A stretch of 64,000 bases of DNA from Brasilonema sp. UFV-L1 (GCF_012912105.1 NZ_QMEA01000063.1:1-64000), one strand, 5' to 3'; shown: positions 1-64,000, counted from the first letter of the stretch. The notes: generated from the letters alone by a model not told the origin. Numbers and translations: made by a program.

Positions 1-171
1 GTATCCCTGACCAACCTACAAACACAAACCGGTCTCGCTTTAACCAGTCGTCGAGAACGTCAAACCACCCTCTTCTCGCGGGCGCGCGTCCAACTGCGAT
101 GGTCATTACAACAGATCTCCAAATTTTTATTATTACGGGTTTCCACTCACCATTTTAAAACCGACATTTGA
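1..171 (+). CDS. C-terminal end of an unidentified protein (5' truncated)
   Basis: Frame 1 is open from the first base to a TGA at 169-171, giving 56 residues that begin [18 protein letters not shown] and end in a basic, hydrophobic segment (residues ~38-56, [18 protein letters not shown]). The composition is protein-like, so I take it as the tail of a gene starting outside the window. I do not recognise the family. The 218 bp to the next gene are AT-rich and hold no other obvious gene. Confidence 0.45.
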
Positions 172-389
172 CTGCCTGCTTAAATGAGAGAGTGAACTGA
201 GTTGTCAATTGTAGTTTACAATTTTTTACCAACTCTAATCAAATTCTATACAAAGTTCTCAGATTTTTCCAGTGTATTTTTTCTTTTCTTAACCGAATTT
301 TAATTTTTTCTCGTCACCCACCTCCCCAGACTCCCCTCCACCACAAGCTAACGTTAGAATGAGTCGTGCAGTTCAATCTCATTCATGAA

Positions 390-662
390 ATGTTTACTAT
401 CGATTTAACCGTAAAGAACACAGCTTTCCCCATATCCATAGAACGTAAGACATCTGAGGATGCTGAGGCAGTTTATCAACTGATTGTGGCGGCGATGGAA
501 ACTGGCAGCCCTAACATTGTGGAACTCAAAAGCGAGGGGAAGACAGAAAAAAAAGTTGCTGTCCGCGCTAGTGAGATATCTGGAGTTCAACTGACTCAGA
601 AAGAGGGCGCAGCGGCTGCGGGTGGTAGACCACCTGGTTTCTTCGCTGTAGCAGCTGAGTAA
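390..662 (+). CDS. UPF0367 family protein
   Basis: Encodes about 90 residues starting MFTIDLTVKNTAFPISIERK and ending GRPPGFFAVAAE, which matches the small conserved cyanobacterial UPF0367 family in length and in its N- and C-terminal signatures. Function is unknown in the family. An upstream GTG at 366 would add eight residues, but family members start at the MxTIDL segment, so I chose the ATG at 390. The Gly/Ala-rich stretch GAAAAGGRPPG precedes the C-terminus. It lies 18 bp upstream of an ABC ATPase gene on the same strand, so the two are probably co-transcribed. Confidence 0.8.
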   Translation: MFTIDLTVKNTAFPISIERKTSEDAEAVYQLIVAAMETGSPNIVELKSEGKTEKKVAVRASEISGVQLTQKEGAAAAGGRPPGFFAVAAE

Positions 663-680
663 TCAGCTGGTAAGATACAC

Positions 681-1364
681 ATGGCGGAACTGGGCATAGA
701 AGTTAAAGATTTAAACTTTAGCTGGTCATCCGGAGAGAATGTGATTAAGTCTTGCTCTCTGGACATACCCAAGGGTGAATTTTGGATGCTCTTGGGTACA
801 AATGGCAGTGGCAAATCCACCTTACTCAGACTTTTAGCAGGGCTATTAACCCCTCAGTCTGGGGACATTCAACTTTTACACCCTGTGGGCTTTGTCTTTC
901 AAAATCCTGATCATCAACTCGTCATGCCAACAGTAGGTGCTGATGTGGCTTTTGGGCTGGTGGAAGAAAAACTTCCACCTGTTGCTGTGAAATCTCGCGT
1001 TCAGGAGGCGCTGGAGGCAGTCAATTTACTATCACTGCAAAAACGCCCGATTTATGCTTTGAGTGGTGGACAAAAACAACGGGTGGCGATCGCCGGCGCT
1101 TTAGCCCGTCGCTGTGAAGTCTTACTATTAGATGAACCTACTGCCTTACTTGATGCAGATAGCCAATTGGAACTAGTTGCTAGTGTCCGCCGCCTAGTCA
1201 AAAATCGTGGTATGACAGCTTTGTGGGTTACTCATCGCTTAGAGGAGTTAAATTACTGTGACGGCGCTTTGCTATTAGAAAAGGGTTCTTTATTAGATCA
1301 GGGTGAACCGCAGCGCCTCAAACAACGGCTGATGGAATTGCACGAAAAAACTCCTGAAACATAA
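681..1364 (+). CDS. ECF/cobalt-type ABC transporter ATP-binding protein
   Basis: A single 227-aa ABC ATPase. Walker A GTNGSGKS is at residues 39-46, the signature LSGGQKQR at 128-135, Walker B with catalytic Glu in LLLDEP at about 149-154, and the switch His at 186. The short length and the Q-loop context FQNPDHQLVMPTV resemble CbiO/EcfA ATPases of energy-coupling-factor importers (metal or vitamin uptake). It would act at the inner face of the plasma membrane with an EcfT-type partner, but no T or S component is nearby, so the substrate cannot be assigned. Follows the UPF0367 gene by 18 bp. Confidence 0.85.
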   Translation: MAELGIEVKDLNFSWSSGENVIKSCSLDIPKGEFWMLLGTNGSGKSTLLRLLAGLLTPQSGDIQLLHPVGFVFQNPDHQLVMPTVGADVAFGLVEEKLPPVAVKSRVQEALEAVNLLSLQKRPIYALSGGQKQRVAIAGALARRCEVLLLDEPTALLDADSQLELVASVRRLVKNRGMTALWVTHRLEELNYCDGALLLEKGSLLDQGEPQRLKQRLMELHEKTPET

Positions 1365-1679
1365 CAATCCAAGGGTGTAGGGGAAATTTTGCGAACGACA
1401 GGGGAGTTTTAAACTCCACTTAGGGTGCCATTCGGGCATATTTTCAACAATCAGTTATCAGTGAACAACTGATCACTGTTCACTGTGTACTGTTCCACTG
1501 TTTACCTGATTCGGAGAGAAGGCTCCCGCCATACTGTACTCAGTTGGCGGCAGTTGCGGACGACGGTCAAAACCGAGACGCACCTCAACCAATTTTCTGT
1601 GTAACAGAAACAGGGCGGGGTGCAGTCAAGGTTTTGACAATCTCTGTCTTCGCGGGAACAAGCAAGTTATTATCGCTGT
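1365..1679. other. Intergenic: short repeats before the TnpB element
   Basis: No gene. Just after the ATPase gene there is a near-perfect palindrome GGAGTTTTAAACTCC (about 1408-1423). It is followed by the cyanobacterial repeat type built on TTATCAGTGAACA and CTGTTCACTGTG (about 1450-1500), which recurs at 25.77, 46.69 and 55.78 kb. The rest is the left flank of the TnpB element. Confidence 0.5.
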
Positions 1680-1712
1680 CTTACCATACATAGATCGTGG
1701 TAAGATTGTCTG

Positions 1713-2982
1713 ATGATAGTATACGAAGCCAAGTTGGAAGGAACAGATGACCAGTATCGCAAGCTCGATGAAGCTTTGCGGACTGGTTTGTTTGTTCGTA
1801 ACGCTTGTCTTCGCTACTGGATGGACGGTCATGCCAAAACCAGAAATGACCTCTCGGCTTATTGCAAAGTTCTCTCTGACAATCCCGATTTCCCTTGGGT
1901 TAGGAAACTGAACTCGATGGCTCGTCAGGCTATGTCGGAAAGAACTTGGGCTGCGATATCTCGCTTTTTTGATAACTGTAAAGCGAAAAAACCAGGCAAA
2001 AAAGGCTACCCAAGATTTAAGCGTTTTCAGACCAACGTATCTGTGGAATATAAAACGACGGGATGGAAGGTCTCTGAAGATAGACGCTTTATCACTTTCA
2101 CCGATGGCTTTGAAGCTGGTCAGTTTAAGTTGTGGGGAACCCGTGACCTGCACTTTTATCAAATTTCGCAGATCAAGCGAGTCAGAGTTGTGCGTCGTGC
2201 AGATGGATATTATGCTCAATTTTGTATTGACCATGACCGCAGAGAAAAACGGGAGCCTACTTTTAAGACTGTTGGCGTAGATGTTGGACTAAACCATTTC
2301 TACACCGACTCTGAAGGGCTAACAGTTGCGAACCCGCGTCATCTCCGTAAAAGTGAGAAGTCGTTGAAACGGTTGCAACGTCGTTTGTCTAAGACTCAAA
2401 AAGGTTCTAAAAATAGAGCTAGGTTTAGAAACAAACTGGCTCGTAAACACCTCAAGGTAAGTCGCCAGCGTAAAGACTTTGCTGTCAAGACGGCAAGGTG
2501 CGTAGTGATGTCTAACGACCTCGTGGCGTATGTTAGCGAAGCGGCGCGTCAGCGCGGACTTGAAGGTGCGGAATATGGTGAGGAACAGACATCTCGCCAA
2601 ATCCATCTCTGATGCAGCGTGGACTCAGTTCCGTACATGGGTTGAGTACTTTGGTAAGGTATTTGGTGTAGTCACGGTTGCCGTTGCACCTCACTATACG
2701 AGCCAAAATTGCTCCAACTGCGGGAAGTTTGTCAAGAAGTCTTTGAGTACTAGGACGCATACTTGTCACCATTGCGGACATATCCAAGATAGAGACTGGA
2801 ACGCTGCACGAAACATACTAGAAAAAGCATTAAGTACGGTGGGTCACATCGGAACTAACGCCTCTGGAGAGACTGACCAATACTTGGGTGATGCAAATCC
2901 TCCAAGCAAGTCAACTCGTGGAAAGAGGAAATCCAAAGAGCAATCCTTGGAATCCCCCGCTATACTCGGTACTCCGAGTTAG
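1713..2982 (+). pseudogene. tnpB: tnpB, RNA-guided nuclease/accessory protein of IS605 family, frameshifted
   Basis: Two overlapping frames (1713-2612 and 2530-2982) together give a full TnpB. The first carries the N-terminal HTH/OrfB region and the RuvC-I Asp in VGVDVGLNHFY. The second carries DLKVRNMV, the zinc finger CSNC...CHHC and RuvC-III RDWNAARN. The break is an insertion of 25 nt (net +22) at 2532-2556, exactly where intact homologues read VAYEDLKV. The RuvC-II glutamate codon is lost and the frame shifts. The protein is therefore almost certainly inactive. The DNA between the frames is otherwise unscathed, suggesting recent inactivation. Confidence 0.85.
2532..2556. repeat. Short dispersed GC-rich repeat inserted in tnpB
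   Basis: The 25 nt starting GTTAGCGAAGCGGCGCG, between TAT (Tyr) and GAC (Asp) of tnpB, have no counterpart in TnpB proteins. They have the style of the short repeats seen elsewhere in this window (for example GTTAGCGCAGCG at about 8720, and several at 48.58, 53.0 and 61.19 kb). It is net +22 nt, so it changes frame. Confidence 0.65.
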
Positions 2983-2985
2983 CGG
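2957..2985 (+). other. Right-end hairpin of the TnpB element (presumed omega-RNA scaffold 3' part)
   Basis: CCGCTA...TAGCGG flanks an inner ACTCGG/CCGAGT stem, overlapping the tnpB stop codon. In IS200/IS605 elements the guide (omega) RNA runs through the 3' end of tnpB and ends at the right tip. This structure and the following GTGGGAGGATGTCAA fit that. RNA production is inferred, not seen. Confidence 0.45.
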
Positions 2986-3132
2986 TGGGAGGATGTCAAT
3001 GATTTCATCAATTTCTCGCTACGCCCTTATATGTACTTTTCTTTTTGTAACATAGTGTTACAACCAATGCTTCATTTACTATAAATCATATGAATGAATT
3101 TTGTTAACTCTAGAAAATTGTGATTCAAAACC

Positions 3133-3681
3133 ATGCCCCCTTCCTTACCCCGAGCCGTCTTGCTTGTGGACGGCTACAATATCATAGGCGCTTGGTCCTG
3201 CTTAAAAAGAACCCGTGATACTGCTGGATTAGAGGCAGCACGTTGCGAGTTGATTGAAGCTTTAACGAGCTACACTGCGTTTCAAGGTTATGAGACTCAA
3301 ATTGTATTTGACGCTCAATATCAAAACACCTGTAGCAACAGAGAAATTATCACAGAGCTTCTATCGGTTCATTATACAGAGTTCGGGCAGACCGCAGACA
3401 CTTACATTGAAAAAGTTTGTGCGTCTTTACGCTCCTCACTAGCCCAATCTCTTATTTCTCGCATGATTGTTGCCACATCAGACAGGGCACAGCAGTTGAT
3501 GGTACTGGGGTATGGGGCTGAATGGATGTCAGCACAGCAACTGTGTTACGAGGTACAAGCCAGTGTTTGTCGGGTGCGGCAAAAGTATAAACAACGAAAA
3601 CAGTCTAACACAAGGTTTTTAGCGAATTCTATCGACGCCAAGGCACGTCAGCGTTTAGCCCAATTGCGGATGGGATTATAG
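3133..3681 (+). CDS. NYN domain protein (YacP/Rae1-like RNase)
   Basis: A 182-aa protein matching the bacterial NYN (YacP, DUF901) family. The N-terminal strand LLVDGYNIIGAW (residues ~10-21) carries the conserved metal-binding Asp and the Asn of the NYN motif. IVFDAQY near residue 60 and MIVATSDRAQQ near residue 115 supply the further conserved acidic positions of the PIN-like fold. Rae1/YacP proteins are ribosome-associated endoribonucleases, so a role in RNA or mRNA turnover in the cytosol is likely. The C-terminal 40 residues are basic. It stands alone, with 150 bp upstream separating it from the IS remnant. Confidence 0.8.
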   Translation: MPPSLPRAVLLVDGYNIIGAWSCLKRTRDTAGLEAARCELIEALTSYTAFQGYETQIVFDAQYQNTCSNREIITELLSVHYTEFGQTADTYIEKVCASLRSSLAQSLISRMIVATSDRAQQLMVLGYGAEWMSAQQLCYEVQASVCRVRQKYKQRKQSNTRFLANSIDAKARQRLAQLRMGL

Positions 3682-3794
3682 TATTAAGTTTTGAGCGTCT
3701 TGAGGCAGCCCTGCGTCGCTGAGCCATTAGCACTGCAATTATTCGTAAAATTCTTTTTCTCCTACTTTTTCTCTCCCAGCTTCTGTGCGCGGGC

Positions 3795-3962
3795 GAGTGT
3801 TTAAGACTCATCGTCGAGTGTTTAAGACTCATCGTCGAGTGTTTAAGACTCGCGTGAGAGTGTTTAAGACTCATCGTCGAGTGTTTAAGACTCGCGTGAG
3901 AGTGTTTAAGACTCATCGTCGAGTGTTTAAGACTCGCGTGAGAGTCCCAAGACTTGCAAATA
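3795..3962. repeat. 21-bp tandem repeat, seven units plus a degenerate eighth
   Basis: Units begin at 3795, 3816, 3837, 3858, 3879, 3900 and 3921, each GAGTGTTTAAGACTC plus a 6-nt linker. A worn unit starts at 3942. Linkers are of two kinds, ATCGTC (A) and GCGTGA (B), in order A A B A B A B, so part of it is a 42-bp higher-order repeat. Each core is a small imperfect palindrome (GAGT...ACTC). Both strands read through as heptapeptide repeats, but nothing suggests translation. It is followed by CAAAAATTTTTC repeated twice at about 3974-3998. Confidence 0.9.
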
Positions 3963-4059
3963 CTACTGTTTCGCGTCTCCCCAAAAATTTTTCCAAAAAT
4001 TTTTCCAAAAGTACTTGCCAAATCCTTACTCTTAAGACTACTATAAGTAATCGCAGCGT

Positions 4060-4131
4060 TCCTCAGTAGCTCAGTGGTAGAGCGGTCGGCTGTTAACCGA
4101 TTGGTCGCAGGTTCGAATCCTGCCTGGGGAG
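4060..4131 (+). tRNA. tRNA-Asn (GTT)
   Basis: A 72-nt cloverleaf. Acceptor arm TCCTCAG pairs with CTGGGGA, with discriminator G at 4131. The D arm is GCTCAGTGGTAGAGC. The anticodon stem GTCGG/CCGAT encloses loop CTGTTAA with anticodon GTT at 4092-4094, and the T arm is GCAGGTTCGAATCCTGC. No CCA is encoded, as usual in cyanobacteria. Confidence 0.97.
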
Positions 4132-4320
4132 TTAAATAAAGGATAAAAAACAAACTATCCAAAAAACAACACAAATCTCACTGTAGACAATTTTGTGTTG
4201 GACTTTTGCCATTCCTAACGAGTTCAAACAAGTTAAGTTGTTTTTCAATTCTGTTAAGATAGGTTAAGTAAGAGGAGTCGGAACTCTGGTTGAGAGCTAA
4301 GATTCACGGATAGATATTTT

Positions 4321-4938
4321 ATGATAAACAATAAATCCATCCTACCTGTACCGCCCTATACAGCGTTAATTTTCGATTGTGACGGTACCTTGGCAGATAC
4401 CATACTTCTTCATTTTCAAACATGGGCGTCAGCTATGCGTCCTTTTGGGTTCGAGTTGACAAAAGAATGGTTCTATGAGCAAACTGGTTTATCTGCAACG
4501 GAACTCATCAAGACGATCAACGATACATTCAGCTATAAACTTGACCCAATATTAGTTACTAACAGTAAGGAAAAACTGTACAGAGAATTAATACATACAG
4601 TTAAAGAAATCCAAGCAGTAACGGATATTGTGCGAACACACCACAGAAAAATTCCAATGGCAGTTGCTTCAGGTAGCAACCGTTCTATAGTTGAAGCAAC
4701 ACTGAATGTCATTGGTTTGCTTACTTTCTTCGAGACAGTCGTAACCATAGATGATGTGGGACGAGGAAAACCATCTCCTGATATTTTTCTACTGGCTGCT
4801 GAGCGTTTGAAAGTTTCACCAGAAGATTGTATTATTTACGAGGATAGTAATGGGGGGTTAGAAGCTGCTCGTCGTGCCCGAATGCGTGCAATTGACATAC
4901 GTGTTCTTTGGAATTCTTCTACTCTTGCCAGTTCGTAG
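4321..4938 (+). CDS. HAD-superfamily phosphatase (beta-phosphoglucomutase-like)
   Basis: A 205-aa HAD hydrolase, subfamily I cap. Motif I FDCDGT is at residues 18-23 (nucleophile Asp19, acid/base Asp21), followed by a helical cap. Motif II is VASGSN, with the Ser near residue 118. Motif III Lys lies in GRGKPSP, and motif IV in IIYEDSNGGLEAA. This architecture is shared by beta-phosphoglucomutases and sugar-phosphate phosphatases such as YniC, so the exact substrate is open. The last 20 bp overlap tail-to-tail with glpK on the other strand, so the terminal residues may be replaced sequence. Upstream 190 bp contains no other gene. Confidence 0.85.
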   Translation: MINNKSILPVPPYTALIFDCDGTLADTILLHFQTWASAMRPFGFELTKEWFYEQTGLSATELIKTINDTFSYKLDPILVTNSKEKLYRELIHTVKEIQAVTDIVRTHHRKIPMAVASGSNRSIVEATLNVIGLLTFFETVVTIDDVGRGKPSPDIFLLAAERLKVSPEDCIIYEDSNGGLEAARRARMRAIDIRVLWNSSTLASS

Positions 4939-6430
4939 CCCAATGCTTAGCGCGTTCAACAGCCTTTTGCCAAGTCGCGAAGTTTTCCAAAGCTTGATTT
5001 CTTCCAACACCGGGGACAAACACGCGGTCAATCTGTCGTTGCTGCACTAGCACCTCATCATTATCCCAAAATCCAGCAACAAGACCTGCCGCAAACGCGA
5101 CACCTTGCGCTGTCATTTCGCGGATTGTAGGACGTTCAACTGGTATCCCTAACACATCTGCTTGGAATTGCATGAGAAAGTTGTTCTCACAAGCACCACC
5201 GTCCACGCTGAGTCGTTCTATAGAAATAGTATTGGATGCTTGAATTGCCTGCACAACTTCCTGAACCTGGTAAGCTAATGCCTCCAGTACAGCACGTATC
5301 AAATGCTCGCGTTGTACCATTGCGGTAATACCAAAAAATGCTCCTCTAGCACTCATATCCCAATGAGGCGCACCCAGCCCACTAAATGCAGGTACAAAGT
5401 AAACTCCAGCATTATCTGTGACTCGATTTGCTAGGACTTCAGTTTCAGCAGCAGTTGTGATGATTTCAAGGCGATCGCGCAACCATTTAATACAAGCTCC
5501 ACTAGTGAATATACTACCTTCTAAGGCATAGCTCACATCTAAAGTTCCGCTTGCGTTTGCTTGAGTCCATGCTAAAGTACTCAAAAGTTGATGCTGGGAG
5601 CGCACGATTTGAGAACCAGTGTGAGCAACTAAAAAGCTTCCAGTGCCATAGGTACATTTCATCAATCCGGGAGAATGACAGCCATGTCCAAACAAAGCTG
5701 CTTGTTGGTCTCCTAAAATGGCAGTGATGGGAATTTCAACACCTAACAAGCTAGCATTGGTGACTCCAAATATTCCCAAGCTAGGCTGAATTTGGGGCAG
5801 GATATGAGCAGGTATCTTAAACAGACTCAGCAGTGTCTCATCCCACTCACAACTTCCCAGATTCATCAGCATTGTGCGGCTGGCGTTGCTGTGATCAGTG
5901 GCGTACACTTTTCCACCCGTTAAGTTCCACAGTACCCAGGTATCAATTGTCCCAGCTAAGATATTTTTGATATCAACGCCTGCAAGATGTTCTAAGAGCC
6001 ATGACAGCTTTGTCGCTGAAAAATAAGCATCAACAATCAGTCCTGTGCGATCATAGATTTGATGAGCATATCCTTGCTCTTGTAATTGATGGCATAGAGG
6101 AGCAGTGCGTCGGTCTTGCCAGACAATCGCTTTATGGAGAGGTTGTCCTGTTATTTTATCCCAAATTAAGCAAGTTTCTCGCTGCACCGTCAGCCCAATA
6201 GCGACAATTTCATGAGGAGCAATCTGGGCATTTTGAATTGCAGTTTGCAAACTGCTGCAGGTTGCTTGCCAAATTTCCACAGGGTCATGTTCCAACCATC
6301 CAGGCTGAGGATAGTACTGTGTCAATTCTTGATATGCCTGACCAACAATCTTACCATCTGCGTTAAACACAAAGGCACGGTTACCTGTTGTACCCAAATC
6401 CAATGCTAGGATGTAGCCCGATTTTTGCAT
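4919..6430 (-). CDS. glpK: Glycerol kinase
   Basis: A 503-aa FGGY-family kinase, normal length for GlpK. It phosphorylates glycerol to sn-glycerol-3-phosphate with ATP in the cytosol. The N-terminal phosphate loop is ALDLGTTGNRAFVF. The substrate region includes TVQRETCLIWDK and IVWQDRRT, and the C-terminal lobe has GILGDQQAALFG-like, YGTGSFLVAHT and LSVDGGACENNFLMQ segments. Residue 15 of GlpK is usually Ser (GTTSSR), here GTTGNR. No glycerol facilitator or dehydrogenase gene is adjacent. Its 3' end overlaps the HAD phosphatase gene by 20 bp, a convergent arrangement. Confidence 0.95.
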   Translation of the reverse strand: MQKSGYILALDLGTTGNRAFVFNADGKIVGQAYQELTQYYPQPGWLEHDPVEIWQATCSSLQTAIQNAQIAPHEIVAIGLTVQRETCLIWDKITGQPLHKAIVWQDRRTAPLCHQLQEQGYAHQIYDRTGLIVDAYFSATKLSWLLEHLAGVDIKNILAGTIDTWVLWNLTGGKVYATDHSNASRTMLMNLGSCEWDETLLSLFKIPAHILPQIQPSLGIFGVTNASLLGVEIPITAILGDQQAALFGHGCHSPGLMKCTYGTGSFLVAHTGSQIVRSQHQLLSTLAWTQANASGTLDVSYALEGSIFTSGACIKWLRDRLEIITTAAETEVLANRVTDNAGVYFVPAFSGLGAPHWDMSARGAFFGITAMVQREHLIRAVLEALAYQVQEVVQAIQASNTISIERLSVDGGACENNFLMQFQADVLGIPVERPTIREMTAQGVAFAAGLVAGFWDNDEVLVQQRQIDRVFVPGVGRNQALENFATWQKAVERAKHWATNWQE

Positions 6431-6740
6431 ATAATCTTAAGATAATATTCCTGTGATAATAACTTAAACTCACGAGTGATACCGATTCTCTATAAACTTG
6501 CACTAAATAATTAAATCTCTCTTGTTGCTCTTTTCTTGGCGTTCTTGGCGTTCTTGGCTGTACCCTGCGGGAAGCCGCTGCGCGTCTACGTTTTAAAAAT
6601 AAAGTGCATCTTCATGGAGAATTGGTATAACAACAAAGCTCCAGGGCGTAATGCACAAGGAGCTTCTGTATCAGTCTTGAAGGATGATTTTGCTTATCTT
6701 TCCCGACTGTTCCTATATTTAGGTTTATTTACCTTTCACC
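6431..6740. other. Intergenic: 9-bp tandem repeat and a dispersed repeat
   Basis: No convincing gene. It holds three copies of CTTGGCGTT/CTTGGC at about 6534-6557. These run straight into the short dispersed repeat CCCTGCGGGAAGCCGCTGCG (about 6561-6580), which is also inside the MITE at 11.7 kb. An open frame at 6536-6763 is built from these repeats and lacks protein character. Confidence 0.5.
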
Positions 6741-7037
6741 TTATGGTGTTTTTGTGGGTGTAGGTGTAGGTGAACCTAAAGGTGTAGGCGAGTTTGTGGG
6801 TTTTGGTGCCCCTGTGGTGGGAGATTTTTTAGTTGTTCCTCTGGTGCCAGATTTTGGTGTGTTTGTGGGGGCAGGTTTTGTGGTAGCAGGTTTAGCTGTA
6901 CCTGTTGGTGTGGGAGTAGCTGTACCCGTTGGTTTGGGTGTTTGTGCTTCAACTATTGATGGAAAGGTGGCAACAGGTGTGGCGATCGCCACACCAAAAA
7001 CAAGGGAGATTGCTATGGACTTAACAAGCTTACTCAT
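6741..7037 (-). CDS. Small secreted Thr/Pro-rich protein
   Basis: 98 residues. An N-terminal signal peptide MSKLVKSIAISLVFGVAIAT is followed by a likely cleavage after VEA (residue ~31). The mature part is almost entirely Thr, Pro, Lys, Gly and Ser with TPTPTGT-like repeats. An AGGAG ribosome site lies 11 nt before the ATG, supporting translation. It has no enzyme motif. It is likely an exported, disordered, surface or sheath-associated peptide. The low-complexity coding DNA (GGTGT repeats on the + strand) also opens a frame on the opposite strand, which I regard as a shadow. Confidence 0.65.
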   Translation of the reverse strand: MSKLVKSIAISLVFGVAIATPVATFPSIVEAQTPKPTGTATPTPTGTAKPATTKPAPTNTPKSGTRGTTKKSPTTGAPKPTNSPTPLGSPTPTPTKTP

Positions 7038-7458
7038 CTTTACTAATCACTCCTCTTAACACTCTTGGTAAGTACTTATTACCAATTTTATCTCCCATGT
7101 CGTCATAAGAAACTAGTGTTACGATACCTTTTCAAGGTAACGTAAGGTAATCTCATAAATCCTTTTCTACTGATAACTAACTGAATAAGTAAGTCGCTCA
7201 AAATCAATACTGGCCGTTAAGACAGCAAAAATAAAGAAATTTCAAAATCTTAATTTTTCTGAAGATGCTTGTGTTTATTCATGCTTTTCTACTTATTACT
7301 ATTTCCTTTTCATTATTTAATAAGTAGCTGTTTCAAACATGGTGTATATTTCCAAAAACTTAACAGTAGAAAAACAAGTCAGATTTGCCCTAACTATGCT
7401 AGTGATACGGGTAAAGTCTGTCCTCCGGACTTACGCCACAGGCATAAGGGTTAACAAG
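7038..7458. other. Intergenic, no gene recognised
   Basis: AT-rich leader of the secreted-peptide gene, then sequence without a supported gene. A short palindrome AGTCTGTCCTCCGGACTT (about 7416-7433) of the dispersed-repeat type precedes the IS605-like right end described next. An open frame at 7269-7454 has no recognisable protein features. Confidence 0.45.
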
Positions 7459-7547
7459 AATCCCACGGCTTTAAATGAAAACGTTAGGGCAAGAAGCCGT
7501 GCCGTAGGCAGCTAACGCCGTGTTTTCACGCGCCGTGGGAGTGTCAA
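7459..7547. mobile_element. Probable IS200/IS605-type right-end remnant
   Basis: AATCCCACGGC ... GCCGTGGGAGTGTCAA has the same plan as the right tip of the TnpB element at 2951-2999 (AATCCC, hairpin, GTGGGAG, GTCAA). CCCACGGC (7462-7469) pairs with GCCGTGGG (7532-7539) and TGAAAAC (7476-7482) with GTTTTCA (7522-7528). The loop is swollen by a further GC-rich repeat. No tnpB coding sequence remains. It lies 19 bp downstream of the gene ending at 7566. Confidence 0.4.
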
Positions 7548-7565
7548 AAGGGTACCTTTTTGCAA

Positions 7566-8603
7566 TTAAGGACCACCAACACTAATACCAGAATAGCCAT
7601 AAGATCTCGAATAGTTATAAGATCTAGAATAGTCTGAATAGTATGGTCTTGTGCTCATATTACTTACCCCCAAAAACTGGAGAGTTTCTGCTCCAGCGAC
7701 TCCATCTGGACGAAAGCCAAGACTTGCCTGGAAGTTTCTAACTGCTCTCTCAGTTGAGGAATCATAATATCCAGTGACAGGAAGATTACCCAACGCTCTC
7801 TGAAGTTCTGCCACAGCTTCACCTCTGGAGCCTCTTCTCAAAGTAATACTACGCCTATAGCTGTCATTAGGATACGCATTAGGATACGGACGGTAAACTG
7901 TACTGCTAAAACTATCATTACGATACAGAGGATAATCTGTGGATGGTCTTCTGATGGTAATGCTTCCCAATCCAAGATAACTCAGAGTCTCTGCTCCAGC
8001 GACTCCATCTGGACGCAAGCCATTGTTTGCTTGGAAGTCCCTAACTGCTCTTTGAGTGACTGAACCATAGTATCCTGTGACTGAGACATTGCCCAAAGCT
8101 CTTTGAAGTTCTGCCACAGCCTCACCTCGGGAGCCTCTTTTAAGAGTAATATTACCACCAATGCCATAGTCAGGAGTATATTCTCTGGGAATGCGGCGAG
8201 AAGCATATTCCCTGTTGGCGTTCTTATTGATCCAATTCGCAGAAACGTAATTACCTGTAGACAACCGAGCAAATCCTTTCCTATATCCTACGACTCGTGG
8301 CAAGCGTGAGCCATTGGAGTTACATTTTACAGAGCGATGACAAGTACTAGGACCTGTGCGAACATTAAGACAGCTGCCGTTAGTCGTAACAACGTACCTA
8401 CCCGGACCATTGTATGTTGCTTCAGCAACTCCTGCTTGAGTGAGAATTGCCAACAAGGTACTGATGCTCGTGAAAGTTAACCATGCAGATTTGAAATATT
8501 TTTGCCAACTGAATGTGAGTTTAAACTCAGGAAGATGGTATTCAGTATCTGCAGTGACCTTTGCATATGCACTATCCATAAGAGAATAAGCAAGATATTC
8601 CAT
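7566..8603 (-). CDS. SH3b plus two peptidoglycan-binding domains, exported
   Basis: 345 aa. The N-terminus MEYLAYSLMDSAYAKVT is shared with the paralogue at 10762-11406. Then comes a hydrophobic segment (residues ~38-58) that is probably a signal or membrane anchor. An SH3-like domain follows (NVRTGPSTCHRSV, residues ~75-125). Two PG_binding_1 repeats follow (ITLKRGSRGEAVAELQRALG ~150-205 and ITLRRGSRGEAVAELQRALG ~250-305). The tail is Tyr/Ser/Arg-rich. Such proteins bind the cell wall, and no catalytic domain is present. The two PG-binding repeats are nearly identical, suggesting recent internal duplication. Confidence 0.85.
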   Translation of the reverse strand: MEYLAYSLMDSAYAKVTADTEYHLPEFKLTFSWQKYFKSAWLTFTSISTLLAILTQAGVAEATYNGPGRYVVTTNGSCLNVRTGPSTCHRSVKCNSNGSRLPRVVGYRKGFARLSTGNYVSANWINKNANREYASRRIPREYTPDYGIGGNITLKRGSRGEAVAELQRALGNVSVTGYYGSVTQRAVRDFQANNGLRPDGVAGAETLSYLGLGSITIRRPSTDYPLYRNDSFSSTVYRPYPNAYPNDSYRRSITLRRGSRGEAVAELQRALGNLPVTGYYDSSTERAVRNFQASLGFRPDGVAGAETLQFLGVSNMSTRPYYSDYSRSYNYSRSYGYSGISVGGP

Positions 8604-8665
8604 AACATTCTCCTTTGTACTAAAAGTCGTTTGATTCTAATATTTGACTAGTATAAAAGTTTTCT

Positions 8666-8824
8666 GGCGTTGCTGAATCAGCGTATGAATTGTCATTCTG
8701 AGCGTAACGAAGTGAAGCGTTAGCGCAGCGTGTCCGCAGGACATAGAATCTCTGCAGATGCTTCATTTCGCTTCGCTACATTCAGCATGACAAAACTAGA
8801 TTCATACTTCAAATCAGCAACGCC
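8666..8824. mobile_element. MITE, family A, copy 1
   Basis: 159 bp with imperfect terminal inverted repeats starting GGCGTTGCTGA and sharing GTATGAAT and TCAT.CTG further in. It is flanked by an exact 8-bp duplication AGTTTTCT (8658-8665 and 8825-8832). The interior is a near palindrome (GAAGCG...CGCTTC), so the whole element can fold into one hairpin. No ORF. A second copy is at 52899-53080 in inverse orientation. The parent transposase is not in the window. Confidence 0.85.
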
Positions 8825-8833
8825 AGTTTTCTT

Positions 8834-10261
8834 TTAAAGATTGAGCTTTTTAATCTCTCCGTAAGCGCGATAGAAACCGCCATGCGATGATTCTCGAATT
8901 TCTTGCACCAAATACCGCACTCCTTTTTCCCGAATATTTTTAGGAAACTGCACCATCCAATCAGGATGATAACCCGGAGAAACTACCCGTACCCGCAGCT
9001 TGCTACCGTCCTGGAAGCACTCTACTATCACTCCCTGGCTGGTATCAGAGGTCGTTTCTAATTCTAAGCTGGAAACAGGAGTTCCACTGATTTGAGGTGC
9101 TTTGATATTTACAGTTTGAGGCAATTCACCTAAGTGGGCTGCCTTAATTGCTGCCTCACTGGCGTCAATACAAGCTAGTGCTCCTTGAGTGGTTACAATA
9201 TAAAGGCGTTCACCAAACAACTGCATAGATAAGGCAGAACCATACCCTGTGCTCAGTTTCCAAAGCCTATCTCCTGTTTGGGTGAAGCAATAAATCGATG
9301 AGGAACTATCTCCCGCAAAGACATACTTGCCTTTTTCTGCTGTGGCACAGGAATACACAAAGTCATCACAACGATACACAGCTAACGCCTCACCTTGTTT
9401 GCTAAAGCAATGGACTTTTTTAGCACTAGTACCAGCATAAACTTTATCAGCCTCTTGCCAGCCAAACAATACCGTTCCATCAGTAGGTTGATGCCAGACT
9501 TGTTTGCCAAACTCTAAATCATACATCGTTACCCCAGCACCATGACCGTGGTAAAATCCTGCTACATCAGCACGAATCATCCACCCTGATCTACCTTGAC
9601 TTAATCGCGTCCATTGAGATTCGCCTTCTGGGTCAATCTTAACAACAGCCCCTTGTGCATCGGAAACCCCCAAAATACCGTCATAGATGTCTAACCAGAA
9701 AATATCAATGTTCTCATCAATTTCATAAGCTAATCTAGGTAATTTCCCACTCAAATCGTAAACGTTGCCGTCATCACAACCGACATAAATCCAGACATCA
9801 TCAGCCACAATACACTTGACACCATCAGGTAGTTGAAACTGATTCAATACCTCACCTTGATGATTCAACTTAAAGACCTGTCCGTTTTGATTACCTACCC
9901 AACAGTGGTTTATATCTATAAAAATACCAAAAGCAGCCGAACCAGAGTCAAATTTCCATAAAATAGGAGAACGCTGAGCGGTAGAAGGTGAACTGGTTAC
10001 CTGACGACGCGTGAGAGGTCGTTTTTTTCGCACCCCCATGACTGCTTGTTCATATCCCTTGCGTAACTTTTCGTTAATTTTCTTATCAGCTTCTGCTTTT
10101 GCTTTTTCAGGTGTAGGATAGCTCTTAGTCTGAGTTTGTCCTGGATCGCCAATACGACCATAACGGATTTTTACTTCCACACCATCAACGATGACTTCAT
10201 AAAACTTATGAGAACCGCCTTCTACCTCGGAAAGTTCCAGATAAGTTGTTTGGGCAGCCAT
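8834..10261 (-). CDS. WGR domain fused to a beta-propeller (PQQ/WD-like)
   Basis: 475 aa. Residues ~5-85 form a WGR domain (YLELSEVEGGSHKFYEV, KIRYGRIGDPGQTQTKSY). A basic linker (KKRPLTRRQ) follows, and residues ~115-380 contain repeating strands of the kind NHCWVGNQNGQVFKLNHQG and YVFAGDSSSSIYCFTQTGDR, consistent with a PQQ-like propeller. WGR domains bind nucleic acid ends in PARPs and occur alone or fused in bacteria. The propeller probably mediates protein contacts. No signal peptide, so cytosolic. Function unknown. Its stop is 10 bp from the MITE. Confidence 0.75.
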   Translation of the reverse strand: MAAQTTYLELSEVEGGSHKFYEVIVDGVEVKIRYGRIGDPGQTQTKSYPTPEKAKAEADKKINEKLRKGYEQAVMGVRKKRPLTRRQVTSSPSTAQRSPILWKFDSGSAAFGIFIDINHCWVGNQNGQVFKLNHQGEVLNQFQLPDGVKCIVADDVWIYVGCDDGNVYDLSGKLPRLAYEIDENIDIFWLDIYDGILGVSDAQGAVVKIDPEGESQWTRLSQGRSGWMIRADVAGFYHGHGAGVTMYDLEFGKQVWHQPTDGTVLFGWQEADKVYAGTSAKKVHCFSKQGEALAVYRCDDFVYSCATAEKGKYVFAGDSSSSIYCFTQTGDRLWKLSTGYGSALSMQLFGERLYIVTTQGALACIDASEAAIKAAHLGELPQTVNIKAPQISGTPVSSLELETTSDTSQGVIVECFQDGSKLRVRVVSPGYHPDWMVQFPKNIREKGVRYLVQEIRESSHGGFYRAYGEIKKLNL

Positions 10262-10761
10262 TATTAAACTCCTTTCATATTAACCTTATTTTTATCAGTG
10301 TTTATGTAGTTCTCCTTTAGACTTTCACCGATATGAATAAAAAATTGCTATGAAAAAAATAATAGCGATCAGCCTCTGGCTTAACGATTTGCGTATCGCA
10401 AACCAGCTTCAAAAGAGAATCGCCGATGATTGAAGTGCAGAAGTCCCTGAATTTTATTCATGAGGGTGAAGCCCGTAGTTAACAACAATTGCTACAACGG
10501 GTAGACTCCCATTGTAGCAACTGACTTTAGGTTTTCCAAATTCAAGCAACTGCCGCGTGGAAACGGAGTTATGAAAGACCACTGATAAATGCTAAACGTT
10601 TGAGGATAATGAAGACCTGTGGGACTCGTTAAATCAGGCTCAATTTTTGGTTCAATTTAACGGCTTGTTGGTCTTTTGCACTGTTGCAAGCAGAGATTTG
10701 TTTTAAGTTACGCCAATATAGCCAACAATCCTACGACTTCAAGCCGTGAGTGTGTCAACTG
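10262..10761. other. Intergenic with strong hairpin and IS605-like remnant
   Basis: No gene. A 12-bp-paired hairpin TTGCTACAACGGG/CCCATTGTAGCAA lies at 10489-10520. The right edge AATCCTACGACTTC...GTGTGTCAA (about 10727-10758) resembles IS605-type right tips as at 2951-2999 and 7459-7547, in a more eroded form. An AGCCTCTGGCTT palindrome near 10374 recurs, on the other strand, inside the methyltransferase tail at 62.3 kb. Confidence 0.4.
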
Positions 10762-11406
10762 TTAATATACTCCCAAAGCAGAGAGTGTTTGTGGTCCAGC
10801 AACTCCATCCACAAGTAAACCATTATTTGCTTGATAGTTGCGGACTGCATTTGCTGTCACTGAACCGTAGTATGCAGTCGGTGTGATTCCCAGAGTTCTT
10901 TGCAGTTTAGCAACAGCAGAACCTTGAGAGCCTACACTCAAAGTGTAAGGACCACCAACACCAGGACCAGGATTGTACCCTTTACCAGGTTTGTTGCTAA
11001 TCCAATTTGCACCAACGTAATAACCATTGGATAGCTTAGCAAATCCATTGCTGTATCCTACGACTCGTGGAAGTCGTGAGCCATTACGGTAAGATGCAAC
11101 AGAAGCATAAGATGAGCCAGGACCTTTGCGGACTAAGAGGTCACTGCCTTTTGTCTGAACATAATAGTTGTTTCCGGGACCGTAGTAAGCGGCTGTTGCT
11201 GTTTGAGCTGGAGCTAAAATCGCTAACAACGCACCGATGCTCGCGAAAATTAACCACGCAGATTTGAAATTTCTGTTCCAGTTGAATTTCACTTGAAATT
11301 CTGGCACTTGAAATTCTGGCACTTGAAATTCTGGAACGCTGAATTCTGTATCTTTCGTCGCCTCTGCGTAGGCGCTATCCATGAGAGAATAAGCAAGATA
11401 TTCCAC
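10762..11406 (-). CDS. SH3b plus one peptidoglycan-binding domain, exported
   Basis: 214 aa, a shorter paralogue of the protein at 7566-8603. It shares the unusual start MEYLAYSLMDSAYAEAT, a hydrophobic export segment (residues ~50-72), an SH3-like domain (LLVRKGPGSSYASVASYRNG, ~90-140) and one PG_binding_1 domain (YTLSVGSQGSAVAKLQRTLG, ~155-212). Near the N-terminus the segment FQVPE is repeated three times (VPEFQVPEFQVPEFQV), from a 15-bp tandem repeat in the DNA at about 11287-11335. Likely binds peptidoglycan at the cell envelope; no enzyme domain. Confidence 0.85.
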   Translation of the reverse strand: MEYLAYSLMDSAYAEATKDTEFSVPEFQVPEFQVPEFQVKFNWNRNFKSAWLIFASIGALLAILAPAQTATAAYYGPGNNYYVQTKGSDLLVRKGPGSSYASVASYRNGSRLPRVVGYSNGFAKLSNGYYVGANWISNKPGKGYNPGPGVGGPYTLSVGSQGSAVAKLQRTLGITPTAYYGSVTANAVRNYQANNGLLVDGVAGPQTLSALGVY

Positions 11407-11667
11407 AGTCAGCTCCTTAATACTGAAAAATTCACAAATGCAGGTTTGACTTCGCTTTCTGGTGAATTTTGTCTAATGTAACCTAGACTACGCTTTATCG
11501 TAAAGGATTTTTACCTAGAACATAATTAAGAAAACATAATTTTTATAAAAAATATCCGGAAGAATGCGTTCACTGCTTGTTACATAAGCTCTGCCAATTG
11601 TTCTTGAAAATACGATGCGATTATGTGGAGCGCACAACGCCAAGCGTCGCACCAATCGCAATTTATA

Positions 11668-11798
11668 AGTAGGTCAAGATTGAAAAACGTAAAATACAAT
11701 TTTGGCGATTACTACCCTGCGGGAAGCCCCCTCCGGGGTCTACGCTTCACTCCGTTTCACTCGTAATGACATTTTACGCTTAATTAGGTTGACCTACT
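11668..11798. mobile_element. MITE-like element with TA flanks
   Basis: 131 bp with terminal inverted repeats AGTAGGTCAA / TTGACCTACT, bounded by TA on both sides (11666-11667, 11799-11800), as for IS630/Tc1-type elements. Inner parts ACGTAAAAT and ATTTTACG also pair. The middle carries the dispersed repeat CCCTGCGGGAAGCC. No ORF. The rest of the 11407-11826 gap shows only AT-rich sequence. Confidence 0.7.
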
Positions 11799-11826
11799 TA
11801 GTATTTGCAACAGTAAAGCAGCCAAC

Positions 11827-12735
11827 TTATTTTGTAAACTGCTTTGAAGTGGAAAAAGTATCCGAGCGTACTTGTTGACCATTTCGCCAAACTTCTACCT
11901 TGTCAGAACTAACAACATAGGAAAAACTACCATTGTCTGCTTGATACTGAGAACTGCCAACACTCCTAGCAGGAAGGCGTACAGGATGGCTTGGGTCTTG
12001 CTTTAATTGCCCAATATAAAACAACTGACCATTCTCCTGACAGACTTTCACAAAAATATTTGCTGTTTCGCCTTCAATCACTGTAGTACCATTGCATTTA
12101 GTATCAGCCATCACAGACCCAACAGCCACTGGAATTGGTTGCACAGGTGAGACTTGGTTGATTTCGTGATTTGCTTGAGAAGCGACAGTTGTAGGACTTG
12201 TCATGTTTTGTTGTGGGATTTTTCCTGCAATCAAAGATGGTAATGTCGTCATGGGGTCAACAGCAAAACGCTGATTTCTACGCACTTCAAAGTGTAGGTG
12301 AGGTGCTGTACTATTACCTGTCGATCCCATTTCTGCAATGACTTGTCCTTGGCTCACCTGTTGACTTTGTTTTACTAAAAGGCGGCTATTGTGACCGTAA
12401 ACTGTAATACTTTCATCAGGATGCTTAAGAACTACAGCATTTCCTAATCCCCATTCGTTCCAACCTGCTTTAACTACTGTACCAGATGCGGCAGCAACAA
12501 TAGGAGTTCCAGATGCTCCTGCGATGTCAATTCCTTCATGTTGATATTTGCGAAAACCCTGAGAAACTATTCCCTGAGTGGGCCAAACTAAGTTAGAAAG
12601 AAGAGATTTTTGTGGAGTGTTAGAACTTTTTGCTGTCTGAGTTAAAACCTGTGTATTTGTATTTAGGACAGTAAGGAAAGACGTTAATCCGATCAAGTTA
12701 TACGTACAGATTTGAGCGATGGTAACTTTTTTCAT
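11827..12735 (-). CDS. M23 family metallopeptidase (LytM-like)
   Basis: 302 aa. An N-terminal signal-like segment (residues ~8-30) is followed by a peptidase M23 domain (~50-155) with zinc ligands His66 and Asp70 (HEGIDIAG) and the HLHFEV motif (His146, His148). All usual catalytic residues are present, so it is probably an active endopeptidase that trims peptidoglycan cross-links in the periplasm. The C-terminal ~100 residues (after ASQANHEINQVSP) contain a predicted beta-rich region of unknown role. It neighbours the two wall-binding proteins, consistent with an envelope role. Confidence 0.9.
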   Translation of the reverse strand: MKKVTIAQICTYNLIGLTSFLTVLNTNTQVLTQTAKSSNTPQKSLLSNLVWPTQGIVSQGFRKYQHEGIDIAGASGTPIVAAASGTVVKAGWNEWGLGNAVVLKHPDESITVYGHNSRLLVKQSQQVSQGQVIAEMGSTGNSTAPHLHFEVRRNQRFAVDPMTTLPSLIAGKIPQQNMTSPTTVASQANHEINQVSPVQPIPVAVGSVMADTKCNGTTVIEGETANIFVKVCQENGQLFYIGQLKQDPSHPVRLPARSVGSSQYQADNGSFSYVVSSDKVEVWRNGQQVRSDTFSTSKQFTK

Positions 12736-13022
12736 CAGTTAGAGCTTGTAAAAAATGGTTCAGGATGTCTTGAGTTATTTGCTGTTACAGTCTTAAGTCA
12801 ACTACATCAGGAGTGTCAGCATAGAAAAACCCTCATTCCGGCTGACGATACCCTTCTCGTAGTTAGGAGAGGGGTTAAGGGGAGGATGAATATTGTGATG
12901 GTGTCAAAATTAGCCGGACAGTTTGTAACTATGGGGAAATATGACCGACGCGGTGAGGAGACAAAGCGCAAGGTGATGGAGAAATTGGATATTGCTTACA
13001 CCAAGCATCATGAATGATATTG

Positions 13023-14441
13023 TTATTTATACAAGTTCCAAGTATTTTGAATTTCCAAAGCCATTTCTTGCCGCAAGTCCCAAGGTAGTAGAACTTCCAC
13101 TTTGGAACCCAAAGCTCGTAACCATCTAACAACGTAGTAGTCTGTAACTCGGTAATAGACTTGGTAGTAGGCGTCGGTATGTGGACGGGATTGGAGAATT
13201 TCTAAAATAGCCTGTCGTTGTTCTGGGTTAGGTGTGTATTGTTTGATTAATGTTGCTGCTGTTTCGCAATTAATAGCGGTAAATTTATCGTGAATACTGA
13301 TTCCTTTTATGTAAGAGTAATGAAAATCTTGTTCAAACCGCAATACCATTAGTGCTTTATCTTTATAAAAATCACAACCCCAAGCTTCTTGTAATTTAGC
13401 ATTAACTGTTTTTTGAGTTGGAAGTCGATTATATTCATATTTTTCTCTTAATAATTGCGGTACGCGAGTGTCTTTCCAATTTAATCTTTCTAGACGTTGA
13501 CAAATAATCCTGTCTAAGCGATATTTATACCAGTTAATATCACCTTTTGGAGTACTGCCATAGGCACACAAGTATTTAGCGCGTTCCATAAAGTAAATGC
13601 AAACTGGATAAACAACACATTCCTTAATCTGATTTTGATGGGCGCTGTGATAAGTTAACAACAGAGGTGGAATTTGTCCTGAGTCCCAAAGAGACTGCAA
13701 TTCACTTTGGATTTCATCCACTGCATCTTGTGTAGGACTGGATTCTGGCACGACATAATCAACGTATAAAAAAACGCGATGAATATCTTCATCAACTTCA
13801 TCTTCTGAAATTTCTTGAGCCAGCAAAGGTAAACTAGGGTCAAGAAAACTAAACATACCTAAAGTTCCAGTTAAATAAGCTTGTTTTTTAATACTTAAAG
13901 TTGTTTCATAACCAAGATTTTCTGATTGACTGGAAATTGGCAATCTTTCTACTCGGCGGTAATATTTGCTTCTACCAGTGACATTATTTACTCGTTGCAA
14001 GCAGTTTCGCTTAACTAATAAATCTAAATCGCTTTGAAGTGATTTGCGAACTTGAGCAAATAACCGTTCTTCCAGGAGATTTTCTAGGTCAGAATTCGAT
14101 AAAGGTATTTGTTTTTGCAGAGAATTACGCCATTCATCTATAGGCACTTCCAATTCTAATAACCATTGTCCGGTTGTTTTAATACAAGCACAGTTGGGGT
14201 CTTGATGGTTGAGGATGTCTGCTTGCTTTTCATCCTTGTGAGTCTCAGTAAAGAAAGCTTGACGCCAATCAGTGTACGTAAAGTGGTCGCCAAGAGCAGT
14301 GTGTCCTATATCACTGTAGAGCCAAGATAACAATGCCCACAGCCGTATAGCGCGAGTAAGATTATGAGTTTGGTTTAGAAAGCCATTGGCTAGCTGTTGT
14401 AAAAGTTTGGGATGCGGGGGATTGGTGAATAGTGTATTCAC
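13023..14441 (-). CDS. TIGR03985-family CRISPR-associated protein (WYL-domain regulator-like)
   Basis: 472 aa. Length, the N-terminal HTH-like part (LARSAIRLWALLSWLYSD region, residues ~20-60) and a C-terminal WYL-like region (VCIYFMERAKYLCAYGS, KYRLDRI) fit the cyanobacterial CRISPR-associated TIGR03985 family. WYL proteins are usually transcription regulators that sense nucleic-acid-like ligands. It is divergent from the type III-D operon with 114 bp between starts, so it probably controls that shared promoter and its own gene. The family call is from recall of its signature and locus, not from a search. Confidence 0.7.
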   Translation of the reverse strand: MNTLFTNPPHPKLLQQLANGFLNQTHNLTRAIRLWALLSWLYSDIGHTALGDHFTYTDWRQAFFTETHKDEKQADILNHQDPNCACIKTTGQWLLELEVPIDEWRNSLQKQIPLSNSDLENLLEERLFAQVRKSLQSDLDLLVKRNCLQRVNNVTGRSKYYRRVERLPISSQSENLGYETTLSIKKQAYLTGTLGMFSFLDPSLPLLAQEISEDEVDEDIHRVFLYVDYVVPESSPTQDAVDEIQSELQSLWDSGQIPPLLLTYHSAHQNQIKECVVYPVCIYFMERAKYLCAYGSTPKGDINWYKYRLDRIICQRLERLNWKDTRVPQLLREKYEYNRLPTQKTVNAKLQEAWGCDFYKDKALMVLRFEQDFHYSYIKGISIHDKFTAINCETAATLIKQYTPNPEQRQAILEILQSRPHTDAYYQVYYRVTDYYVVRWLRALGSKVEVLLPWDLRQEMALEIQNTWNLYK

Positions 14442-14555
14442 GGTTGGTTAAGGTGTCTAAGTTGTGCTTTCCAAGGTAGCAGGTATTGGAAGGGGGTATT
14501 TCCGATACTGTGTAATACTGGGTATGGCAATTTTGAAAACTGATACACTTACCGT
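14442..14555. promoter_or_regulatory. Divergent promoter region of the CRISPR locus
   Basis: The only spacer between the WYL gene and the cas operon. It contains two ATACTG hexamers 10 bp apart (14505-14510 and 14515-14520) on the same face of the helix, and three GGTAT words (about 14482, 14496, 14523) around them. These are candidate operator sites for the WYL protein. No clear -10/-35 pair can be fixed by eye. Confidence 0.35.
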
Positions 14556-15851
14556 ATGAGTACATCAGAGTTTGATAAGTACAAGGTAGACCATCTGTTT
14601 TTGCTGATTGGTGAAAATCCTCTGCCCAACTACATTGCAGCAAAGCTGTTGCTGAATGAGGGTGGAACTGTTTACTTGGTACACACAGCAGGTACAGTAG
14701 AACAGGCTAAACGGCTGCAAAATATTCTCTCAAGCGAACGAAATGGTTTGAAAGCAGAACTGCGATCGCTCAATGATTATGAGTCTGATGCTTATTACAT
14801 CCAAAAAGAAATTGGAGAAAAGTTAAAAAGCATAAAAAGCGGAAAAATAGGGCTAAATTATACAGGCGGTACAAAAGCGATGTCCACGCACGCCTATCGA
14901 ATATTGTTTTACGAAGAGGTTACAGATAGAACGTACAAACAGCGTGCAGATATTATTTTTAGCTATCTCGATCCTCGTAGATTAGAGATGTGTATTGATA
15001 GGGAAGATAACGAGCGCGTTCGTTTAAAAATAAAACCAGACACACTGCAAGTCAAACTGGTAAAAATATTCCAGCTACATGGGTTGGAGTTAAAGCAAAA
15101 TCCTACAGAACAAGCACAACAAGCACAATTACCACAATTGGCAACAGAACTTGCCAATGTCTTTAAGGAAGAGACTAAATCAAAGCAGTGGTTTGATTGG
15201 TTCTACAACGTTTTTCGCGAGCAAACTTATAAGCAAAAATCAAACGGTGGGGGAGATTGGAAGAGTAAGACATCTCTGATGGAAGTATCAATATCTCTGG
15301 AGAAATTACCGCAAGAAATTGTTGCAGCGTTCAAACAAGAAAACTTTGTTACACCTGACGCTCAACTTTCGTTACAAGAAGTCCAAAAAACAGGAGTTTT
15401 CAAAGAAGTTAAAAGTTTTTGTAAATGGCTAGATGGTATATGGTTAGAACATTATGTTTTAGAACAAGTAAAAAAGATTGCTCATAGTCAATTGATAACA
15501 GACTACGGACTTAATTTTGAAATTCCTCTCACAGGTACTAGAGACGGATTTGAATTTGATGTTGCGTTCACACGTGGCTATCAACTTTTTGCTATTTCTT
15601 GTACAACAACCGATAAGAGAGGAACATGTAAGCTCAAGCTTTTTGAAGCATATCTTAGAGCAAAACAAATGGGAGGAGATGAAGCTAGAGTGGCTTTAAT
15701 TTGTTGTTCTGGTGAGCCAGATACTCTCAAAGCAGAAATGACGGAGACGCTGGCAAAGAATAAAATTGCTGTTTTTGGACGCGAAGACTTAGTCAATTTA
15801 TCCAAAAAAATTACTGAGTGGATTGTTCAAAATGACAGGGAGGCAAAATGA
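14556..15851 (+). CDS. CARF-domain DUF1887 (Card1/Can2-like) CRISPR ancillary protein with altered nuclease site
   Basis: 431 aa. The N-terminal CARF domain (~1-140) carries the ligand-loop motif NYTGGTKAMS starting at Asn101, as in cyclic-oligoadenylate sensors of the Card1/Can2 type. The C-terminal PD-(D/E)xK-like fold keeps Asp335 (EFDV), but the position of the usual E-C-K reads Ser348-Cys349-Thr350 (AISCTTT). The catalytic Glu and Lys of Card1-type nucleases are therefore missing. It is first in the operon and overlaps cas10 by 4 bp. Probably activated by signal from Cas10, but nuclease activity is doubtful. Alternatively a neighbouring residue set serves as the active site. Confidence 0.75.
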   Translation: MSTSEFDKYKVDHLFLLIGENPLPNYIAAKLLLNEGGTVYLVHTAGTVEQAKRLQNILSSERNGLKAELRSLNDYESDAYYIQKEIGEKLKSIKSGKIGLNYTGGTKAMSTHAYRILFYEEVTDRTYKQRADIIFSYLDPRRLEMCIDREDNERVRLKIKPDTLQVKLVKIFQLHGLELKQNPTEQAQQAQLPQLATELANVFKEETKSKQWFDWFYNVFREQTYKQKSNGGGDWKSKTSLMEVSISLEKLPQEIVAAFKQENFVTPDAQLSLQEVQKTGVFKEVKSFCKWLDGIWLEHYVLEQVKKIAHSQLITDYGLNFEIPLTGTRDGFEFDVAFTRGYQLFAISCTTTDKRGTCKLKLFEAYLRAKQMGGDEARVALICCSGEPDTLKAEMTETLAKNKIAVFGREDLVNLSKKITEWIVQNDREAK

Positions 15852-17470
15852 CACAATATACTGTAACTGTAGTTGATACAACAGGTAAACAAAATTATAT
15901 CTTCAGCAGCAACCGTCTACGCGAAAACATTGGAGCCTCATTTTTATTATCTCAAGCTACAAAAGAATGGGTTGAAGAAACATTAGAAGAATTAGGGGTT
16001 CCGAAAAAAAGCCAAGAAGAAGCAATAGAAATCAGTGAACTCAACGCTGAATTAATATACGCGGCTGGTGGGAATGCACTTATTGTATTTAAATCACGCG
16101 AAACTGCTGTCAGTTTTACTCGGATCTTAAGTTGGCGAGTTTTGAAAGAAGCGCTAGGAGTTAACCTCTTAGTTGCTCATGCAGAATTTGATTGGGAGAG
16201 CAACAATTTATATTCGCAAATTGAGAAGTTGAAAAAAAATGACATAGAACGTCAAAAATATGAGCGGATTCTTTCTGCTCCCCTACTAGGATTAGGTGTA
16301 ACTGCTAGTTGTAACTCAACTCAGCTTCCTGCTGTAGATAGAAGCGATAAGTACATAAAGTATGACGAGGATGAACAAACAGACAGCTATTTGATTTCTA
16401 CGGAAACCAAGCAAAAATTACAAGCAGTTAAGGAAGCTAATAAAAAGCTGCAAAAGTTTTTTGCAGAGGAAGTTGACCAAAATATTTATCAGTTTCCCTA
16501 TCGAACTGACCATTTAGGTCGCTCTAAAGGTGAATCTAGCTATGCTGCTATTGTTCATGCTGATGGTAATGGTATGGGAGACAGATTTAAGAAATATGGA
16601 GAAGGAAGAGAAAATCGAGATTACATTAATGCCATGCGAAAGTTTTCTAAAAGTGTTGACCAAGCTGGTATCAAAGCACTAAAGGCTGTTGTAGGTATTT
16701 TAACTAAATCAATTCATCAAGAAGGAAAAGTTGTAGGTCAAGTCGGAGAATTTAATTTAAATGCTAAATATTATCTTCCTTTCCGTCCTTTAGTGTATGG
16801 CGGTGATGATATTACCTTTGTTTGTGAAGGAAGATTAGGACTAGAATTAGCAGCTTTATTTCTTAGAGCATTTGAGAAACAACTTGTAGCTGATGGTCAA
16901 CCTTTAACGGCTTGTGCAGGTGTTTGCATAGTTAAAACTCATTATCCTTTTGCACGAGCGTATCAAATTAGTGAAGAATTATGCAAAGAAGCAAAGAAAT
17001 TTGTTAATAAAAAGCGAAAAAAATATGGAGTCGATTATTTTTCTGCTATCGATTGGCATTTAGCAGCAAGTGGTTTACTTGGTTCAGTGTCTGAAATTCG
17101 CAAACGTGAATATCAAATTCCGACTAATGAGAAACCTTGGAATTTAGTAATGCGTCCTCTACGTTTACAAAAGCATAGTAGCGAGTGGCGCACTTGGGAT
17201 GGTTTTACTCAAGTTGTTGAAGAGTTTAAGGAAGGAAAAGATTGGAAAGAACGCCACAACAAAGTCATGGCTTTACGGGAAGTTTTACGCAAAGCTTCTA
17301 TTGAAGCTACTCAAGAATTTTTACGTGCCTATAAATTGCCACAGCTACCCTCTTTTCCAGAGTCTAGCGGTCAAAGCGAACAACTAGCTAGAGATGGTTG
17401 GCTAAACGGAGAATGTGGTTACTTTGATGCTATTGAAGCTATGGATTTTTACATTGGATTGGGGGATTAA
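15848..17470 (+). CDS. cas10: Type III-D Cas10, HD-less, with GGDD cyclase motif
   Basis: 540 aa, short for Cas10. An N-terminal degenerate palm (YTVTVVDTTGKQNYIF, residues 4-19) is followed by a GGDEF-like palm with GGDD at residues 318-321 (LVYGGDDITFV) and an ADGNGMGDRFK segment near 240. No HD nuclease domain is present at the N-terminus, so ssDNA cleavage is unlikely while cyclic oligoadenylate synthesis is expected. It starts with an ATGA overlap to the CARF gene and abuts the next RAMP gene (TAA then GTG). It would be the large subunit of the effector complex. Confidence 0.9.
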   Translation: MTQYTVTVVDTTGKQNYIFSSNRLRENIGASFLLSQATKEWVEETLEELGVPKKSQEEAIEISELNAELIYAAGGNALIVFKSRETAVSFTRILSWRVLKEALGVNLLVAHAEFDWESNNLYSQIEKLKKNDIERQKYERILSAPLLGLGVTASCNSTQLPAVDRSDKYIKYDEDEQTDSYLISTETKQKLQAVKEANKKLQKFFAEEVDQNIYQFPYRTDHLGRSKGESSYAAIVHADGNGMGDRFKKYGEGRENRDYINAMRKFSKSVDQAGIKALKAVVGILTKSIHQEGKVVGQVGEFNLNAKYYLPFRPLVYGGDDITFVCEGRLGLELAALFLRAFEKQLVADGQPLTACAGVCIVKTHYPFARAYQISEELCKEAKKFVNKKRKKYGVDYFSAIDWHLAASGLLGSVSEIRKREYQIPTNEKPWNLVMRPLRLQKHSSEWRTWDGFTQVVEEFKEGKDWKERHNKVMALREVLRKASIEATQEFLRAYKLPQLPSFPESSGQSEQLARDGWLNGECGYFDAIEAMDFYIGLGD

Positions 17471-18139
17471 GTGACTATCTATCAACTGAAAATTAAATTA
17501 CTCAGTGATACGACTTTCGGCAGAGGGGATGGTGTAGCTGGTTTAATTGACCAGGAAGTTGAGCATGATTCCTGTGGATTTCCTTACTTGCGCGGACGCA
17601 CGCTTAAGGGTTTGTTGAGCGAAGAATGTGACAACTTAATTGCAGTTTTACAAAATGATAGTCGCGTATATTGGGAAAATCTCGCTTGTACTCTCTTCGG
17701 TACACCTGGCAGTATTCTGGGAACAACAGCAGCAATGCACGTAGGGGATGCTTGCTTACCAGATGATTTACGGGAAGCTGTTGCTTGGCAAGTTCAAGAT
17801 AAAACATTGACAAAGGAAGAAGTTCTAGAATCTCTAACTACTATCCGTCGTCAAACTGCGATTGATTCCCAAACTGGTACGGCGGACGAAGGAAGTTTAC
17901 GTTCTTTCAGAGTAGTTATACGCCAACTTGAATTCAAAGCTGATTTACTGTTTGAAACTCAACCTAGTGATGAAATGCTGTCAATTTTAGCAGTAGGAAT
18001 ACTAGCACTTCGACGTGTAGGAAGTGGACGCAATCGAGGTCGGGGACATGTGCGATGTACGCTGCATAATAATGCGGGAGAAGAAATGACACAACAGTAT
18101 GTAAATCTGTTTGGTAAAATTCCGGAGAAAGCTGCATGA
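17471..18139 (+). CDS. Cas7-group RAMP (Csm3-like)
   Basis: 222 aa with GTG start directly after the cas10 stop. RAMP/RRM fold: an N-terminal strand IKLLSDTTFGRGDG, the segment LIDQEVEHDSCGFPYLRGRTLKGLL (residues ~25-50) with acidic residues where Csm3 places its RNA-cutting Asp, and a glycine-rich loop VGSGRNRGRGHV near residue 180. Probably forms the backbone that holds crRNA and cuts target RNA. Overlaps csx10 by 4 bp. In the III-Dv system of Synechocystis a Cas7 is fused to Cas5-Cas11; here the equivalent Cas7 is a separate gene. Confidence 0.85.
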   Translation: MTIYQLKIKLLSDTTFGRGDGVAGLIDQEVEHDSCGFPYLRGRTLKGLLSEECDNLIAVLQNDSRVYWENLACTLFGTPGSILGTTAAMHVGDACLPDDLREAVAWQVQDKTLTKEEVLESLTTIRRQTAIDSQTGTADEGSLRSFRVVIRQLEFKADLLFETQPSDEMLSILAVGILALRRVGSGRNRGRGHVRCTLHNNAGEEMTQQYVNLFGKIPEKAA

Positions 18140-19776
18140 AGATAATTACTTTTTCATTGCATACTCAACAACCGCTGCTTGCTACTTCGTTTCAAGGCGA
18201 TCCAAATAGTGATGTATCTTATAGTTTTATTCCCGGTAGCATGATTCGGGGTGCAATAATTAGTCGCTACATGAAGCAGCATCAATTATCAGAGCTTGAT
18301 TTGAGCAATGATGCAGTCAAACACCTATTTTTTGATGCTAAAAGCACGCGCTACCTAAATGCATATTTGCTTAGTCAACAGGGGAAGCGCACTCTTCCAG
18401 TACCTCGTTCCTGGTTTAAGGATAAGGATGCAGAACTAAGAGATGATTCACCTGAAATAACGGTTTACGATTTTAGTGTGAATAGAGCAGATGAATTAAA
18501 AAATCCCAAGTTTGTTGGTGAAGGTTTTTGGACAACAGAACGTGGCTGTGTCAGATTCTACAAAGAAAAACGACGGATTAACATTCACAATCAACGCGAT
18601 CGCAAACAAGGACGCTCTACTCAAATCAAACGCGACCCTCAAACAAAGCAACTCAAAGGTGAAGGGGAAATTTTCCGCTACGAAGCCATTGATGCTGGAC
18701 AAACGTTTCAAGCCGTAATTTTGTGCAGTAGCCAAGACAATGCAAAATTACTGAAAGATTTGCTTCAAATATTCCCAGAACTGTGGCTAGGTGGTTCCCA
18801 GAGTGCTGGTTATGGACATACAAAAATTTCTGATATAAATTGTCACGATACTTGGAATGAAGTAAGTATTCCAATTGAAGACCGTATTGATAACGACAAT
18901 TTCACAATTACGCTGCTAAGTGACATGATTTTACGTGATGAGTGGGGACAATACGCCGTAATTCCTCCGTCAGCACAACACCAGATATCAGCATCTCTGA
19001 CAAGAGAATTAGAAAAAATTTTCGGTGTCGATGTAAAGCTTAAGCCACAAATCAGTTTTGCTAACAATACTCTAGTTGGTGGGTTTAATCGCAAATGGGG
19101 ATTACCTCTACCTCAAGTCCCAGCATTTGCAGCAGGAAGCGTATTTGTTTTTGAGAATATTTCCTTAAACTCAGAGCAGATTCAACAACTGGAAACTCAC
19201 GGGATTGGAGAACGAAGAGTAGAAGGTTTTGGCAGAGTTGTTGTGAATTGGTTAAAAAAAGTAAATTTTCAAGCAAAGCAACCTGACACAACTAGAAACT
19301 TCAGTCAGCCGACATTAAAACAAGAAGCATCACGTAGTTTAGCAGCACAAATGGCTGAAAGGCTTTTGCTCCAAAAACTAGAACAAGCTTTACAAAAGCA
19401 GCTTGGGTATCATGAGGTACAAGATAAAATCAGTAACAGTCAACTATCGCGCTTGCTATTAGTAGCAAGACAGGCTCTAACAACAGGTGATTGTGATTTA
19501 GTACTGTCACTTTTAGATAATTTACCAGCTAATGCCAGTGGTCAATTTGAAAGAGCAAAAATAGGTGCAGACAAAGATTCTCTGAAGAAAAAGCTTGATG
19601 AATGGCTGCGTAACCCTATATCTTGGATTAGCAATCCACAGGATTTAACAGTCAGGGTTGCTGAGATAGAGCGGAGTGTCACAGACGAATTTGCGAGAAA
19701 AAACAAGCTGGCTGAAAAATACACCCTGCGTCTAATTATGGCAGTTGCTAAAAAGGCAATGAAGGAGGAAAACTGA
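18136..19776 (+). CDS. csx10: Csx10 (Cas5-group RAMP) with helical Cas11-like C-terminus
   Basis: 546 aa. Residues ~1-375 are RAMP-like: SFIPGSMIRGAIISRYM near residue 30, the glycine-rich loop LGGSQSAGYGH near 218, and a second GERRVEGFGRVVVNW near 355. This fits Csx10, the type III-D Cas5 that caps the crRNA 5' handle. Residues ~390-546 are predicted almost wholly helical (LAAQMAERLLLQKLEQALQK, QLSRLLLVARQALTT), resembling a fused small subunit (Cas11). It overlaps the flanking genes by 4 and 1 bp. The Cas11 reading is inference from composition and from III-Dv architecture. Confidence 0.85.
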   Translation: MKIITFSLHTQQPLLATSFQGDPNSDVSYSFIPGSMIRGAIISRYMKQHQLSELDLSNDAVKHLFFDAKSTRYLNAYLLSQQGKRTLPVPRSWFKDKDAELRDDSPEITVYDFSVNRADELKNPKFVGEGFWTTERGCVRFYKEKRRINIHNQRDRKQGRSTQIKRDPQTKQLKGEGEIFRYEAIDAGQTFQAVILCSSQDNAKLLKDLLQIFPELWLGGSQSAGYGHTKISDINCHDTWNEVSIPIEDRIDNDNFTITLLSDMILRDEWGQYAVIPPSAQHQISASLTRELEKIFGVDVKLKPQISFANNTLVGGFNRKWGLPLPQVPAFAAGSVFVFENISLNSEQIQQLETHGIGERRVEGFGRVVVNWLKKVNFQAKQPDTTRNFSQPTLKQEASRSLAAQMAERLLLQKLEQALQKQLGYHEVQDKISNSQLSRLLLVARQALTTGDCDLVLSLLDNLPANASGQFERAKIGADKDSLKKKLDEWLRNPISWISNPQDLTVRVAEIERSVTDEFARKNKLAEKYTLRLIMAVAKKAMKEEN

Positions 19777-21251
19777 TGAGTTGTGAACGCCTCAAAAATC
19801 GCAATCAACGCCATATTATCCAACGCATTATAGTAAAAGGTACTTTGGTTTTAGATACTCCAACTTGTTTGGGAAGTGGTGATGCTGATAGCGATACTGA
19901 TTTAGTTTTGTTGCGAGACAGTAGAGAAGATAAAGCTTTACTGATGGGTTCATCTATCGCCGGAGCGCTACGAAATTATTTACGAGAGCATGAAAATGGT
20001 TATGGTGGTACAGAAGAATCTTTATTATTCGGCGGTCGGCGTACCGATGAAGAGGGTGAGCAAAGTCCTTTAATAGTAAATGATGCACTCAGCAGAGAAA
20101 ATATTAAAGCAGAACGGCGAGATGGTGTCAAAATTAATAGCGTTACTAGAACAGCCGAGGATAAAGCAAAATATGACTTAGAGTTACTAGAAGCCGGAAC
20201 AAAGTTTGACCTTTATTTTGAATTGTTGATTGACGCAGAAAAGAATAAGGAGCAATTAATTAGAGAATTAATAATTGCTCTCCAAGGATTAGAACGTGGT
20301 GAAATTTCCATCGGGATGAAAAAGCGCCGGGGTTTTGGTCGCGCTCATGTGGAAAAATGGCAAGTATGGCAATTTGATTTGCAAAAATATGATGAACTAT
20401 CTGCATGCTTAAAGTTTGAGCATTGGTCTACCGGGTTATTAATTGATTATCCTACTTGTGACAGCATTGAAAATGCTTTTGGTGTATCGCTTGATGTAGG
20501 AGAAGATAAGCGCGATCGCCTAACCATCAACGCCACATTCACCCTCGCAAGTCCCCTGTTAATTCGTTCTGGTCAAGCATCCACTGATAAAGCTCCTGAT
20601 GTTGTTCATCTTAAATCTCATCGACCGAGGACAAAAGCTTCTAATAGCGAATCAACTGAACCAAGCGAACGCAATTTAGTTTCTGTACTTTCTGGAACAA
20701 GTTTAGCAGGAGTGTTGCGCCATCGTGCTGAAAGAATTATTAAGACTCTCGAAAAAAACACAAGCATCATTGATGAAATATTTGGTTCAGATTTCACCAA
20801 GGACAAAAGTCAAAAACCAAAAGCTAGTCGTTTAGTAGTCGAGGAAAGCATCATCACAGAAACAACAGATTTAGTACAAAATCGCATTGCAATAGACCGC
20901 TTTACAGGTGGAACATATCACGGCGCGTTATTCAGCGAACAACCGATTTTTGGTAGTCAGAAAACAGAACTGAAAGTAAAACTGGAGTTGCGTCAGCCAA
21001 AAGATTTTGAAATAGGATTAATTCTGTTGTTAATTAAAGACTTATGGACAGGAGATTTACCTGTAGGTGGAACAAGCAGTATAGGACGGGGAAGATTGCA
21101 GGGAAAGGAAGTAACCATCACTCTTCAGCATTCACAGGAAAACAAAATATGGACAATTTCTCAATCTTCAAAAGATGAGCCTTTGGTTATAAATGATGCT
21201 AAGTCTTTAGAAAAATTTGTCGCTGCTTTACATGAGGAAGTAACTGCTTGA
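19776..21251 (+). CDS. Tandem Cas7-Cas7 RAMP fusion (Csm3-like)
   Basis: 491 aa containing two RAMP units. The first (~15-200) has LDTPTCLGSGDADSDTD, GSSIAGALRNYL and the glycine-rich loop KKRRGFGRAHV. The second (~245-465) has LASPLLIRSGQ, SGTSLAGVLRHR, IDRFTGGTYHGALF and GGTSSIGRGRL. Each has the Gly-Ser-(S/T)-x-x-G helix start seen in Cas7 proteins. This matches the Cas7-2x type subunit of III-D effector complexes. It probably forms two backbone positions and two RNA cleavage sites (acidic residues DADSDTD in unit 1). It starts within the stop codon of csx10. Confidence 0.85.
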   Translation: MSCERLKNRNQRHIIQRIIVKGTLVLDTPTCLGSGDADSDTDLVLLRDSREDKALLMGSSIAGALRNYLREHENGYGGTEESLLFGGRRTDEEGEQSPLIVNDALSRENIKAERRDGVKINSVTRTAEDKAKYDLELLEAGTKFDLYFELLIDAEKNKEQLIRELIIALQGLERGEISIGMKKRRGFGRAHVEKWQVWQFDLQKYDELSACLKFEHWSTGLLIDYPTCDSIENAFGVSLDVGEDKRDRLTINATFTLASPLLIRSGQASTDKAPDVVHLKSHRPRTKASNSESTEPSERNLVSVLSGTSLAGVLRHRAERIIKTLEKNTSIIDEIFGSDFTKDKSQKPKASRLVVEESIITETTDLVQNRIAIDRFTGGTYHGALFSEQPIFGSQKTELKVKLELRQPKDFEIGLILLLIKDLWTGDLPVGGTSSIGRGRLQGKEVTITLQHSQENKIWTISQSSKDEPLVINDAKSLEKFVAALHEEVTA

Positions 21252-21832
21252 AGAAACCATTATGTGAGCCTTTAGAAATTCCAGCCAATTTCGACCTCCG
21301 GAAATGGTTAGAACAACAGGCAGAAAAATATAAATTAAAATACCTGTTAGCGCACGCCGAAGATGGGGTCATTTGGGGAGAATTCCGAGATACTCAGTTA
21401 GTAACTACAGATAGCGCATTTTCTAAGTTACCTCAGTTACGTTCTTGCACTCTACAACAATGCCGTATTTTTGGTGAAAATGCAGAAGTTATGCTTTGGC
21501 GAACTGATGAAGATTTTCATGCTCGTATTATTAAGGATGACCAAGACACAGAATTTATTACCGAACACCAAATACTTTGGGGAACGCAAGCAGAAAAAGT
21601 ATCTAATGGCTTTACTTTAGTATCAGATGGTCAACAGGGTTTGCGCTACGCTGTGCCTTTAATTGATATTGAATTTGACAAGAATCAAAAATTATATCGT
21701 CCCTTGCGTTTAACTGTTCGTCACTATATTGATTATCAAGACGAAACGGGTTTAGCTCGTATTTATCTCAGTCGTCTTGCGTCACTGAAATCTGAATCAA
21801 GGAAAGTAATCGATGAAAAAGCATATTCGTAA
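21248..21832 (+). CDS. csx19: Csx19 (TIGR03984-type) subunit
   Basis: 194 aa with a TTG start overlapping the previous gene by 4 bp, and a 20-bp overlap with the next. The sequence (LRKWLEQQAEKYKLKYLLAHAEDGVIWGEF near the start, GLRYAVPL, RHYIDYQDETGLARIYLSRLA at the C-terminus) and the place in the operon fit Csx19, a type III-D specific subunit that sits near the 5' end of the crRNA complex. No catalytic motif is visible. Assignment is from length, motif memory and context. Confidence 0.75.
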   Translation: MKKPLCEPLEIPANFDLRKWLEQQAEKYKLKYLLAHAEDGVIWGEFRDTQLVTTDSAFSKLPQLRSCTLQQCRIFGENAEVMLWRTDEDFHARIIKDDQDTEFITEHQILWGTQAEKVSNGFTLVSDGQQGLRYAVPLIDIEFDKNQKLYRPLRLTVRHYIDYQDETGLARIYLSRLASLKSESRKVIDEKAYS

Positions 21833-24113
21833 AGTTGCAGAAAATCGAAAAGCGATCGCTCCATACAATTTTGTAGAACTACCTGATCAAGTAGTCACTG
21901 CACAATTAGAAAATAATGGCAAGCTATACAATAATGACCGTTACTATGTTGATAGACATACTGGCAGAATTGAATGCACTTTAACAACCTCCTCTCCTCT
22001 CTATATTCGTCGTGGATTCACACCAGAGGAATTTCAAGAACAGAGAGAAGCAAAAGATTGTCCAGATTTTTTTTACATTGATCCAGTCACTAAAAAACCC
22101 GTCATTCCCGGTAGTAGCTTACGAGGAATGCTGCGAACTTTAATTGAAATTATTAGTTATAGTAAGATTTCACAAGTATCTGATTATAAGCGGTTATTCT
22201 TTCGTGCTGTTGCAACTTCACCCGAAGAGGATTCTCTAGCAGAAGCATACAAACAATATATTCCAAGTAAAATTAACGCTGGTTATCTAAAACATGATGG
22301 AAATAGTTGGTTTATTCATCCAGCACGTAATATCGATATCAAAAGTCAATCACGTGATAGAAAAGCATCGTCAACATCATTTGCTTGGGTTAAAGAAGAG
22401 AATTTATCATCTGCTGATTTTCCGCAATTCAAGAAATTTGATGATCCAGGCTATTTACCCCAAGAGATTCCAGTCAGTTTTCAAAATATTAAAAAGCCTA
22501 AGGGAAACTATATAGCTGAAGATGTTACTGTTCCAGAAAAATACCCACTAAACCAAGGAAAATTAGTGGCTAGCGGAAACATGAAGCAAAATGATGACCC
22601 TGAGAGCGAAAGTATACGTACTTATCACTGTGTTGTATTTGCTCCTAGTTCTAATCCTAAGAAATACAAAATTGACCCAGATGCAATTGATAATTATCTT
22701 AATGCTTTAACAGAATTTCAAAAACAAACTCCTTTTGATGAAAAGTTCGGGATGTTGAAAGAAGACCGTCCTGTATTTTACTGTCAACCCGAACAAGGAG
22801 ATATAGTTACATTATTTGGTCATAGTCCTTACTTTAGAATTCCTTACTCTCCTAACGGTGATGGTAAAGCTGCTACTGTTGTAGATTTTATTCCAGAACA
22901 TTTACGAGATGATTCAGTAATTGATATTGCTGATGCTCTTTTTGGCTTTGTTAAACGTGATAAACAACCTGAAGAAATACAACAAAGTTGTGCTGGTCGA
23001 ATTTTTGTTAGTGATGCAACTTGTGTGAGTTCTTCAGATGATATATTTATGACTCAAGGTGTTATCATCCCCAAAATTCTTGCAAGTCCCAAGCCAACTA
23101 CATATCAGCACTACTTAGTTCAACCACAAGAAACTAATGCTGATAAGAAAAATCTAAAACACTACGCCAGTAAACCAAGTGAAGAAACTGTGATTCGAGG
23201 ACATAAACTTTACTGGCATAAAGGAAGTTATCCTGATATTCAACATCCAAACCCTAATGAAGCTTCAGATACTCAAACTACTCAAATTAAACCAATCAAA
23301 TCGGGTGTTCATTTTCAGTTTACCATCCACTTTGAAAACTTGAGCAATGTAGAACTAGGTGCATTAATGTGGATTTTTGATATTGCTCAAAATAATCGCT
23401 ATCGCCTCTCATTAGGAATGGGTAAACCTTTAGGTATGGGAGCAGTAAAAATAGAAAATAATTTATATCTGAACAAGCGTAAAATACGATATACAAAATT
23501 ATTCAACAATAACTACTGGGAAACAGCAGAAAGCTTAGATGATAACCCAGATTATCAGCAATTCTTTGAAAATTATATGCTTGAAAAGCTTAGACAAACT
23601 GGGGAGTTTAAAGATATCCCCAGAATTAAAATGCTTTTAGCAATGTTGAGTTGGGAGAGTCCAGCATTATTACAAACACGATACATGGAAATTAAGCGAG
23701 AGAAAAATTCATTAGATGGTGAACCCAATGAATATAAAACTCGGCGTGTGTTACCGACTCCTTTACAAGTGATGGGAATTGAATTAGAGGAAGACACTAC
23801 TCCATCTCCATCAATTTCTAGAAAGAAAAATCATGCGTCTCCTATATTAAAAGAAAATCAGCGGGTAACATTTGTCAATGGTCAGGAAGTTGAAGCAAAA
23901 GTCATTAATCTTGAAAAGCAACAGGTACAGCAAGGGAATAAAACAAAATTGAAAACTATTATTACCTATCAAATTCAAGGCTCTGACTGTAAGTCAAAAG
24001 AGGAAGTCAATAAACAAGAAGTCTCCATTTCTGTAGGAGATATAGTCACAGTCAAAATTGAAAAAGCTCAAGGTACTAGTGTTAGGAAGGTGAAAAGAAT
24101 TGAAAAATCTTGA
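21813..24113 (+). CDS. Large RAMP, TIGR03986 family (Cas7 with insertion)
   Basis: 766 aa. The RAMP core is split. An N-terminal part (~40-110) has TTSSPLYIRRGFT and VIPGSSLRGMLRTLIEI. A long insertion (~120-480) follows, and the core resumes with RLSLGMGKPLGMGAVKIE near 545, a glycine-rich loop. The last ~80 residues (ILKENQRVTFVNGQEVEAKVINL onward) look like a small OB-type beta-barrel that may bind nucleic acid. It corresponds to the Cas7-insertion subunit at the 3' end of crRNA in III-Dv complexes. Last gene of the operon, with glgA converging 68 bp away. Confidence 0.8.
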   Translation: MKKHIRKVAENRKAIAPYNFVELPDQVVTAQLENNGKLYNNDRYYVDRHTGRIECTLTTSSPLYIRRGFTPEEFQEQREAKDCPDFFYIDPVTKKPVIPGSSLRGMLRTLIEIISYSKISQVSDYKRLFFRAVATSPEEDSLAEAYKQYIPSKINAGYLKHDGNSWFIHPARNIDIKSQSRDRKASSTSFAWVKEENLSSADFPQFKKFDDPGYLPQEIPVSFQNIKKPKGNYIAEDVTVPEKYPLNQGKLVASGNMKQNDDPESESIRTYHCVVFAPSSNPKKYKIDPDAIDNYLNALTEFQKQTPFDEKFGMLKEDRPVFYCQPEQGDIVTLFGHSPYFRIPYSPNGDGKAATVVDFIPEHLRDDSVIDIADALFGFVKRDKQPEEIQQSCAGRIFVSDATCVSSSDDIFMTQGVIIPKILASPKPTTYQHYLVQPQETNADKKNLKHYASKPSEETVIRGHKLYWHKGSYPDIQHPNPNEASDTQTTQIKPIKSGVHFQFTIHFENLSNVELGALMWIFDIAQNNRYRLSLGMGKPLGMGAVKIENNLYLNKRKIRYTKLFNNNYWETAESLDDNPDYQQFFENYMLEKLRQTGEFKDIPRIKMLLAMLSWESPALLQTRYMEIKREKNSLDGEPNEYKTRRVLPTPLQVMGIELEEDTTPSPSISRKKNHASPILKENQRVTFVNGQEVEAKVINLEKQQVQQGNKTKLKTIITYQIQGSDCKSKEEVNKQEVSISVGDIVTVKIEKAQGTSVRKVKRIEKS

Positions 24114-24180
24114 CCAATACTTACATTTTCTCACCACCTTCCCCTCCACGCTCTTTCCAAGATTTAGTTGCGATACCTCC

Positions 24181-25629
24181 TCAAGACTTACTACTAGCTA
24201 CTGGTTCATCAACTTGCGCCTCCTCCTGCTGTGGCGCTTGCTCTTCTTCCTCAGGAGGTAACCCATAAATCGACCGATACAGGTTCACGTATTGCTTGGC
24301 AGATTTATACCAACTAAAGTCTTGACTCATTCCACGTTGCTGTAACCGTTGCCAGTAATCTTTGTAACGGAAACCTTCCCATGCCCGTATCATACAGGTA
24401 AATAAATCCAGTGGTTCATAACGATCAAAACAATAACCTGTACCTGCATGGTTTGTTGGATCATGATGGAATACAGTATCAACTAATCCTCCAGTACGAC
24501 GCACAATTGGTACTGAACCGTAACGCAAAGACATCATTTGGCTGATACCGCAAGGTTCAAAACGGCTTGGCATGAGGAAAGCATCGGTACCAGCATAGAT
24601 GCGACGAGCTAAGGCATCATTATATAGTAGGTAAGTTGCCATGCGTCCGGGGTAGCGCGATGCGAGTTGCCACATTTGAGTTTCGTAGTAGCGATCGCCT
24701 GTCCCCAACAAAACAAACTGTGCATCTGTATACGCCAGAAAGCGATCCAGAATATTCAATATCAAATCGATGCCTTTTTGTTCCACCAACCGCGTTACGA
24801 TACCAATCAAAAAGGCATTGCTGTTCACCTCTAACCCCACTTCTTCTTGCAAAGCAATTTTGTTTGCCTTGCGCTTATCTAAAGTATCAGCGCTAAAGTT
24901 TTGGGCAATGTATTTATCTGTCGCTGGGTCGTAAACTTCTGTATCAATACCATTGATAATACCTGACAACTTGCCGCTAATGAAGGACAATAATCCTTCT
25001 AAAGTTTCACCATAAGCAGCTGTCTTGATTTGCTCTGCATAAGTTGGGGAGACAGTATTCACTTTATCTGCAAACTGTACCGCAGCTGCCATTGTGTTGT
25101 GTCCTTGCATATACCAAGGACACCAAGTAATTTTTTCTAAATACCAGCGCCACGGACCTTGATATGCCAGGTTGTGTATAGTAAAAAGAGTGGTGATATC
25201 AGGAGACTGATGCATCCATACAGGAATCATTCCTGTATGCCAATCATGACAGTGAACTATTTCTGGCTTCCAATAATTCCAGCAAAACTCTGCTGCTCCA
25301 TTGGCGAACAATGTAAATCGCCAGCCTTCATCTTCTCCAGAGTAAATTCGCCGAGGTGAAAAGGCTGGATGTCCAAATAAATACAAGGGAACATCAGTAC
25401 CAGGCAGAACACTTTCGTAAACTGCAAAATCTTGGAACATGGCGAATCCACGCCAAATTGGCTCTTGGGGAATTTCCATTTTGTCGGGTAGAGTACCGTA
25501 GTAAGGCAAGAAGATCCGCACATCATGTCCCATTGTCCTCAAGATTTTGGGGAGTGCTCCGACAACATCACCTATTCCACCAACTTTCGCAATCGGAGCT
25601 GCTTCTGCTGCTACAAATAAAATCCGCAT
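24181..25629 (-). CDS. glgA: Glycogen synthase (GT5, ADP-glucose dependent)
   Basis: 482 aa. The N-terminal [14 protein letters not shown] (residues ~15-28) is the ADP-glucose site (KxGGL/I). [12 protein letters not shown] is near 130, and the C-terminal nucleotide-binding lobe has [21 protein letters not shown] with the catalytic EPCG Glu. The final 25 residues are Glu/Gln-rich ([13 protein letters not shown]), a non-conserved tail. It extends alpha-1,4-glucan chains in cyanobacterial glycogen storage. It ends 68 bp from the last cas gene in convergent orientation. Confidence 0.95.
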
Positions 25630-25822
25630 GATAATCTGTGTTCCCTCGATTCTGCCTAGGTTATAGTTCCATTACTCGTAGGGTAATGCCCCACACAGAG
25701 AGTGTTGGTGCGCAGTGCCCACCCTACAATCTAACCACATATACTGGTCGTGGGAAAGCTCAACCAGTGATTCAGTTATCAGTACACAGTGAATCACTGA
25801 TAACTGATAACTGATAACTGTT

Positions 25823-26794
25823 TCAAGAACCTCGTTGAATCTGAGCAAAGATTTCATCCAAAATCTCTTGTGCTCCTTGTTGACGCAAGAGCTGCGCTAG
25901 TTCTTGTCCTAGTTGTTCGGCATTTTGAGCTACACCTGTGACTGTATCTTTAACGAGCTTTTGACCATCTACGCTTGCAACTATACCCGTTAAAGTTAAA
26001 TTCTCTCCAACGATTTCTGTATTTACACCAATAGGAACTTGACAACCGCCTTCTAGTTCGCGTAAAAAAGCTCGCTCTGCAAGACAGCGATCGCGTGTTT
26101 CGGGATGTTCAATCGCTTTGAGGAGTGAGAGCAATTCGCTATCGTCCTCTCGACATTCTATTCCCAAAGCTCCTTGCCCAACTGCATGGAGAGAAATTTC
26201 TTTTGGTAGACTTTGATGGATGCGATCGCCCATTCCTAACCGTTCTAAACCAGCAACTGCCAAAATCAGCGCGTCGTATTCACCTGCATCCAGTTTTGAC
26301 ATACGCGTGTTCAAATTTCCTCGCACATCTTTAAATTGCAGGTGAGGAAAATGGTGCCGCAGTTGTGCTAAGCGTCGTAGCGAAGATGTACCGATGACAG
26401 CACCTTCTGGTAGTGTATCAATTTGCTTATCTTTATGTTTTTCATGTACAACCAGAGCATCTGCTGGGTTTTCTCGTTCTGTAATTGCTGCTAATACTAA
26501 CCCTTGTGGTAAGCGAGTCGGTAAATCTTTGAGAGAGTGAACGGCAAAATCAATCTCCTGATTGAGCATTCCGACTTCGAGTTCTTTGGTAAATAATCCT
26601 TTATCGCCAATTTTCGCTAAAGCAACATCCAGGATTTTATCACCGTGGGTGGACATAGTATGAACGTCAAAAGAGATACCAGGAAAACTTTTCTGGAGTT
26701 GTTCTTGTACCCAGTAAGTTTGAATCAGAGCCAGTTGGCTTTTGCGAGAACCAATGCGAATTGTGCGTGGGGAAGTGGAAACAACAGATGTCAT
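25823..26794 (-). CDS. hemC: Porphobilinogen deaminase (hydroxymethylbilane synthase)
   Basis: 323 aa from [21 protein letters not shown] longer frame to 26854 exists, but family members start here. Motifs: [22 protein letters not shown] (catalytic Asp in SLKDLP), [23 protein letters not shown], and [11 protein letters not shown], whose Cys carries the dipyrromethane cofactor. It polymerises four porphobilinogens into hydroxymethylbilane for haem, chlorophyll and bilin synthesis in the cytosol. The upstream 560 bp carries repeats but no gene. Downstream is a TTATCAGT-type repeat (about 25775-25815). Confidence 0.95.
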
Positions 26795-27355
26795 AAATAA
26801 ATATGTCAAGCCAGGAGATAAATTGACTTTATCTAGACTACCGCAGTCCAACACTTATCAGCCTTATGCCCGATTTGAGTTCACGATTATTCTCAGTTCT
26901 GTTTACGTATCTTCATGAAATTCTGTGAACTTCCAGTCGTTCAAATTTCCAATCAAAGTTTGACTTTTGAGTTCTAATACTGTAGAAATTATATCTACTA
27001 AAATACCATAATCAAAATATACTCCACACAGGTATAAACTGCGTTTTAACTGTCATACTAGAGCGCGTAGCGTGCGCCGCGCATACGAAGCCTTTTTGTC
27101 GGTCATCGACATTTGCACTAGACCTCTCCAAAAATGATTTTTAGTGCAAGCGCCGTAAAGGTTTCATAGCCATTTTTGGAGAGGTCTACTGGTTAAACTG
27201 AGGAAAGGCAGAACGTGTAAGGAAGATACCTTAGAGAAGAGTGTTGCTGAATGAAATTTTCTGGGCGCAAAGAAGCGCTTGTGTTTATCGCTGGATAATC
27301 ATCTAAATAAACCAATGAAAAATAGAATCATAATATTCTCAGTCAAAAAGTAGTT
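26795..27355. other. Intergenic between hemC and pucC-like gene
   Basis: Divergent promoter region for both genes. It carries a GC-rich dispersed repeat GCGTAGCGTGCGCCGCGC (about 27064-27082) and the 70-bp inverted-repeat element listed separately. No gene or recognisable riboswitch. Confidence 0.5.
27119..27188. repeat. 70-bp inverted-repeat element with TA ends
   Basis: TAGACCTCTCCAAAAATG and CATTTTTGGAGAGGTCTA form perfect 18-bp arms around a 34-nt middle. If the terminal TA pairs are target duplications, it is a minimal IS630-type MITE with TIR GACCTCTCC. It also could act as a bidirectional terminator. It lies 168 bp before the pucC-like gene. Confidence 0.7.
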
Positions 27356-28777
27356 ATGGCAAGCGGCGATTTATTTGATTCTCCAACAAAATCCTTGGCG
27401 ATGCCAAAGGTGAATGTGCTGACTATGTTTCGGCTTGGCTTATTTCAAATGGGGCTGAGTATGATGTCTATCCTGACTCTGGGAGTTCTTAACAGAGTCA
27501 TGATTCAGGAAATAGCGATTCCGGCGACGCTGGTGGGAGCAGTGCTAGCAATACAGTTATTTGTTTCTCCTTCTCGCGTTTGGTTTGGTCAAATGTCTGA
27601 TGCTAAGCCCATATGGGGTTATCATCGCACAGTTTATGTCTGGGTGGGAGCAGCAATATTTGCTGTCGCCTCATTTTTAGCCGTGCAGGTATTGTGGCAA
27701 CTGGACACTGTAGTTAATAATGTTGGTGGGTGGGCATGGACAACCCAAACAATCGGCTTGATTGCACTTCTGGCTTTTATTTTTGCTCTGTATGGTCTAG
27801 CAATTTGTGCTAGCGGTACTGCTTTTGCTGCTTTGCTGGTTGATATATCGGAAGAAAACAACCGTTCCAAAGTCGTCGGTGTTGTTTGGTCGATGCTGAT
27901 GGTGGGGATTATTGTCGGGGCAATTATTAGTTCTAGTTTACTCAAGCAATCAACTCCCGAAACATTACAAGCATCAGTTAACAGATTGTTTCTCATCGTT
28001 CCGACAATTGTCTTTGGATTGGCAATAGTAGCAACCTTTGGTGTGGAGAAAAAGTATTCTCAGTATTCTACTCGTTCCACAGTGACTAATCGGGAAGACA
28101 GCATTACTCTTGGCACGGCTTGGCAAATATTAACAGCTAGTCCGCAAACAAGTATATTTTTCACATTTTTAGTCGTGATGTCACTGGGCTTGTTTATGCA
28201 AGACCCTATTCTAGAGCCATATGCAGGTCAGGTCTTTCGGATGCCCCTAGCAGAAAGTACTAGGTTGAATGTGTTTTATGGTACTGGTATATTGATTGCC
28301 TACAGCATAGCCGGCTTCTTGATTGTACCTCGTTTGGGTAAGCAAAGAACTGCACGTCTTGGCTGTCTGTTAGTCGCATTCTGTGCAGCACTGCTTGGAA
28401 TATCAGGATTTTCTGCGAATCCAGCGTTGCTCAAACTAGCTTTGCTATTATTTGGTTTAGCAACTGGTATCCTAACAACTGCTGCAGTTACCTTGATGCT
28501 AGATCTAACAGCGGCTGAAACCGCAGGGACATTTATTGGTGCTTGGGGGCTGGCGCAATCTATCGCCAGAGGTAGTGCTGTGGCTATTGGTGGTGCAGTT
28601 TTAGATGTGAGTCGTAAGCTACTACCCAACTTGGTGTTAGCTTATGGAGTCGTCTTTGCTCTAGAAACAGCATTGCTGTTGCTGGCAATTTGGTTTCTAA
28701 ACCGGATAAATGTGAGAGAATTTCAGACAAATGCCAAGCAGGCGATCGCCTCTATTTTAGAAAGCGAACTTGATTAA
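27356..28777 (+). CDS. PucC/BCH-family MFS transporter
   Basis: 473 aa with about 12 membrane segments. MFRLGLFQMGLSMMSILTLG at residue ~24 and the loop WFGQMSDAKPIWGYHRTVYVW (~80-100) are typical of the BCH/PucC family, which in phototrophs is tied to (bacterio)chlorophyll protein assembly. A central loop (~225-240, KKYSQYSTRSTVTNRE) separates the two halves. It resides in the plasma or thylakoid membrane; the transported substrate is unknown. Followed after 66 bp by an inositol-phosphatase-family gene on the same strand. Confidence 0.85.
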   Translation: MASGDLFDSPTKSLAMPKVNVLTMFRLGLFQMGLSMMSILTLGVLNRVMIQEIAIPATLVGAVLAIQLFVSPSRVWFGQMSDAKPIWGYHRTVYVWVGAAIFAVASFLAVQVLWQLDTVVNNVGGWAWTTQTIGLIALLAFIFALYGLAICASGTAFAALLVDISEENNRSKVVGVVWSMLMVGIIVGAIISSSLLKQSTPETLQASVNRLFLIVPTIVFGLAIVATFGVEKKYSQYSTRSTVTNREDSITLGTAWQILTASPQTSIFFTFLVVMSLGLFMQDPILEPYAGQVFRMPLAESTRLNVFYGTGILIAYSIAGFLIVPRLGKQRTARLGCLLVAFCAALLGISGFSANPALLKLALLLFGLATGILTTAAVTLMLDLTAAETAGTFIGAWGLAQSIARGSAVAIGGAVLDVSRKLLPNLVLAYGVVFALETALLLLAIWFLNRINVREFQTNAKQAIASILESELD

Positions 28778-28843
28778 TTTTGTTTCGCGCAAAGACGGCA
28801 AAAAATCTTTGCGACGAATGCGTCTTTGCGTGAAAATAAAAGT

Positions 28844-29650
28844 ATGACTGAATTTTGGACATCAATTCTCGATTTTGCCCAAACCACCACTACCAGAGTG
28901 GGAAAACAGTTAATGCAAGACTTTGGGCAAGTACAAGCTTCACAAAAAGCAGATGGTAGTTTAGTAACGCAATCAGATAAATGGGCAGATCGGGAAATAC
29001 GAGATGCTATAGCATCTACTTTTCCTGGTTACGGTATCTTGAGCGAAGAGGATGATAAAGTTTTCGGTGGTACGCAATGGTGCTGGGTTATCGATCCTTT
29101 AGATGGTACAACTAACTTTACTCGTGGAATTCCTATTTGGTCGATTTCCCTGGGTTTACTGTATCAAGGCACGCCTGTTTTTGGTTACGTTTGTGTACCG
29201 CCATTGGGACAAACTTTTCATGGTTACTGGGGAGAGAACTCTAAGTTAGAAGTCCCTACTGGGGCTTTTCGCAATCATCATCCTATTCATACAAGTCTAG
29301 ATTCTCCTAGTGGAAATCACTTTTTCAACCTCTGTTCGCGCAGTACCTCCGTCATAGAGAAAGATTTTCCGTGTAAAATTCGGATGTTGGGAGTTGCGAG
29401 TTATAACTTCTTGACAGTCGCTGCTGGCGCTACACTGGGTGGTATTGAAGCAACGCCAAAAATTTGGGACATAGCAGGCGCTTGGGTGATTGTTCAAGCT
29501 GCTGGGGGAAGCTGGCGATCGCTAAAATCAGAGCCATTTCCTTTAATATCAGGAGAAGATTATACGACTCGTTCTTTCCCGACTTTAGTTGTGAGTCGAA
29601 CAGAATTGATTCCAGTTTTTGCTCCCTTTGTCGAGAAGTTGAAGATTTGA
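28844..29650 (+). CDS. Inositol monophosphatase family protein
   Basis: 268 aa from MTEFWTSILDF. The frame extends 18 bp upstream to a TTG, but the ATG fits the family start. The Li+-sensitive phosphatase motifs are present: LSEEDD (metal Glu/Asp), WVIDPLDGTTNFTRGIPIW (Asp-Pro-Leu-Asp-Gly-Thr) and WDIAGAWVIVQAAGG (third metal Asp). Related enzymes dephosphorylate inositol-1-P, histidinol-P or 3'-phosphoadenosine compounds, so the substrate is open. The spacer from the pucC-like gene has a CGCAAAGACG/CGTCTTTGCG inverted repeat (28789-28830). Confidence 0.85.
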   Translation: MTEFWTSILDFAQTTTTRVGKQLMQDFGQVQASQKADGSLVTQSDKWADREIRDAIASTFPGYGILSEEDDKVFGGTQWCWVIDPLDGTTNFTRGIPIWSISLGLLYQGTPVFGYVCVPPLGQTFHGYWGENSKLEVPTGAFRNHHPIHTSLDSPSGNHFFNLCSRSTSVIEKDFPCKIRMLGVASYNFLTVAAGATLGGIEATPKIWDIAGAWVIVQAAGGSWRSLKSEPFPLISGEDYTTRSFPTLVVSRTELIPVFAPFVEKLKI

Positions 29651-30072
29651 ACGCCACCATCAGAAGTTAGAAGTCAGGAGTCACAACTCACAAGTCAGGA
29701 GTTACGAGTCACAACTCACAAGGAGTTAGAAGTCACAACTCACAAGGAGTTAGAAGTCACAACTCACAAGTCAGAAATCACAACTCACAAGTCAGAAGTT
29801 AGAAGTCAGAAGTTAGAAGTCACAAGTCAGGAGGAGTCAGGAGTTAGAAGTCACAAGTCAGGAGTCAGAAATCAGGAGTCACAACTCAGGAGTTAGAAGT
29901 CACAACTCACAACTGACAACTCAGAAGTCACAACTCAGGAGTTAGAAGTCACAACTGACAACTGACAACTCACAACTCAGGAGTCAGGAGTTAAGAGTAA
30001 AAAGGGCTGTATGGCTTTTAGATCTCAGCACTGTACTTCACGCACAAAACTTTGTACTGTAAATAATCATCG
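29651..30072. repeat. Low-complexity region of degenerate AGTCA-type repeats
   Basis: From about 29664 to 29995 the DNA is an irregular chain of CAACTCACAAGTCAGGAGT and GAAGTCACAACT words. Lengths and order vary, so it is slipped low-complexity repeat and not CRISPR (no fixed spacers). Similar words occur at 33.4 kb and 48.7 kb. No gene. Confidence 0.85.
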
Positions 30073-30351
30073 TCAACCAAAGCGCACTTGTAAGTGCAAA
30101 ACTTCCAGGTAGGAATGTCCTTGTTGCTGAGATATGCAACGCGGGCAATTAGGATTTCCACAAGGATAGCAATTAGATGGAAACACAAAAAGTTTTTTTC
30201 CTAATCGTAGTGCTTTATAGTACAGCGAAATTGCGTCTTCCAAGGAATAAAACATAATTGGAATCCATCTTTTATCGCTGTAAAAGCAAACAACGACTCG
30301 GCGGGCCATGTACTGTGAGAGCGGAAGTGTATTTTGCATTGGTGAAACCAC
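30073..30351 (-). CDS. Small Cys-containing hypothetical protein
   Basis: 92 aa, start chosen at GTG 30351 because GGAGG lies 9 nt upstream. The frame itself reaches a TTG at 30360, too close to that site. It has YPCGNPNCPRCISQQQGHSYLEVLHLQ, whose C-x(4)-C-x(2)-C pattern suggests a metal knuckle. An N-terminal part has RVVVCFYSDKRWIPIMFYSLEDA. I do not recognise a named family. Isolated between repeat-rich gaps, so support is the ribosome site and protein-like composition. Confidence 0.55.
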   Translation of the reverse strand: MVSPMQNTLPLSQYMARRVVVCFYSDKRWIPIMFYSLEDAISLYYKALRLGKKLFVFPSNCYPCGNPNCPRCISQQQGHSYLEVLHLQVRFG

Positions 30352-30716
30352 ACAAATCAACCTCCAAAAAATGAGTCAAGATGTCTATATTCTTTTTCGC
30401 TTAACTTAGCGATGGTAAACCACTATCATGAGTTATAAATCTTAACAATTCTTAAGACAGCAAAAATCTGTATTTTGTCGTAACAAGAAAATCATATGGT
30501 TATGGCTTGACTCAAAAAAAGACATGCAGCTACGCTTTAGGGCAAAGCTCTTCCGGTAGAGTGGGAAAACAATTCCTATTCCTTGTTTATTTGTCCTAGT
30601 GTAGGAAGTTTTCGACGATTTACAGCAGTTTTCACGTATTGAAATCAATTTAGACCACATTTTGCGGCGTTCTTCTTTGCGACGAGTGCGTCTATGCGCA
30701 AGACAAAAGCTGTCAA
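30352..30716. other. Intergenic, no gene supported
   Basis: AT-rich promoter-like sequence for the Cys-containing gene. A 72-codon open frame on the minus strand (30442-30660) shows no recognisable motif and no ribosome site, so I left it out. A GTGCGTCTATGCGCAAGAC repeat occurs near 30688. Confidence 0.4.
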
Positions 30717-31985
30717 TTAAAAATACAAAACTTCACATTCATAATCTTCTGGAGTCGGCTCTATTTGCCATACCAACCCTTCCCCAGCATCACCAAAAGC
30801 CACTTCAACATAAAGCTTACTGACAGGAGTTGTGGCTTGCGCTTGATTACCTTCAAACGACTGTAAATCTTCAGTCAAGAGTCGCAACTTAAACCCACTG
30901 GGTATCAACTCGCCTCTTTGACTGCGCAGTTCAAAACGCCACGCTCTATCTTCTATTTTACCTTTTGGTTGCACCCGCAGTTCATATGGTTGTCCTGCGA
31001 TGGTTAATCTGCGCACTAAAGTTGGTAACGCAGCTGCTGCTGTTTGCTGTGATCCCCGCGCACCTGCCAAACCAGATTGTAACTCGATACTTCCCCAACC
31101 AAATGTTTGTGCAAAATCTGACACACCAGTTTGCATCCATTGCAAAATCGACCACTGTTGTTGCTGTCCCTGACGTTGTTCGTACAAACGTTGTCTCCAA
31201 CCACCGTGTTCTAAGAGCGCTCCCCAAGTTTGAAATGGAACTGCCATGCGTGGTAATATGACTCTAGGATTTCCTAAACGCAAAAGCAAGTTTTGTGCTT
31301 GTGCGAGTGGCAAAGCAGGTAAGGAAGCAGTTTCAGTTCGAGTGACTTCCTCTGGACACATCTGACGTGCCATCCATAGAATGCTAAGATTAGAAATTAA
31401 GTGCTCTGCATCTAAACAATAAGCGCGATCGCCTGCATCGTAAGTTCCCATATTCTTAAGTTGGGCGTGGGTTGTATACCCCCAAACCCGAATGCAGCCT
31501 TCGTCCAGATTCACTTGCACTGCTAGATAATAATCAGCACTCCAGCTTGGAATATCCACCCATTCTTGAGGAACACGCAGTTCACTCAAGTCAATATCCT
31601 CAGTGGGGATTAACACCATTCGTGATGTTCCGAAGGAAATACCTGTACCATTGACGACTTCCCAAATGCTTGAGTGAGCTGCTACATTTGGGGAAACTGT
31701 CGCATTCTGAGCGTATTCTTCCCGAAGCCAAGGTAAAAAAGTGTTCAAGCTCAAGCGGTTGAGATAAGCTACCCAACGACGACTAGAGGTTGAAAAAGCT
31801 TGGCTTTGCTCCCAAATCTTCGCTTGTTCAGCTTCAGGAATTTCTAACCACAGATGTGTAGAGTTTATTAAAGTATGTGCGCCGGTGTCAAATGTCATAG
31901 TTATTGTCTTTGTTTGCTCCACTTTAGGAATTTCTAGCCACAATGTAGACTTTGTTGAAGTATTTGTACTTATATCAAATGTCAT
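30717..31985 (-). CDS. DUF1822 family protein
   Basis: 422 aa. The segment LWLEIPEAEQAKIWEQSQAF, LNTFLPWLREEY (residues ~80-93) and VWGYTTHAQLKNMG are typical of cyanobacterial DUF1822. Function unknown. The N-terminus is duplicated in frame: MTFD...TLWLEIPKVEQTKT (1-27) recurs as MTFD...HLWLEIPEAEQAKI (30-56). The DNA repeat includes AATAACTATGACATTTGA, so a second in-frame start exists at 31898. The first ATG has AGGAG 8 nt upstream. It starts 11 bp after the sigma-factor gene, so they form an operon. Confidence 0.85.
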   Translation of the reverse strand: MTFDISTNTSTKSTLWLEIPKVEQTKTITMTFDTGAHTLINSTHLWLEIPEAEQAKIWEQSQAFSTSSRRWVAYLNRLSLNTFLPWLREEYAQNATVSPNVAAHSSIWEVVNGTGISFGTSRMVLIPTEDIDLSELRVPQEWVDIPSWSADYYLAVQVNLDEGCIRVWGYTTHAQLKNMGTYDAGDRAYCLDAEHLISNLSILWMARQMCPEEVTRTETASLPALPLAQAQNLLLRLGNPRVILPRMAVPFQTWGALLEHGGWRQRLYEQRQGQQQQWSILQWMQTGVSDFAQTFGWGSIELQSGLAGARGSQQTAAAALPTLVRRLTIAGQPYELRVQPKGKIEDRAWRFELRSQRGELIPSGFKLRLLTEDLQSFEGNQAQATTPVSKLYVEVAFGDAGEGLVWQIEPTPEDYECEVLYF

Positions 31986-31996
31986 AGTTATTTCTC

Positions 31997-33196
31997 CTAC
32001 TCAGAGGAGGAACGGCTATAGTGAGCTTGTAACCATTCCTCTAAAATGGTGTTTATATAGTTAAGTACCTGCGAGTTTAGAGAAATATGCAGCGACTCTT
32101 TCGTCCAAGTCGCAAACTTGAGCAGTAATGAATCTTTAGACTTGGTAAGCCGACGAGAAACCGTGTACTGTTTCACTCCTAATTGTTTTGCAATCTGCTG
32201 TTGAGTTAAACCCTGACTATAATAGAGTTGTATGATATTTTGTGCTTCGCTATCCAGTTCGTTCAAAGCCGAAAGCAACACATCATTGATTTGAGATTGC
32301 TTTGAGTGTCGCTCAACTAGTTCTTCTTGAGCAAGAATTTCCGTGAGTAACGATTCCTGCTTGAGTTGTGGTAAAAAGTCCTGAAATTCCCCAGAATCAT
32401 CATCCCCTTTTGGCGCATTCAGGGAAGTCGTGTTTGGGTAAAGATAGTTTCGGGCAGCTTTTGCACAAGCAAGCAGCCATTGTTCTATTGTTTGGGCACT
32501 ACACTCTGGGCCTAATTTTGACAGTTGAGTGTTGCGTTGAAAATTGTAAAGTTGGGCGATCGCCTGCCATGTTGCGTCATCTGGCCTTGTCAGTTTGCGA
32601 GTCCCATTGGCTTGCTGTGGAGCATGGAGAGACTGATAACATTTCCATGCTAATACATAACATGCGATCGCGTCCTCACTCAGTCCGACATTTTGTAAAG
32701 ACTCTACCAACCGTTTTTGACTCAGCCTCCGCAGCAATCGCCAATTGCTACAAATATCAACTTCATTCTGTTGGCGCAGCATTTCCTTGAGTTCGCTGCT
32801 AAAAATTGCACTGGCGTAGTTCTTGAGGAGAAAACCCATATCAGGTTTAAACCCCTTCAAAACTTTATCTATACTAGTTGTGACCATTTGGAAGCAGTCG
32901 GATAAAGTATACTGTCCAGAAGAAAAATTAACAACTGTTTTGTTAGCCGTCCAATAGCATACTTCTTGTAAATAAGCTAACAAATGTGATCGTGCCAGAC
33001 CTTCTGTGTGATTTTGCCATATTTTATACCAATAAGTCACCCAAAAATTTTCCGAATTTTCTGGTTCTGAAAGACGCGCCTGAGAGTTAAGCATATTTCG
33101 GCGTAGTTTAGCATCGGTAGCCCAACCAATGGCTTTATCTGCGTCGAATTGCAAGAAAGTTGTAAATAGTTCAGTAATACCTTGGCGGGAACGCAT
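31997..33196 (-). CDS. Sigma-70-like (ECF-type) RNA polymerase sigma factor
   Basis: 399 aa. The C-terminal sigma-4 HTH reads LDSEAQNIIQLYYSQGLTQQQIAKQLGVKQYTVSRRLTKSKDSLL (residues ~308-355). The N-terminal 300 residues are a divergent, helix-rich region with no clear sigma-2 signature that I can pick by eye. Cyanobacteria have a class of such large ECF-like factors found next to DUF1822 genes. It is upstream of the DUF1822 gene (11-bp gap) and divergent from the caspase-family gene 1.2 kb away. Probably a stress or signal-specific transcription factor. Confidence 0.75.
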   Translation of the reverse strand: MRSRQGITELFTTFLQFDADKAIGWATDAKLRRNMLNSQARLSEPENSENFWVTYWYKIWQNHTEGLARSHLLAYLQEVCYWTANKTVVNFSSGQYTLSDCFQMVTTSIDKVLKGFKPDMGFLLKNYASAIFSSELKEMLRQQNEVDICSNWRLLRRLSQKRLVESLQNVGLSEDAIACYVLAWKCYQSLHAPQQANGTRKLTRPDDATWQAIAQLYNFQRNTQLSKLGPECSAQTIEQWLLACAKAARNYLYPNTTSLNAPKGDDDSGEFQDFLPQLKQESLLTEILAQEELVERHSKQSQINDVLLSALNELDSEAQNIIQLYYSQGLTQQQIAKQLGVKQYTVSRRLTKSKDSLLLKFATWTKESLHISLNSQVLNYINTILEEWLQAHYSRSSSE

Positions 33197-34396
33197 AAAC
33201 TTAACAACTCATAAATGGTCAACTAAACAATTGATAAATGATCATCACATAAATGTATAGTTAGATGACAAATACACTTATGCAGTCAATGAGGGTACTG
33301 TAGCATTCCTATTTAACAGTTACCAGTTATCAGTTTGAAGAAGAATTCAGCAATTCTGAATTCAGTATTCACCAAGGAAGAAATAAAGAATTGAGTTTTT
33401 CGACTCCTGACGACTGACGTCACGACTCCTGACTCCTGACGACTGACTCCTGACGACTGACTCCTGACGACTGACTCCTTCACTGTGTACTGTTTTAAGT
33501 TATGAAATCAAAGAATTGAATAACTTATTTTAGACTCTTGTCAAACTAGCGCGGGTTTCTTGAGAATGACTACACAAGCCTTACCTTTGTTTTCGCCTAA
33601 GTTACCCGGTTTTTTTAGTCTTGTTGAGAATGCTGCAAGATGCTAGAGAAATTCTTATCCCCCTCATTTCCCTCCTTTTATTCACGAATCACCTAGTACC
33701 GCTGCTTTAAAATTCGTTCATTAAAAATTCAAAAAGCTTATACTGTAAGCTTTTCGTTGATTTGGAATGGTTGGTTTATTCACGCGCCCTGTGTACTAGT
33801 ATTGCTAGACAACATTTAGAGCTTACCGGGGTTCCGACTGGAGAAATGGGCGAAACCCTCTTTGGTTGATCTGAAAGCCCCTCGATTGATCGTGGGGTTA
33901 TTAGGGTTTCGCCCATTTCTTTGTCCCAATGCGTTACCTGCCAACTTTATTTTAGATGTCTATCAGAAGTATTAATAATGACTTTGATGTTTTCGCTGTG
34001 CTTGTTATGAATTTTTGTAAAATTTTCCGTAATTTACTAAAAAAAACGTGATTCATAAATATGGATAAATACGTTAGATTCTGGCAGGAAAAAACCGTAT
34101 CTCATGAGTATACCAAGTGCAAAATGAAACAAAACTCACCAAATCAGCTGAGCAAGAACGGGGACTGTAAACCAGTGAGGCGAATACATTGTATATTATG
34201 ACTCAGCCAGGACTGAATTCTTTGTTGATAAACTTTCATCTGAGTACTTAACACAAGAAATTTGTTAGATTAAGCAAAGGACAAACAATCTCCTTGACAT
34301 CACTGATTCAGGTTCGTACGAGTTTGGTGAAACGGGCTGATCATAAATTTTTCATGAAACTTAGATTAAACTTATTTTTAGGATTAAGTCATAAAT
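33197..34396. other. 1.2-kb intergenic region with hairpins and repeats
   Basis: No ORF worth calling. In order: a dispersed repeat GTTTGAAGAAGAATTCAGCA ... TTTTTCGACTCCTGACG (about 33333-33420) whose interrupted sister lies at 48.48 kb; CTCCTGACGACTGA tandem words (about 33425-33480); a 9-bp-arm hairpin AAAAGCTTA/TAAGCTTTT (33732-33754); a 79-bp nested inverted repeat (33842-33920); then AT-rich leader of the caspase gene. It could hide a small RNA around 33.7-33.95 kb. Confidence 0.5.
33842..33920. repeat. 79-bp nested inverted repeat
   Basis: AGAAATGGGCGAAACCCT (33842-33859) and AGGGTTTCGCCCATTTCT (33903-33920) are perfect 18-bp arms. Inside lies a second hairpin CCCCTCGATTGATCGTGGGG with one mismatch (about 33878-33897). 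No T-run follows directly. It could be a structured RNA, a terminator or a MITE relic. Confidence 0.75.
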
Positions 34397-36613
34397 ATGT
34401 CACCGCTCGGAATTGGTTCTAGTGACTCAACTCATACACTCACAACAGGAGAAGCCAAGCTTTGGATTTTGTTGGTAGGTGTTAATGAATACCAAGATGA
34501 AAACTTGCCTTCTTTACGCTATCCAGCTTTAGATTGCCAAGGGTTAGGAAAAGCACTTAGCAGCGCCACCAAAGGATTTCCTAATAAAGAGGTGATTGTC
34601 CATCATGATTTTGCACCACAACCTCCTACTTTGGAAACGATTCGTAGGAGCCTGCAACAAATTGTTTCACAATCTCAATCTCAAGACTCGATCCTGTTAT
34701 ATTTTTCAGGGCATGGAATGTTAGAGCCGAATACTCAGCAGTCTGTTCTGTGTTTAGCAGATACCCACAAAAATGACTTGCTGGCTACAGGCTTAGGTAT
34801 GCAAGATCTCGTGCGAATACTAGGGGCTAGTCCCGCCAACCAACAGTTAGTTTGTTTAGACACTTGTCATAGTGGGGACATGAGATTGTTAGGAAATAGA
34901 GGTAGCGCCAGAGATGGAGACATTTCTGAGAGTTCACTCAATTCCACAACACAAATGATGGATGTGTTGAGACAACGTGCTGCTCAAAGTAAGGGATTTT
35001 GCGCTTTACTCTCTTGCGATCAAGGACAAAAGTCTTGGGAGTTTCCAGAATTAGGACATGGATTATTCACTTACTATTTAATGCAGGGACTTTTAGGTGA
35101 AGCCGCTGATTCACATGGACTGATTGAAGCAGATAGACTTTATAAATATGTTTACCGCCAAACGCTACAGTATATTAATAATTTAAATCAGCAACTGCGT
35201 CTGATTAATCAGCAAAAGCTTGAACGTGGAGATAGTAAACTTCATCCAGAGTATCCTCTACAAACACCGAAACGAATTGTAGAAGGAGTCGGAGAATTAA
35301 TTGTTGGATTCCAATCTGTAAAAGCTGAATCTCAAAAAGCAAGACGTGCGGTTGTCATTGATGGACTCTCAAACAAGAAAGCCACCACTGACTTAAGTCG
35401 ATTGTTTGCTGGTGCTGGTGGTTTTGAAGTAGATTACTTTCCTCAAAAAGGCAAAAATTGGTCAGAAATACGTGGAACAATCCAAGGATTGACTCGTTGG
35501 CGTGGTGAATCAGAAATCAAATCTTCCTCACAATGTGGGATAGCCAGAAATCCACCGACATCATTATTCTACTTGCGCGGGCAGATCGAAGAAATCGAAG
35601 ATGGAGAAGCCTGGTTAATTTTAGGTGATGGAGTGCGCCTGAGTCGTTCTTGGTTGAGACAAGAGTTACGCCGCGCTCAAAAAAGTCAACAAATCATTAT
35701 TTTAGATTTCATTGTCTCAGATTCTTCTATTTCAACTTCTGTGGAGAATTGGATAGAAGATTTGCAATGTGAGATAGAGCATGGACAATGTATAATTGCT
35801 GCTGCAACGCCTCCTCAGAAGCCAGAATTATTTTCTCAAACGCTTTTAGAAACCCTTGTGACAGCAAATCCGCAAGTCGGGTTACCAGTTGCGAAATGGA
35901 TGACTCAGTTAAAAACACTTTTACAATCCAAAGGCATCAACGTTCATGTCTGGTTGTCAGGCACACAAGCAGTTATTGATATCTTACCTGGTAATATAGC
36001 CACAATTTTCCAAGATTTGCCAGGGGTAGAAATCTTTGAAGTTCAGCGAAACAAACAACAGCAGAAAGAACAGAAGGAAAATTTACTCCCCATATCCCCA
36101 AGTTCTACACCTGTTTCGACTCTTGGTGTTCATGAATCTTCCGCAACCAAACAATCCAAACTCAAATTTTCCCTCAGTTCAGAACAATATACAAATCTAG
36201 AACAGTTGCTCAAGCAATCTATAGGACCAATTGCATCTTTAATATTACAACAAGCTGTCGCACAAGCAGCGAATTGCCAAGAATTAGTGAGACTTTTAGC
36301 GAATTACTTATTACCACAGCAACAAAAACAATTTGAAAAACAGGCGATCGCTCTATTAGAAGCATCCACCGTTTCATCTCAAAACCAGTCTGCTCAATCG
36401 CCAAACAAGGAAAATCAAACAATCGATGCTAATTTTATCAGTAAATGCGAGCGCGAGTTAGCTTATTCAATTGGTCCGATTGCTAATTTTCTTATTAAAC
36501 AGGTTTTGCAATCTCAGCCACAAATTTCTTTATCAGAATTTGTCAATAAGTTAGCACAGAGGATTCCTGAACCAAAACAAGCTTCAGAGTTTAAGCGGCG
36601 CATGCTTGGTTAA
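34397..36613 (+). CDS. Caspase-family (C14, orthocaspase-type) protein
   Basis: 738 aa. Peptidase C14 p20 domain at ~20-290 with catalytic dyad His106 (LYFSGHG) and Cys157 (LVCLDTCHSGD), both intact. The middle (~310-570) has no family I recognise. The C-terminus carries two copies of a ~50-residue helical domain: SIGPIASLILQQAVAQAAN...LVRLLANYL (~610-655) and SIGPIANFLIKQVLQSQPQ...FVNKLAQRI (~685-730). The same kind of GPIA domain ends some cyanobacterial signalling proteins. No signal peptide. Likely an Arg/Lys-specific cytosolic protease in stress or death signalling. Confidence 0.85.
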   Translation: MSPLGIGSSDSTHTLTTGEAKLWILLVGVNEYQDENLPSLRYPALDCQGLGKALSSATKGFPNKEVIVHHDFAPQPPTLETIRRSLQQIVSQSQSQDSILLYFSGHGMLEPNTQQSVLCLADTHKNDLLATGLGMQDLVRILGASPANQQLVCLDTCHSGDMRLLGNRGSARDGDISESSLNSTTQMMDVLRQRAAQSKGFCALLSCDQGQKSWEFPELGHGLFTYYLMQGLLGEAADSHGLIEADRLYKYVYRQTLQYINNLNQQLRLINQQKLERGDSKLHPEYPLQTPKRIVEGVGELIVGFQSVKAESQKARRAVVIDGLSNKKATTDLSRLFAGAGGFEVDYFPQKGKNWSEIRGTIQGLTRWRGESEIKSSSQCGIARNPPTSLFYLRGQIEEIEDGEAWLILGDGVRLSRSWLRQELRRAQKSQQIIILDFIVSDSSISTSVENWIEDLQCEIEHGQCIIAAATPPQKPELFSQTLLETLVTANPQVGLPVAKWMTQLKTLLQSKGINVHVWLSGTQAVIDILPGNIATIFQDLPGVEIFEVQRNKQQQKEQKENLLPISPSSTPVSTLGVHESSATKQSKLKFSLSSEQYTNLEQLLKQSIGPIASLILQQAVAQAANCQELVRLLANYLLPQQQKQFEKQAIALLEASTVSSQNQSAQSPNKENQTIDANFISKCERELAYSIGPIANFLIKQVLQSQPQISLSEFVNKLAQRIPEPKQASEFKRRMLG

Positions 36614-36670
36614 TAGGATTTATTGTCAAAATAAAAATTTTTAAAAATTTTTTTGATGGTTACTTCAGTC

Positions 36671-36767
36671 TCAATACGGTTGCTGTTAACGTAATTGTTG
36701 TTCACACAAACCCGGTTTCTGCAAGAAACCGAGTTTGTGTTAAGCGTGCTTATCCGAACCGTATTGA
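36671..36767. repeat. 97-bp inverted-repeat element
   Basis: Arms TCAATACGGTT and AACCGTATTGA enclose an inner hairpin ACACAAACCCGGTTTCT / AGAAACCGAGTTTGTGT (36704-36740, one mismatch). A MITE-like intergenic element; the inner hairpin may also stop transcription from the caspase gene. Confidence 0.75.
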
Positions 36768-36772
36768 CTATT

Positions 36773-36900
36773 GACTTACAGCAGATTTCAACTTCGTGAG
36801 GTACAGAAATACCCCACCCGCGCACCTCAAGCACCCTCCCCTTGGTAAGGGGAGGGTTGGGGAGGGGTGTACCTCATGTACTTGCAAAACGCTGTAAGTC
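36773..36900. repeat. 128-bp inverted-repeat element
   Basis: Three nested paired arms: GACTTACAGC/GCTGTAAGTC at the ends, TGAGGTACA/TGTACCTCA inside, and CCCTCCCCTT/AAGGGGAGGG at the centre. It starts six bases after the previous element and fills the gap down to the next gene's 3' end. Non-coding. Confidence 0.75.
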
Positions 36901-36919
36901 TATGTGTCAAATCCAGTAT

Positions 36920-37825
36920 CTACTTCTTCTGATGATGTGTATCATCATTATTTAACATCTTAAGAGCCATTTCCAAACTATACTTCATCCTGTTGAAAGC
37001 TTCTGCTAAATCTCCGATTTCATCTTTAGATTGTTTATCAAAATTGGCATTCATATCGCCAACACTCACTTGTTCCGCCACGTTAGCAATTTTTCTCACA
37101 CGTACAAGCACAGTTTTTTTCAACAACTGATTGATGACGATAATGATGATTGTCAAAATCATCCCTACAACTCCCATCATCAGAATCAATGAGCGACTAG
37201 CATTGTTCAAAATAGCCGAAGCCGGAACATAAACCATTTGAGCTGCAACAATTTGATTTAGCTTCCACCCAAAACCATTGTCTTTTCCGTAGGTTGTTAA
37301 TTGACTTTTTGGAGCTTCTTGGGGAGTATTATGACAGCGCAAACAACTCTGTTGTTCAATGACAAAAGGTCGAGCAGTATAAAACAGTTTTTCTCCGGAC
37401 ATTGTTCGGAAACCATCCAGCCGTTTTAAAGCCTTATCTTTCTCGAATTGTTTAACAATATCAGCTTCAAAAGCATCAGGTTTATCTCGTAAATTGGTTG
37501 GATTCGGAGCAGCGTCTTTGTAGACAAAATTCGCATATTCTTTGTTTTTACGGAAAAGTTCAAACACCTCTCTAGTGGAATATGTTGGTATAGCTTCTGG
37601 GATGAACTGCTCTTGAGTGTCTAATTTTGGTAACAATAAGGGTTGTACGCGGTCATTGGTATAAGTTCTCATCGAATTGACCAATTGCATGAGAATCTCA
37701 GCTTTAGAACTTATCTCACCCTCTGCTTTTTTTTCAAGTACATTTGATAAAGCAATACCACTAATGAGCATACCGCTGATCAAAACCATTATTAATATTA
37801 GATTAACTTTAGTTCCTATTTTCAT
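36920..37825 (-). CDS. Membrane haem-binding sensor, Tll0287-like (DUF3365) plus HAMP
   Basis: 301 aa. Transmembrane segment at ~8-28, then an extracytoplasmic DUF3365 domain (~35-200) with one haem-binding CLRCH motif near residue 161 (QQSCLRCHNTPQEAP). A second membrane segment (~212-235) leads into a HAMP region (RVRKIANVAEQVSVGDMN...DEIGDLAEAFNRMK). No kinase or methyl-accepting domain follows, so the output must be another protein. It probably senses redox or gas ligands. It diverges from a PhnD-like lipoprotein gene 228 bp away. Confidence 0.85.
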   Translation of the reverse strand: MKIGTKVNLILIMVLISGMLISGIALSNVLEKKAEGEISSKAEILMQLVNSMRTYTNDRVQPLLLPKLDTQEQFIPEAIPTYSTREVFELFRKNKEYANFVYKDAAPNPTNLRDKPDAFEADIVKQFEKDKALKRLDGFRTMSGEKLFYTARPFVIEQQSCLRCHNTPQEAPKSQLTTYGKDNGFGWKLNQIVAAQMVYVPASAILNNASRSLILMMGVVGMILTIIIIVINQLLKKTVLVRVRKIANVAEQVSVGDMNANFDKQSKDEIGDLAEAFNRMKYSLEMALKMLNNDDTHHQKK

Positions 37826-38053
37826 GGTTTTTCTCTTTGCTTAAATTTTGTCTATTAGACATCTGTTGGAAAACAATGTAGAGACAGTGCTGTACGGTCA
37901 AGACAAGGGTTTCACATAACGCATAATTAATTTCTGAAGATGTCTATTATGTATGAATTATAACAGGAAGAGTGACACGAAGCTTTCCCATAAGATATTA
38001 TTGTTGGATAATAACAAGGTGTCCATCAACAAAATTGTTACTAAAAACTATTG

Positions 38054-38911
38054 ATGTCATCTCAAATTTCCCGACGTTTATTTCTTTTACAAATATTGCT
38101 CCTGTTCACGGCTTGTGCAGGAGAGGAAATCTCAAATCGACAACTTGAAATCGTGATTGGTGTCATTAGCTATGGAGATGCAAAACAAGTCATAGAACGA
38201 TTTGTTAGGTTCCGTAAATTTTTAGGTGAAAAAATTGGGGCATTTATTCAATTAGAACCGGCTTTTAATGAGAAGATAGCGATTGAGCGTATTCAGCGTC
38301 GTGCTTGGTCATTAGTCTTTGCTCCTCCAGGTTTGGCAACAATTGCAAGTGCTCAGCATCAATATTTACCACTGTTCCCTCTCCAAGTAGAGGGCAATTC
38401 ACGAGCAATATTTATTGTACGCAAAAACAGTCCTTTGAAACAATTGAAAGATTTACAGGGTAAAATAGTAGCCCTAGGTCAACCAGGTTCTGTCACTGGA
38501 TATTATTTTCCACTGCGCAATCTTCTTGGTTTAACATTGGCAGAAATCATATTTGCTCCTACACCAAGAACAGTACTTGAATTAGTGGTACAAGGAAAAG
38601 CTGCTGCTGGCGCTATTTCGTTGGAAGAATTTAATTTTTATCGGATAAAATTAGGTGCAGCAGAGTTTCGCATCTTATTCGCTGACTCTCAAAATATTCC
38701 ACCAGGTGCTGTTTTGATTGGACCAGATATTGATACCAATCGTCAAGAGTTGATTCGTAATTATATGAAAGACGCTCCTCTTAATTTGGTTCAAGACGTT
38801 GGATATATACCAAATGCAGAACCACCCAAATATCAAGATATAATTCCCGTGATTAAGCAGGTAACATCAATTGCTGAGCGTCTTAATTCCAAACCTGTTC
38901 GTTTGTTTTGA
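38054..38911 (+). CDS. PhnD-like substrate-binding lipoprotein
   Basis: 285 aa from ATG 38054; a TTG one codon earlier is less likely. The N-terminal segment SRRLFLLQILLLFTACAGEE has a lipobox (FTAC) so it should be a lipid-anchored periplasmic protein. The rest is the type-2 periplasmic fold of the phosphate/phosphonate-binding family (IGVISYGDAKQVIERF, FIVRKNSPLKQLKDLQGKIVALG, AAGAISLEEFN). No permease or ATPase is nearby, so it may serve as a sensor partner, for instance of the divergent haem sensor. This partnership is inference. Confidence 0.8.
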   Translation: MSSQISRRLFLLQILLLFTACAGEEISNRQLEIVIGVISYGDAKQVIERFVRFRKFLGEKIGAFIQLEPAFNEKIAIERIQRRAWSLVFAPPGLATIASAQHQYLPLFPLQVEGNSRAIFIVRKNSPLKQLKDLQGKIVALGQPGSVTGYYFPLRNLLGLTLAEIIFAPTPRTVLELVVQGKAAAGAISLEEFNFYRIKLGAAEFRILFADSQNIPPGAVLIGPDIDTNRQELIRNYMKDAPLNLVQDVGYIPNAEPPKYQDIIPVIKQVTSIAERLNSKPVRLF

Positions 38912-38956
38912 TTTCGTCAAAGCAACAAGGAAAAACACTATATCTGCTTTTTTATA

Positions 38957-40603
38957 CTAATCAATCTGAAATATGAACGCAAAAGCATCTTGCCGACCAA
39001 GAGTAATTTGAAGACCTGATTTTAATTTATACCAAATTCCTGGTATCATTGGGTACTTATTGATGTAAGTGCCGTTAGAACTGTTCAAATCTTGGATATA
39101 GTATTCGCTTCCATCGTAACAAATCTGAGCGTGAACCCGTGAGACAACTCCAGAATCGGGAAAATCTGAAAGATCAACTTCAGGGATAAGACGGTTACTG
39201 GACTTGCCAATATTAATAACCTGAAAATGTTCCGGTAACTCAATCACCCTATTCGTTTGGACATGGAAGAGTTGTGCAACAGGTTGTTGTAAAATTGTTG
39301 GCAATGTAGGCTCTGGAGCCAAAGTTGGTTCTTCGCTATTAATTGAAATCTGATGAGGTGGAACTTGTATCTGTATGGTTTTGGCAGTGAAATCGAAGAT
39401 TTTACTTGTTACGAAATAATTAAAGATTGCGAATCCAATAAGGGAAAAAACGGCGCTAGTATAAAAGACTGCTTGTAGTCCCCAGAACCTAATAGCAAGA
39501 CTTCCTAATAAAGGACCAAGTGTTTGTCCCCATGATTGAAGTGTTGAATTCACCGCCATAAATCCGGCGCGAGATTCTTGTGCAGAAAGCCCTGCTAAGA
39601 GTGCTTGAGAACATGGAAGCGCCATACCTTGGGCTGCACCCAGTAGAAAAATTGGGATAAATAGCAACCAAATGTTAGGAACAAGAGGAACAATTAATAG
39701 CCCAACAGCAAACAGAAGAAAAGAGAGTTTGATGAGCTTGATTTCTGAGAGATTTCGCAGCAACCGTCCTAATTGGGAAGCAACAACTGCTAAAGACAGC
39801 GACATACAAGTCAGGAGAATACCATTTATAGCTTCCGATGTACCAAATTTATTTGCTGCTAAAAAAGGTAGAAAGGTTAAGCAAGTTCCAGTTTGCAGCA
39901 TAAACACAGACATCACCGCAAACAATAGCCCAAGTACCTGACGATTGTTAATACTGTTCCAGGTTGTTTGTAGATAAGATTTGAGTTGAAAATTCTCTGT
40001 GTTCTGCGGTCGTCTTGGCAATCTTAATATTGTTAGTACCAAAAATGCCACGATAATGGCAAGTAGTGATAATAAAAACGGATATCTCCAACTAAATACC
40101 CCTAAAAACCCACCAATTAACGGAAAAAGTGCTGAACTAATACCAATTAAGCTAGCATTAAATGCCATCACAGCACCCAGCTTTCTCCCATGATAAAGAT
40201 CGCCGATAATGGTAAGTTGTAGAGATTCTAGGCTCGCAGTACCAACCCCTTGCAAAAATCGCCATCCCAAAAGGCTGCTAAAACTAGAAGCCAAGCCGCT
40301 TAAAGTTCCACCTAAGGCAAATATTAAAAGCGAAGGAACCAGGATTTGTTTTCTGCCAAGAACGTCAGCTAAAACTCCAAATACGGGAGTAATAAAAGCT
40401 CCAGGTAATTGAAAAAGTGTCGCTACCCATGCCGCTTGTTCCTCTGAAACTTGGAAAAATTTTTGTATCGTTGGTAGCGTCGGGTTAAAAATAGTTCCCC
40501 CAAGAATTGCCATTAACGTCACAAAATTGATGACGTAAAAATTCTTATCCTTGAAGATATTTGCCCCATTGTTTGATTGATTTTGCATTCTTGGATTACT
40601 CAT
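38957..40603 (-). CDS. MFS transporter fused to a C-terminal FHA domain
   Basis: 548 aa. Residues ~20-410 hold 12 or so membrane helices with the MFS motif GVLADVLGRKQILVP near residue 75 and LLGWRFLQGVGTA near 110, like drug-proton antiporters. After a linker (IQVPPHQISINSEEPTLAPEP) the last ~95 residues are an FHA domain: IGKSSN, SGVVSRVHAQICY, IQDLNSSNGTYIN. FHA domains bind phosphothreonine, so export could be controlled by a Ser/Thr kinase. This pairing is unusual. It ends 45 bp from the lipoprotein gene in convergent orientation. Confidence 0.9.
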   Translation of the reverse strand: MSNPRMQNQSNNGANIFKDKNFYVINFVTLMAILGGTIFNPTLPTIQKFFQVSEEQAAWVATLFQLPGAFITPVFGVLADVLGRKQILVPSLLIFALGGTLSGLASSFSSLLGWRFLQGVGTASLESLQLTIIGDLYHGRKLGAVMAFNASLIGISSALFPLIGGFLGVFSWRYPFLLSLLAIIVAFLVLTILRLPRRPQNTENFQLKSYLQTTWNSINNRQVLGLLFAVMSVFMLQTGTCLTFLPFLAANKFGTSEAINGILLTCMSLSLAVVASQLGRLLRNLSEIKLIKLSFLLFAVGLLIVPLVPNIWLLFIPIFLLGAAQGMALPCSQALLAGLSAQESRAGFMAVNSTLQSWGQTLGPLLGSLAIRFWGLQAVFYTSAVFSLIGFAIFNYFVTSKIFDFTAKTIQIQVPPHQISINSEEPTLAPEPTLPTILQQPVAQLFHVQTNRVIELPEHFQVINIGKSSNRLIPEVDLSDFPDSGVVSRVHAQICYDGSEYYIQDLNSSNGTYINKYPMIPGIWYKLKSGLQITLGRQDAFAFIFQID

Positions 40604-40695
40604 TTTTCTGACTCTTGAAAAAATTCATAACTTTTTTTAGTTTTTCTTTTTGAGTTTCGATAATAATTGAAATGATGGTTTGGGATTATTATCAT

Positions 40696-41205
40696 TTATT
40701 TGACTGTTGCCATACACTCAATTTCCACTCGTGCATTTAAAGCTAAACTATTTACTCCTAATGCGCTTCTGGCAGGCAGTCGAGATGCCGAAAAATAGCT
40801 GAGATAAACCTCGTTCATCGCGTTCCACTCTTTCATATCTGCAAGCATCACCTGACATTTTATAATTTGGTCAATTGATGACCCATGCCTCTCAAGAATA
40901 CGTTTCATATTCTCCATAGTTTGTTTTGTCTCAGCTTTAATTCCACCACTGACAAGCTGTTTCTTTCCAGGTATGTTTCCGATCACTCCTGAAAGGTAAA
41001 GCATATTACCAACACGTACTGCTTCCGAAAAAGGAAGATTCATAGATGTTGTTTCAGGAGAGGTTAGATATTCGACATAATCAGAATCTGGGGAAGATGG
41101 CATTTTTCGATGATTTTGGCTAAGTCTTGATTCTCTAGCTTCAATACTATAACTAAAAGCAGTACCCAAGAAAATGATAGTCATTAATGAAAATAAAAAA
41201 TTCAT
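40696..41205 (-). CDS. RidA/YjgF-family protein with signal peptide
   Basis: 169 aa. ATG at 41205 is preceded by AGGAAG at 6 nt; a TTG 24 bp further up is less likely. An N-terminal hydrophobic stretch (MNFLFSLMTIIFLGTAFS) suggests export. The RidA fold follows, with GNMLYLSGVIGN, MENMKRILERHGSSIDQIIKCQVML and the conserved Arg in LPARSALGV, ending VEIECMATVK. Cytosolic RidA hydrolyses reactive imines such as 2-aminoacrylate. A periplasmic form is unusual. It lies 1.6 kb from the nearest end of the indolocarbazole region. Confidence 0.8.
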   Translation of the reverse strand: MNFLFSLMTIIFLGTAFSYSIEARESRLSQNHRKMPSSPDSDYVEYLTSPETTSMNLPFSEAVRVGNMLYLSGVIGNIPGKKQLVSGGIKAETKQTMENMKRILERHGSSIDQIIKCQVMLADMKEWNAMNEVYLSYFSASRLPARSALGVNSLALNARVEIECMATVK

Positions 41206-41346
41206 TAAATTCTTCCTAAAAAGTGTCAAGTGTCAAAAAAAACAATAGACTTTTCTGGAAATAAGACGTTACTCCTTATTTTGCTTGAGTTAAAATCGAA
41301 TTTTCTGAAAAAGATTATCATGATTTTGGTATGGCATCGTCATGGC

Positions 41347-41811
41347 TTAAGATTCTTCTAGCGAAGTGGAACTACTTTGAGTTTTCCTTAAGCCAAACAG
41401 AACAATCAAACAACTCAAGAGGATAAAGCTACTTATGCCTTTGATAGCTATTTCGGTACTAGTTTCTAGCCAAGGAATACCTTCGGGCAATCCCATCGCA
41501 GTAATCAGAAACATCCTGCTTAAGCCAAACACTGCAGCCAAAAACTCCGCAATCAAACCAACATAAGCACTAACCAGAAGCATCCAAACATTTGCTCTAG
41601 CAACCCAAAGTGGTAACTTGAGTTGTGGATAAGACAAACCAATAACTGCTAAGAAGATTCCTTGTGTAATTCCGAGCAAATGAGTAGCAAGCCCTGTACG
41701 TGGATTCGCATACAAGGGTAAGAATAGACCAGCAACAAATCCTAATAGACAGATAAAAATACCATGCCAGAGAAGTGTGTGTTTAAACTCTTGACTTTGA
41801 ATGCTATCCAT
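41347..41811 (-). CDS. Hydroxylaminobenzene mutase-like membrane protein
   Basis: 154 aa with four membrane helices. LLWHGIFICLLGFVAGLFLP, NPRTGLATHLLGITQGIFLAV and LPLWVARANVWMLLVSAY resemble HabA/HabB, which isomerise hydroxylaminobenzene to aminophenol, and more distantly styrene-oxide isomerase. The His in WHG and in THL are the likely haem ligands in that superfamily. Whether this one acts on an aromatic hydroxylamine is unknown. Located between RidA and the peptidoglycan-binding triplicate, all on the minus strand. Confidence 0.7.
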   Translation of the reverse strand: MDSIQSQEFKHTLLWHGIFICLLGFVAGLFLPLYANPRTGLATHLLGITQGIFLAVIGLSYPQLKLPLWVARANVWMLLVSAYVGLIAEFLAAVFGLSRMFLITAMGLPEGIPWLETSTEIAIKGISSFILLSCLIVLFGLRKTQSSSTSLEES

Positions 41812-41899
41812 GTTAGACCATCTTTAGTTGTTTTTGTAACTAAATAAAAACAAAACAACACGGGTTGAGGAGTCAACCCACGTTGTTATCAGATTTAAG

Positions 41900-41956
41900 T
41901 TATGCAGGAAAACCGCTTAATTTTTGACCAGTTTGGAATCTAACGATCCCATCCAC
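41900..41956 (-). pseudogene. Degenerate fourth copy of the 72-aa peptidoglycan-binding gene (3' fragment)
   Basis: On the minus strand, in frame, VDGIVRFQTGQKLSGFPA then TAA. This matches VDGIVGPQTGRQLGAALA, the C-terminus of the three intact copies immediately upstream. No start or upstream part remains. It marks an older end of the tandem array. Confidence 0.75.
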
Positions 41957-41962
41957 TTGGGG

Positions 41963-42181
41963 TTACGCTAAAGCCGCGCCCAATTGTCTTCCTGTTTGCG
42001 GTCCAACGATTCCATCGACCGTTAGGTTATTGTCTTTTTGAAATTTCTTGACAGCATTTTCAGTCGCCTCACCAAATACGCCGTCAACTGCAACTTCGTA
42101 TCCCAGTTGGGATAACTCACCTTGCAAGCGCTCGACATCTGCACCAGTAGAACCAGATTGTAGGATTGAGGGTTGACTCAT
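41963..42181 (-). CDS. Small peptidoglycan-binding domain protein, copy 3 of tandem array
   Basis: 72 aa, one PG_binding_1 domain and nothing else (GADVERLQGELSQLGYEV, GEATENAVKKFQKDN, DGIVGPQTGRQLG). Identical in sequence to the middle copy. No signal peptide, so how it reaches the wall is unclear. An AGGAG-like site (AAAAGGAGCAAACTTCA) precedes the ATG. The three genes sit in 296-bp direct repeats covering gene and leader. Confidence 0.9.
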   Translation of the reverse strand: MSQPSILQSGSTGADVERLQGELSQLGYEVAVDGVFGEATENAVKKFQKDNNLTVDGIVGPQTGRQLGAALA

Positions 42182-42258
42182 TGAAGTTTGCTCCTTTTGA
42201 TGTGATATTTGTTAATACAGATGAAAGTTTGATAAATATGCAAGCGATCAAGCGTGGG

Positions 42259-42477
42259 TTACGCTAAAGCAGCGCCCAATTGTCTTCCTGTTTGCGGTCC
42301 AACGATTCCATCAACTGTTAGGTTATTGTCTTTTTGAAATTTCTTGACAGCATTTTCAGTCGCCTCACCAAATACGCCGTCAACTGCAACTTCGTATCCC
42401 AGTTGGGATAACTCACCTTGCAAGCGCTCGACATCTGCACCAGTAGAACCAGATTGTAGGATTGAGGGTTGACTCAT
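42259..42477 (-). CDS. Small peptidoglycan-binding domain protein, copy 2 of tandem array
   Basis: 72 aa, same protein as the copy at 41963-42181, with only synonymous changes in the coding DNA as far as I can see. The leader (77 bp, TGATATTTGTTAATACAGATG) is also repeated, so each copy has its own ribosome site. Such near identity means a very recent duplication or ongoing gene conversion. Confidence 0.9.
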   Translation of the reverse strand: MSQPSILQSGSTGADVERLQGELSQLGYEVAVDGVFGEATENAVKKFQKDNNLTVDGIVGPQTGRQLGAALA

Positions 42478-42554
42478 TGAAGTTTGCTCCTTTTGATGTG
42501 ATATTTGTTAATACAGATGAAAGTTTGATAAATATGCAAGCGATCAAGCGTGGG

Positions 42555-42773
42555 TTACGCTAAAGCAGCGCCCAATTGTCTTCCTGTTTGTGGTCCAACG
42601 ATTCCATCGACAGTTAAGTTATTGTCTTTTTGGAATTTTTTCACGGCATTTTCAGTCGCCTCACCAAATACGCCGTCCACTGCAACTTCGTATCCCAGTT
42701 GGGATAACTCGCCTTGCAAGCGTTCGACATCTGCACCAGTAGAACCGGATTTTAGGATTGGGGGTTGACTCAT
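42555..42773 (-). CDS. Small peptidoglycan-binding domain protein, copy 1 of tandem array
   Basis: 72 aa, differing from the other two copies at two places near the start (MSQPPILKSGSTG instead of MSQPSILQSGSTG), with more silent changes in the DNA. First in transcription order, nearest the P450 gene. It is the most diverged of the intact copies, so probably the parent. No catalytic domain; expected to bind peptidoglycan or, as an unexported single domain, to have another partner. Confidence 0.9.
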   Translation of the reverse strand: MSQPPILKSGSTGADVERLQGELSQLGYEVAVDGVFGEATENAVKKFQKDNNLTVDGIVGPQTGRQLGAALA

Positions 42774-42857
42774 TGTTGTCTCTCCTTTTGATGTGATATT
42801 TCTTAATAGAGGTGAAAGTTTGAAAAATATGCAAACGAACCGTTTAACTTTGTTAAG

Positions 42858-44129
42858 TTAAGGTTGTTGAGGAATATCCCACTCCACTTCGAGGCTTGCA
42901 TAACCACGGTCTAGCAATGTAGGAATATGGGTTAGTTGTTGGTTGGGGCAAAGTCGTAAATTAGGTAAGCGCAAAGACAATGTCTCTAGAGCAATCCGTC
43001 CTTCCCGACGAGCTAAACTCGAACCTGTACAGTGATGGAATCCATGACTAAATGCAAGATGGTTAACAGGTGTCTGTTGGAAACGTTCAATATTGAAGTC
43101 ATCAGCATGAGTGTACTGACTTTCATCGCGGTTGGCGGAACCATAGAGTACAAGAACACGAGTACCCTTAGGTAGGGTGACACCTGAAAGAGAAACGTCT
43201 TGAGTGGTAACGCGAATCATTGATTGGGCAGGAGTATCATACCTAAGTACTTCTTCCAGCGCAACAGGAATGAGTGATGGATCGTCACACAGACTTTGCC
43301 ATATCTTAGGGTTTTCCAGCAAAAGTTTTAACGATTTCCCAATCAGACTGGCAGTCGTTTTATGTCCTGCTATGATCATCTCACATAAAAGCAACGTTAA
43401 CTCTGGTGTGTTAAGGTCACTAGTTTGTAGCTCACTAATCAAGTCGTTACCTGGTGCAATCCGTCGTTTTTCAATCAGATCTGCAAGGAAGTGCTGTAAA
43501 GCAACATAGCGCTGAGCACATTCGATCTGGCGTTCTTTTGTTAACGGTGTTGAGAACAAAGCTGACGTGCTATTACCACACTCCTTGATTTCTGCCATTT
43601 TCTCTAGGGGGACAGTGTACATAGTGAGAATGACCTCAAGCGGTAGCGGATGAGCAAATTGCGATACAATGTCCGCATGACCATCATTGATAAAACTGTC
43701 TATCAACCTGTTGGCGATCGCACGAATGGAATCTTCTACAACGACAAGCCGCTCTGATGCAAACACTTTAAGAAAAGGATCGCGAAAGCGTTTGTGTTGC
43801 TCGCCATCGCTATTAATCAAAGAAATAAAGGGAAAGCCTTGACGCAACACTTCAATCACTTCTGGAGGATAGTCTCCAACAGTCTGGAGGCTATTTGCTG
43901 AAGAAAATCGTATTGGATCTTTGAGTACACTCAAAACGTCATTATATCGGGTCAGAACGTAAGCATTCACCAATGGGCTGTAAAATATTGGCTCTTCACT
44001 TCTAGCACGCTTATAAAATGGATAAGGGTCATCAAGTTGTGGGTTAACAAAAGGTTGGTACTCTTCTGAGATATGGGGGCAAGTTTTCTTTTCAGAGGGT
44101 ATTGAATGCTGTTCAGTCATTGTTTTCAT
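42858..44129 (-). CDS. Cytochrome P450, candidate tailoring enzyme of the bisindole cluster
   Basis: 423 aa soluble bacterial P450. I-helix AGHKTT at 254-259 (oxygen-binding Thr present), ExxR Glu293-Arg296 (EEVLR), and haem-thiolate Cys367 in FSHGFHHCTGSSLA. ATG codons at 44129 and 44120 are both usable. It is less like the StaP/RebP group than the P450 at 44699-45955, so it may oxidise the aglycone or couple its rings. On the same strand as the rebC/rebD/rebO homologues, separated from the VOC gene by 100 bp. Redox partners are not nearby. Confidence 0.85.
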   Translation of the reverse strand: MKTMTEQHSIPSEKKTCPHISEEYQPFVNPQLDDPYPFYKRARSEEPIFYSPLVNAYVLTRYNDVLSVLKDPIRFSSANSLQTVGDYPPEVIEVLRQGFPFISLINSDGEQHKRFRDPFLKVFASERLVVVEDSIRAIANRLIDSFINDGHADIVSQFAHPLPLEVILTMYTVPLEKMAEIKECGNSTSALFSTPLTKERQIECAQRYVALQHFLADLIEKRRIAPGNDLISELQTSDLNTPELTLLLCEMIIAGHKTTASLIGKSLKLLLENPKIWQSLCDDPSLIPVALEEVLRYDTPAQSMIRVTTQDVSLSGVTLPKGTRVLVLYGSANRDESQYTHADDFNIERFQQTPVNHLAFSHGFHHCTGSSLARREGRIALETLSLRLPNLRLCPNQQLTHIPTLLDRGYASLEVEWDIPQQP

Positions 44130-44229
44130 TCCTCATAACTTATGAGAGTTTTTTACTCAGTAAAGTTTTTCAGCTAATGTATAGGTTGGATTTCCTGTAC
44201 CTTGTTGTACTAGTTGTACTAATCGTGAT

Positions 44230-44601
44230 TTACTCCTGACAATCAATGGTGAATGGATTGCCTTCTGGATCAGCACCTTCAGCAATTTTGAGACTAGGCG
44301 AGGGAGAACGAACAGCACCCAGTTTCACGCCACGTTCTGTGAGTGTTTTGTAAGCAGTCTCAAAATCATTAACGTGAAATGCCAGCTTGGGTCTATCTTT
44401 ACCATGTTGTGGCTCTAAATTACCGTGTAGCACCAGAGTACATTCACCCGTCGCGAACTCCACCCATTGTTTATCGCTGCGTCCTTCTATACTCTTGAAG
44501 GATTTAACCTCAAGCCCCAACTGGTCGCGGTAGAAGTTTGTTTGTGTGTCTATGTCTCTTACATAAAGAATGGCTTTTGTCAAACCTTGTATGATACTCA
44601 T
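44230..44601 (-). CDS. VOC (glyoxalase/bleomycin-resistance fold) protein
   Basis: 123 aa from ATG 44601. The open frame runs on into the P450 gene, but the homology starts at MSIIQGLTKAILYVRDIDTQTNFYRDQLG. Two beta-alpha-beta-beta-beta modules with ending EGADPEGNPFTIDCQE, as in single-domain VOC proteins. It could be a drug-binding resistance protein or an isomerase/dioxygenase. Its place between two P450 genes of the cluster makes a role in product binding or conversion plausible. Metal ligands cannot be fixed by eye. Confidence 0.8.
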   Translation of the reverse strand: MSIIQGLTKAILYVRDIDTQTNFYRDQLGLEVKSFKSIEGRSDKQWVEFATGECTLVLHGNLEPQHGKDRPKLAFHVNDFETAYKTLTERGVKLGAVRSPSPSLKIAEGADPEGNPFTIDCQE

Positions 44602-44698
44602 GTGTGTAATTGATTGAAATTTTGTTTGCATTAAATTAAGTTTTATGAATCTTTCTCGTTCCCAGTGAACGCTGGGAATGAGAAAAAGCATCAAATTA

Positions 44699-45955
44699 TC
44701 ATGCATTTGCCACAGGCGGTCTGAAGCTAACGTGCAAATTTTTAGGACCATGAAATATAATGTTGTTTGCCCATTTAATTTTTTGATCTGCCAAACGAAG
44801 CTCAGGCAAACGATTGAGTAGAACATTCATGGCGATTTGACCCTCGGCACGGGCTAGCGACGAACCAAGGCAGTAATGGATACCGCCGCCATAGGCACTG
44901 TGTTTGTTTTCTTGACGCTGTATATCCAAAACATCAGGGTTCTTGAATTGGCTGGGATCTCGGTTGGCTGAGCCAAGCATCACCCCCACGCTATCCCCGC
45001 GCTTAATCAACTTGCCACCGACCTCAACGTCTTCATAAGCCCAGCGTGTTACCATCTGGATTGGCGTGTCGTAGCGGACGAACTCCTCTACTGCCGCAGG
45101 GATAAGTTCTGGGTGGGAGCGTAACTTTTTGAGTGCTTCTGGATGCTGGAGTAACGCCAGTGTCCCCTTGGCAATTAGGTTAATTGTGGTTTCGTGTCCT
45201 GCGGTCAACAGGTGGGTACAAGTGGCGACGATCTCAAAGTTGCTCAGTTTGTCGCCCTCATCAGCAGCTTTGACTAAAGCCGAGATCAGATCCTCGCGCG
45301 GATTAGCACGTCGTTCTGTGATTAAAGGAGTGAAATAATCGACGAATGCTTGGGCAGCCTCGTTTGCACGTTCGTAGACTTGTGGTGGTGGTTTCAAACG
45401 GGAGGCGCTGGCTTGTTGCATGGCTAGTGCCCATTGACGGAATAATGGCAAATCTTCGGGATCAGCACCTAGCATAATAGCAACCACCTTAGTTGGCAGA
45501 GGGAAAGCAAACTCCTCAACCAAGTCCAACTCACCACGGTTCTGGACTTGATCCAACAGATTGTCTGCGATTTCGTAGATGGCTGGACGGATGTTTTCGA
45601 CAATTTTTGGGGTAAATGCCTTGCTAGCCAGCGATTTTAGCCGTGTGTGATTGGGTGGTTCCCGAAAGACTATCCAGTTACTGACCAAAGACAGGAAGGC
45701 GTTATATGCTGTTGGCACTGGCGTGGTTTCAACGTCTTCTCGTTCGTTCAAGGTCTCGCGACCAAATCTCCTGTCTTCAAGAACTTTCATCACATCTTCA
45801 TGACGGAAGATGTACCAGGCACCCGGCAATTGGGGATTCGCCGATACCCCCCAATGAACGGGGTCTTCTTCTCTGTAGCGACGGTAGACTGTGTAGGGGT
45901 CTTGGATAACTTCTTTTATAAACGGGTTTAATCTTTCAATCGTTGAACTAGTCAT
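44699..45955 (-). CDS. Cytochrome P450, best candidate for the StaP/RebP step
   Basis: 418 aa. I-helix AGHETT 252-257, ExxR Glu291-Arg294, haem Cys362 in GGGIHYCLGSSLARAEG. The N-terminal DPYTVYRRYREEDPVHWG and WYIFRHEDVMKVLEDRRFG are of the type seen in StaP/RebP, the P450 that joins the indole rings of chromopyrrolic acid. It is next to the GST and the rebC homologue on the same strand. Assignment to the StaP/RebP role is from context and general similarity; substrate-site residues were not aligned. Confidence 0.8.
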   Translation of the reverse strand: MTSSTIERLNPFIKEVIQDPYTVYRRYREEDPVHWGVSANPQLPGAWYIFRHEDVMKVLEDRRFGRETLNEREDVETTPVPTAYNAFLSLVSNWIVFREPPNHTRLKSLASKAFTPKIVENIRPAIYEIADNLLDQVQNRGELDLVEEFAFPLPTKVVAIMLGADPEDLPLFRQWALAMQQASASRLKPPPQVYERANEAAQAFVDYFTPLITERRANPREDLISALVKAADEGDKLSNFEIVATCTHLLTAGHETTINLIAKGTLALLQHPEALKKLRSHPELIPAAVEEFVRYDTPIQMVTRWAYEDVEVGGKLIKRGDSVGVMLGSANRDPSQFKNPDVLDIQRQENKHSAYGGGIHYCLGSSLARAEGQIAMNVLLNRLPELRLADQKIKWANNIIFHGPKNLHVSFRPPVANA

Positions 45956-46012
45956 TTTTTATCTCCAAGAAAAAGTTTTTAATGAAACGTTAGTAGGGGT
46001 AGCGTCCCTTTA

Positions 46013-46687
46013 CTAATTTTCCAATGGCACCAGTTGCAGTGGATTGCGCAGTTGGGACAACATCTGTGTCATTTGGTCGCGTCCAGAGTTGAAAACTTGT
46101 GCTACTGATGGTCTTGACTCCAAACGTCTGACGTAATTTGTCAAGTTGGGAAAGTGTTTGTAGTTGTAAACCATACGCAGGTAAGCGAGAGTGGGAGCAG
46201 CAGCACAATCAGCGATCGTAAACTCTTCACCTCCTAGCCAGGTACGACTTGCCAGTTTTTCATCAAGCATGGCGATCGCCGTTTCCAATAACCGTTTTGC
46301 TTTGATAACTTCTTTTTTGCCCCGTTCCTCAACCGGACGCTGGGTATCAGCAAACAGGGCTTCCCGTCCACTGTTGATGTATACATCAATCATCCGTTCC
46401 AGCATCCGCACCTCTATAGCTTGTTCTGAATCAACAGGAATCAGGCGGGATGTATTTGGAAAATGTTGGTCAAGGTATTCAATGATGATATTAGCCTCAA
46501 ATATCACATTTCCTTTGTCCGTTACTAGGGTAGGTATCTTGGCAAAAAGGTTAATTTGCATATACTCTTCACGGGATTTGGGGTCAAAGAGATTTACTGG
46601 AATCGCTGTAAAATCAACTCCCTTCTCGTACAGGGCGATGAGGACTCGTTGGGAATAAGATGATGCAGGAGCGTAATATAGTTTCAT
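46013..46687 (-). CDS. Glutathione S-transferase
   Basis: 224 aa, two-domain cytosolic GST. The thioredoxin-like domain (1-80) has MKLYYAPASSYSQRVLIAL with Ser residues at the usual catalytic place, the cis-Pro in AKIPTLV and the EANIIIEYLD glutathione-binding segment. The helical domain has LGGEEFTIADCAAAPTLAYL. It lies between a P450 and the rebC homologue on the same strand, with a 57-bp and a 143-bp gap. It may detoxify reactive intermediates or add or remove glutathione in the pathway. A GST is not a standard part of known staurosporine/rebeccamycin clusters. Confidence 0.85.
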   Translation of the reverse strand: MKLYYAPASSYSQRVLIALYEKGVDFTAIPVNLFDPKSREEYMQINLFAKIPTLVTDKGNVIFEANIIIEYLDQHFPNTSRLIPVDSEQAIEVRMLERMIDVYINSGREALFADTQRPVEERGKKEVIKAKRLLETAIAMLDEKLASRTWLGGEEFTIADCAAAPTLAYLRMVYNYKHFPNLTNYVRRLESRPSVAQVFNSGRDQMTQMLSQLRNPLQLVPLEN

Positions 46688-46830
46688 GACTCAGTTCTCA
46701 GTTATCGGTTGATAGTTATCCATACCGGAGAACAAATGAATTTATGCATCTGGTTCTGTTTTGTATTCGCAACAGCGAAAAGCAAACAGGCATAGGGATT
46801 AACTGATAACTGAAAACTGTGAGACGAATT

Positions 46831-48438
46831 CTAATTAAAAACTCCTCGAACTCGGTCAATCAGCGCCTCTGAGTCTTCAGGTAGGCTGTCACCTCTCCAA
46901 GCAACATGTCCATCAGGACGTACCAAAACATAAGCACGCTCATAAAGCTTGCCAATTTCCGGGTTATCGATGGACTTGGTTATCAAGGGTACTCCTTTGT
47001 CCTGACAAACCTTTGTTAATGTTTCGACTTTCTGTGTTGAGTCAAAGCACATCAACACAAAAGAGCGACCGAACAAATCCAAAGTAGATAACCCTTGTTC
47101 TAACCACGCATGGGGTGCGCGACAACCAGGATAACTACTCTGTTTCCACTCGAAGGCGTCATCGCTGGGAGGTGTACCATCAGGAATTATACCAGGGGAC
47201 TCATAGCGAAACCCGAAGTGAACACCAGGCGCTTCAAACTCGCGCTTCACACCACTGCGTTCCATACCAATAGCCATCTCTTGGCGGATTTGTTCACCTT
47301 CTGGGCTGTCGGTCATAATGACTGGAGGAATAGCACGTTTCTGGGTGCGTTGCAAGTTGGCGTTCGCTTCCTGGAGGTTTCGCACTGCAATGGGACGCCT
47401 TTCAATTTCATAACTGTTGAGCAAATCCGGACCAGCCCAGCCTTTGAGGGTAGCAGCTAATTTCCAGCCCAAGTCAGCAGCATCACCGATACCAGTGTTC
47501 ATACCAAAACCGCCAGAAGGGGAGAGTGTATGGGCACTGTCACCAACGAAGAAGATATTTCCAACTCGAAAATGGTCTGCAACTCGGTGAGTGAGACGCC
47601 ACGGAACGTTAGAAACAATTTCAAAAGGGGTATCTATTGATATAGCGGCGCGGATAGCTTCTTCAGCATCACGCACACTCCCGTCTTCTTTTGGCTTCAA
47701 AATCAGACGATAAAGTGAGTCCCCGTCTACTGCACGGAGTGGTTCTTGAAGAATTGGGTTGACTAAATAATAAACCATTGCATGGTTTTTTCCCATCACA
47801 GTCGCCAACTCTGGTGCTTTGAACACCACACTCTGAAACACCTGGGTGTCGTGAAAAGTGGGAGCATCAACACCACAAGCTTTACGTACTGCACTGCGGG
47901 CACCATCACAAGCTACCATGTATCGAGCATGAATGAGTTGTGTTGTTGCTTTTTGCAAGTTTGTCACTTTGGCGATCGCACCTTCAGGAGTTTGCTCAAA
48001 ACTCTCTAAGCAATGCTGCAGGCGAATGACTCCGTGTGGATATTCTCCCAGGTAATTCTGGAACACAGGAGCAAACCAGTTTTGTGGGCAGACTTGCTCT
48101 GTTTCTGGTGAGTAGTCAGGTAGCGATCGCTCAGCATAAGAAGGAAAATGAACTCGGTATATTTCGTGTCCACCGACAGAGGTCACCCAGGCAATATCTA
48201 GAGTGTGGTCACTCGGCCAACCTGCATCACGTATCTGTTGAGCGATTCCCCAACGGCGGCAATATTCCATTGATCGTGGTCCGACTGTACTGACTTTGGG
48301 GTCAGTCACAACTCCGTCGGTCTGTTCTATAAGGATGCAATCTATACCTTGGTAGCGTAGTTCTACTGCCATTGCTAAGCCAACAGGTCCGCCACCTACT
48401 ATGAGTACATCTGTTTCTAGATTGTTTTCTAAAGTCAT
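46831..48438 (-). CDS. rebC: RebC/StaC-type FAD monooxygenase (indolocarbazole)
   Basis: 535 aa flavin monooxygenase. Dinucleotide fold GGGPVG at 15-20, DG motif in VACDGARS (Asp178-Gly179), FAD-ribityl motif FVGDSAHTLSPSGGFGMN (Gly299-Asp300), and a thioredoxin-like C-terminus ending LVRPDGHVAWRGDSLPE. The runs EQTDGVVTDPKVSTVGPRSM, WVTSVGGHEIYR and REFEAPGVHFG match RebC/StaC along the whole length, better than general PheA/TfdB hydroxylases. With a StaP/RebP P450 it directs chromopyrrolic acid to arcyriaflavin or K252c. Between the GST and the rebD homologue, same strand. Confidence 0.85.
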   Translation of the reverse strand: MTLENNLETDVLIVGGGPVGLAMAVELRYQGIDCILIEQTDGVVTDPKVSTVGPRSMEYCRRWGIAQQIRDAGWPSDHTLDIAWVTSVGGHEIYRVHFPSYAERSLPDYSPETEQVCPQNWFAPVFQNYLGEYPHGVIRLQHCLESFEQTPEGAIAKVTNLQKATTQLIHARYMVACDGARSAVRKACGVDAPTFHDTQVFQSVVFKAPELATVMGKNHAMVYYLVNPILQEPLRAVDGDSLYRLILKPKEDGSVRDAEEAIRAAISIDTPFEIVSNVPWRLTHRVADHFRVGNIFFVGDSAHTLSPSGGFGMNTGIGDAADLGWKLAATLKGWAGPDLLNSYEIERRPIAVRNLQEANANLQRTQKRAIPPVIMTDSPEGEQIRQEMAIGMERSGVKREFEAPGVHFGFRYESPGIIPDGTPPSDDAFEWKQSSYPGCRAPHAWLEQGLSTLDLFGRSFVLMCFDSTQKVETLTKVCQDKGVPLITKSIDNPEIGKLYERAYVLVRPDGHVAWRGDSLPEDSEALIDRVRGVFN

Positions 48439-48738
48439 TTGTTTTCAGCCCAAAGTTATTTGTTTGAACTCATCACTCAGTTGTCAGTTTGAAGAAGAAT
48501 TCAGCAATTCTGCAATTCTTGATTCAGAAGAAAGAAATCAGGACTTACGCAAAATAATGAAAAAATAAACCGCATTAGCGTTTGCGCAGCGCCCCCTTAG
48601 GGGCTAGCGTGTCCGAAGGACATAGGACGCAAAGAGCACGAAGTTAAGAGAGTTTAAAAGGGTTTTTGCGTAAGTCCTAGAAATGAAGAATTTAGTTTTT
48701 CGACTCCTGACTCGGTGACTCCTTTACTGTGTACTGTT
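48439..48738. other. Repeat-filled spacer between rebC and rebD homologues
   Basis: Holds the dispersed repeat GTTTGAAGAAGAATTCAGCA ... TTTTTCGACTCCTGACTC and, inserted within it, the MITE at 48540-48678. No gene. The rebC homologue may therefore have its own promoter here. Confidence 0.6.
48540..48678. mobile_element. MITE with AGGACTTACGCAAAA terminal repeats
   Basis: 139 bp with perfect 15-bp terminal inverted repeats AGGACTTACGCAAAA. It is flanked by AGAAAT (48533-48538 and 48679-48684) as a likely target duplication. It sits inside a dispersed repeat whose uninterrupted relative is at about 33333-33420. The middle carries GC-rich short repeats (GCGTTTGCGCAGCG, CTAGCGTGTCCGAAGGACA). No ORF. 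Confidence 0.8.
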
Positions 48739-51700
48739 TTAATGCAATAAAGACTGGGGATGACGAGCCAGGTCTTCAAAGAATCTGGCATAAAACTCGA
48801 ATATCTCGTAGACACTGCTGGGGATAACTTCGCACTCACGCGCCCGATGTCCTAATCGCTCAAATCGACGGGCGATCGCACTCATTGCGATTTCTGGCAT
48901 GGGAATATAACTAGGAGATTCTATCTCAAAGGATGGTCCGGCTGTTTTACCGCTTTTGCCTGAGGGCATACTCATCAGCAACTCTCCTAAAGGACGCATC
49001 ATTCCTGTCATCACGTCAATACCAGCATTCATCAGCTTTGAACGCCGCAGACTACCAGTGGGCATCAATCCAAAGTGCTGTACCATAAGTTGTATCATCA
49101 GGAAATAACTCTCGTTGAATATTTCCATGACTGCCCTGGTTTGGGGAACAGTGACAACGTTAGTGTTATAATCTCGATAATGTAAGGAAGGATTACGCAA
49201 AGCAGGATAGGAAGGGTTCCACGGTATTTTGCATCCTGTTTCAGCATTGGTCATCTGCTCAGAGGAAAGCGCGTCTGCTAGACGACGAAATTGTTGATAG
49301 TGAGAACGTTCAAATTTCGGTGATTTGGCATGACATCCCTCTCCCTGTTCGACAATAAGATCGATGGCAAAAAGTGCGCTGTTGAGGTCGTCTACCTGAA
49401 ACTGGTAATCTGGGTGAACCTTGTTAAAGTCATCGCGTAAAAATAAACGATGTTCGCCACCGACATTACCCTTTTTGACCATGAATAAATCTGGAATATT
49501 CTTCAGCCCTTCGCGAATCTGATGGTACAGTTCGCTCAAAGAACCATAACCGTGCAGGTGGTGAACTGTAGGATCGCCTCCTGCTGGTTCATTGCTGAGG
49601 TTTTCTTCTAAAAAGTCGGGCATCTCCAAGCGCATAAAACGCTGTAGAGAGGTGGCGTTCAATGGTTCAAGAGCAAAGTCTACATCAATGGGAAAGCGTC
49701 CATTGAGTTCCCGGAAGTTGGGGACTGCTGGATAAAAAGGTTCCCCGATCGCCATCAATATATTGTTAACCATCAAAAAGTGAATCATTTCCTCGCGGGA
49801 AATTTCCAGCACCACACCGCGCATCCCGTAACTTTTGACTTCTTTCCCGTCACCACAAGCTAAATGTAACTGTTCAGGAGTCCATAAACCCCGACGTACA
49901 TATTCCTGACCAGTGACATAGTTGGGAATAGAGTATCCTGCATAGATGTATTGCAACATGACAGCAACTTCCAACTCCGCCGCTTGTTTTAGCGCACTTA
50001 CTAACTCCTCTCGCGTCTGGAGTGTGCGTTGGGTACGCTTTGGTTCTGGAGTTGCACTTGGGACGTAGCCGACTCGCTGCTGATTTTGCAGAAACTTCAG
50101 CAAAAGCATCGACTTGGCTTGAGACATATCGCGCGTTGGAGGCATATAGTAAGTCTTATATTTGTTGCGAGGGTCAGACATCTGCCACATCAAACGCGCA
50201 TAGGTTTCTACCTTGCATTGGTCAGCGAGACTGAAGACATCTACTTTCATAAACGAGAAACTTAACTCGTAGAAAGCTAGAACGTGTTCGTAGATTAAGT
50301 TAAAATCTACAGCTTGATCAGGAATGTCTTCTAGGTGCCAGTCATCACTCATGACTCGAACAGCAAAGAAGCCAGCACCACCCCAAAATCCGAGTTTATC
50401 ATCATTGTCATAAGCAATTTCCGCTTCGTCTAAGTCATTAGAATCACAGGCATTGCATATTTGCGGGATGATATTATTTTCTTTGCGCTCTTGGCGACTT
50501 GGCGGTTCGTACTTCATCCCCTTTTTGTGCAACGCCGAATCACAAACTAAATCTTCAGAGTGAGCAGATAGCAAAACTCGTGTCGTTCCTGATTTGGCAC
50601 CGCGCACAGTTACCCAAGCGCGCCCCTTGTAGTCAGTGGAAATTGCACATGTGGGGGTAAATTCTCCCTGAAACTCCCGCTTTCCTGGCTTGAAGTGGAC
50701 AATTTCCATTTCACTGCTGCGAGGAAAGTGGAAAGTCTTATCTACGTTGGCGCGATCGCTTTCAAACTCGTAGCGTAGTTGAGGAAAGGCTTTTGGGTTG
50801 TAGAACTGACGCAGATAGACAGACTCAACTGGTGCAGGACGCCCCCGGACGAAAGACCGTACTTCTAACTCGACTGCATGGTCTTCACCACGCTTCCAGT
50901 TTGGATGTTCTAGAAATAAACAAGCGTCATCTATCTGAAGGTTGATTTCTTCTTCTTGAACGAGAATTTGCGGTTGTCCGTTAGGTGCTGTCCCAAGGAT
51001 GCATAAACCTTGCTGTTCTATTTCCTCAGACAAGTTTTCAAGCGGTTCTGCTAAAGGAACATCTACAATTCCACTGGTGAGTTGATGCGCTTGGTGTTGG
51101 TATTTTTCCTTTGGTATCCGCGCTATCAACCTTTTGCTGTCAACGGTACGCACTTCCAAATCACCCAAGTCAAGTTTGGGACCAATAGCGTGAGTTGGTC
51201 CTGGTCCCGGTTTGGGGGCGCGTCCTACACAGGGTACTGCTGTGACCATGTTTAAACTCACGCCTTGAGGGGTGACTTGCAAGGTGAGGTTAGACATTGG
51301 TCGAGATTCTATTTCCGATTCCGCCGCACGTCGAGGAGTGAGCAAGCGTCCGTGAGGATAAGTGCTGAGTTCATCTTGACACCATAATCCGATAGTTCCG
51401 TGCAGTTCCCAGAAAGTTGGTGAGTCAGGCTGAACTGGTGCAGACATATTACTGATGCCCAATTGCACAACTAACCCCAACACATCATCACGATTCATTG
51501 CTTCTCGTAACATTGATACTGTTGGTGACTGGGCGACTTCTTCACCCCAAAGGAAATCTTGAGTATCTTTGGGGACAGTAAATTGATAAACGGCTGCTCG
51601 TTTAAATTCACTATTGAGACAGTGTTGAGGTAATTCGCGGATATGGTTGAAGTTTTGCCAACGGGCTAACTGCAGACCTGAAATTGGTCCAGAAACCATA

Positions 51701-52194
51701 TTTGGGGTTTCGTGAGAACCACCAAGGCGTCCGAAGGTTAATTGACCCAACATAATTGTGTTAGTCCAATTGGAAGCTGGATCGCATTCAAAGAAGCGGG
51801 CGCGATTGAAGCTTGTTTTGACGTAATCATTGTAGTGACCCCATAAATCAACACTGCGTCCGACAACTGGATCGTGTTGGTCAATCTGTCCAAACTCGCG
51901 TTGTGTGCTGACAATTTGTGCTTCAATCGAGAAGTGACCGTTTCCGCCAAAGTCCCACCCCATTGCCATGCTGAAGGGACCATTTTCATCTAATTCTCCT
52001 TGAGCATTGAACCGAGGTCCTAAGTTATACAGGTATTCGTGGTACTCGGACGCTCTACGCTGCTGGTCAAATGGCTTACCGTTCATGTAGACTGTGTTGC
52101 TACTGACATCTACCAGACCGTTTTTATGTCCTGTAGGGGCGTGGATGCGTGCGAAACCTTGAAAGTGCAGCCGGGGAAAATTTAAGATACTCAT
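48739..52194 (-). CDS. rebD: RebD/StaD/VioB-type chromopyrrolic acid synthase
   Basis: 1151 aa, about 140 longer than VioB/RebD. It starts MSILNFPRLHFQGFARIHAP as VioB/RebD do and keeps family blocks throughout: WGHYNDYVKTSFNRARF, VFSLADQCKVETYARLMWQM, TYYMPPTRDMSQAKS, EVAVMLQYIYAGYSIPNY, EISREEMIHFLMVNNILMAIGEPFY and GSLRRSKLMNAGIDVMTGMMRP. These haem enzymes couple two indole-3-pyruvate imines to a bisindole. Extra length lies mostly at ~430-650. Neighbours (rebC, rebO, P450s; no vioC-E) argue for chromopyrrolic acid, not violacein. Confidence 0.9.
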   Translation of the reverse strand: MSILNFPRLHFQGFARIHAPTGHKNGLVDVSSNTVYMNGKPFDQQRRASEYHEYLYNLGPRFNAQGELDENGPFSMAMGWDFGGNGHFSIEAQIVSTQREFGQIDQHDPVVGRSVDLWGHYNDYVKTSFNRARFFECDPASNWTNTIMLGQLTFGRLGGSHETPNMVSGPISGLQLARWQNFNHIRELPQHCLNSEFKRAAVYQFTVPKDTQDFLWGEEVAQSPTVSMLREAMNRDDVLGLVVQLGISNMSAPVQPDSPTFWELHGTIGLWCQDELSTYPHGRLLTPRRAAESEIESRPMSNLTLQVTPQGVSLNMVTAVPCVGRAPKPGPGPTHAIGPKLDLGDLEVRTVDSKRLIARIPKEKYQHQAHQLTSGIVDVPLAEPLENLSEEIEQQGLCILGTAPNGQPQILVQEEEINLQIDDACLFLEHPNWKRGEDHAVELEVRSFVRGRPAPVESVYLRQFYNPKAFPQLRYEFESDRANVDKTFHFPRSSEMEIVHFKPGKREFQGEFTPTCAISTDYKGRAWVTVRGAKSGTTRVLLSAHSEDLVCDSALHKKGMKYEPPSRQERKENNIIPQICNACDSNDLDEAEIAYDNDDKLGFWGGAGFFAVRVMSDDWHLEDIPDQAVDFNLIYEHVLAFYELSFSFMKVDVFSLADQCKVETYARLMWQMSDPRNKYKTYYMPPTRDMSQAKSMLLLKFLQNQQRVGYVPSATPEPKRTQRTLQTREELVSALKQAAELEVAVMLQYIYAGYSIPNYVTGQEYVRRGLWTPEQLHLACGDGKEVKSYGMRGVVLEISREEMIHFLMVNNILMAIGEPFYPAVPNFRELNGRFPIDVDFALEPLNATSLQRFMRLEMPDFLEENLSNEPAGGDPTVHHLHGYGSLSELYHQIREGLKNIPDLFMVKKGNVGGEHRLFLRDDFNKVHPDYQFQVDDLNSALFAIDLIVEQGEGCHAKSPKFERSHYQQFRRLADALSSEQMTNAETGCKIPWNPSYPALRNPSLHYRDYNTNVVTVPQTRAVMEIFNESYFLMIQLMVQHFGLMPTGSLRRSKLMNAGIDVMTGMMRPLGELLMSMPSGKSGKTAGPSFEIESPSYIPMPEIAMSAIARRFERLGHRARECEVIPSSVYEIFEFYARFFEDLARHPQSLLH

Positions 52195-52898
52195 CTTAAA
52201 AAACCATTTTTATGACTTTGGACAAAAAGGGAAGGTAGGAAAGAAAATAAGGACTTTGCTGAATATTTGTGTTTATCTGACAAATCGGGAAAGTGGGCAA
52301 GTTATGGGAGTTAAAACACGAGATGATTAATTTTCCCGATAAATACTGATTTGTATTGAAATGGAACAAAATATGAGACTGTACTGAAGTTTAACCGTAT
52401 CTAGAAATATTTCAGCCCTTCTTTATGTTAGAAAAATACCTCATTGACAGCAAGCTTGTTATCTATATGTTTTACATATACATTGATTTTTTGTTAACTT
52501 TAATACATCAAGGAGCTTGCGGTCATATTTTGTTTGAAGCATTGTGAATACGTGTTAAGTTTACTCCCAGATACATTGTCTTTGTCTCAAAGACTACTAT
52601 CTTGTTTTCTTTTGTTTTTCTTCATAAATAGCGTTCCTTGAACAAGTCAGGGTTGATAGTCATAAGGTCACAACAAATATATAGAGTTGAGTCAGTCGAA
52701 CTTATGCAGTTACAGATTTGAACAGAGGCATAATAAGTGCAGCACAGGAGCAAATCAGAGGGCGAAAACCCTTTTACTTCTGACGGGCGTGACTTCTGAA
52801 TTCTACTGTATGTTCTCAACCTTCCAAATCTATTGAACGGGCGAGTTGAGATGATTAAGCCATTTGACAACCCTGTAATGGTTGGTTATCTTCTAGAG
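52195..52898. other. Intergenic between rebD and rebO homologues
   Basis: About 700 bp of AT-rich sequence upstream of the rebD homologue, probably with its promoter. I see no gene; an 82-codon minus-strand frame at 52622-52870 has no ribosome site or motif. It ends at the MITE at 52899. Confidence 0.45.
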
Positions 52899-53080
52899 GG
52901 CGTTGCTGATTTGAAGTATGAATCTAGTTTTGTCATGCTGAATGTAGCGAAGCGAAATGAAGCATCTGCAGAGATTCTATGTCCTGCGGACACGCTGCGC
53001 TAACGCTTCACTTCGTTACGCTGTCCTGCGGACACGCTGCGCTAACAGAATGACAATTCATACGCTGATTCAGCAACGCC
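52899..53080. mobile_element. MITE, family A, copy 2, overlapping the rebO homologue's 3' end
   Basis: 182 bp, inverse of the copy at 8666-8824, same ends (GGCGTTGCTGA) and exact 8-bp duplication TTCTAGAG (52891-52898, 53081-53088). It is 23 bp longer because a 24-nt GC-rich unit (52981-53004) is repeated at 53023-53046. The right 39 bp encode the last 12 residues and the stop of the rebO homologue. Confidence 0.9.
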
Positions 53081-54601
53081 TTCTAGAGTCTTACCATTTG
53101 TCAAACTCCTCATCAAGTACTTTTTTTTTGCTTTCAATGTTGGTTTGTGAGAAACAATATCGTACACAGCGAAAAGTGCAGACTCGATAGAACCCTGAAG
53201 CCAAGCAGGGTATTTAGAACAATGTTCGCCAGCAAAGAAGAGAGTGTTTTGTGGTCTAGCAGCTTCTAAGTAATTGACAGTATGATTCGATTCATCAGAC
53301 GTATCATCGCTCCAATGAACAGTGCATCCACCAGCACTCCACTCGTAATTACCCCAGGCAATTGAAGCCATATTTAAAACCATACTAGGAGTTTTCAGCT
53401 CTGGGTGAATTTTGCTGACTCTATTCTTGACATAAGCATGACGCTCTTGCTCAGACATCATCCCCAAGCGTTGTGCATCATCGCCGATAGTATAACTAGC
53501 AAGAATCGTACTACCACTTTCAGGGTTGAATTTCACAGAAGGATAGTATATTTGGCGAACGCCATCACCACTGAAAGATGCACCACCCTTGATACCTTGT
53601 TTTTCCCAAAAAGCTTGTTCTGTGTGAAATGCGACCTTGGTTGCTGGACAATATATAGTGTTGTCGATAGATTCTAATTTTCTGTCATCAAATCCGCTTA
53701 ACTTCATCTTCCGCAAGACTGAGAAAGGAATAGTGCATAACACATAGTCACAACTGCGGGTATGCAACTGTCCATTTTCCAAGTAATCCAATTCTACGTG
53801 GTCTTGACATACGCGTATTGCCACTATTTTTTGGTTGCACTGAATCGGAGAGTTGATTGATGCTACCAGACGTTGGATGAGTTGATCCATTCCACCTTTG
53901 AGTTGTAATAAATCGTGACTAGTTTCAACTAAGATGTCACTGAAGAACATATCCAAAGCTTTGCTGCAACGAGCGCGAAAACTTGGGTTATCTTTGAGAA
54001 ATTCTTGTAAGTCGATAGTTTCGCCGTCTTCGCTAAAATAAGGTTCTAAATCCAGTCTTTCTAATTCATCCATTAAATGTGATTTCAAGTCTTGTTCCAA
54101 ACTTTCACGCAAGTTACCAGGAGAAATAGTATCGACGATGGTTTTCAGCCATCCAGCAAAGAGTTGGGTTTTCTCGCTGTAATCATTGTCGGTAAAAATT
54201 CCTTGATAACGCTCTTGAACGAGGCGGGGTGCGTCTTTCATCCGGAAAGTTTTGTCTTGGATGTTTATGAAGGCGTTTTGTTCTTCAAAGACTGTGACAA
54301 ATTTGCAGAGTTTGTCATCCAACCCCATTTGGGATACATAGTGCAGTGTATGCTGATGTTCACTGGGGATACGCATTGCTCCCAGTTCTGCGTAGGGTGC
54401 GTCAGGTTCGTTTCCAAAATGGTGAGTCCAAATTCGACCACCGATACGTGGGCTAGCTTCCATAATATCTACTTGATGACCCAGACGTTCTAACTCATAG
54501 GCTGCAACCAAACCAGCAATCCCCGCGCCGAGAATGGTGATGCGCCTACTTTCGGGGAAGTTTGCTAGTTTGCACATATCGAGCATTGCTGTGGTGTCCA
54601 T
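53042..54601 (-). CDS. rebO: RebO/StaO-type L-tryptophan oxidase
   Basis: 519 aa FAD amine oxidase. GAGIAG at 25-30, PRIGGRIWTHHFG at 51-63, AELGAMRIPSEH with Arg77 (substrate carboxylate Arg of this family), GGMDQLIQRL, CTIPFSVLRKMKLSGFD, GGASFSGDGVRQIYYPS and FFAGEHCSKYPAWLQGSIESA match RebO closely. It would oxidise Trp to indole-3-pyruvate imine and H2O2. Residues 508-519 (GVAESAYELSFC) and the stop come from the MITE, so the original C-terminus is lost. The FAD and substrate motifs precede this, so activity may persist. First gene of the cluster in transcription order. Confidence 0.9.
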   Translation of the reverse strand: MDTTAMLDMCKLANFPESRRITILGAGIAGLVAAYELERLGHQVDIMEASPRIGGRIWTHHFGNEPDAPYAELGAMRIPSEHQHTLHYVSQMGLDDKLCKFVTVFEEQNAFINIQDKTFRMKDAPRLVQERYQGIFTDNDYSEKTQLFAGWLKTIVDTISPGNLRESLEQDLKSHLMDELERLDLEPYFSEDGETIDLQEFLKDNPSFRARCSKALDMFFSDILVETSHDLLQLKGGMDQLIQRLVASINSPIQCNQKIVAIRVCQDHVELDYLENGQLHTRSCDYVLCTIPFSVLRKMKLSGFDDRKLESIDNTIYCPATKVAFHTEQAFWEKQGIKGGASFSGDGVRQIYYPSVKFNPESGSTILASYTIGDDAQRLGMMSEQERHAYVKNRVSKIHPELKTPSMVLNMASIAWGNYEWSAGGCTVHWSDDTSDESNHTVNYLEAARPQNTLFFAGEHCSKYPAWLQGSIESALFAVYDIVSHKPTLKAKKKYLMRSLTNGKTLEGVAESAYELSFC

Positions 54602-55328
54602 TTTTCAATTCCTCCAGTCAATGAGTTGGTTGTTTGTTTCGGGTGTTTCAACCGCTTCAAAAATTTCATACGGCGGAGGAATTTTTTTTATGCACTTGAT
54701 GCTCAAGCTATGTGAAAAAAATAATCAGACTACAGTTAGATGACAAGCATAGATAAGTGATGCGTCAGTAGACAGCCAAACCCTTGCGCGAAAGTCCGGA
54801 GGACAGGCGATCGCAAAGGCGATCGCACAAGACTTGCGATTTAAACAATGCAAGTCTTGTGTCTGCTTCAATTGCTACATCTATGGTTAACGACATTGAT
54901 TTCTCCTGAATTAACGCAAAAACGCTAGCTGTTAAATTCTTCTTGTTTTAGAATCTGATGCATAAACGGATAAGAGTATCAAAGACTTGATTTCTTTCTT
55001 AAATGCAATTTAAGTTGATTATTGACATTAGACGATATGAAAAAGTCGTAAAAAGTACGAAGTTTTCAAATAAGATTTCTAGGAACTTATCGAAAGATTT
55101 TTCTAAAAGTCTTAAAAAGTCATATGTCTGTCTTTTAATTATGTACAACTATATATAGCAGTCCTAAATCATATGCCCGTAGGGCACGCTACGCGCTCCG
55201 TGAAAAACAATATTCCCGATTTCTCAAAGAAGTCGGGAATATGAACCTTGGTATTTTCAAAAAATCAAACAAGCAAAATCAATTGCAAGTTTCTGTCCTA
55301 ATCCTTGTGATGTCGGTGTGATTAATGA
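54602..55328. other. Upstream region of the rebO homologue
   Basis: 727 bp without a gene. It has two GCGATCGC octamers at about 54807-54830 (inside a GTCCGGAGGACA repeat), long AT-rich stretches and a GC-rich dispersed repeat CGTAGGGCACGCTACGCGC (about 55170-55197). The promoter of the cluster should be here; no clear box can be named. Confidence 0.45.
55203..55241 (-). terminator. Rho-independent-type terminator of the VOC gene
   Basis: TATTCCCGA/TCGGGAATA (55211-55241) with inner TTCT/AGAA forms a 13-bp stem with one mismatch and a 3-nt loop. Read on the minus strand it is followed by TTGTTTTT. It lies 88 bp after the stop of the VOC gene at 55329. Confidence 0.6.
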
Positions 55329-55724
55329 CTACTTCAATGCATACTCAGGGTTATATTCAACGAACTCAATCTCATTTCCATCTGGATCATTGACATAAAT
55401 TCTGTGCTTGGTTTCTGAGGCTGTCATTGTGTAATATTCAATCTTCTCAGTATCAAGCAGTTTTTTCAAAGCTTCACCATCTTTAATCACAAAGCCGACA
55501 TGATTTATGCCAATGCTTTCATAGGGCGTATGTACACGCTCTTGATCCGTTTGATCATTGAGGGCAAGATAAAATTGATTATCTCCGAAATGCATCCAGT
55601 GTCTACCCTCAAATACGCCCTCAGCGCGTACATACCAATCAGGAAATAGGATTTGATAAAACTTCTTGGTTGCATCAATATCTTTGCAAGAAACGTTGAT
55701 ATGTTCAAAGCGAATAAAGTTCAT
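55329..55724 (-). CDS. VOC family protein
   Basis: 131 aa from ATG 55724, chosen because AGGAG lies 8 nt upstream and the fold starts at MNFIRFEHINVSCKDIDATKKFY. The frame runs 39 bp further. Likely metal ligands are His in RFEHINV, His in GINHVGFVI and Glu in NEIEFVEYNP, the standard His/His/Glu pattern of VOC enzymes. It could be a dioxygenase, a lactoylglutathione lyase-type enzyme or a binding protein. It is divergent in place from the cluster, separated by a terminator and 0.7 kb from rebO, so membership is uncertain. Confidence 0.8.
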   Translation of the reverse strand: MNFIRFEHINVSCKDIDATKKFYQILFPDWYVRAEGVFEGRHWMHFGDNQFYLALNDQTDQERVHTPYESIGINHVGFVIKDGEALKKLLDTEKIEYYTMTASETKHRIYVNDPDGNEIEFVEYNPEYALK

Positions 55725-55763
55725 ATTTTTCTCCTTTGCGCCGAACCCTGTGTCATGAATCAA

Positions 55764-56103
55764 TGAACAGTTATCAAATCGATAATTGATAACTGATAAC
55801 TGATCATTGATTAGTAGTTAAATCGGCAAAGCACCGAAAACTGCAGCAAATCCTGCATCTAAGTGAGTAACCTCACTGACAACAAGGCTTTGCATACCTG
55901 GTGGGTTCTTAATTTCATCTATCTGTTTAAATCATAGTCGATATGAGTATGAGTTTGCCAGACTTTAGCAAAAAAAAATCGCTGACATTTTATCTGCCTG
56001 CGATTATCTGGTGAGTATTGAATCACTGGCTGTCACATTTGGGACAGTGTTGTGGTGGTCACAAATTTGGAGTAAAGATTGACAATTAAAGCTTTTTATG
56101 TAA
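55764..56103. other. Intergenic, no gene recognised
   Basis: Starts with a TTATCAA/TTGATAACTGATAACTG repeat (about 55768-55806) of the type also at 1.45 and 25.8 kb. The rest is AT-rich with no ORF. Confidence 0.4.
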
Positions 56104-56463
56104 TCACAACGGATACGAAGAAGAAGAAACTTTCTCATCAAATCCGCATACGACCTTGTTGTCAGCCGGGTTGTAAGGCATTAACTCAGCAACTTGCGCT
56201 TTGTTAAGTCTGTTAACGCAGATGCGTCTTGTCGTTTGATCAACCTCAGATTCATCGTAAGGTAGTAATACCTGCTTGTTAGTCATTCCGTCATTAAGCT
56301 CGACAACCAAGTACTGAAAATGTCCAGCTTCATCAACCAAAATATCCACTACTTGCCCCGCCTTTTCCTCTTGAGCTGTATAGACTTCAAAGTGCATGAG
56401 GTCATGCTCCTTAAATGAACGACGGGAACTTGCTTCAAAATCTTCAATTCTTAAAAGTGTCAT
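56104..56463 (-). CDS. PRC-barrel domain protein
   Basis: 119 aa. An early PRC-barrel strand pattern FEVYTAQEEKAGQVVDILVDEAGHFQYLVVEL (residues ~25-56) and QVLLPYDESEVDQTTRRICV follow the fold of PRC-barrel proteins, which bind RNA or photosystem/ribosome partners. No enzyme motif. The C-terminus VSSSSYPL is a flexible tail. It precedes, with 113 bp between, the DUF1816 gene on the same strand; both are small cyanobacterial accessory proteins. Confidence 0.8.
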   Translation of the reverse strand: MTLLRIEDFEASSRRSFKEHDLMHFEVYTAQEEKAGQVVDILVDEAGHFQYLVVELNDGMTNKQVLLPYDESEVDQTTRRICVNRLNKAQVAELMPYNPADNKVVCGFDEKVSSSSYPL

Positions 56464-56576
56464 AATTTTCTCCAGTTTTTTATCTGGTTTTCTGCTTTAT
56501 AAGTGCTCTCTTCTCACGACAACTCTATTTTTCTGAGTCATTAAGCTAAATCTAGGTAATAAAACTCTCTGCAATT

Positions 56577-56789
56577 TTAAAAACTCTTTACCAATTCATC
56601 CTTGGGGAAAATTGTTAGCTCCTTTGGCTCACACCATTTAATCTGAACAGTAATTCCTTGTGCTCCTTCGTTAACTAGATCCTCAATGTAGCCATCTTGG
56701 TCAACAATAGCTTGCTCAACATTATCGAAAGGTCCAAAGTAGTAGGTACAGCAGGGCTTATTGGAGATAATTTCTACCCAACAGTCCAT
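56577..56789 (-). CDS. DUF1816 domain protein
   Basis: 70 aa from ATG 56789. Upstream ATGs at 56795 and 56828 are possible, but AAGGAG is 9 nt before 56789 and the family starts at CWVEI. The sequence CWVEIISNKPCCTYYFGPFDNVEQA ... GYIEDLVNEGAQGITVQIKWCEP is the DUF1816 signature, a small cyanobacterial domain sometimes linked to phycobilisome loci. Function unknown. Likely transcribed with its own ribosome site. Confidence 0.8.
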   Translation of the reverse strand: MDCWVEIISNKPCCTYYFGPFDNVEQAIVDQDGYIEDLVNEGAQGITVQIKWCEPKELTIFPKDELVKSF

Positions 56790-57073
56790 TTTCATGAGCT
56801 CCTTTTCAATAGTTGGTGTGAAAATCATGGCAGTTCTGTGTAATTATCTTAATGGCACTACTTACGCGTTCCCGATTTGGTACTTACTTCAAAAGTGACC
56901 ACAAAGTTTATTTTCTGAAGATTTGATTTATTTTTTAGATTATAAAAAGTAGTTGTCAAATTCAGTCGGTTACTTACCCAATTTTTATAGGTAGATATCC
57001 GCTTTTAGTTGTGAGGCTGAACTCAACCTTTGCTCTGGGAGGATGAATGGGGTAGTTGGCTCACAGTAAACTT

Positions 57074-58159
57074 ATGGTCAATAAAAAAGCACTACCTCAA
57101 CAGATGGATAGCAACTTAGAAAATATTTTACAAGCTCAACTCAACCAATCACTTCACTTCACTGGCTGTATGGGTGTCAATGTTGCTATCAATGATGAGA
57201 AACATGGAACCTTCTTAGGAAGCAGTGGTTTCTCGGATCTTGATGCCAAAGAACCTCTTGGTGTCAATCGCTCATTTTACATTTACAGCATTACCAAAAC
57301 CTTTGTTTCTGTTTGCTTATTGCGTTTAGCTCAGGATAAACTGTTAAATTTAGATGATCCACTGACGAAATGGTTACCTCAAATGCCATTTGAGGATACT
57401 ATCACCTTGCGTCGGTTGCTAAATCATACAAGTGGAGTACCGAGTTACACGAACCTTGAAGATTATTTGCCTGCTGTCTGTGAAAATCCTTCCGTTCCTT
57501 GGACACATGAGAAAGTTGCTGAATTAACCTGTACAGGAAAACTCGATTTTGAACCACCAGAAGGATGGAGTTATTCAAACACAGGTTATATGTTGCTGTA
57601 TGAAGTGATTGAAGCAGTTAGTGGTAAAAAATTTGCCCAAGCGTTAGAAGACAACGTGTTTTCAGTATTGAATTTACAAAATACTTATGTTGCTCATCAT
57701 GTTGACACAAAAAGCGTTCTGACACCTGGTTATTGTCGATACCTAAATTCAGAACGAATTATGGAGAATGTCATTCCTCGTTATCATCCAGATTGGTGTG
57801 CAACAGGACTTATTGCTTCTACGTCTGAAGAAGTTGTGAAATTTTTTGACGGTCTTTTCTCTGGTAAACTATTAGCTTCCACACAATTAGAGCAGATGCT
57901 CACCCTTGTACCTACTGGTACTCGCGAGCCTTGGTATAAAAAACCTTGTTATGGTTTAGGAATCATGGCAGATCCTGAATCTAGGTATGGTGAGAAGTAT
58001 GGGCATGGTGGAGATGGTCCTGGTTATAATCTATGGGCGATGCATTTACCCAATTTTCACGGACGCAAACTGACGTTAGCAGTTTTTTGTAATACTTCTG
58101 TTATTGGTCATCCTTATGGAATGGTGAATGATTTATTGCGTGTTCTTGAAGCTGTATAG
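57074..58159 (+). CDS. Serine hydrolase of the beta-lactamase (class C/PBP4*) fold
   Basis: 361 aa from ATG 57074; a TTG at 57056 in the same frame is also possible, with GGGAGG at 57039. Motifs: nucleophile Ser-x-x-Lys in YSITKTF, Tyr-x-Asn in YSNTGYM, and the HxG box YGHGGDGPGYN. No signal peptide visible, so cytosolic esterase/peptidase rather than a secreted lactamase. Could hydrolyse an ester or lactone. Oriented opposite to the indolocarbazole genes and 2.4 kb away; a link is unproven. Confidence 0.85.
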   Translation: MVNKKALPQQMDSNLENILQAQLNQSLHFTGCMGVNVAINDEKHGTFLGSSGFSDLDAKEPLGVNRSFYIYSITKTFVSVCLLRLAQDKLLNLDDPLTKWLPQMPFEDTITLRRLLNHTSGVPSYTNLEDYLPAVCENPSVPWTHEKVAELTCTGKLDFEPPEGWSYSNTGYMLLYEVIEAVSGKKFAQALEDNVFSVLNLQNTYVAHHVDTKSVLTPGYCRYLNSERIMENVIPRYHPDWCATGLIASTSEEVVKFFDGLFSGKLLASTQLEQMLTLVPTGTREPWYKKPCYGLGIMADPESRYGEKYGHGGDGPGYNLWAMHLPNFHGRKLTLAVFCNTSVIGHPYGMVNDLLRVLEAV

Positions 58160-58204
58160 CAAACGGGTGAAAGGAATACCTTCCATCCGTAAAATTGCTT
58201 TATT

Positions 58205-58978
58205 TTAACTTCGTCGATTCACTTGGGTAACGCTAGCCTGGTCAACTGGCATAAGTACAACTTCGTTAATATTTACGTGGGTTGGTCGCGTAACGCAGAA
58301 AAATATTACATCGGCAACATCATCTGGAGTCAGAGGCTTGACTCCTTGGTAAACTTTTTTAGCACGTTCAGTATCCCCATGAAACCGTACCTCGCTAAAT
58401 TCCGTTTCTACCATACCAGGGTCAACAGAACTCACGCGGATGGAGGTTCCTAATAAGTCTTGTTTCAAACCTTCAGAAATCGCTCTGACAGCAGCTTTCG
58501 TGCCACAATAGACGTTACCACCAGGATATGTCTGATGTCCAGCGATCGAACCAATGTTGACAACATGACCGCGATCGCGTTTCACCATTCCAGGGACAAC
58601 ATAACGAGTCAAGTAGAGCAAACCTTTGATGTTGGTATCAATCATTTCTTCCCAGTCTTGAAAGTCGCCTGAGTGGAGTTTGTCTAAACCGCGACTCAAA
58701 CCAGCGTTGTTGATTAAGATATCAATTTCAGACCAGGAGGGAGGTAGGCTAGAAATGGCAGATTCTACAGCAAGGCGATCGCGCACATCTAATTGTAATA
58801 AATGAATGTCAGTCGCAAAGTTTTTGCTCACCTCATCTGCTAACTCTTGCAACCGCTCCAACCGTCGTGCAGCTAAAATGAGTTTTGCACCTGCATTTGC
58901 GAATATTTTGGCACAAGCCGCACCAATACCGCTGCTTGCACCAGTAATCAAAACAATTTGATTTTGAATCGAAAGCAT
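58205..58978 (-). CDS. SDR-family oxidoreductase (YdfG-like)
   Basis: 257 aa classical short-chain dehydrogenase. TGASSGIG at ~12-19 binds NAD(P); ARR at the end of beta-2 (LILAARRLERL) favours NADP. NNAG is near 90, the catalytic Ser is in NIGSIAG, and YCGTK gives Tyr and Lys. It is similar to YdfG, an NADP-dependent 3-hydroxy acid dehydrogenase (Ser/allo-Thr oxidation). It converges on the serine hydrolase gene with 45 bp between stops. Housekeeping or tailoring role cannot be decided. Confidence 0.9.
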   Translation of the reverse strand: MLSIQNQIVLITGASSGIGAACAKIFANAGAKLILAARRLERLQELADEVSKNFATDIHLLQLDVRDRLAVESAISSLPPSWSEIDILINNAGLSRGLDKLHSGDFQDWEEMIDTNIKGLLYLTRYVVPGMVKRDRGHVVNIGSIAGHQTYPGGNVYCGTKAAVRAISEGLKQDLLGTSIRVSSVDPGMVETEFSEVRFHGDTERAKKVYQGVKPLTPDDVADVIFFCVTRPTHVNINEVVLMPVDQASVTQVNRRS

Positions 58979-59047
58979 TTTTATTCAAGGGTCAAAAGTC
59001 AACAGTCAAAAGCATTTTACTAATGACTAATGACCAATGACTAATAA

Positions 59048-60004
59048 TTAGTTTTTCACGACTTGTATCCGTTGAGTTATCATGACCATGCCATCTCCAC
59101 GCATGATGACAGCAGAAACCCATTGACTACCGGGAACAGCTGGTGCGCGTCCAACTTTAAAAATTCCACCAGATGTAAGTAATTCTAAATCCACAGGTGT
59201 AGGAGTCAGCAATTTGTCTGGTTTAACAGGTTCTTCTAACGCTGTTCCTAATAAATAATCATCACCTAAAGGTTCTTGGACAATCGCGTCAAGATTAAAC
59301 TGCTGACCAACTTTGACTTGCTGTGGTAACTTGAACTCTACTTTAGGTGGCTTGGTACCAGAAGTCAATTGAGTACGTTCAGACAAAATGTCTTGGCGGA
59401 TAATTTTGCCTCCTGCAATGTGCTGGCGTGACCTAATCGTCGCATTGAAGACCGAGTTTTCACGGTTAAAAGAAGGCATGCCAGTGATATTAGTTACTGT
59501 GTCGGCAACAATGGTATTACCTTCAGATTTCCAAGATTGTACCTGAGTGCTGTACTTCAATTGGGGGTATCGCTGCCAAAGTGCAGTTAAAGCTTTTTCC
59601 ATATTTTGATGAGTTAAGCCGTCTGAGTGAGTGAAATTAGGACTGTAGAACTGCATAACTGCTTTGATATTACGTTGGCTTGCTGCTGCATCAATTTGCG
59701 TCAACAAGTTTTTCAGTTCAGCAGGTGTGTTTTGAGGAGCATTTTGAGGTGTGTTTTGGGGTATATTTTGGGGTGTGTTTTGGGGTGTATTTTGGAGTGT
59801 ATTAGCTTGAGCAGATTTCCAACTCGTTAATAAACCGAGTGTCAGCAGTGAAGCAGGTGTGTTTTGAAGTGTGTTTTGAGGTGTACTAGCTTGAGCAGAT
59901 TTCCAACTCGTTAGTAAAGTGAGTGTCAGCAGGGAATAAACTAGCAAGCGAGTCGGTTGCAACATTGTTTGACGTTTGTGTAAAAAGGAAGCAAAATTTG
60001 GCAT
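59048..60004 (-). CDS. Secreted NTF2-like protein with duplicated signal region
   Basis: 318 aa; a start at MLQPTRLLVYSLL (residue 14) fits a signal peptide better. The export segment is duplicated: LLTLTLLTSWKSAQASTPQN (~28-47) recurs as LLTLGLLTSWKSAQANTLQN. A run of TPQN-type 4-residue repeats follows to about residue 95. Residues ~96-215 look like an NTF2/SnoaL-like cone (AVMQFYSPNFTHSDGL, TNITGMPSFNRENS), then a beta-rich domain. Function unknown; extracytoplasmic. It is divergent from murG. Confidence 0.7.
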   Translation of the reverse strand: MPNFASFLHKRQTMLQPTRLLVYSLLTLTLLTSWKSAQASTPQNTLQNTPASLLTLGLLTSWKSAQANTLQNTPQNTPQNIPQNTPQNAPQNTPAELKNLLTQIDAAASQRNIKAVMQFYSPNFTHSDGLTHQNMEKALTALWQRYPQLKYSTQVQSWKSEGNTIVADTVTNITGMPSFNRENSVFNATIRSRQHIAGGKIIRQDILSERTQLTSGTKPPKVEFKLPQQVKVGQQFNLDAIVQEPLGDDYLLGTALEEPVKPDKLLTPTPVDLELLTSGGIFKVGRAPAVPGSQWVSAVIMRGDGMVMITQRIQVVKN

Positions 60005-60089
60005 GAGTAATAATTGGCAACTTGACGACAGAAGGGATGGAAGTTGTTTTATTTTAGGTTAAGCTAAGCGCTAACAGGGTGGAGAGTTG

Positions 60090-61163
60090 ATGATACAAAC
60101 CCCTATACGGTTATTAATAGCTGCTAGTGGGACTGGTGGACATGTGTTTCCGGCGATCGCACTAGCTGAACATTTGAGCGATTATCAAATCGAATGGCTT
60201 GGTGTTCCCAATCGATTAGAAACTCAGCTTGTTCCCAAGCAGTATCGATTGAATACGATTGCGGTTGAAGGTTTTCAGAAAGGTTTTGGAATTTCTTCAC
60301 TTCGCACTTTAGGAAAACTGATTGGTTCAATTTTAAAAGTCAGGAAACTTTTACGACAAGGAAATTTTCAGGGAGTGTTCACGACAGGGGGTTACATTGC
60401 TGCACCTGCTGTCATTGCAGCGCGTTCCTTGGGTTTACCTGTCATTCTCCACGAAGCGAATGCCTTACCAGGTAAAGTCACTCGCTTTTTGGGACCTTGG
60501 TGTAGTACAGTGGCGGTGGGTTTTGAAGCAGCTTCTCAATACTTACCTCGCGTCAAAACAATTTACACTAGTACTCCCGTACGTTCTCAATTTTTGTCAG
60601 AAGAAATTGAAGCATCCTTGGATCTCCCTATTCCTCAGGATGTTCCTGTCATCGTTGTCTTTGGTGGTAGCCAGGGAGCAGTTGCTATCAATAAGCTGGT
60701 ACGACAGTCTGCCAGTGCTTGGTTTGATGCTGGTGCTTGGGTTGTGCATTTGACAGGTGATAAGGATCCTGAAGCTGAGACTTTGAAACATCCGCAGTAT
60801 ATTTGTGTACCATTTTATGATAATATGGCTGCTTTACTGCGAAGAGCGAATTTAGCAATTACTCGTTCGGGAGCAGGTAGTTTAATCGAAATGGCAGTGT
60901 GTGGAACACCAGCAATTTTGATTCCATACCCATTTGCAGCAGAAGACCATCAGACTTACAATGCAAAAGTTTTTACCTCTGTTGGTGCGGCGAGCATGTT
61001 TCAACAATCAGAGTTGACGGCTGAAGTTTTGCAAAGTCAGGTATTGGATTTGTTACAGCATCCGGAAGAGTTGCGAAAAATGGGAGAGGCGGCGAAGGCG
61101 ATCGCAACTCCTGATAGTGCAGAAAAATTAGCACAGCTAGTGCGTGAGGTGGTGGAGAGGTAA
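60090..61163 (+). CDS. murG: UDP-GlcNAc:lipid I transferase
   Basis: 357 aa from ATG 60090, with GGTGGAG just upstream; a TTG one codon earlier is less likely. GASGTGGH-type loop (AASGTGGHVFPA, residues ~11-22), HEANALPGKVTRFL, FGGSQGAVAINKLV, TRSGAGSLIEMAVCGTPAILIPYPFAAEDHQTYNA are the GT28 MurG motifs. It makes lipid II on the inner membrane face for peptidoglycan. The 3' end (from 61066, AAGAGTTGCG) is copied at 62257-62381 inside the next gene. Confidence 0.95.
   Translation: MIQTPIRLLIAASGTGGHVFPAIALAEHLSDYQIEWLGVPNRLETQLVPKQYRLNTIAVEGFQKGFGISSLRTLGKLIGSILKVRKLLRQGNFQGVFTTGGYIAAPAVIAARSLGLPVILHEANALPGKVTRFLGPWCSTVAVGFEAASQYLPRVKTIYTSTPVRSQFLSEEIEASLDLPIPQDVPVIVVFGGSQGAVAINKLVRQSASAWFDAGAWVVHLTGDKDPEAETLKHPQYICVPFYDNMAALLRRANLAITRSGAGSLIEMAVCGTPAILIPYPFAAEDHQTYNAKVFTSVGAASMFQQSELTAEVLQSQVLDLLQHPEELRKMGEAAKAIATPDSAEKLAQLVREVVER
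61066..61162 (+). repeat. murG 3' end, direct repeat unit 1
   Basis: This 97-bp stretch, from AAGAGTTGCGAAAAATGGG to the stop, recurs at 62257-62381 with a few substitutions and a 27-nt insertion. The encoded tails are ELRKMGEAAKAI-ATPDSAEKLAQLVREVVER here and the same with two differences there. Confidence 0.9.
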
Positions 61164-61262
61164 CAATTCAAAATTCAAAATTCAAAATGGGCTGCGCCCC
61201 GCTGCGCTAACAAAATTCAAAAAGAAACGCAAAAGACCAACAGATCAGTTACCTAACTCACG

Positions 61263-62381
61263 ATGAACTACGTAGACAAGATAAATCATGTCCTCAAACC
61301 TGCATTTTCTCGCAGTCCACTGGTGGTAGACTTATTTGCTGGCTGTGGTGGTTTATCTGTTGGGTTTGAAGCACAGGGATTTGCAACTCACGGGTTTGAA
61401 ATGGATGCTGATTCCTGTGTTACGTATAGAAAAAACTTAAAGGGAAACTGTACTCAGGTTGTCCTCACACACCAGACAGAATTACCATCTGCCAAAGTAC
61501 TCATAGGTGGACCACCTTGTCAACCTTTCAGTGTCGGAGGAAAACAAAAAGGTCTACAAGACTCACGAGACGGATTTCCAATTTTTCTGAGTGCAGTCAA
61601 GAGGCTTTGTCCTGAAATTTGGTTGTTTGAAAATGTTCGTGGACTTCTTTATAAAAACAAGTGGTATTTAGACGAAATTGTTCAACAGTTCCAGGATTTA
61701 GGATTTATAGTTGAATGGAAATTATTAAATGCCGTTGACTTTGGTGTTCCTCAAAATCGAGAACGTCTTATAGTAGTGGGACACAAAGGCAACTTCAAAT
61801 TTCCTAAACTATTCGAGAAAAAAGTGAGTGCTGGCGAAGCTTTAGGAGAACTTGCGTTTTTAGCTCCAGAAGAATCCAAGTTTCTCACACCTAGCATGGA
61901 TGAATATGTAGCAAAGTATGAAAAAGCATCTTTTTGCAAACGTCCCCGCGATCTTCATTTAGATAAACCAGCAAGAACTTTGACCTGCAGAAACTTAGCT
62001 GGTGCAACAGGTGATATGCACAGAATTAAATTACCATGTGGTAGGCGGCGACGTTTGTTTTTAAGAGAAGCTGCTAGATTACAAAGCTTTCCAGATTGGT
62101 TTGAATTTGCAGGAACACAAACAAGTTGTTTTAATCAAGTAGGTAATGCAGTACCACCATTATTTGCATTTTATTTAGCTGGAAGTGTTAGAGATTATCT
62201 GCAATCTCGTTGCGGATTGTCTCCAAGCGAGATAGAACAACGTCAATCACCGACACAAGAGTTGCGAAAAATGGGGGAGGCTGCGAAGGCGATAAGCCAG
62301 AGGCTTGACACTCCGCGTATCGCAACTCCTGATAGTACGGAGAAATTAGCACAGTTGGTGCGTGAGGTGGTGGAGGGGTAA
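61263..62381 (+). CDS. DNA (cytosine-5) methyltransferase with murG-derived tail
   Basis: 372 aa. Motif I DLFAGCGGLS (23-32), motif IV GPPCQPFS with nucleophile Cys86, ENV (123-125), QNRER (164-168), motif IX RLFLREAARLQSFPD and motif X QVGNAVPP (292-299). All catalytic blocks are present, so it should methylate cytosine; the target is unknown. The target-recognition region (~190-260) is short. Residues 333-372 are a copy of the MurG C-terminus with a 9-residue insertion (SQRLDTPRI), not native sequence. No endonuclease gene follows; a cut GHKL ATPase gene faces it. Upstream 99 bp contains AATTCAAA repeats broken by a GC-rich repeat. Confidence 0.85.
   Translation: MNYVDKINHVLKPAFSRSPLVVDLFAGCGGLSVGFEAQGFATHGFEMDADSCVTYRKNLKGNCTQVVLTHQTELPSAKVLIGGPPCQPFSVGGKQKGLQDSRDGFPIFLSAVKRLCPEIWLFENVRGLLYKNKWYLDEIVQQFQDLGFIVEWKLLNAVDFGVPQNRERLIVVGHKGNFKFPKLFEKKVSAGEALGELAFLAPEESKFLTPSMDEYVAKYEKASFCKRPRDLHLDKPARTLTCRNLAGATGDMHRIKLPCGRRRRLFLREAARLQSFPDWFEFAGTQTSCFNQVGNAVPPLFAFYLAGSVRDYLQSRCGLSPSEIEQRQSPTQELRKMGEAAKAISQRLDTPRIATPDSTEKLAQLVREVVEG
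62257..62381 (+). repeat. murG 3' end, direct repeat unit 2, with 27-nt insertion
   Basis: Copy of 61066-61162. The HIP1 site GCGATCGC of murG is split here by 27 nt beginning AAGCCAGAGGCTTGACACTC, whose first 13 nt form a small hairpin (AAGCC...GGCTT) and recur near 10374. The unit supplies the tail of the methyltransferase and, on the other strand, the false tail of the ATPase remnant. Confidence 0.9.
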
Positions 62382-62672
62382 AAAAGGGCACTTATAACCT
62401 ATAAATTCACCTGGGATTTTAGTAGATTTTCCTATAGAGAAAAAGGCTTGGTAAGGAGTTATTCCATTGATAACTTCTGTTTCGCTTAAACCAGTACCAT
62501 TGTCAAAGAACATAAACCCTTGATACTGTAAGAGGGGGTAAATCTCAATTCTTGATGCTTGAGCATCATAAGAGTTAGATATCAACTCACGGATTACTTC
62601 ACAAGGATCTTTGCGATTAACTGAAAGCTCAGATAGGACATGTGTATAAGATATATCTGGATACTGCGCCAT
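62346..62672 (-). pseudogene. Truncated GHKL ATPase (MORC/MutL-like), likely RM partner
   Basis: 108 aa. The N-terminal ATP-binding part is intact: N-box ELISNSYDAQA (~29-39, Asn and Asp present), G1 DNGTGL (~57-62) and SIGKSTK (~79-85, like SFGIGFK-type G2 lead-in). After FIGYKC the native gene stops and the last 13 residues are antisense of the murG-derived repeat. Full proteins of this type are 400 aa or more. GHKL ATPases of the MutL/MORC type occur beside cytosine methyltransferases in restriction systems, which fits its tail-to-tail place here. Confidence 0.7.
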
Positions 62673-62884
62673 GCAAACTAGATTATAATTTCGAGCAAAG
62701 GCTTACTGAAAATATTATATACAAGTAAAACATGATTGTGTAAATATACTGATAAAAATGTCTGCAACGAACCCTAAAACAATTGCAAGATTGTGTTAGA
62801 TTTTGTAAAATTAATACATAAATTAAGATTAGTTAAGATATTTGGTGATAATTGAAGGAATATTTGCAATTCGCTGTCAAACAA

Positions 62885-63115
62885 ATGTCTGAACAAAAGC
62901 CTATTAATCCTTGGAAATACAAACCGTGGTGGTGTCAGCCTTGGTCTATTCTTCTCACAGGTGTGACGCTGATAAGTGGTAGCTGGGTCATATTTAGGAC
63001 AGTTTGGTTAACTATTCTTGTCTGTGTACCAGTACTAACATGGATGGGTTTCTTTTTGATAATTTGGCCCCAACTTATGATCCGTAGTGGGATATTGGAG
63101 TCGTATGAAGATTAA
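62885..63115 (+). CDS. DUF6737-like small membrane protein
   Basis: 76 aa from ATG 62885; the frame starts 33 bp earlier at a TTG but the family begins MSEQKPINPWKYKPWWCQPW. Two hydrophobic helices follow (SILLTGVTLISGSWVIF and LTILVCVPVLTWMGFFLIIWPQLM). Conserved in cyanobacteria and of unknown function; the WKYKPWWCQPW motif sits before the first helix and may contact a partner or the lipid head groups. Confidence 0.75.
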   Translation: MSEQKPINPWKYKPWWCQPWSILLTGVTLISGSWVIFRTVWLTILVCVPVLTWMGFFLIIWPQLMIRSGILESYED

Positions 63116-63149
63116 GGACAGGATATTGTGGATGTTGAGAGACTGTACA

Positions 63150-64000
63150 TTATTCGTCTGTGTTTAAAGATGTATTGTCAAAACCCATAGACTGCAACAT
63201 TCTTTCTCGCTTCTTGCGTGCGATTTCTTGCAAGTCAACAGTTTTATCAGTCTCATCGACAATCTCACCAGTGATGACTTCAAGCACATCTTCCAAGGTG
63301 ACTACACCAGAAACGTTCCCGTATTCATCTACTACTACTGCCAAATGTTCATGGGCTTCGAGAAAGTTTTTAAGCAGTTTATCTGCCCGAATTGTCTCAG
63401 GAACAAAGCAAACTTTTCGAGCTAGATGAGAAATTTTTTGATTTTCCTTTCCTTCAACCAAGGCTGTCAATAAGTTCTGTTTTAAGGCAAATCCAATAAC
63501 TTGATCAATCGAATCATCAATCACAATAATCCGGGTATGTTGTGAGGTAATAATATCTGTTTTTCCCTCGGCAAGAGTCAAATTGCCACGTATATGTGTC
63601 AGCATAATTCGAGGTGTCATCAAATCAGCAGCTATCAAATCATTTAATCGAAACACTCGTTGAATCATTTCTGCTTCACCGCTTTCGATAATTCCCTCCT
63701 GTTGACCGATATTCGCCAATAGCTTTATTTCAGCTTCGTTCGTTGTTGGTCTTTTTTTACCTTTGGAAAAGGGCGCAGTAACAGTTTCTAGAATCCAAAC
63801 TAAGGGTGTGAAGACAATAGAAAGTCCAGTCACAGGTAAAGCTGCTAGTATGGCTATTTGTTCGGCATAGCGCTCTCCAATTGTCTTCGGGATAATTTCA
63901 CCAAAGATTATAATTAGGAAGGTCAAGACTCCTGAAAATACACCTAACCAGGTGTCTCCTAAGACTTTAGCAGCAATACTACCTGTGAGAATACTGCCAA
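63150..64000 (-). CDS. CNNM/CorC-HlyC family transporter (5' truncated by window end)
   Basis: Open to the window edge. The visible part begins GSILTGSIAAKVLGDTWLGVFSG and continues FGEIIPKTIGERYAE and LPVTGLSIVFTPLVWILETVT, the CNNM membrane domain with its EIIPK signature. Two CBS motifs follow (DLMTPRIMLTHIRGNLTLAE... and VCFVPETIRADKLLKNFLEAHEHLAVVVDEYGNVSGVVTLEDVLEVITGEI). The C-terminus ends soon after CBS2, so there is no CorC_HlyC domain. Family members export or regulate Mg2+/Co2+. The gene starts upstream of 64000 in the neighbouring sequence. Confidence 0.85.
   Translation of the reverse strand, partial: GSILTGSIAAKVLGDTWLGVFSGVLTFLIIIFGEIIPKTIGERYAEQIAILAALPVTGLSIVFTPLVWILETVTAPFSKGKKRPTTNEAEIKLLANIGQQEGIIESGEAEMIQRVFRLNDLIAADLMTPRIMLTHIRGNLTLAEGKTDIITSQHTRIIVIDDSIDQVIGFALKQNLLTALVEGKENQKISHLARKVCFVPETIRADKLLKNFLEAHEHLAVVVDEYGNVSGVVTLEDVLEVITGEIVDETDKTVDLQEIARKKRERMLQSMGFDNTSLNTDE

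Follow-up and report, generated by a model that had tools for sequence, protein, structure and literature searches.

A predicted indolopyrrolocarbazole gene cluster of a Nostocales-specific subtype in Brasilonema sp. UFV-L1

The 64,000-nucleotide stretch of Brasilonema sp. UFV-L1 DNA that we analysed (NZ_QMEA01000063.1:1-64000, hereafter the window) very probably carries a cluster of intact genes for indolo[2,3-a]pyrrolo[3,4-c]carbazole formation; this cluster would belong to a Nostocales-specific subtype. Indolocarbazoles are classic inhibitors of kinases and topoisomerases, and to our knowledge almost all of the clusters studied so far are from actinomycetes. The comparison with related genomes points to a conserved, mosaic, Nostocales-wide subtype that is marked by a GST as constant partner, by PGBD mini-proteins in tandem and by an exporter of the MFS-FHA type.

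An earlier note on this DNA had placed RebO, RebD and RebC, together with two P450s, a GST and a VOC protein, at 42858-54601 on the minus strand. Translation of the ORFs in this interval revealed that all of the genes are full-length and free of internal stops. RebO, RebD and RebC are thus each present and intact, and the P450s, the GST and the VOC protein were borne out by Pfam domains and PDB matches. The genes stood as described, with VOC1 placed at 44230-44601, and the outer limit had to be moved: the array reaches 38957, about 3.9 kb beyond the limit given earlier, and the added part holds three small ORFs (41963-42773) and a further three genes. The following features were assigned.

53042..54601, minus strand: RebO-type L-tryptophan oxidase, 519 aa (Amino_oxidase, PF01593)
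48739..52194, minus strand: RebD/StaD-type chromopyrrolic acid synthase, 1151 aa (TIGR04492, 969 bits; ferritin-like, PF12902)
50449..50536, minus strand: 88-bp MITE-like element in rebD (8-bp target duplication TGTGATTC; 32 codons added in frame)
46831..48438, minus strand: RebC/StaC-type FAD monooxygenase, 535 aa (best PDB match RebC, 2r0c)
46013..46687, minus strand: glutathione S-transferase (GST), 224 aa, SSYSQRV motif (Pfam GST_N/GST_C)
44699..45955, minus strand: StaP/RebP-type cytochrome P450, aryl-aryl coupling, 418 aa (best PDB match StaP, 2z3t)
44230..44601, minus strand: VOC/glyoxalase-fold protein (VOC1), 123 aa (PF00903; kept in 18 of 30 loci)
42858..44129, minus strand: second P450, predicted tailoring, 423 aa (best PDB matches CYP116B-type heme domains)
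42555..42773, minus strand: PG_binding_1 mini-protein copy 1, 72 aa (PF01471, 75 bits)
42259..42477, minus strand: PG_binding_1 mini-protein copy 2, 72 aa (PF01471, 75 bits)
41963..42181, minus strand: PG_binding_1 mini-protein copy 3, 72 aa (PF01471, 75 bits)
41899..41960, minus strand: degenerate 3' remnant of a fourth mini-protein copy (array-tail translation, read by eye)
41854..41887, minus strand: terminator-like hairpin of 15 pairs with a T-rich tail, after the mini-protein array
41347..41811, minus strand: small membrane protein, tentatively hydroxylaminobenzene-mutase-like (kept in 13 of 30 loci)
40696..41229, minus strand: RidA-family imine/enamine deaminase (TIGR00004 above curated cut-off; PF01042)
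38957..40603, minus strand: MFS exporter with fused C-terminal FHA domain (PF07690 and PF00498)

Neither a dedicated P450 redox partner nor a pathway regulator was identified within the cluster. Promoter and terminator scans gave counts no higher than those of shuffled sequences; they were discarded as evidence and served only to locate the one strong hairpin. A second VOC gene (55329-55763) adjoins the cluster only in Scytonema RU_4_4, and we excluded it from the cluster, its membership being unproven.

Core enzymes and the predicted aglycone

Characterised indolopyrrolocarbazole clusters share RebO, RebD, RebP and RebC genes (PMC3158105). The genes found here fit this set, in agreement with the indolocarbazole-type reading proposed earlier, and on all four genetic counts the predicted cluster would belong to the indolo[2,3-a]pyrrolo[3,4-c]carbazole class. 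A protein search and phylogeny of the core enzymes, which the earlier note had suggested as a check, returned RebO/RebD/RebC-type matches and placed RebD within the cyanobacterial RebD clade, with the protein of Scytonema RU_4_4 as its sister. RebO, of which the whole genome holds a single full-length copy, showed 43% identity to a RebO-type protein of Streptomyces clavuligerus and only 50.6 bits against the VioA model, far under the 600-bit cut-off; its orthologues (72-86%) adjoin RebD in relatives. RebD is 41% identical to a StaD-type protein of S. clavuligerus, and its score on TIGR04492, a VioB/RebD model, does not reach the VioB equivalog threshold (1250). The P450 at 44699-45955 matched StaP (2z3t) at 389 bits, compared to 320 bits for the runner-up, and carries a heme loop (GIHYCLG) identical to that of StaP; it is 40% identical to the S. 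clavuligerus staurosporine-type protein. The FAD monooxygenase gave RebC (2r0c) as its top PDB match (643 bits, E 4e-192) and is 50% identical to its S. clavuligerus counterpart.

By homology to characterised enzymes, RebO would turn two molecules of L-Trp into indole-3-pyruvate imine, which RebD would dimerise to chromopyrrolic acid, and the StaP-type P450 would then join the two indole C2 positions. RebC would capture the unstable dicarboxy product and yield the aglycone, which is likelier to be arcyriaflavin A than K252c. The cluster by itself gives no reason to expect a halogen or a sugar on the product. That the strain makes an indolocarbazole aglycone, and which one, we infer from the genes.

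RebC is described as giving arcyriaflavin A, and StaC as giving K252c (PMC10851217). We inspected the ten positions that are altered in the StaC-like RebC-10x (2r0c vs 4eip). The window protein was RebC-like at six of them (E36, Q37, T38, Q117, A231 and R239) and StaC-like at three (K46, S48 and V216), and its I241 resembled neither enzyme. Nearly the same hybrid pattern was observed across most cyanobacterial RebC proteins. Since RebC-like and StaC-like residues are mixed, arcyriaflavin A is favoured as the predicted aglycone, and K252c or a mixture of aglycones is plausible. We give a lesser but real chance to an end product that is tjipanazole-like or consists of K252c or mixed aglycones, rather than arcyriaflavin A alone, in which case cyanobacterial RebC would not be strictly selective. 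This variant of the main reading, which is compatible with it, draws on the hybrid switch residues and on the tjp pathway, reported to lead to three skeleton types, namely, staurosporine-, rebeccamycin- and UCN-type (PMC12842986); the RebC-like majority of diagnostic positions, which includes R239 and Q117, argues against it.

Accessory genes and their distribution

We compared 30 cyanobacterial RebD loci, mostly from Nostocales. The usual order was RebO-RebD-(RebC)-GST-StaP-VOC-P450-mini-proteins-(membrane protein)-(RidA)-MFS-FHA. This order is kept across many Nostocales genomes and is therefore not due to chance, and the partner genes beside the indolocarbazole core recur in about 20 related cyanobacteria. 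Of 59 near relatives, 12 were found to carry RebD, as against 2 of the 386 genomes sampled phylum-wide.

The earlier note had singled out the GST as a difference from actinomycete clusters, and this mark proved stronger than claimed. GST and StaP occurred together in 21 of the 30 loci and were both absent from the remaining nine (kinship ignored in these counts), such that GST accompanied StaP in 21/21 loci and was present in 0/9 loci without StaP; no GST turned up in the actinobacterial loci that we examined. Moreover, GST was retained in StaP-bearing clusters even where RebC is missing or displaced. RebC is missing in four relative genomes (G004, G011, G017 and G024) and is displaced upstream in three. 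These natural clusters without RebC, together with the hybrid RebC/StaC residues, leave the oxidation state of the aglycone open to direct testing. The second P450 was just 60-73% alike among relatives, and a different P450 takes its place in S. hyalinum, NIES-4073, Cyanomargarita and some Calothrix. The GST, the VOC protein and the second P450 probably act on the aglycone or on the StaP product, either modifying or stabilising it.

The genus of the window includes Scytonema tolypothrichoides, Brasilonema angustatum, Brasilonema CT11 and Scytonema RU_4_4. The last of these is the sister of the window for RebC and the exporter as well as for RebD, with 94-95% for RebD and RebC. The window StaP groups with those of Brasilonema and Scytonema (93-94%), whereas the StaP of RU_4_4 groups with Nostoc CHAB 5824 instead. 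This discordant grouping and the replacement of the second P450 indicate that the cluster is mosaic and that its P450s are exchangeable.

The 1-kb "gap" past the second P450 turned out to be a tandem repeat with a 296-bp unit and 95% matches. A non-coding or structured RNA was rejected for this repeated region (41812-42857), since the Rfam search was empty and translation gave the three 72-aa ORFs. The encoded mini-proteins are near-identical, with one PG_binding_1 domain apiece and a ribosome-binding-like AAAGGAG sequence ahead of each ORF, and the family is also found in relatives. Matches of at least 63 bits were confined to the 12 of 59 genomes that hold RebD (kinship ignored), and among the listed strong matches, all but one lie inside the cluster; the remaining genomes gave generic PG-binding matches only, at 59 bits or less. 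No signal peptide was evident in the mini-proteins. Speculatively, they may be intracellular small accessory or binding proteins, which is the weakest part of our account. We found no description of them in the literature searched, which does not prove that none exists.

The small membrane protein had no match in Pfam or NCBIfam and resembled (32%) a protein beside a nitroreductase on plasmid pCNB. RidA displays a hydrophobic leader at its N terminus and the PARS arginine motif, and it may remove stray imine made by RebO. The MFS-FHA protein is the probable exporter of the product. It had matches at E <1e-130 in exactly the 12 of 59 genomes holding RebD (kinship ignored). It was rejected as a cluster-only gene, a second copy (61%) lying elsewhere in the genome; the gene is thus strongly associated with the cluster, but its family also occurs outside it. 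It is conceivable, though we rate it as rather unlikely, that these genes make up a distinct Nostocales pathway: the StaP-coupled GST would capture the reactive product of StaP or process it, standing in for RebC in clusters that lack RebC, and cytosolic PG_binding_1 mini-proteins would carry or sequester the product for the FHA-tagged exporter.

The element within rebD and the violacein branch

The MITE-like element in rebD has inverted ends of GGCGTTGCA type and is flanked by a perfect 8-bp target duplication (TGTGATTC). Further copies are present in the genome, two of which likewise carry their own 8-bp duplications. The insert was absent from all other aligned RebD proteins and could impair the enzyme. 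Moreover, RebO next to RebD is absent or truncated in several relatives, and the S. tolypothrichoides genome gave no RebO match at all. The loss of RebO or RebC from several relatives indicates that, in this group, the pathway can do without some of its parts or is losing them. A decaying remnant, with RebD broken by the mobile element and no product made, would account for these observations, but we regard it as quite improbable. Indeed, the insertion (96 bp including the target duplication) preserves the frame without introducing stops, falls in a region that is length-variable in an alignment of RebD proteins and does not attain the length of the copies elsewhere in the genome. Furthermore, all other ORFs are intact, and dN/dS relative to relatives is low, with values of 0.09-0.15 for RebD (about 0.10), RebC, GST and StaP and of 0.20-0.26 for RebO. 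We thus retain an intact cluster as the preferred reading.

A profile search for VioE (PF18234), the enzyme of the violacein branch, found no match in the window's genome or in twelve relatives, the built-in controls being silent. The same model scored 293 bits in the cyanobacterial loci L049 and L058 and therefore works on cyanobacterial VioE. That the cluster leads to a violacein-type bisindole, with RebD acting as VioB and the monooxygenases as VioC/VioD, is highly improbable and was rejected. In its favour, RebD and VioB are one family, and in Anabaena azotica and Nostoc flagelliforme a RebD of the same clade adjoins VioC, VioD and VioE. Against it, the genome search gave no VioE, the match of the FAD enzyme to RebC reaches 643 bits and a StaP-type P450 is present.

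With respect to these other cyanobacteria, A. azotica FACHB-119 carries VioC and VioD above the curated cut-offs plus VioE, N. flagelliforme FACHB-838 carries VioD above the cut-off along with VioC and VioE homologues, and VioE is present in Calothrix PCC 7103. No description of cyanobacterial violacein clusters was found in the literature searched, their absence from it not being proven. In the tree, RebD/VioB proteins of vio-bearing cyanobacteria fell at two separate places inside the cyanobacterial RebD clade. Thus, RebD sequence alone cannot separate indolocarbazole from violacein clusters in cyanobacteria. VioE occurs with RebD proteins nested in this clade, which suggests an exchange between the indolocarbazole and violacein branches on a single enzyme lineage in cyanobacteria.

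Comparison with known systems

No halogenase, glycosyltransferase or sugar genes were found among the annotated cluster genes, which agrees with the lack of halogenase and glycosyltransferase remarked on earlier. A genome search for a Trp halogenase acting in trans gave only weak, partial Trp_halogenase-family matches, of at most 99 bits. On its gene content, the predicted cluster cannot strictly be called a tjipanazole cluster, because it has no Trp halogenase, and it is not a staurosporine or rebeccamycin cluster, because it has no sugar genes.

The rebeccamycin (reb) cluster has RebO, RebD, RebC and RebP homologues in common with the window cluster. It differs from it by RebH halogenase, a glycosyltransferase and a sugar methyltransferase, whereas the window cluster adds the GST, the VOC protein, the second P450, the PGBD mini-proteins and MFS-FHA; residues V216, K46 and S48 of the window RebC differ from those of reb RebC. 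The staurosporine-type cluster of S. clavuligerus (pSCL4) has the same four core enzymes at 40-50% identity. Unlike the window cluster, it also has deoxysugar genes and a LuxR-type regulator, and the diagnostic residues of its RebC counterpart differ from those of the window at most positions. GST, mini-proteins and MFS-FHA were not found in any of the actinobacterial clusters compared. In the violacein (vio) system, VioA and VioB are related to RebO and RebD, but VioE, VioC and VioD are absent from the window cluster.

For Chlorogloeopsis and Brasilonema CT11, published data include automatic "indole" or "maleimide/indolocarbazole" BGC predictions, which are tool output only (PMC11392904, PMC7503407). 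We observed RebD loci in both genera (L064 and L056), and the published predictions may correspond to these loci. The tjp cluster of Symphyonema bifilamentata 97.28 ("Fischerella ambigua 108b") encodes a Trp oxidase, a chromopyrrolic acid synthase-like protein, a P450 and an FAD monooxygenase (PMC10300848). It differs from the window cluster by its Trp halogenase, and the GST, mini-proteins and exporter of the window cluster are unnamed in the tjp five-enzyme list (PMC10300848). Both clusters are cyanobacterial and, going by the published description of tjp, have a Trp oxidase, a chromopyrrolic acid synthase-like protein, a P450 and an FAD monooxygenase in common.

Repeat element and exporter genes

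The rebD gene carries a short mobile element bounded by inverted repeats, which also occurs at two further loci (L003 and L004):

50449-50536 (window), element within rebD
L003:930-1041, element
L004:1501-1617, element

Its ends read GGCGTTGCA and its target duplications are 8 bp. The rebD copy is shortened and leaves the frame open.

At the end of the cluster, the MFS-FHA exporter gene is adjoined by a PhnD-like gene, and a second exporter copy lies outside the cluster:

38051-38911 (window), PhnD-like substrate-binding protein
L121:7604-11213 (window's genome), second MFS-FHA copy (60%) with its neighbouring MFS gene

Many relatives have an ORF of ~286 aa at the position equivalent to the PhnD-like gene. 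The second exporter copy is paired with another MFS gene, and the same pair was observed in a relative (G006 contig C253, L122).

Tryptophan genes and RebO paralogues

Tryptophan biosynthesis genes adjoin RebD clusters at three loci:

L064:273-8332
L051:1400-8080
L124:11362-14542

A complete set plus DAHP synthase was observed in Chlorogloeopsis PCC 6912 (L064), and candidate ORFs alike in size in N. flagelliforme (L051). In S. tolypothrichoides (L124), putative trpB, trpA and trpC-like ORFs adjoin the displaced RebC.

Stand-alone RebO paralogues (71-73%) occur elsewhere in Nostocales genomes (L125, L126, L127, L128); contig C13 of relative G027 carries three, tandem-like.

Split RebD and violacein-type genes

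In a deep RebD branch, two ORFs (about 690 and 415 aa) replace the single protein, and a distant VioE homologue adjoins them:

L071:9932-13298; L072:10001-13301; L073:10001-13278, split RebD (Mojavia, Nostoc XA010, Aquimarina)

Violacein-type genes were observed in three cyanobacteria:

L049:9887-16637, A. azotica FACHB-119
L051:8133-20848, N. flagelliforme FACHB-838
L058:9995-16435, Calothrix PCC 7103

A. azotica has VioC and VioD, both above the cut-off, plus VioE, and RebO is not adjacent to these genes at that locus. N. flagelliforme has VioD above the cut-off, RebO, and homologues of VioC and VioE; VioE is present in Calothrix. In the tree, VioB of these three cyanobacteria occupies two separate positions within the cyanobacterial RebD clade.
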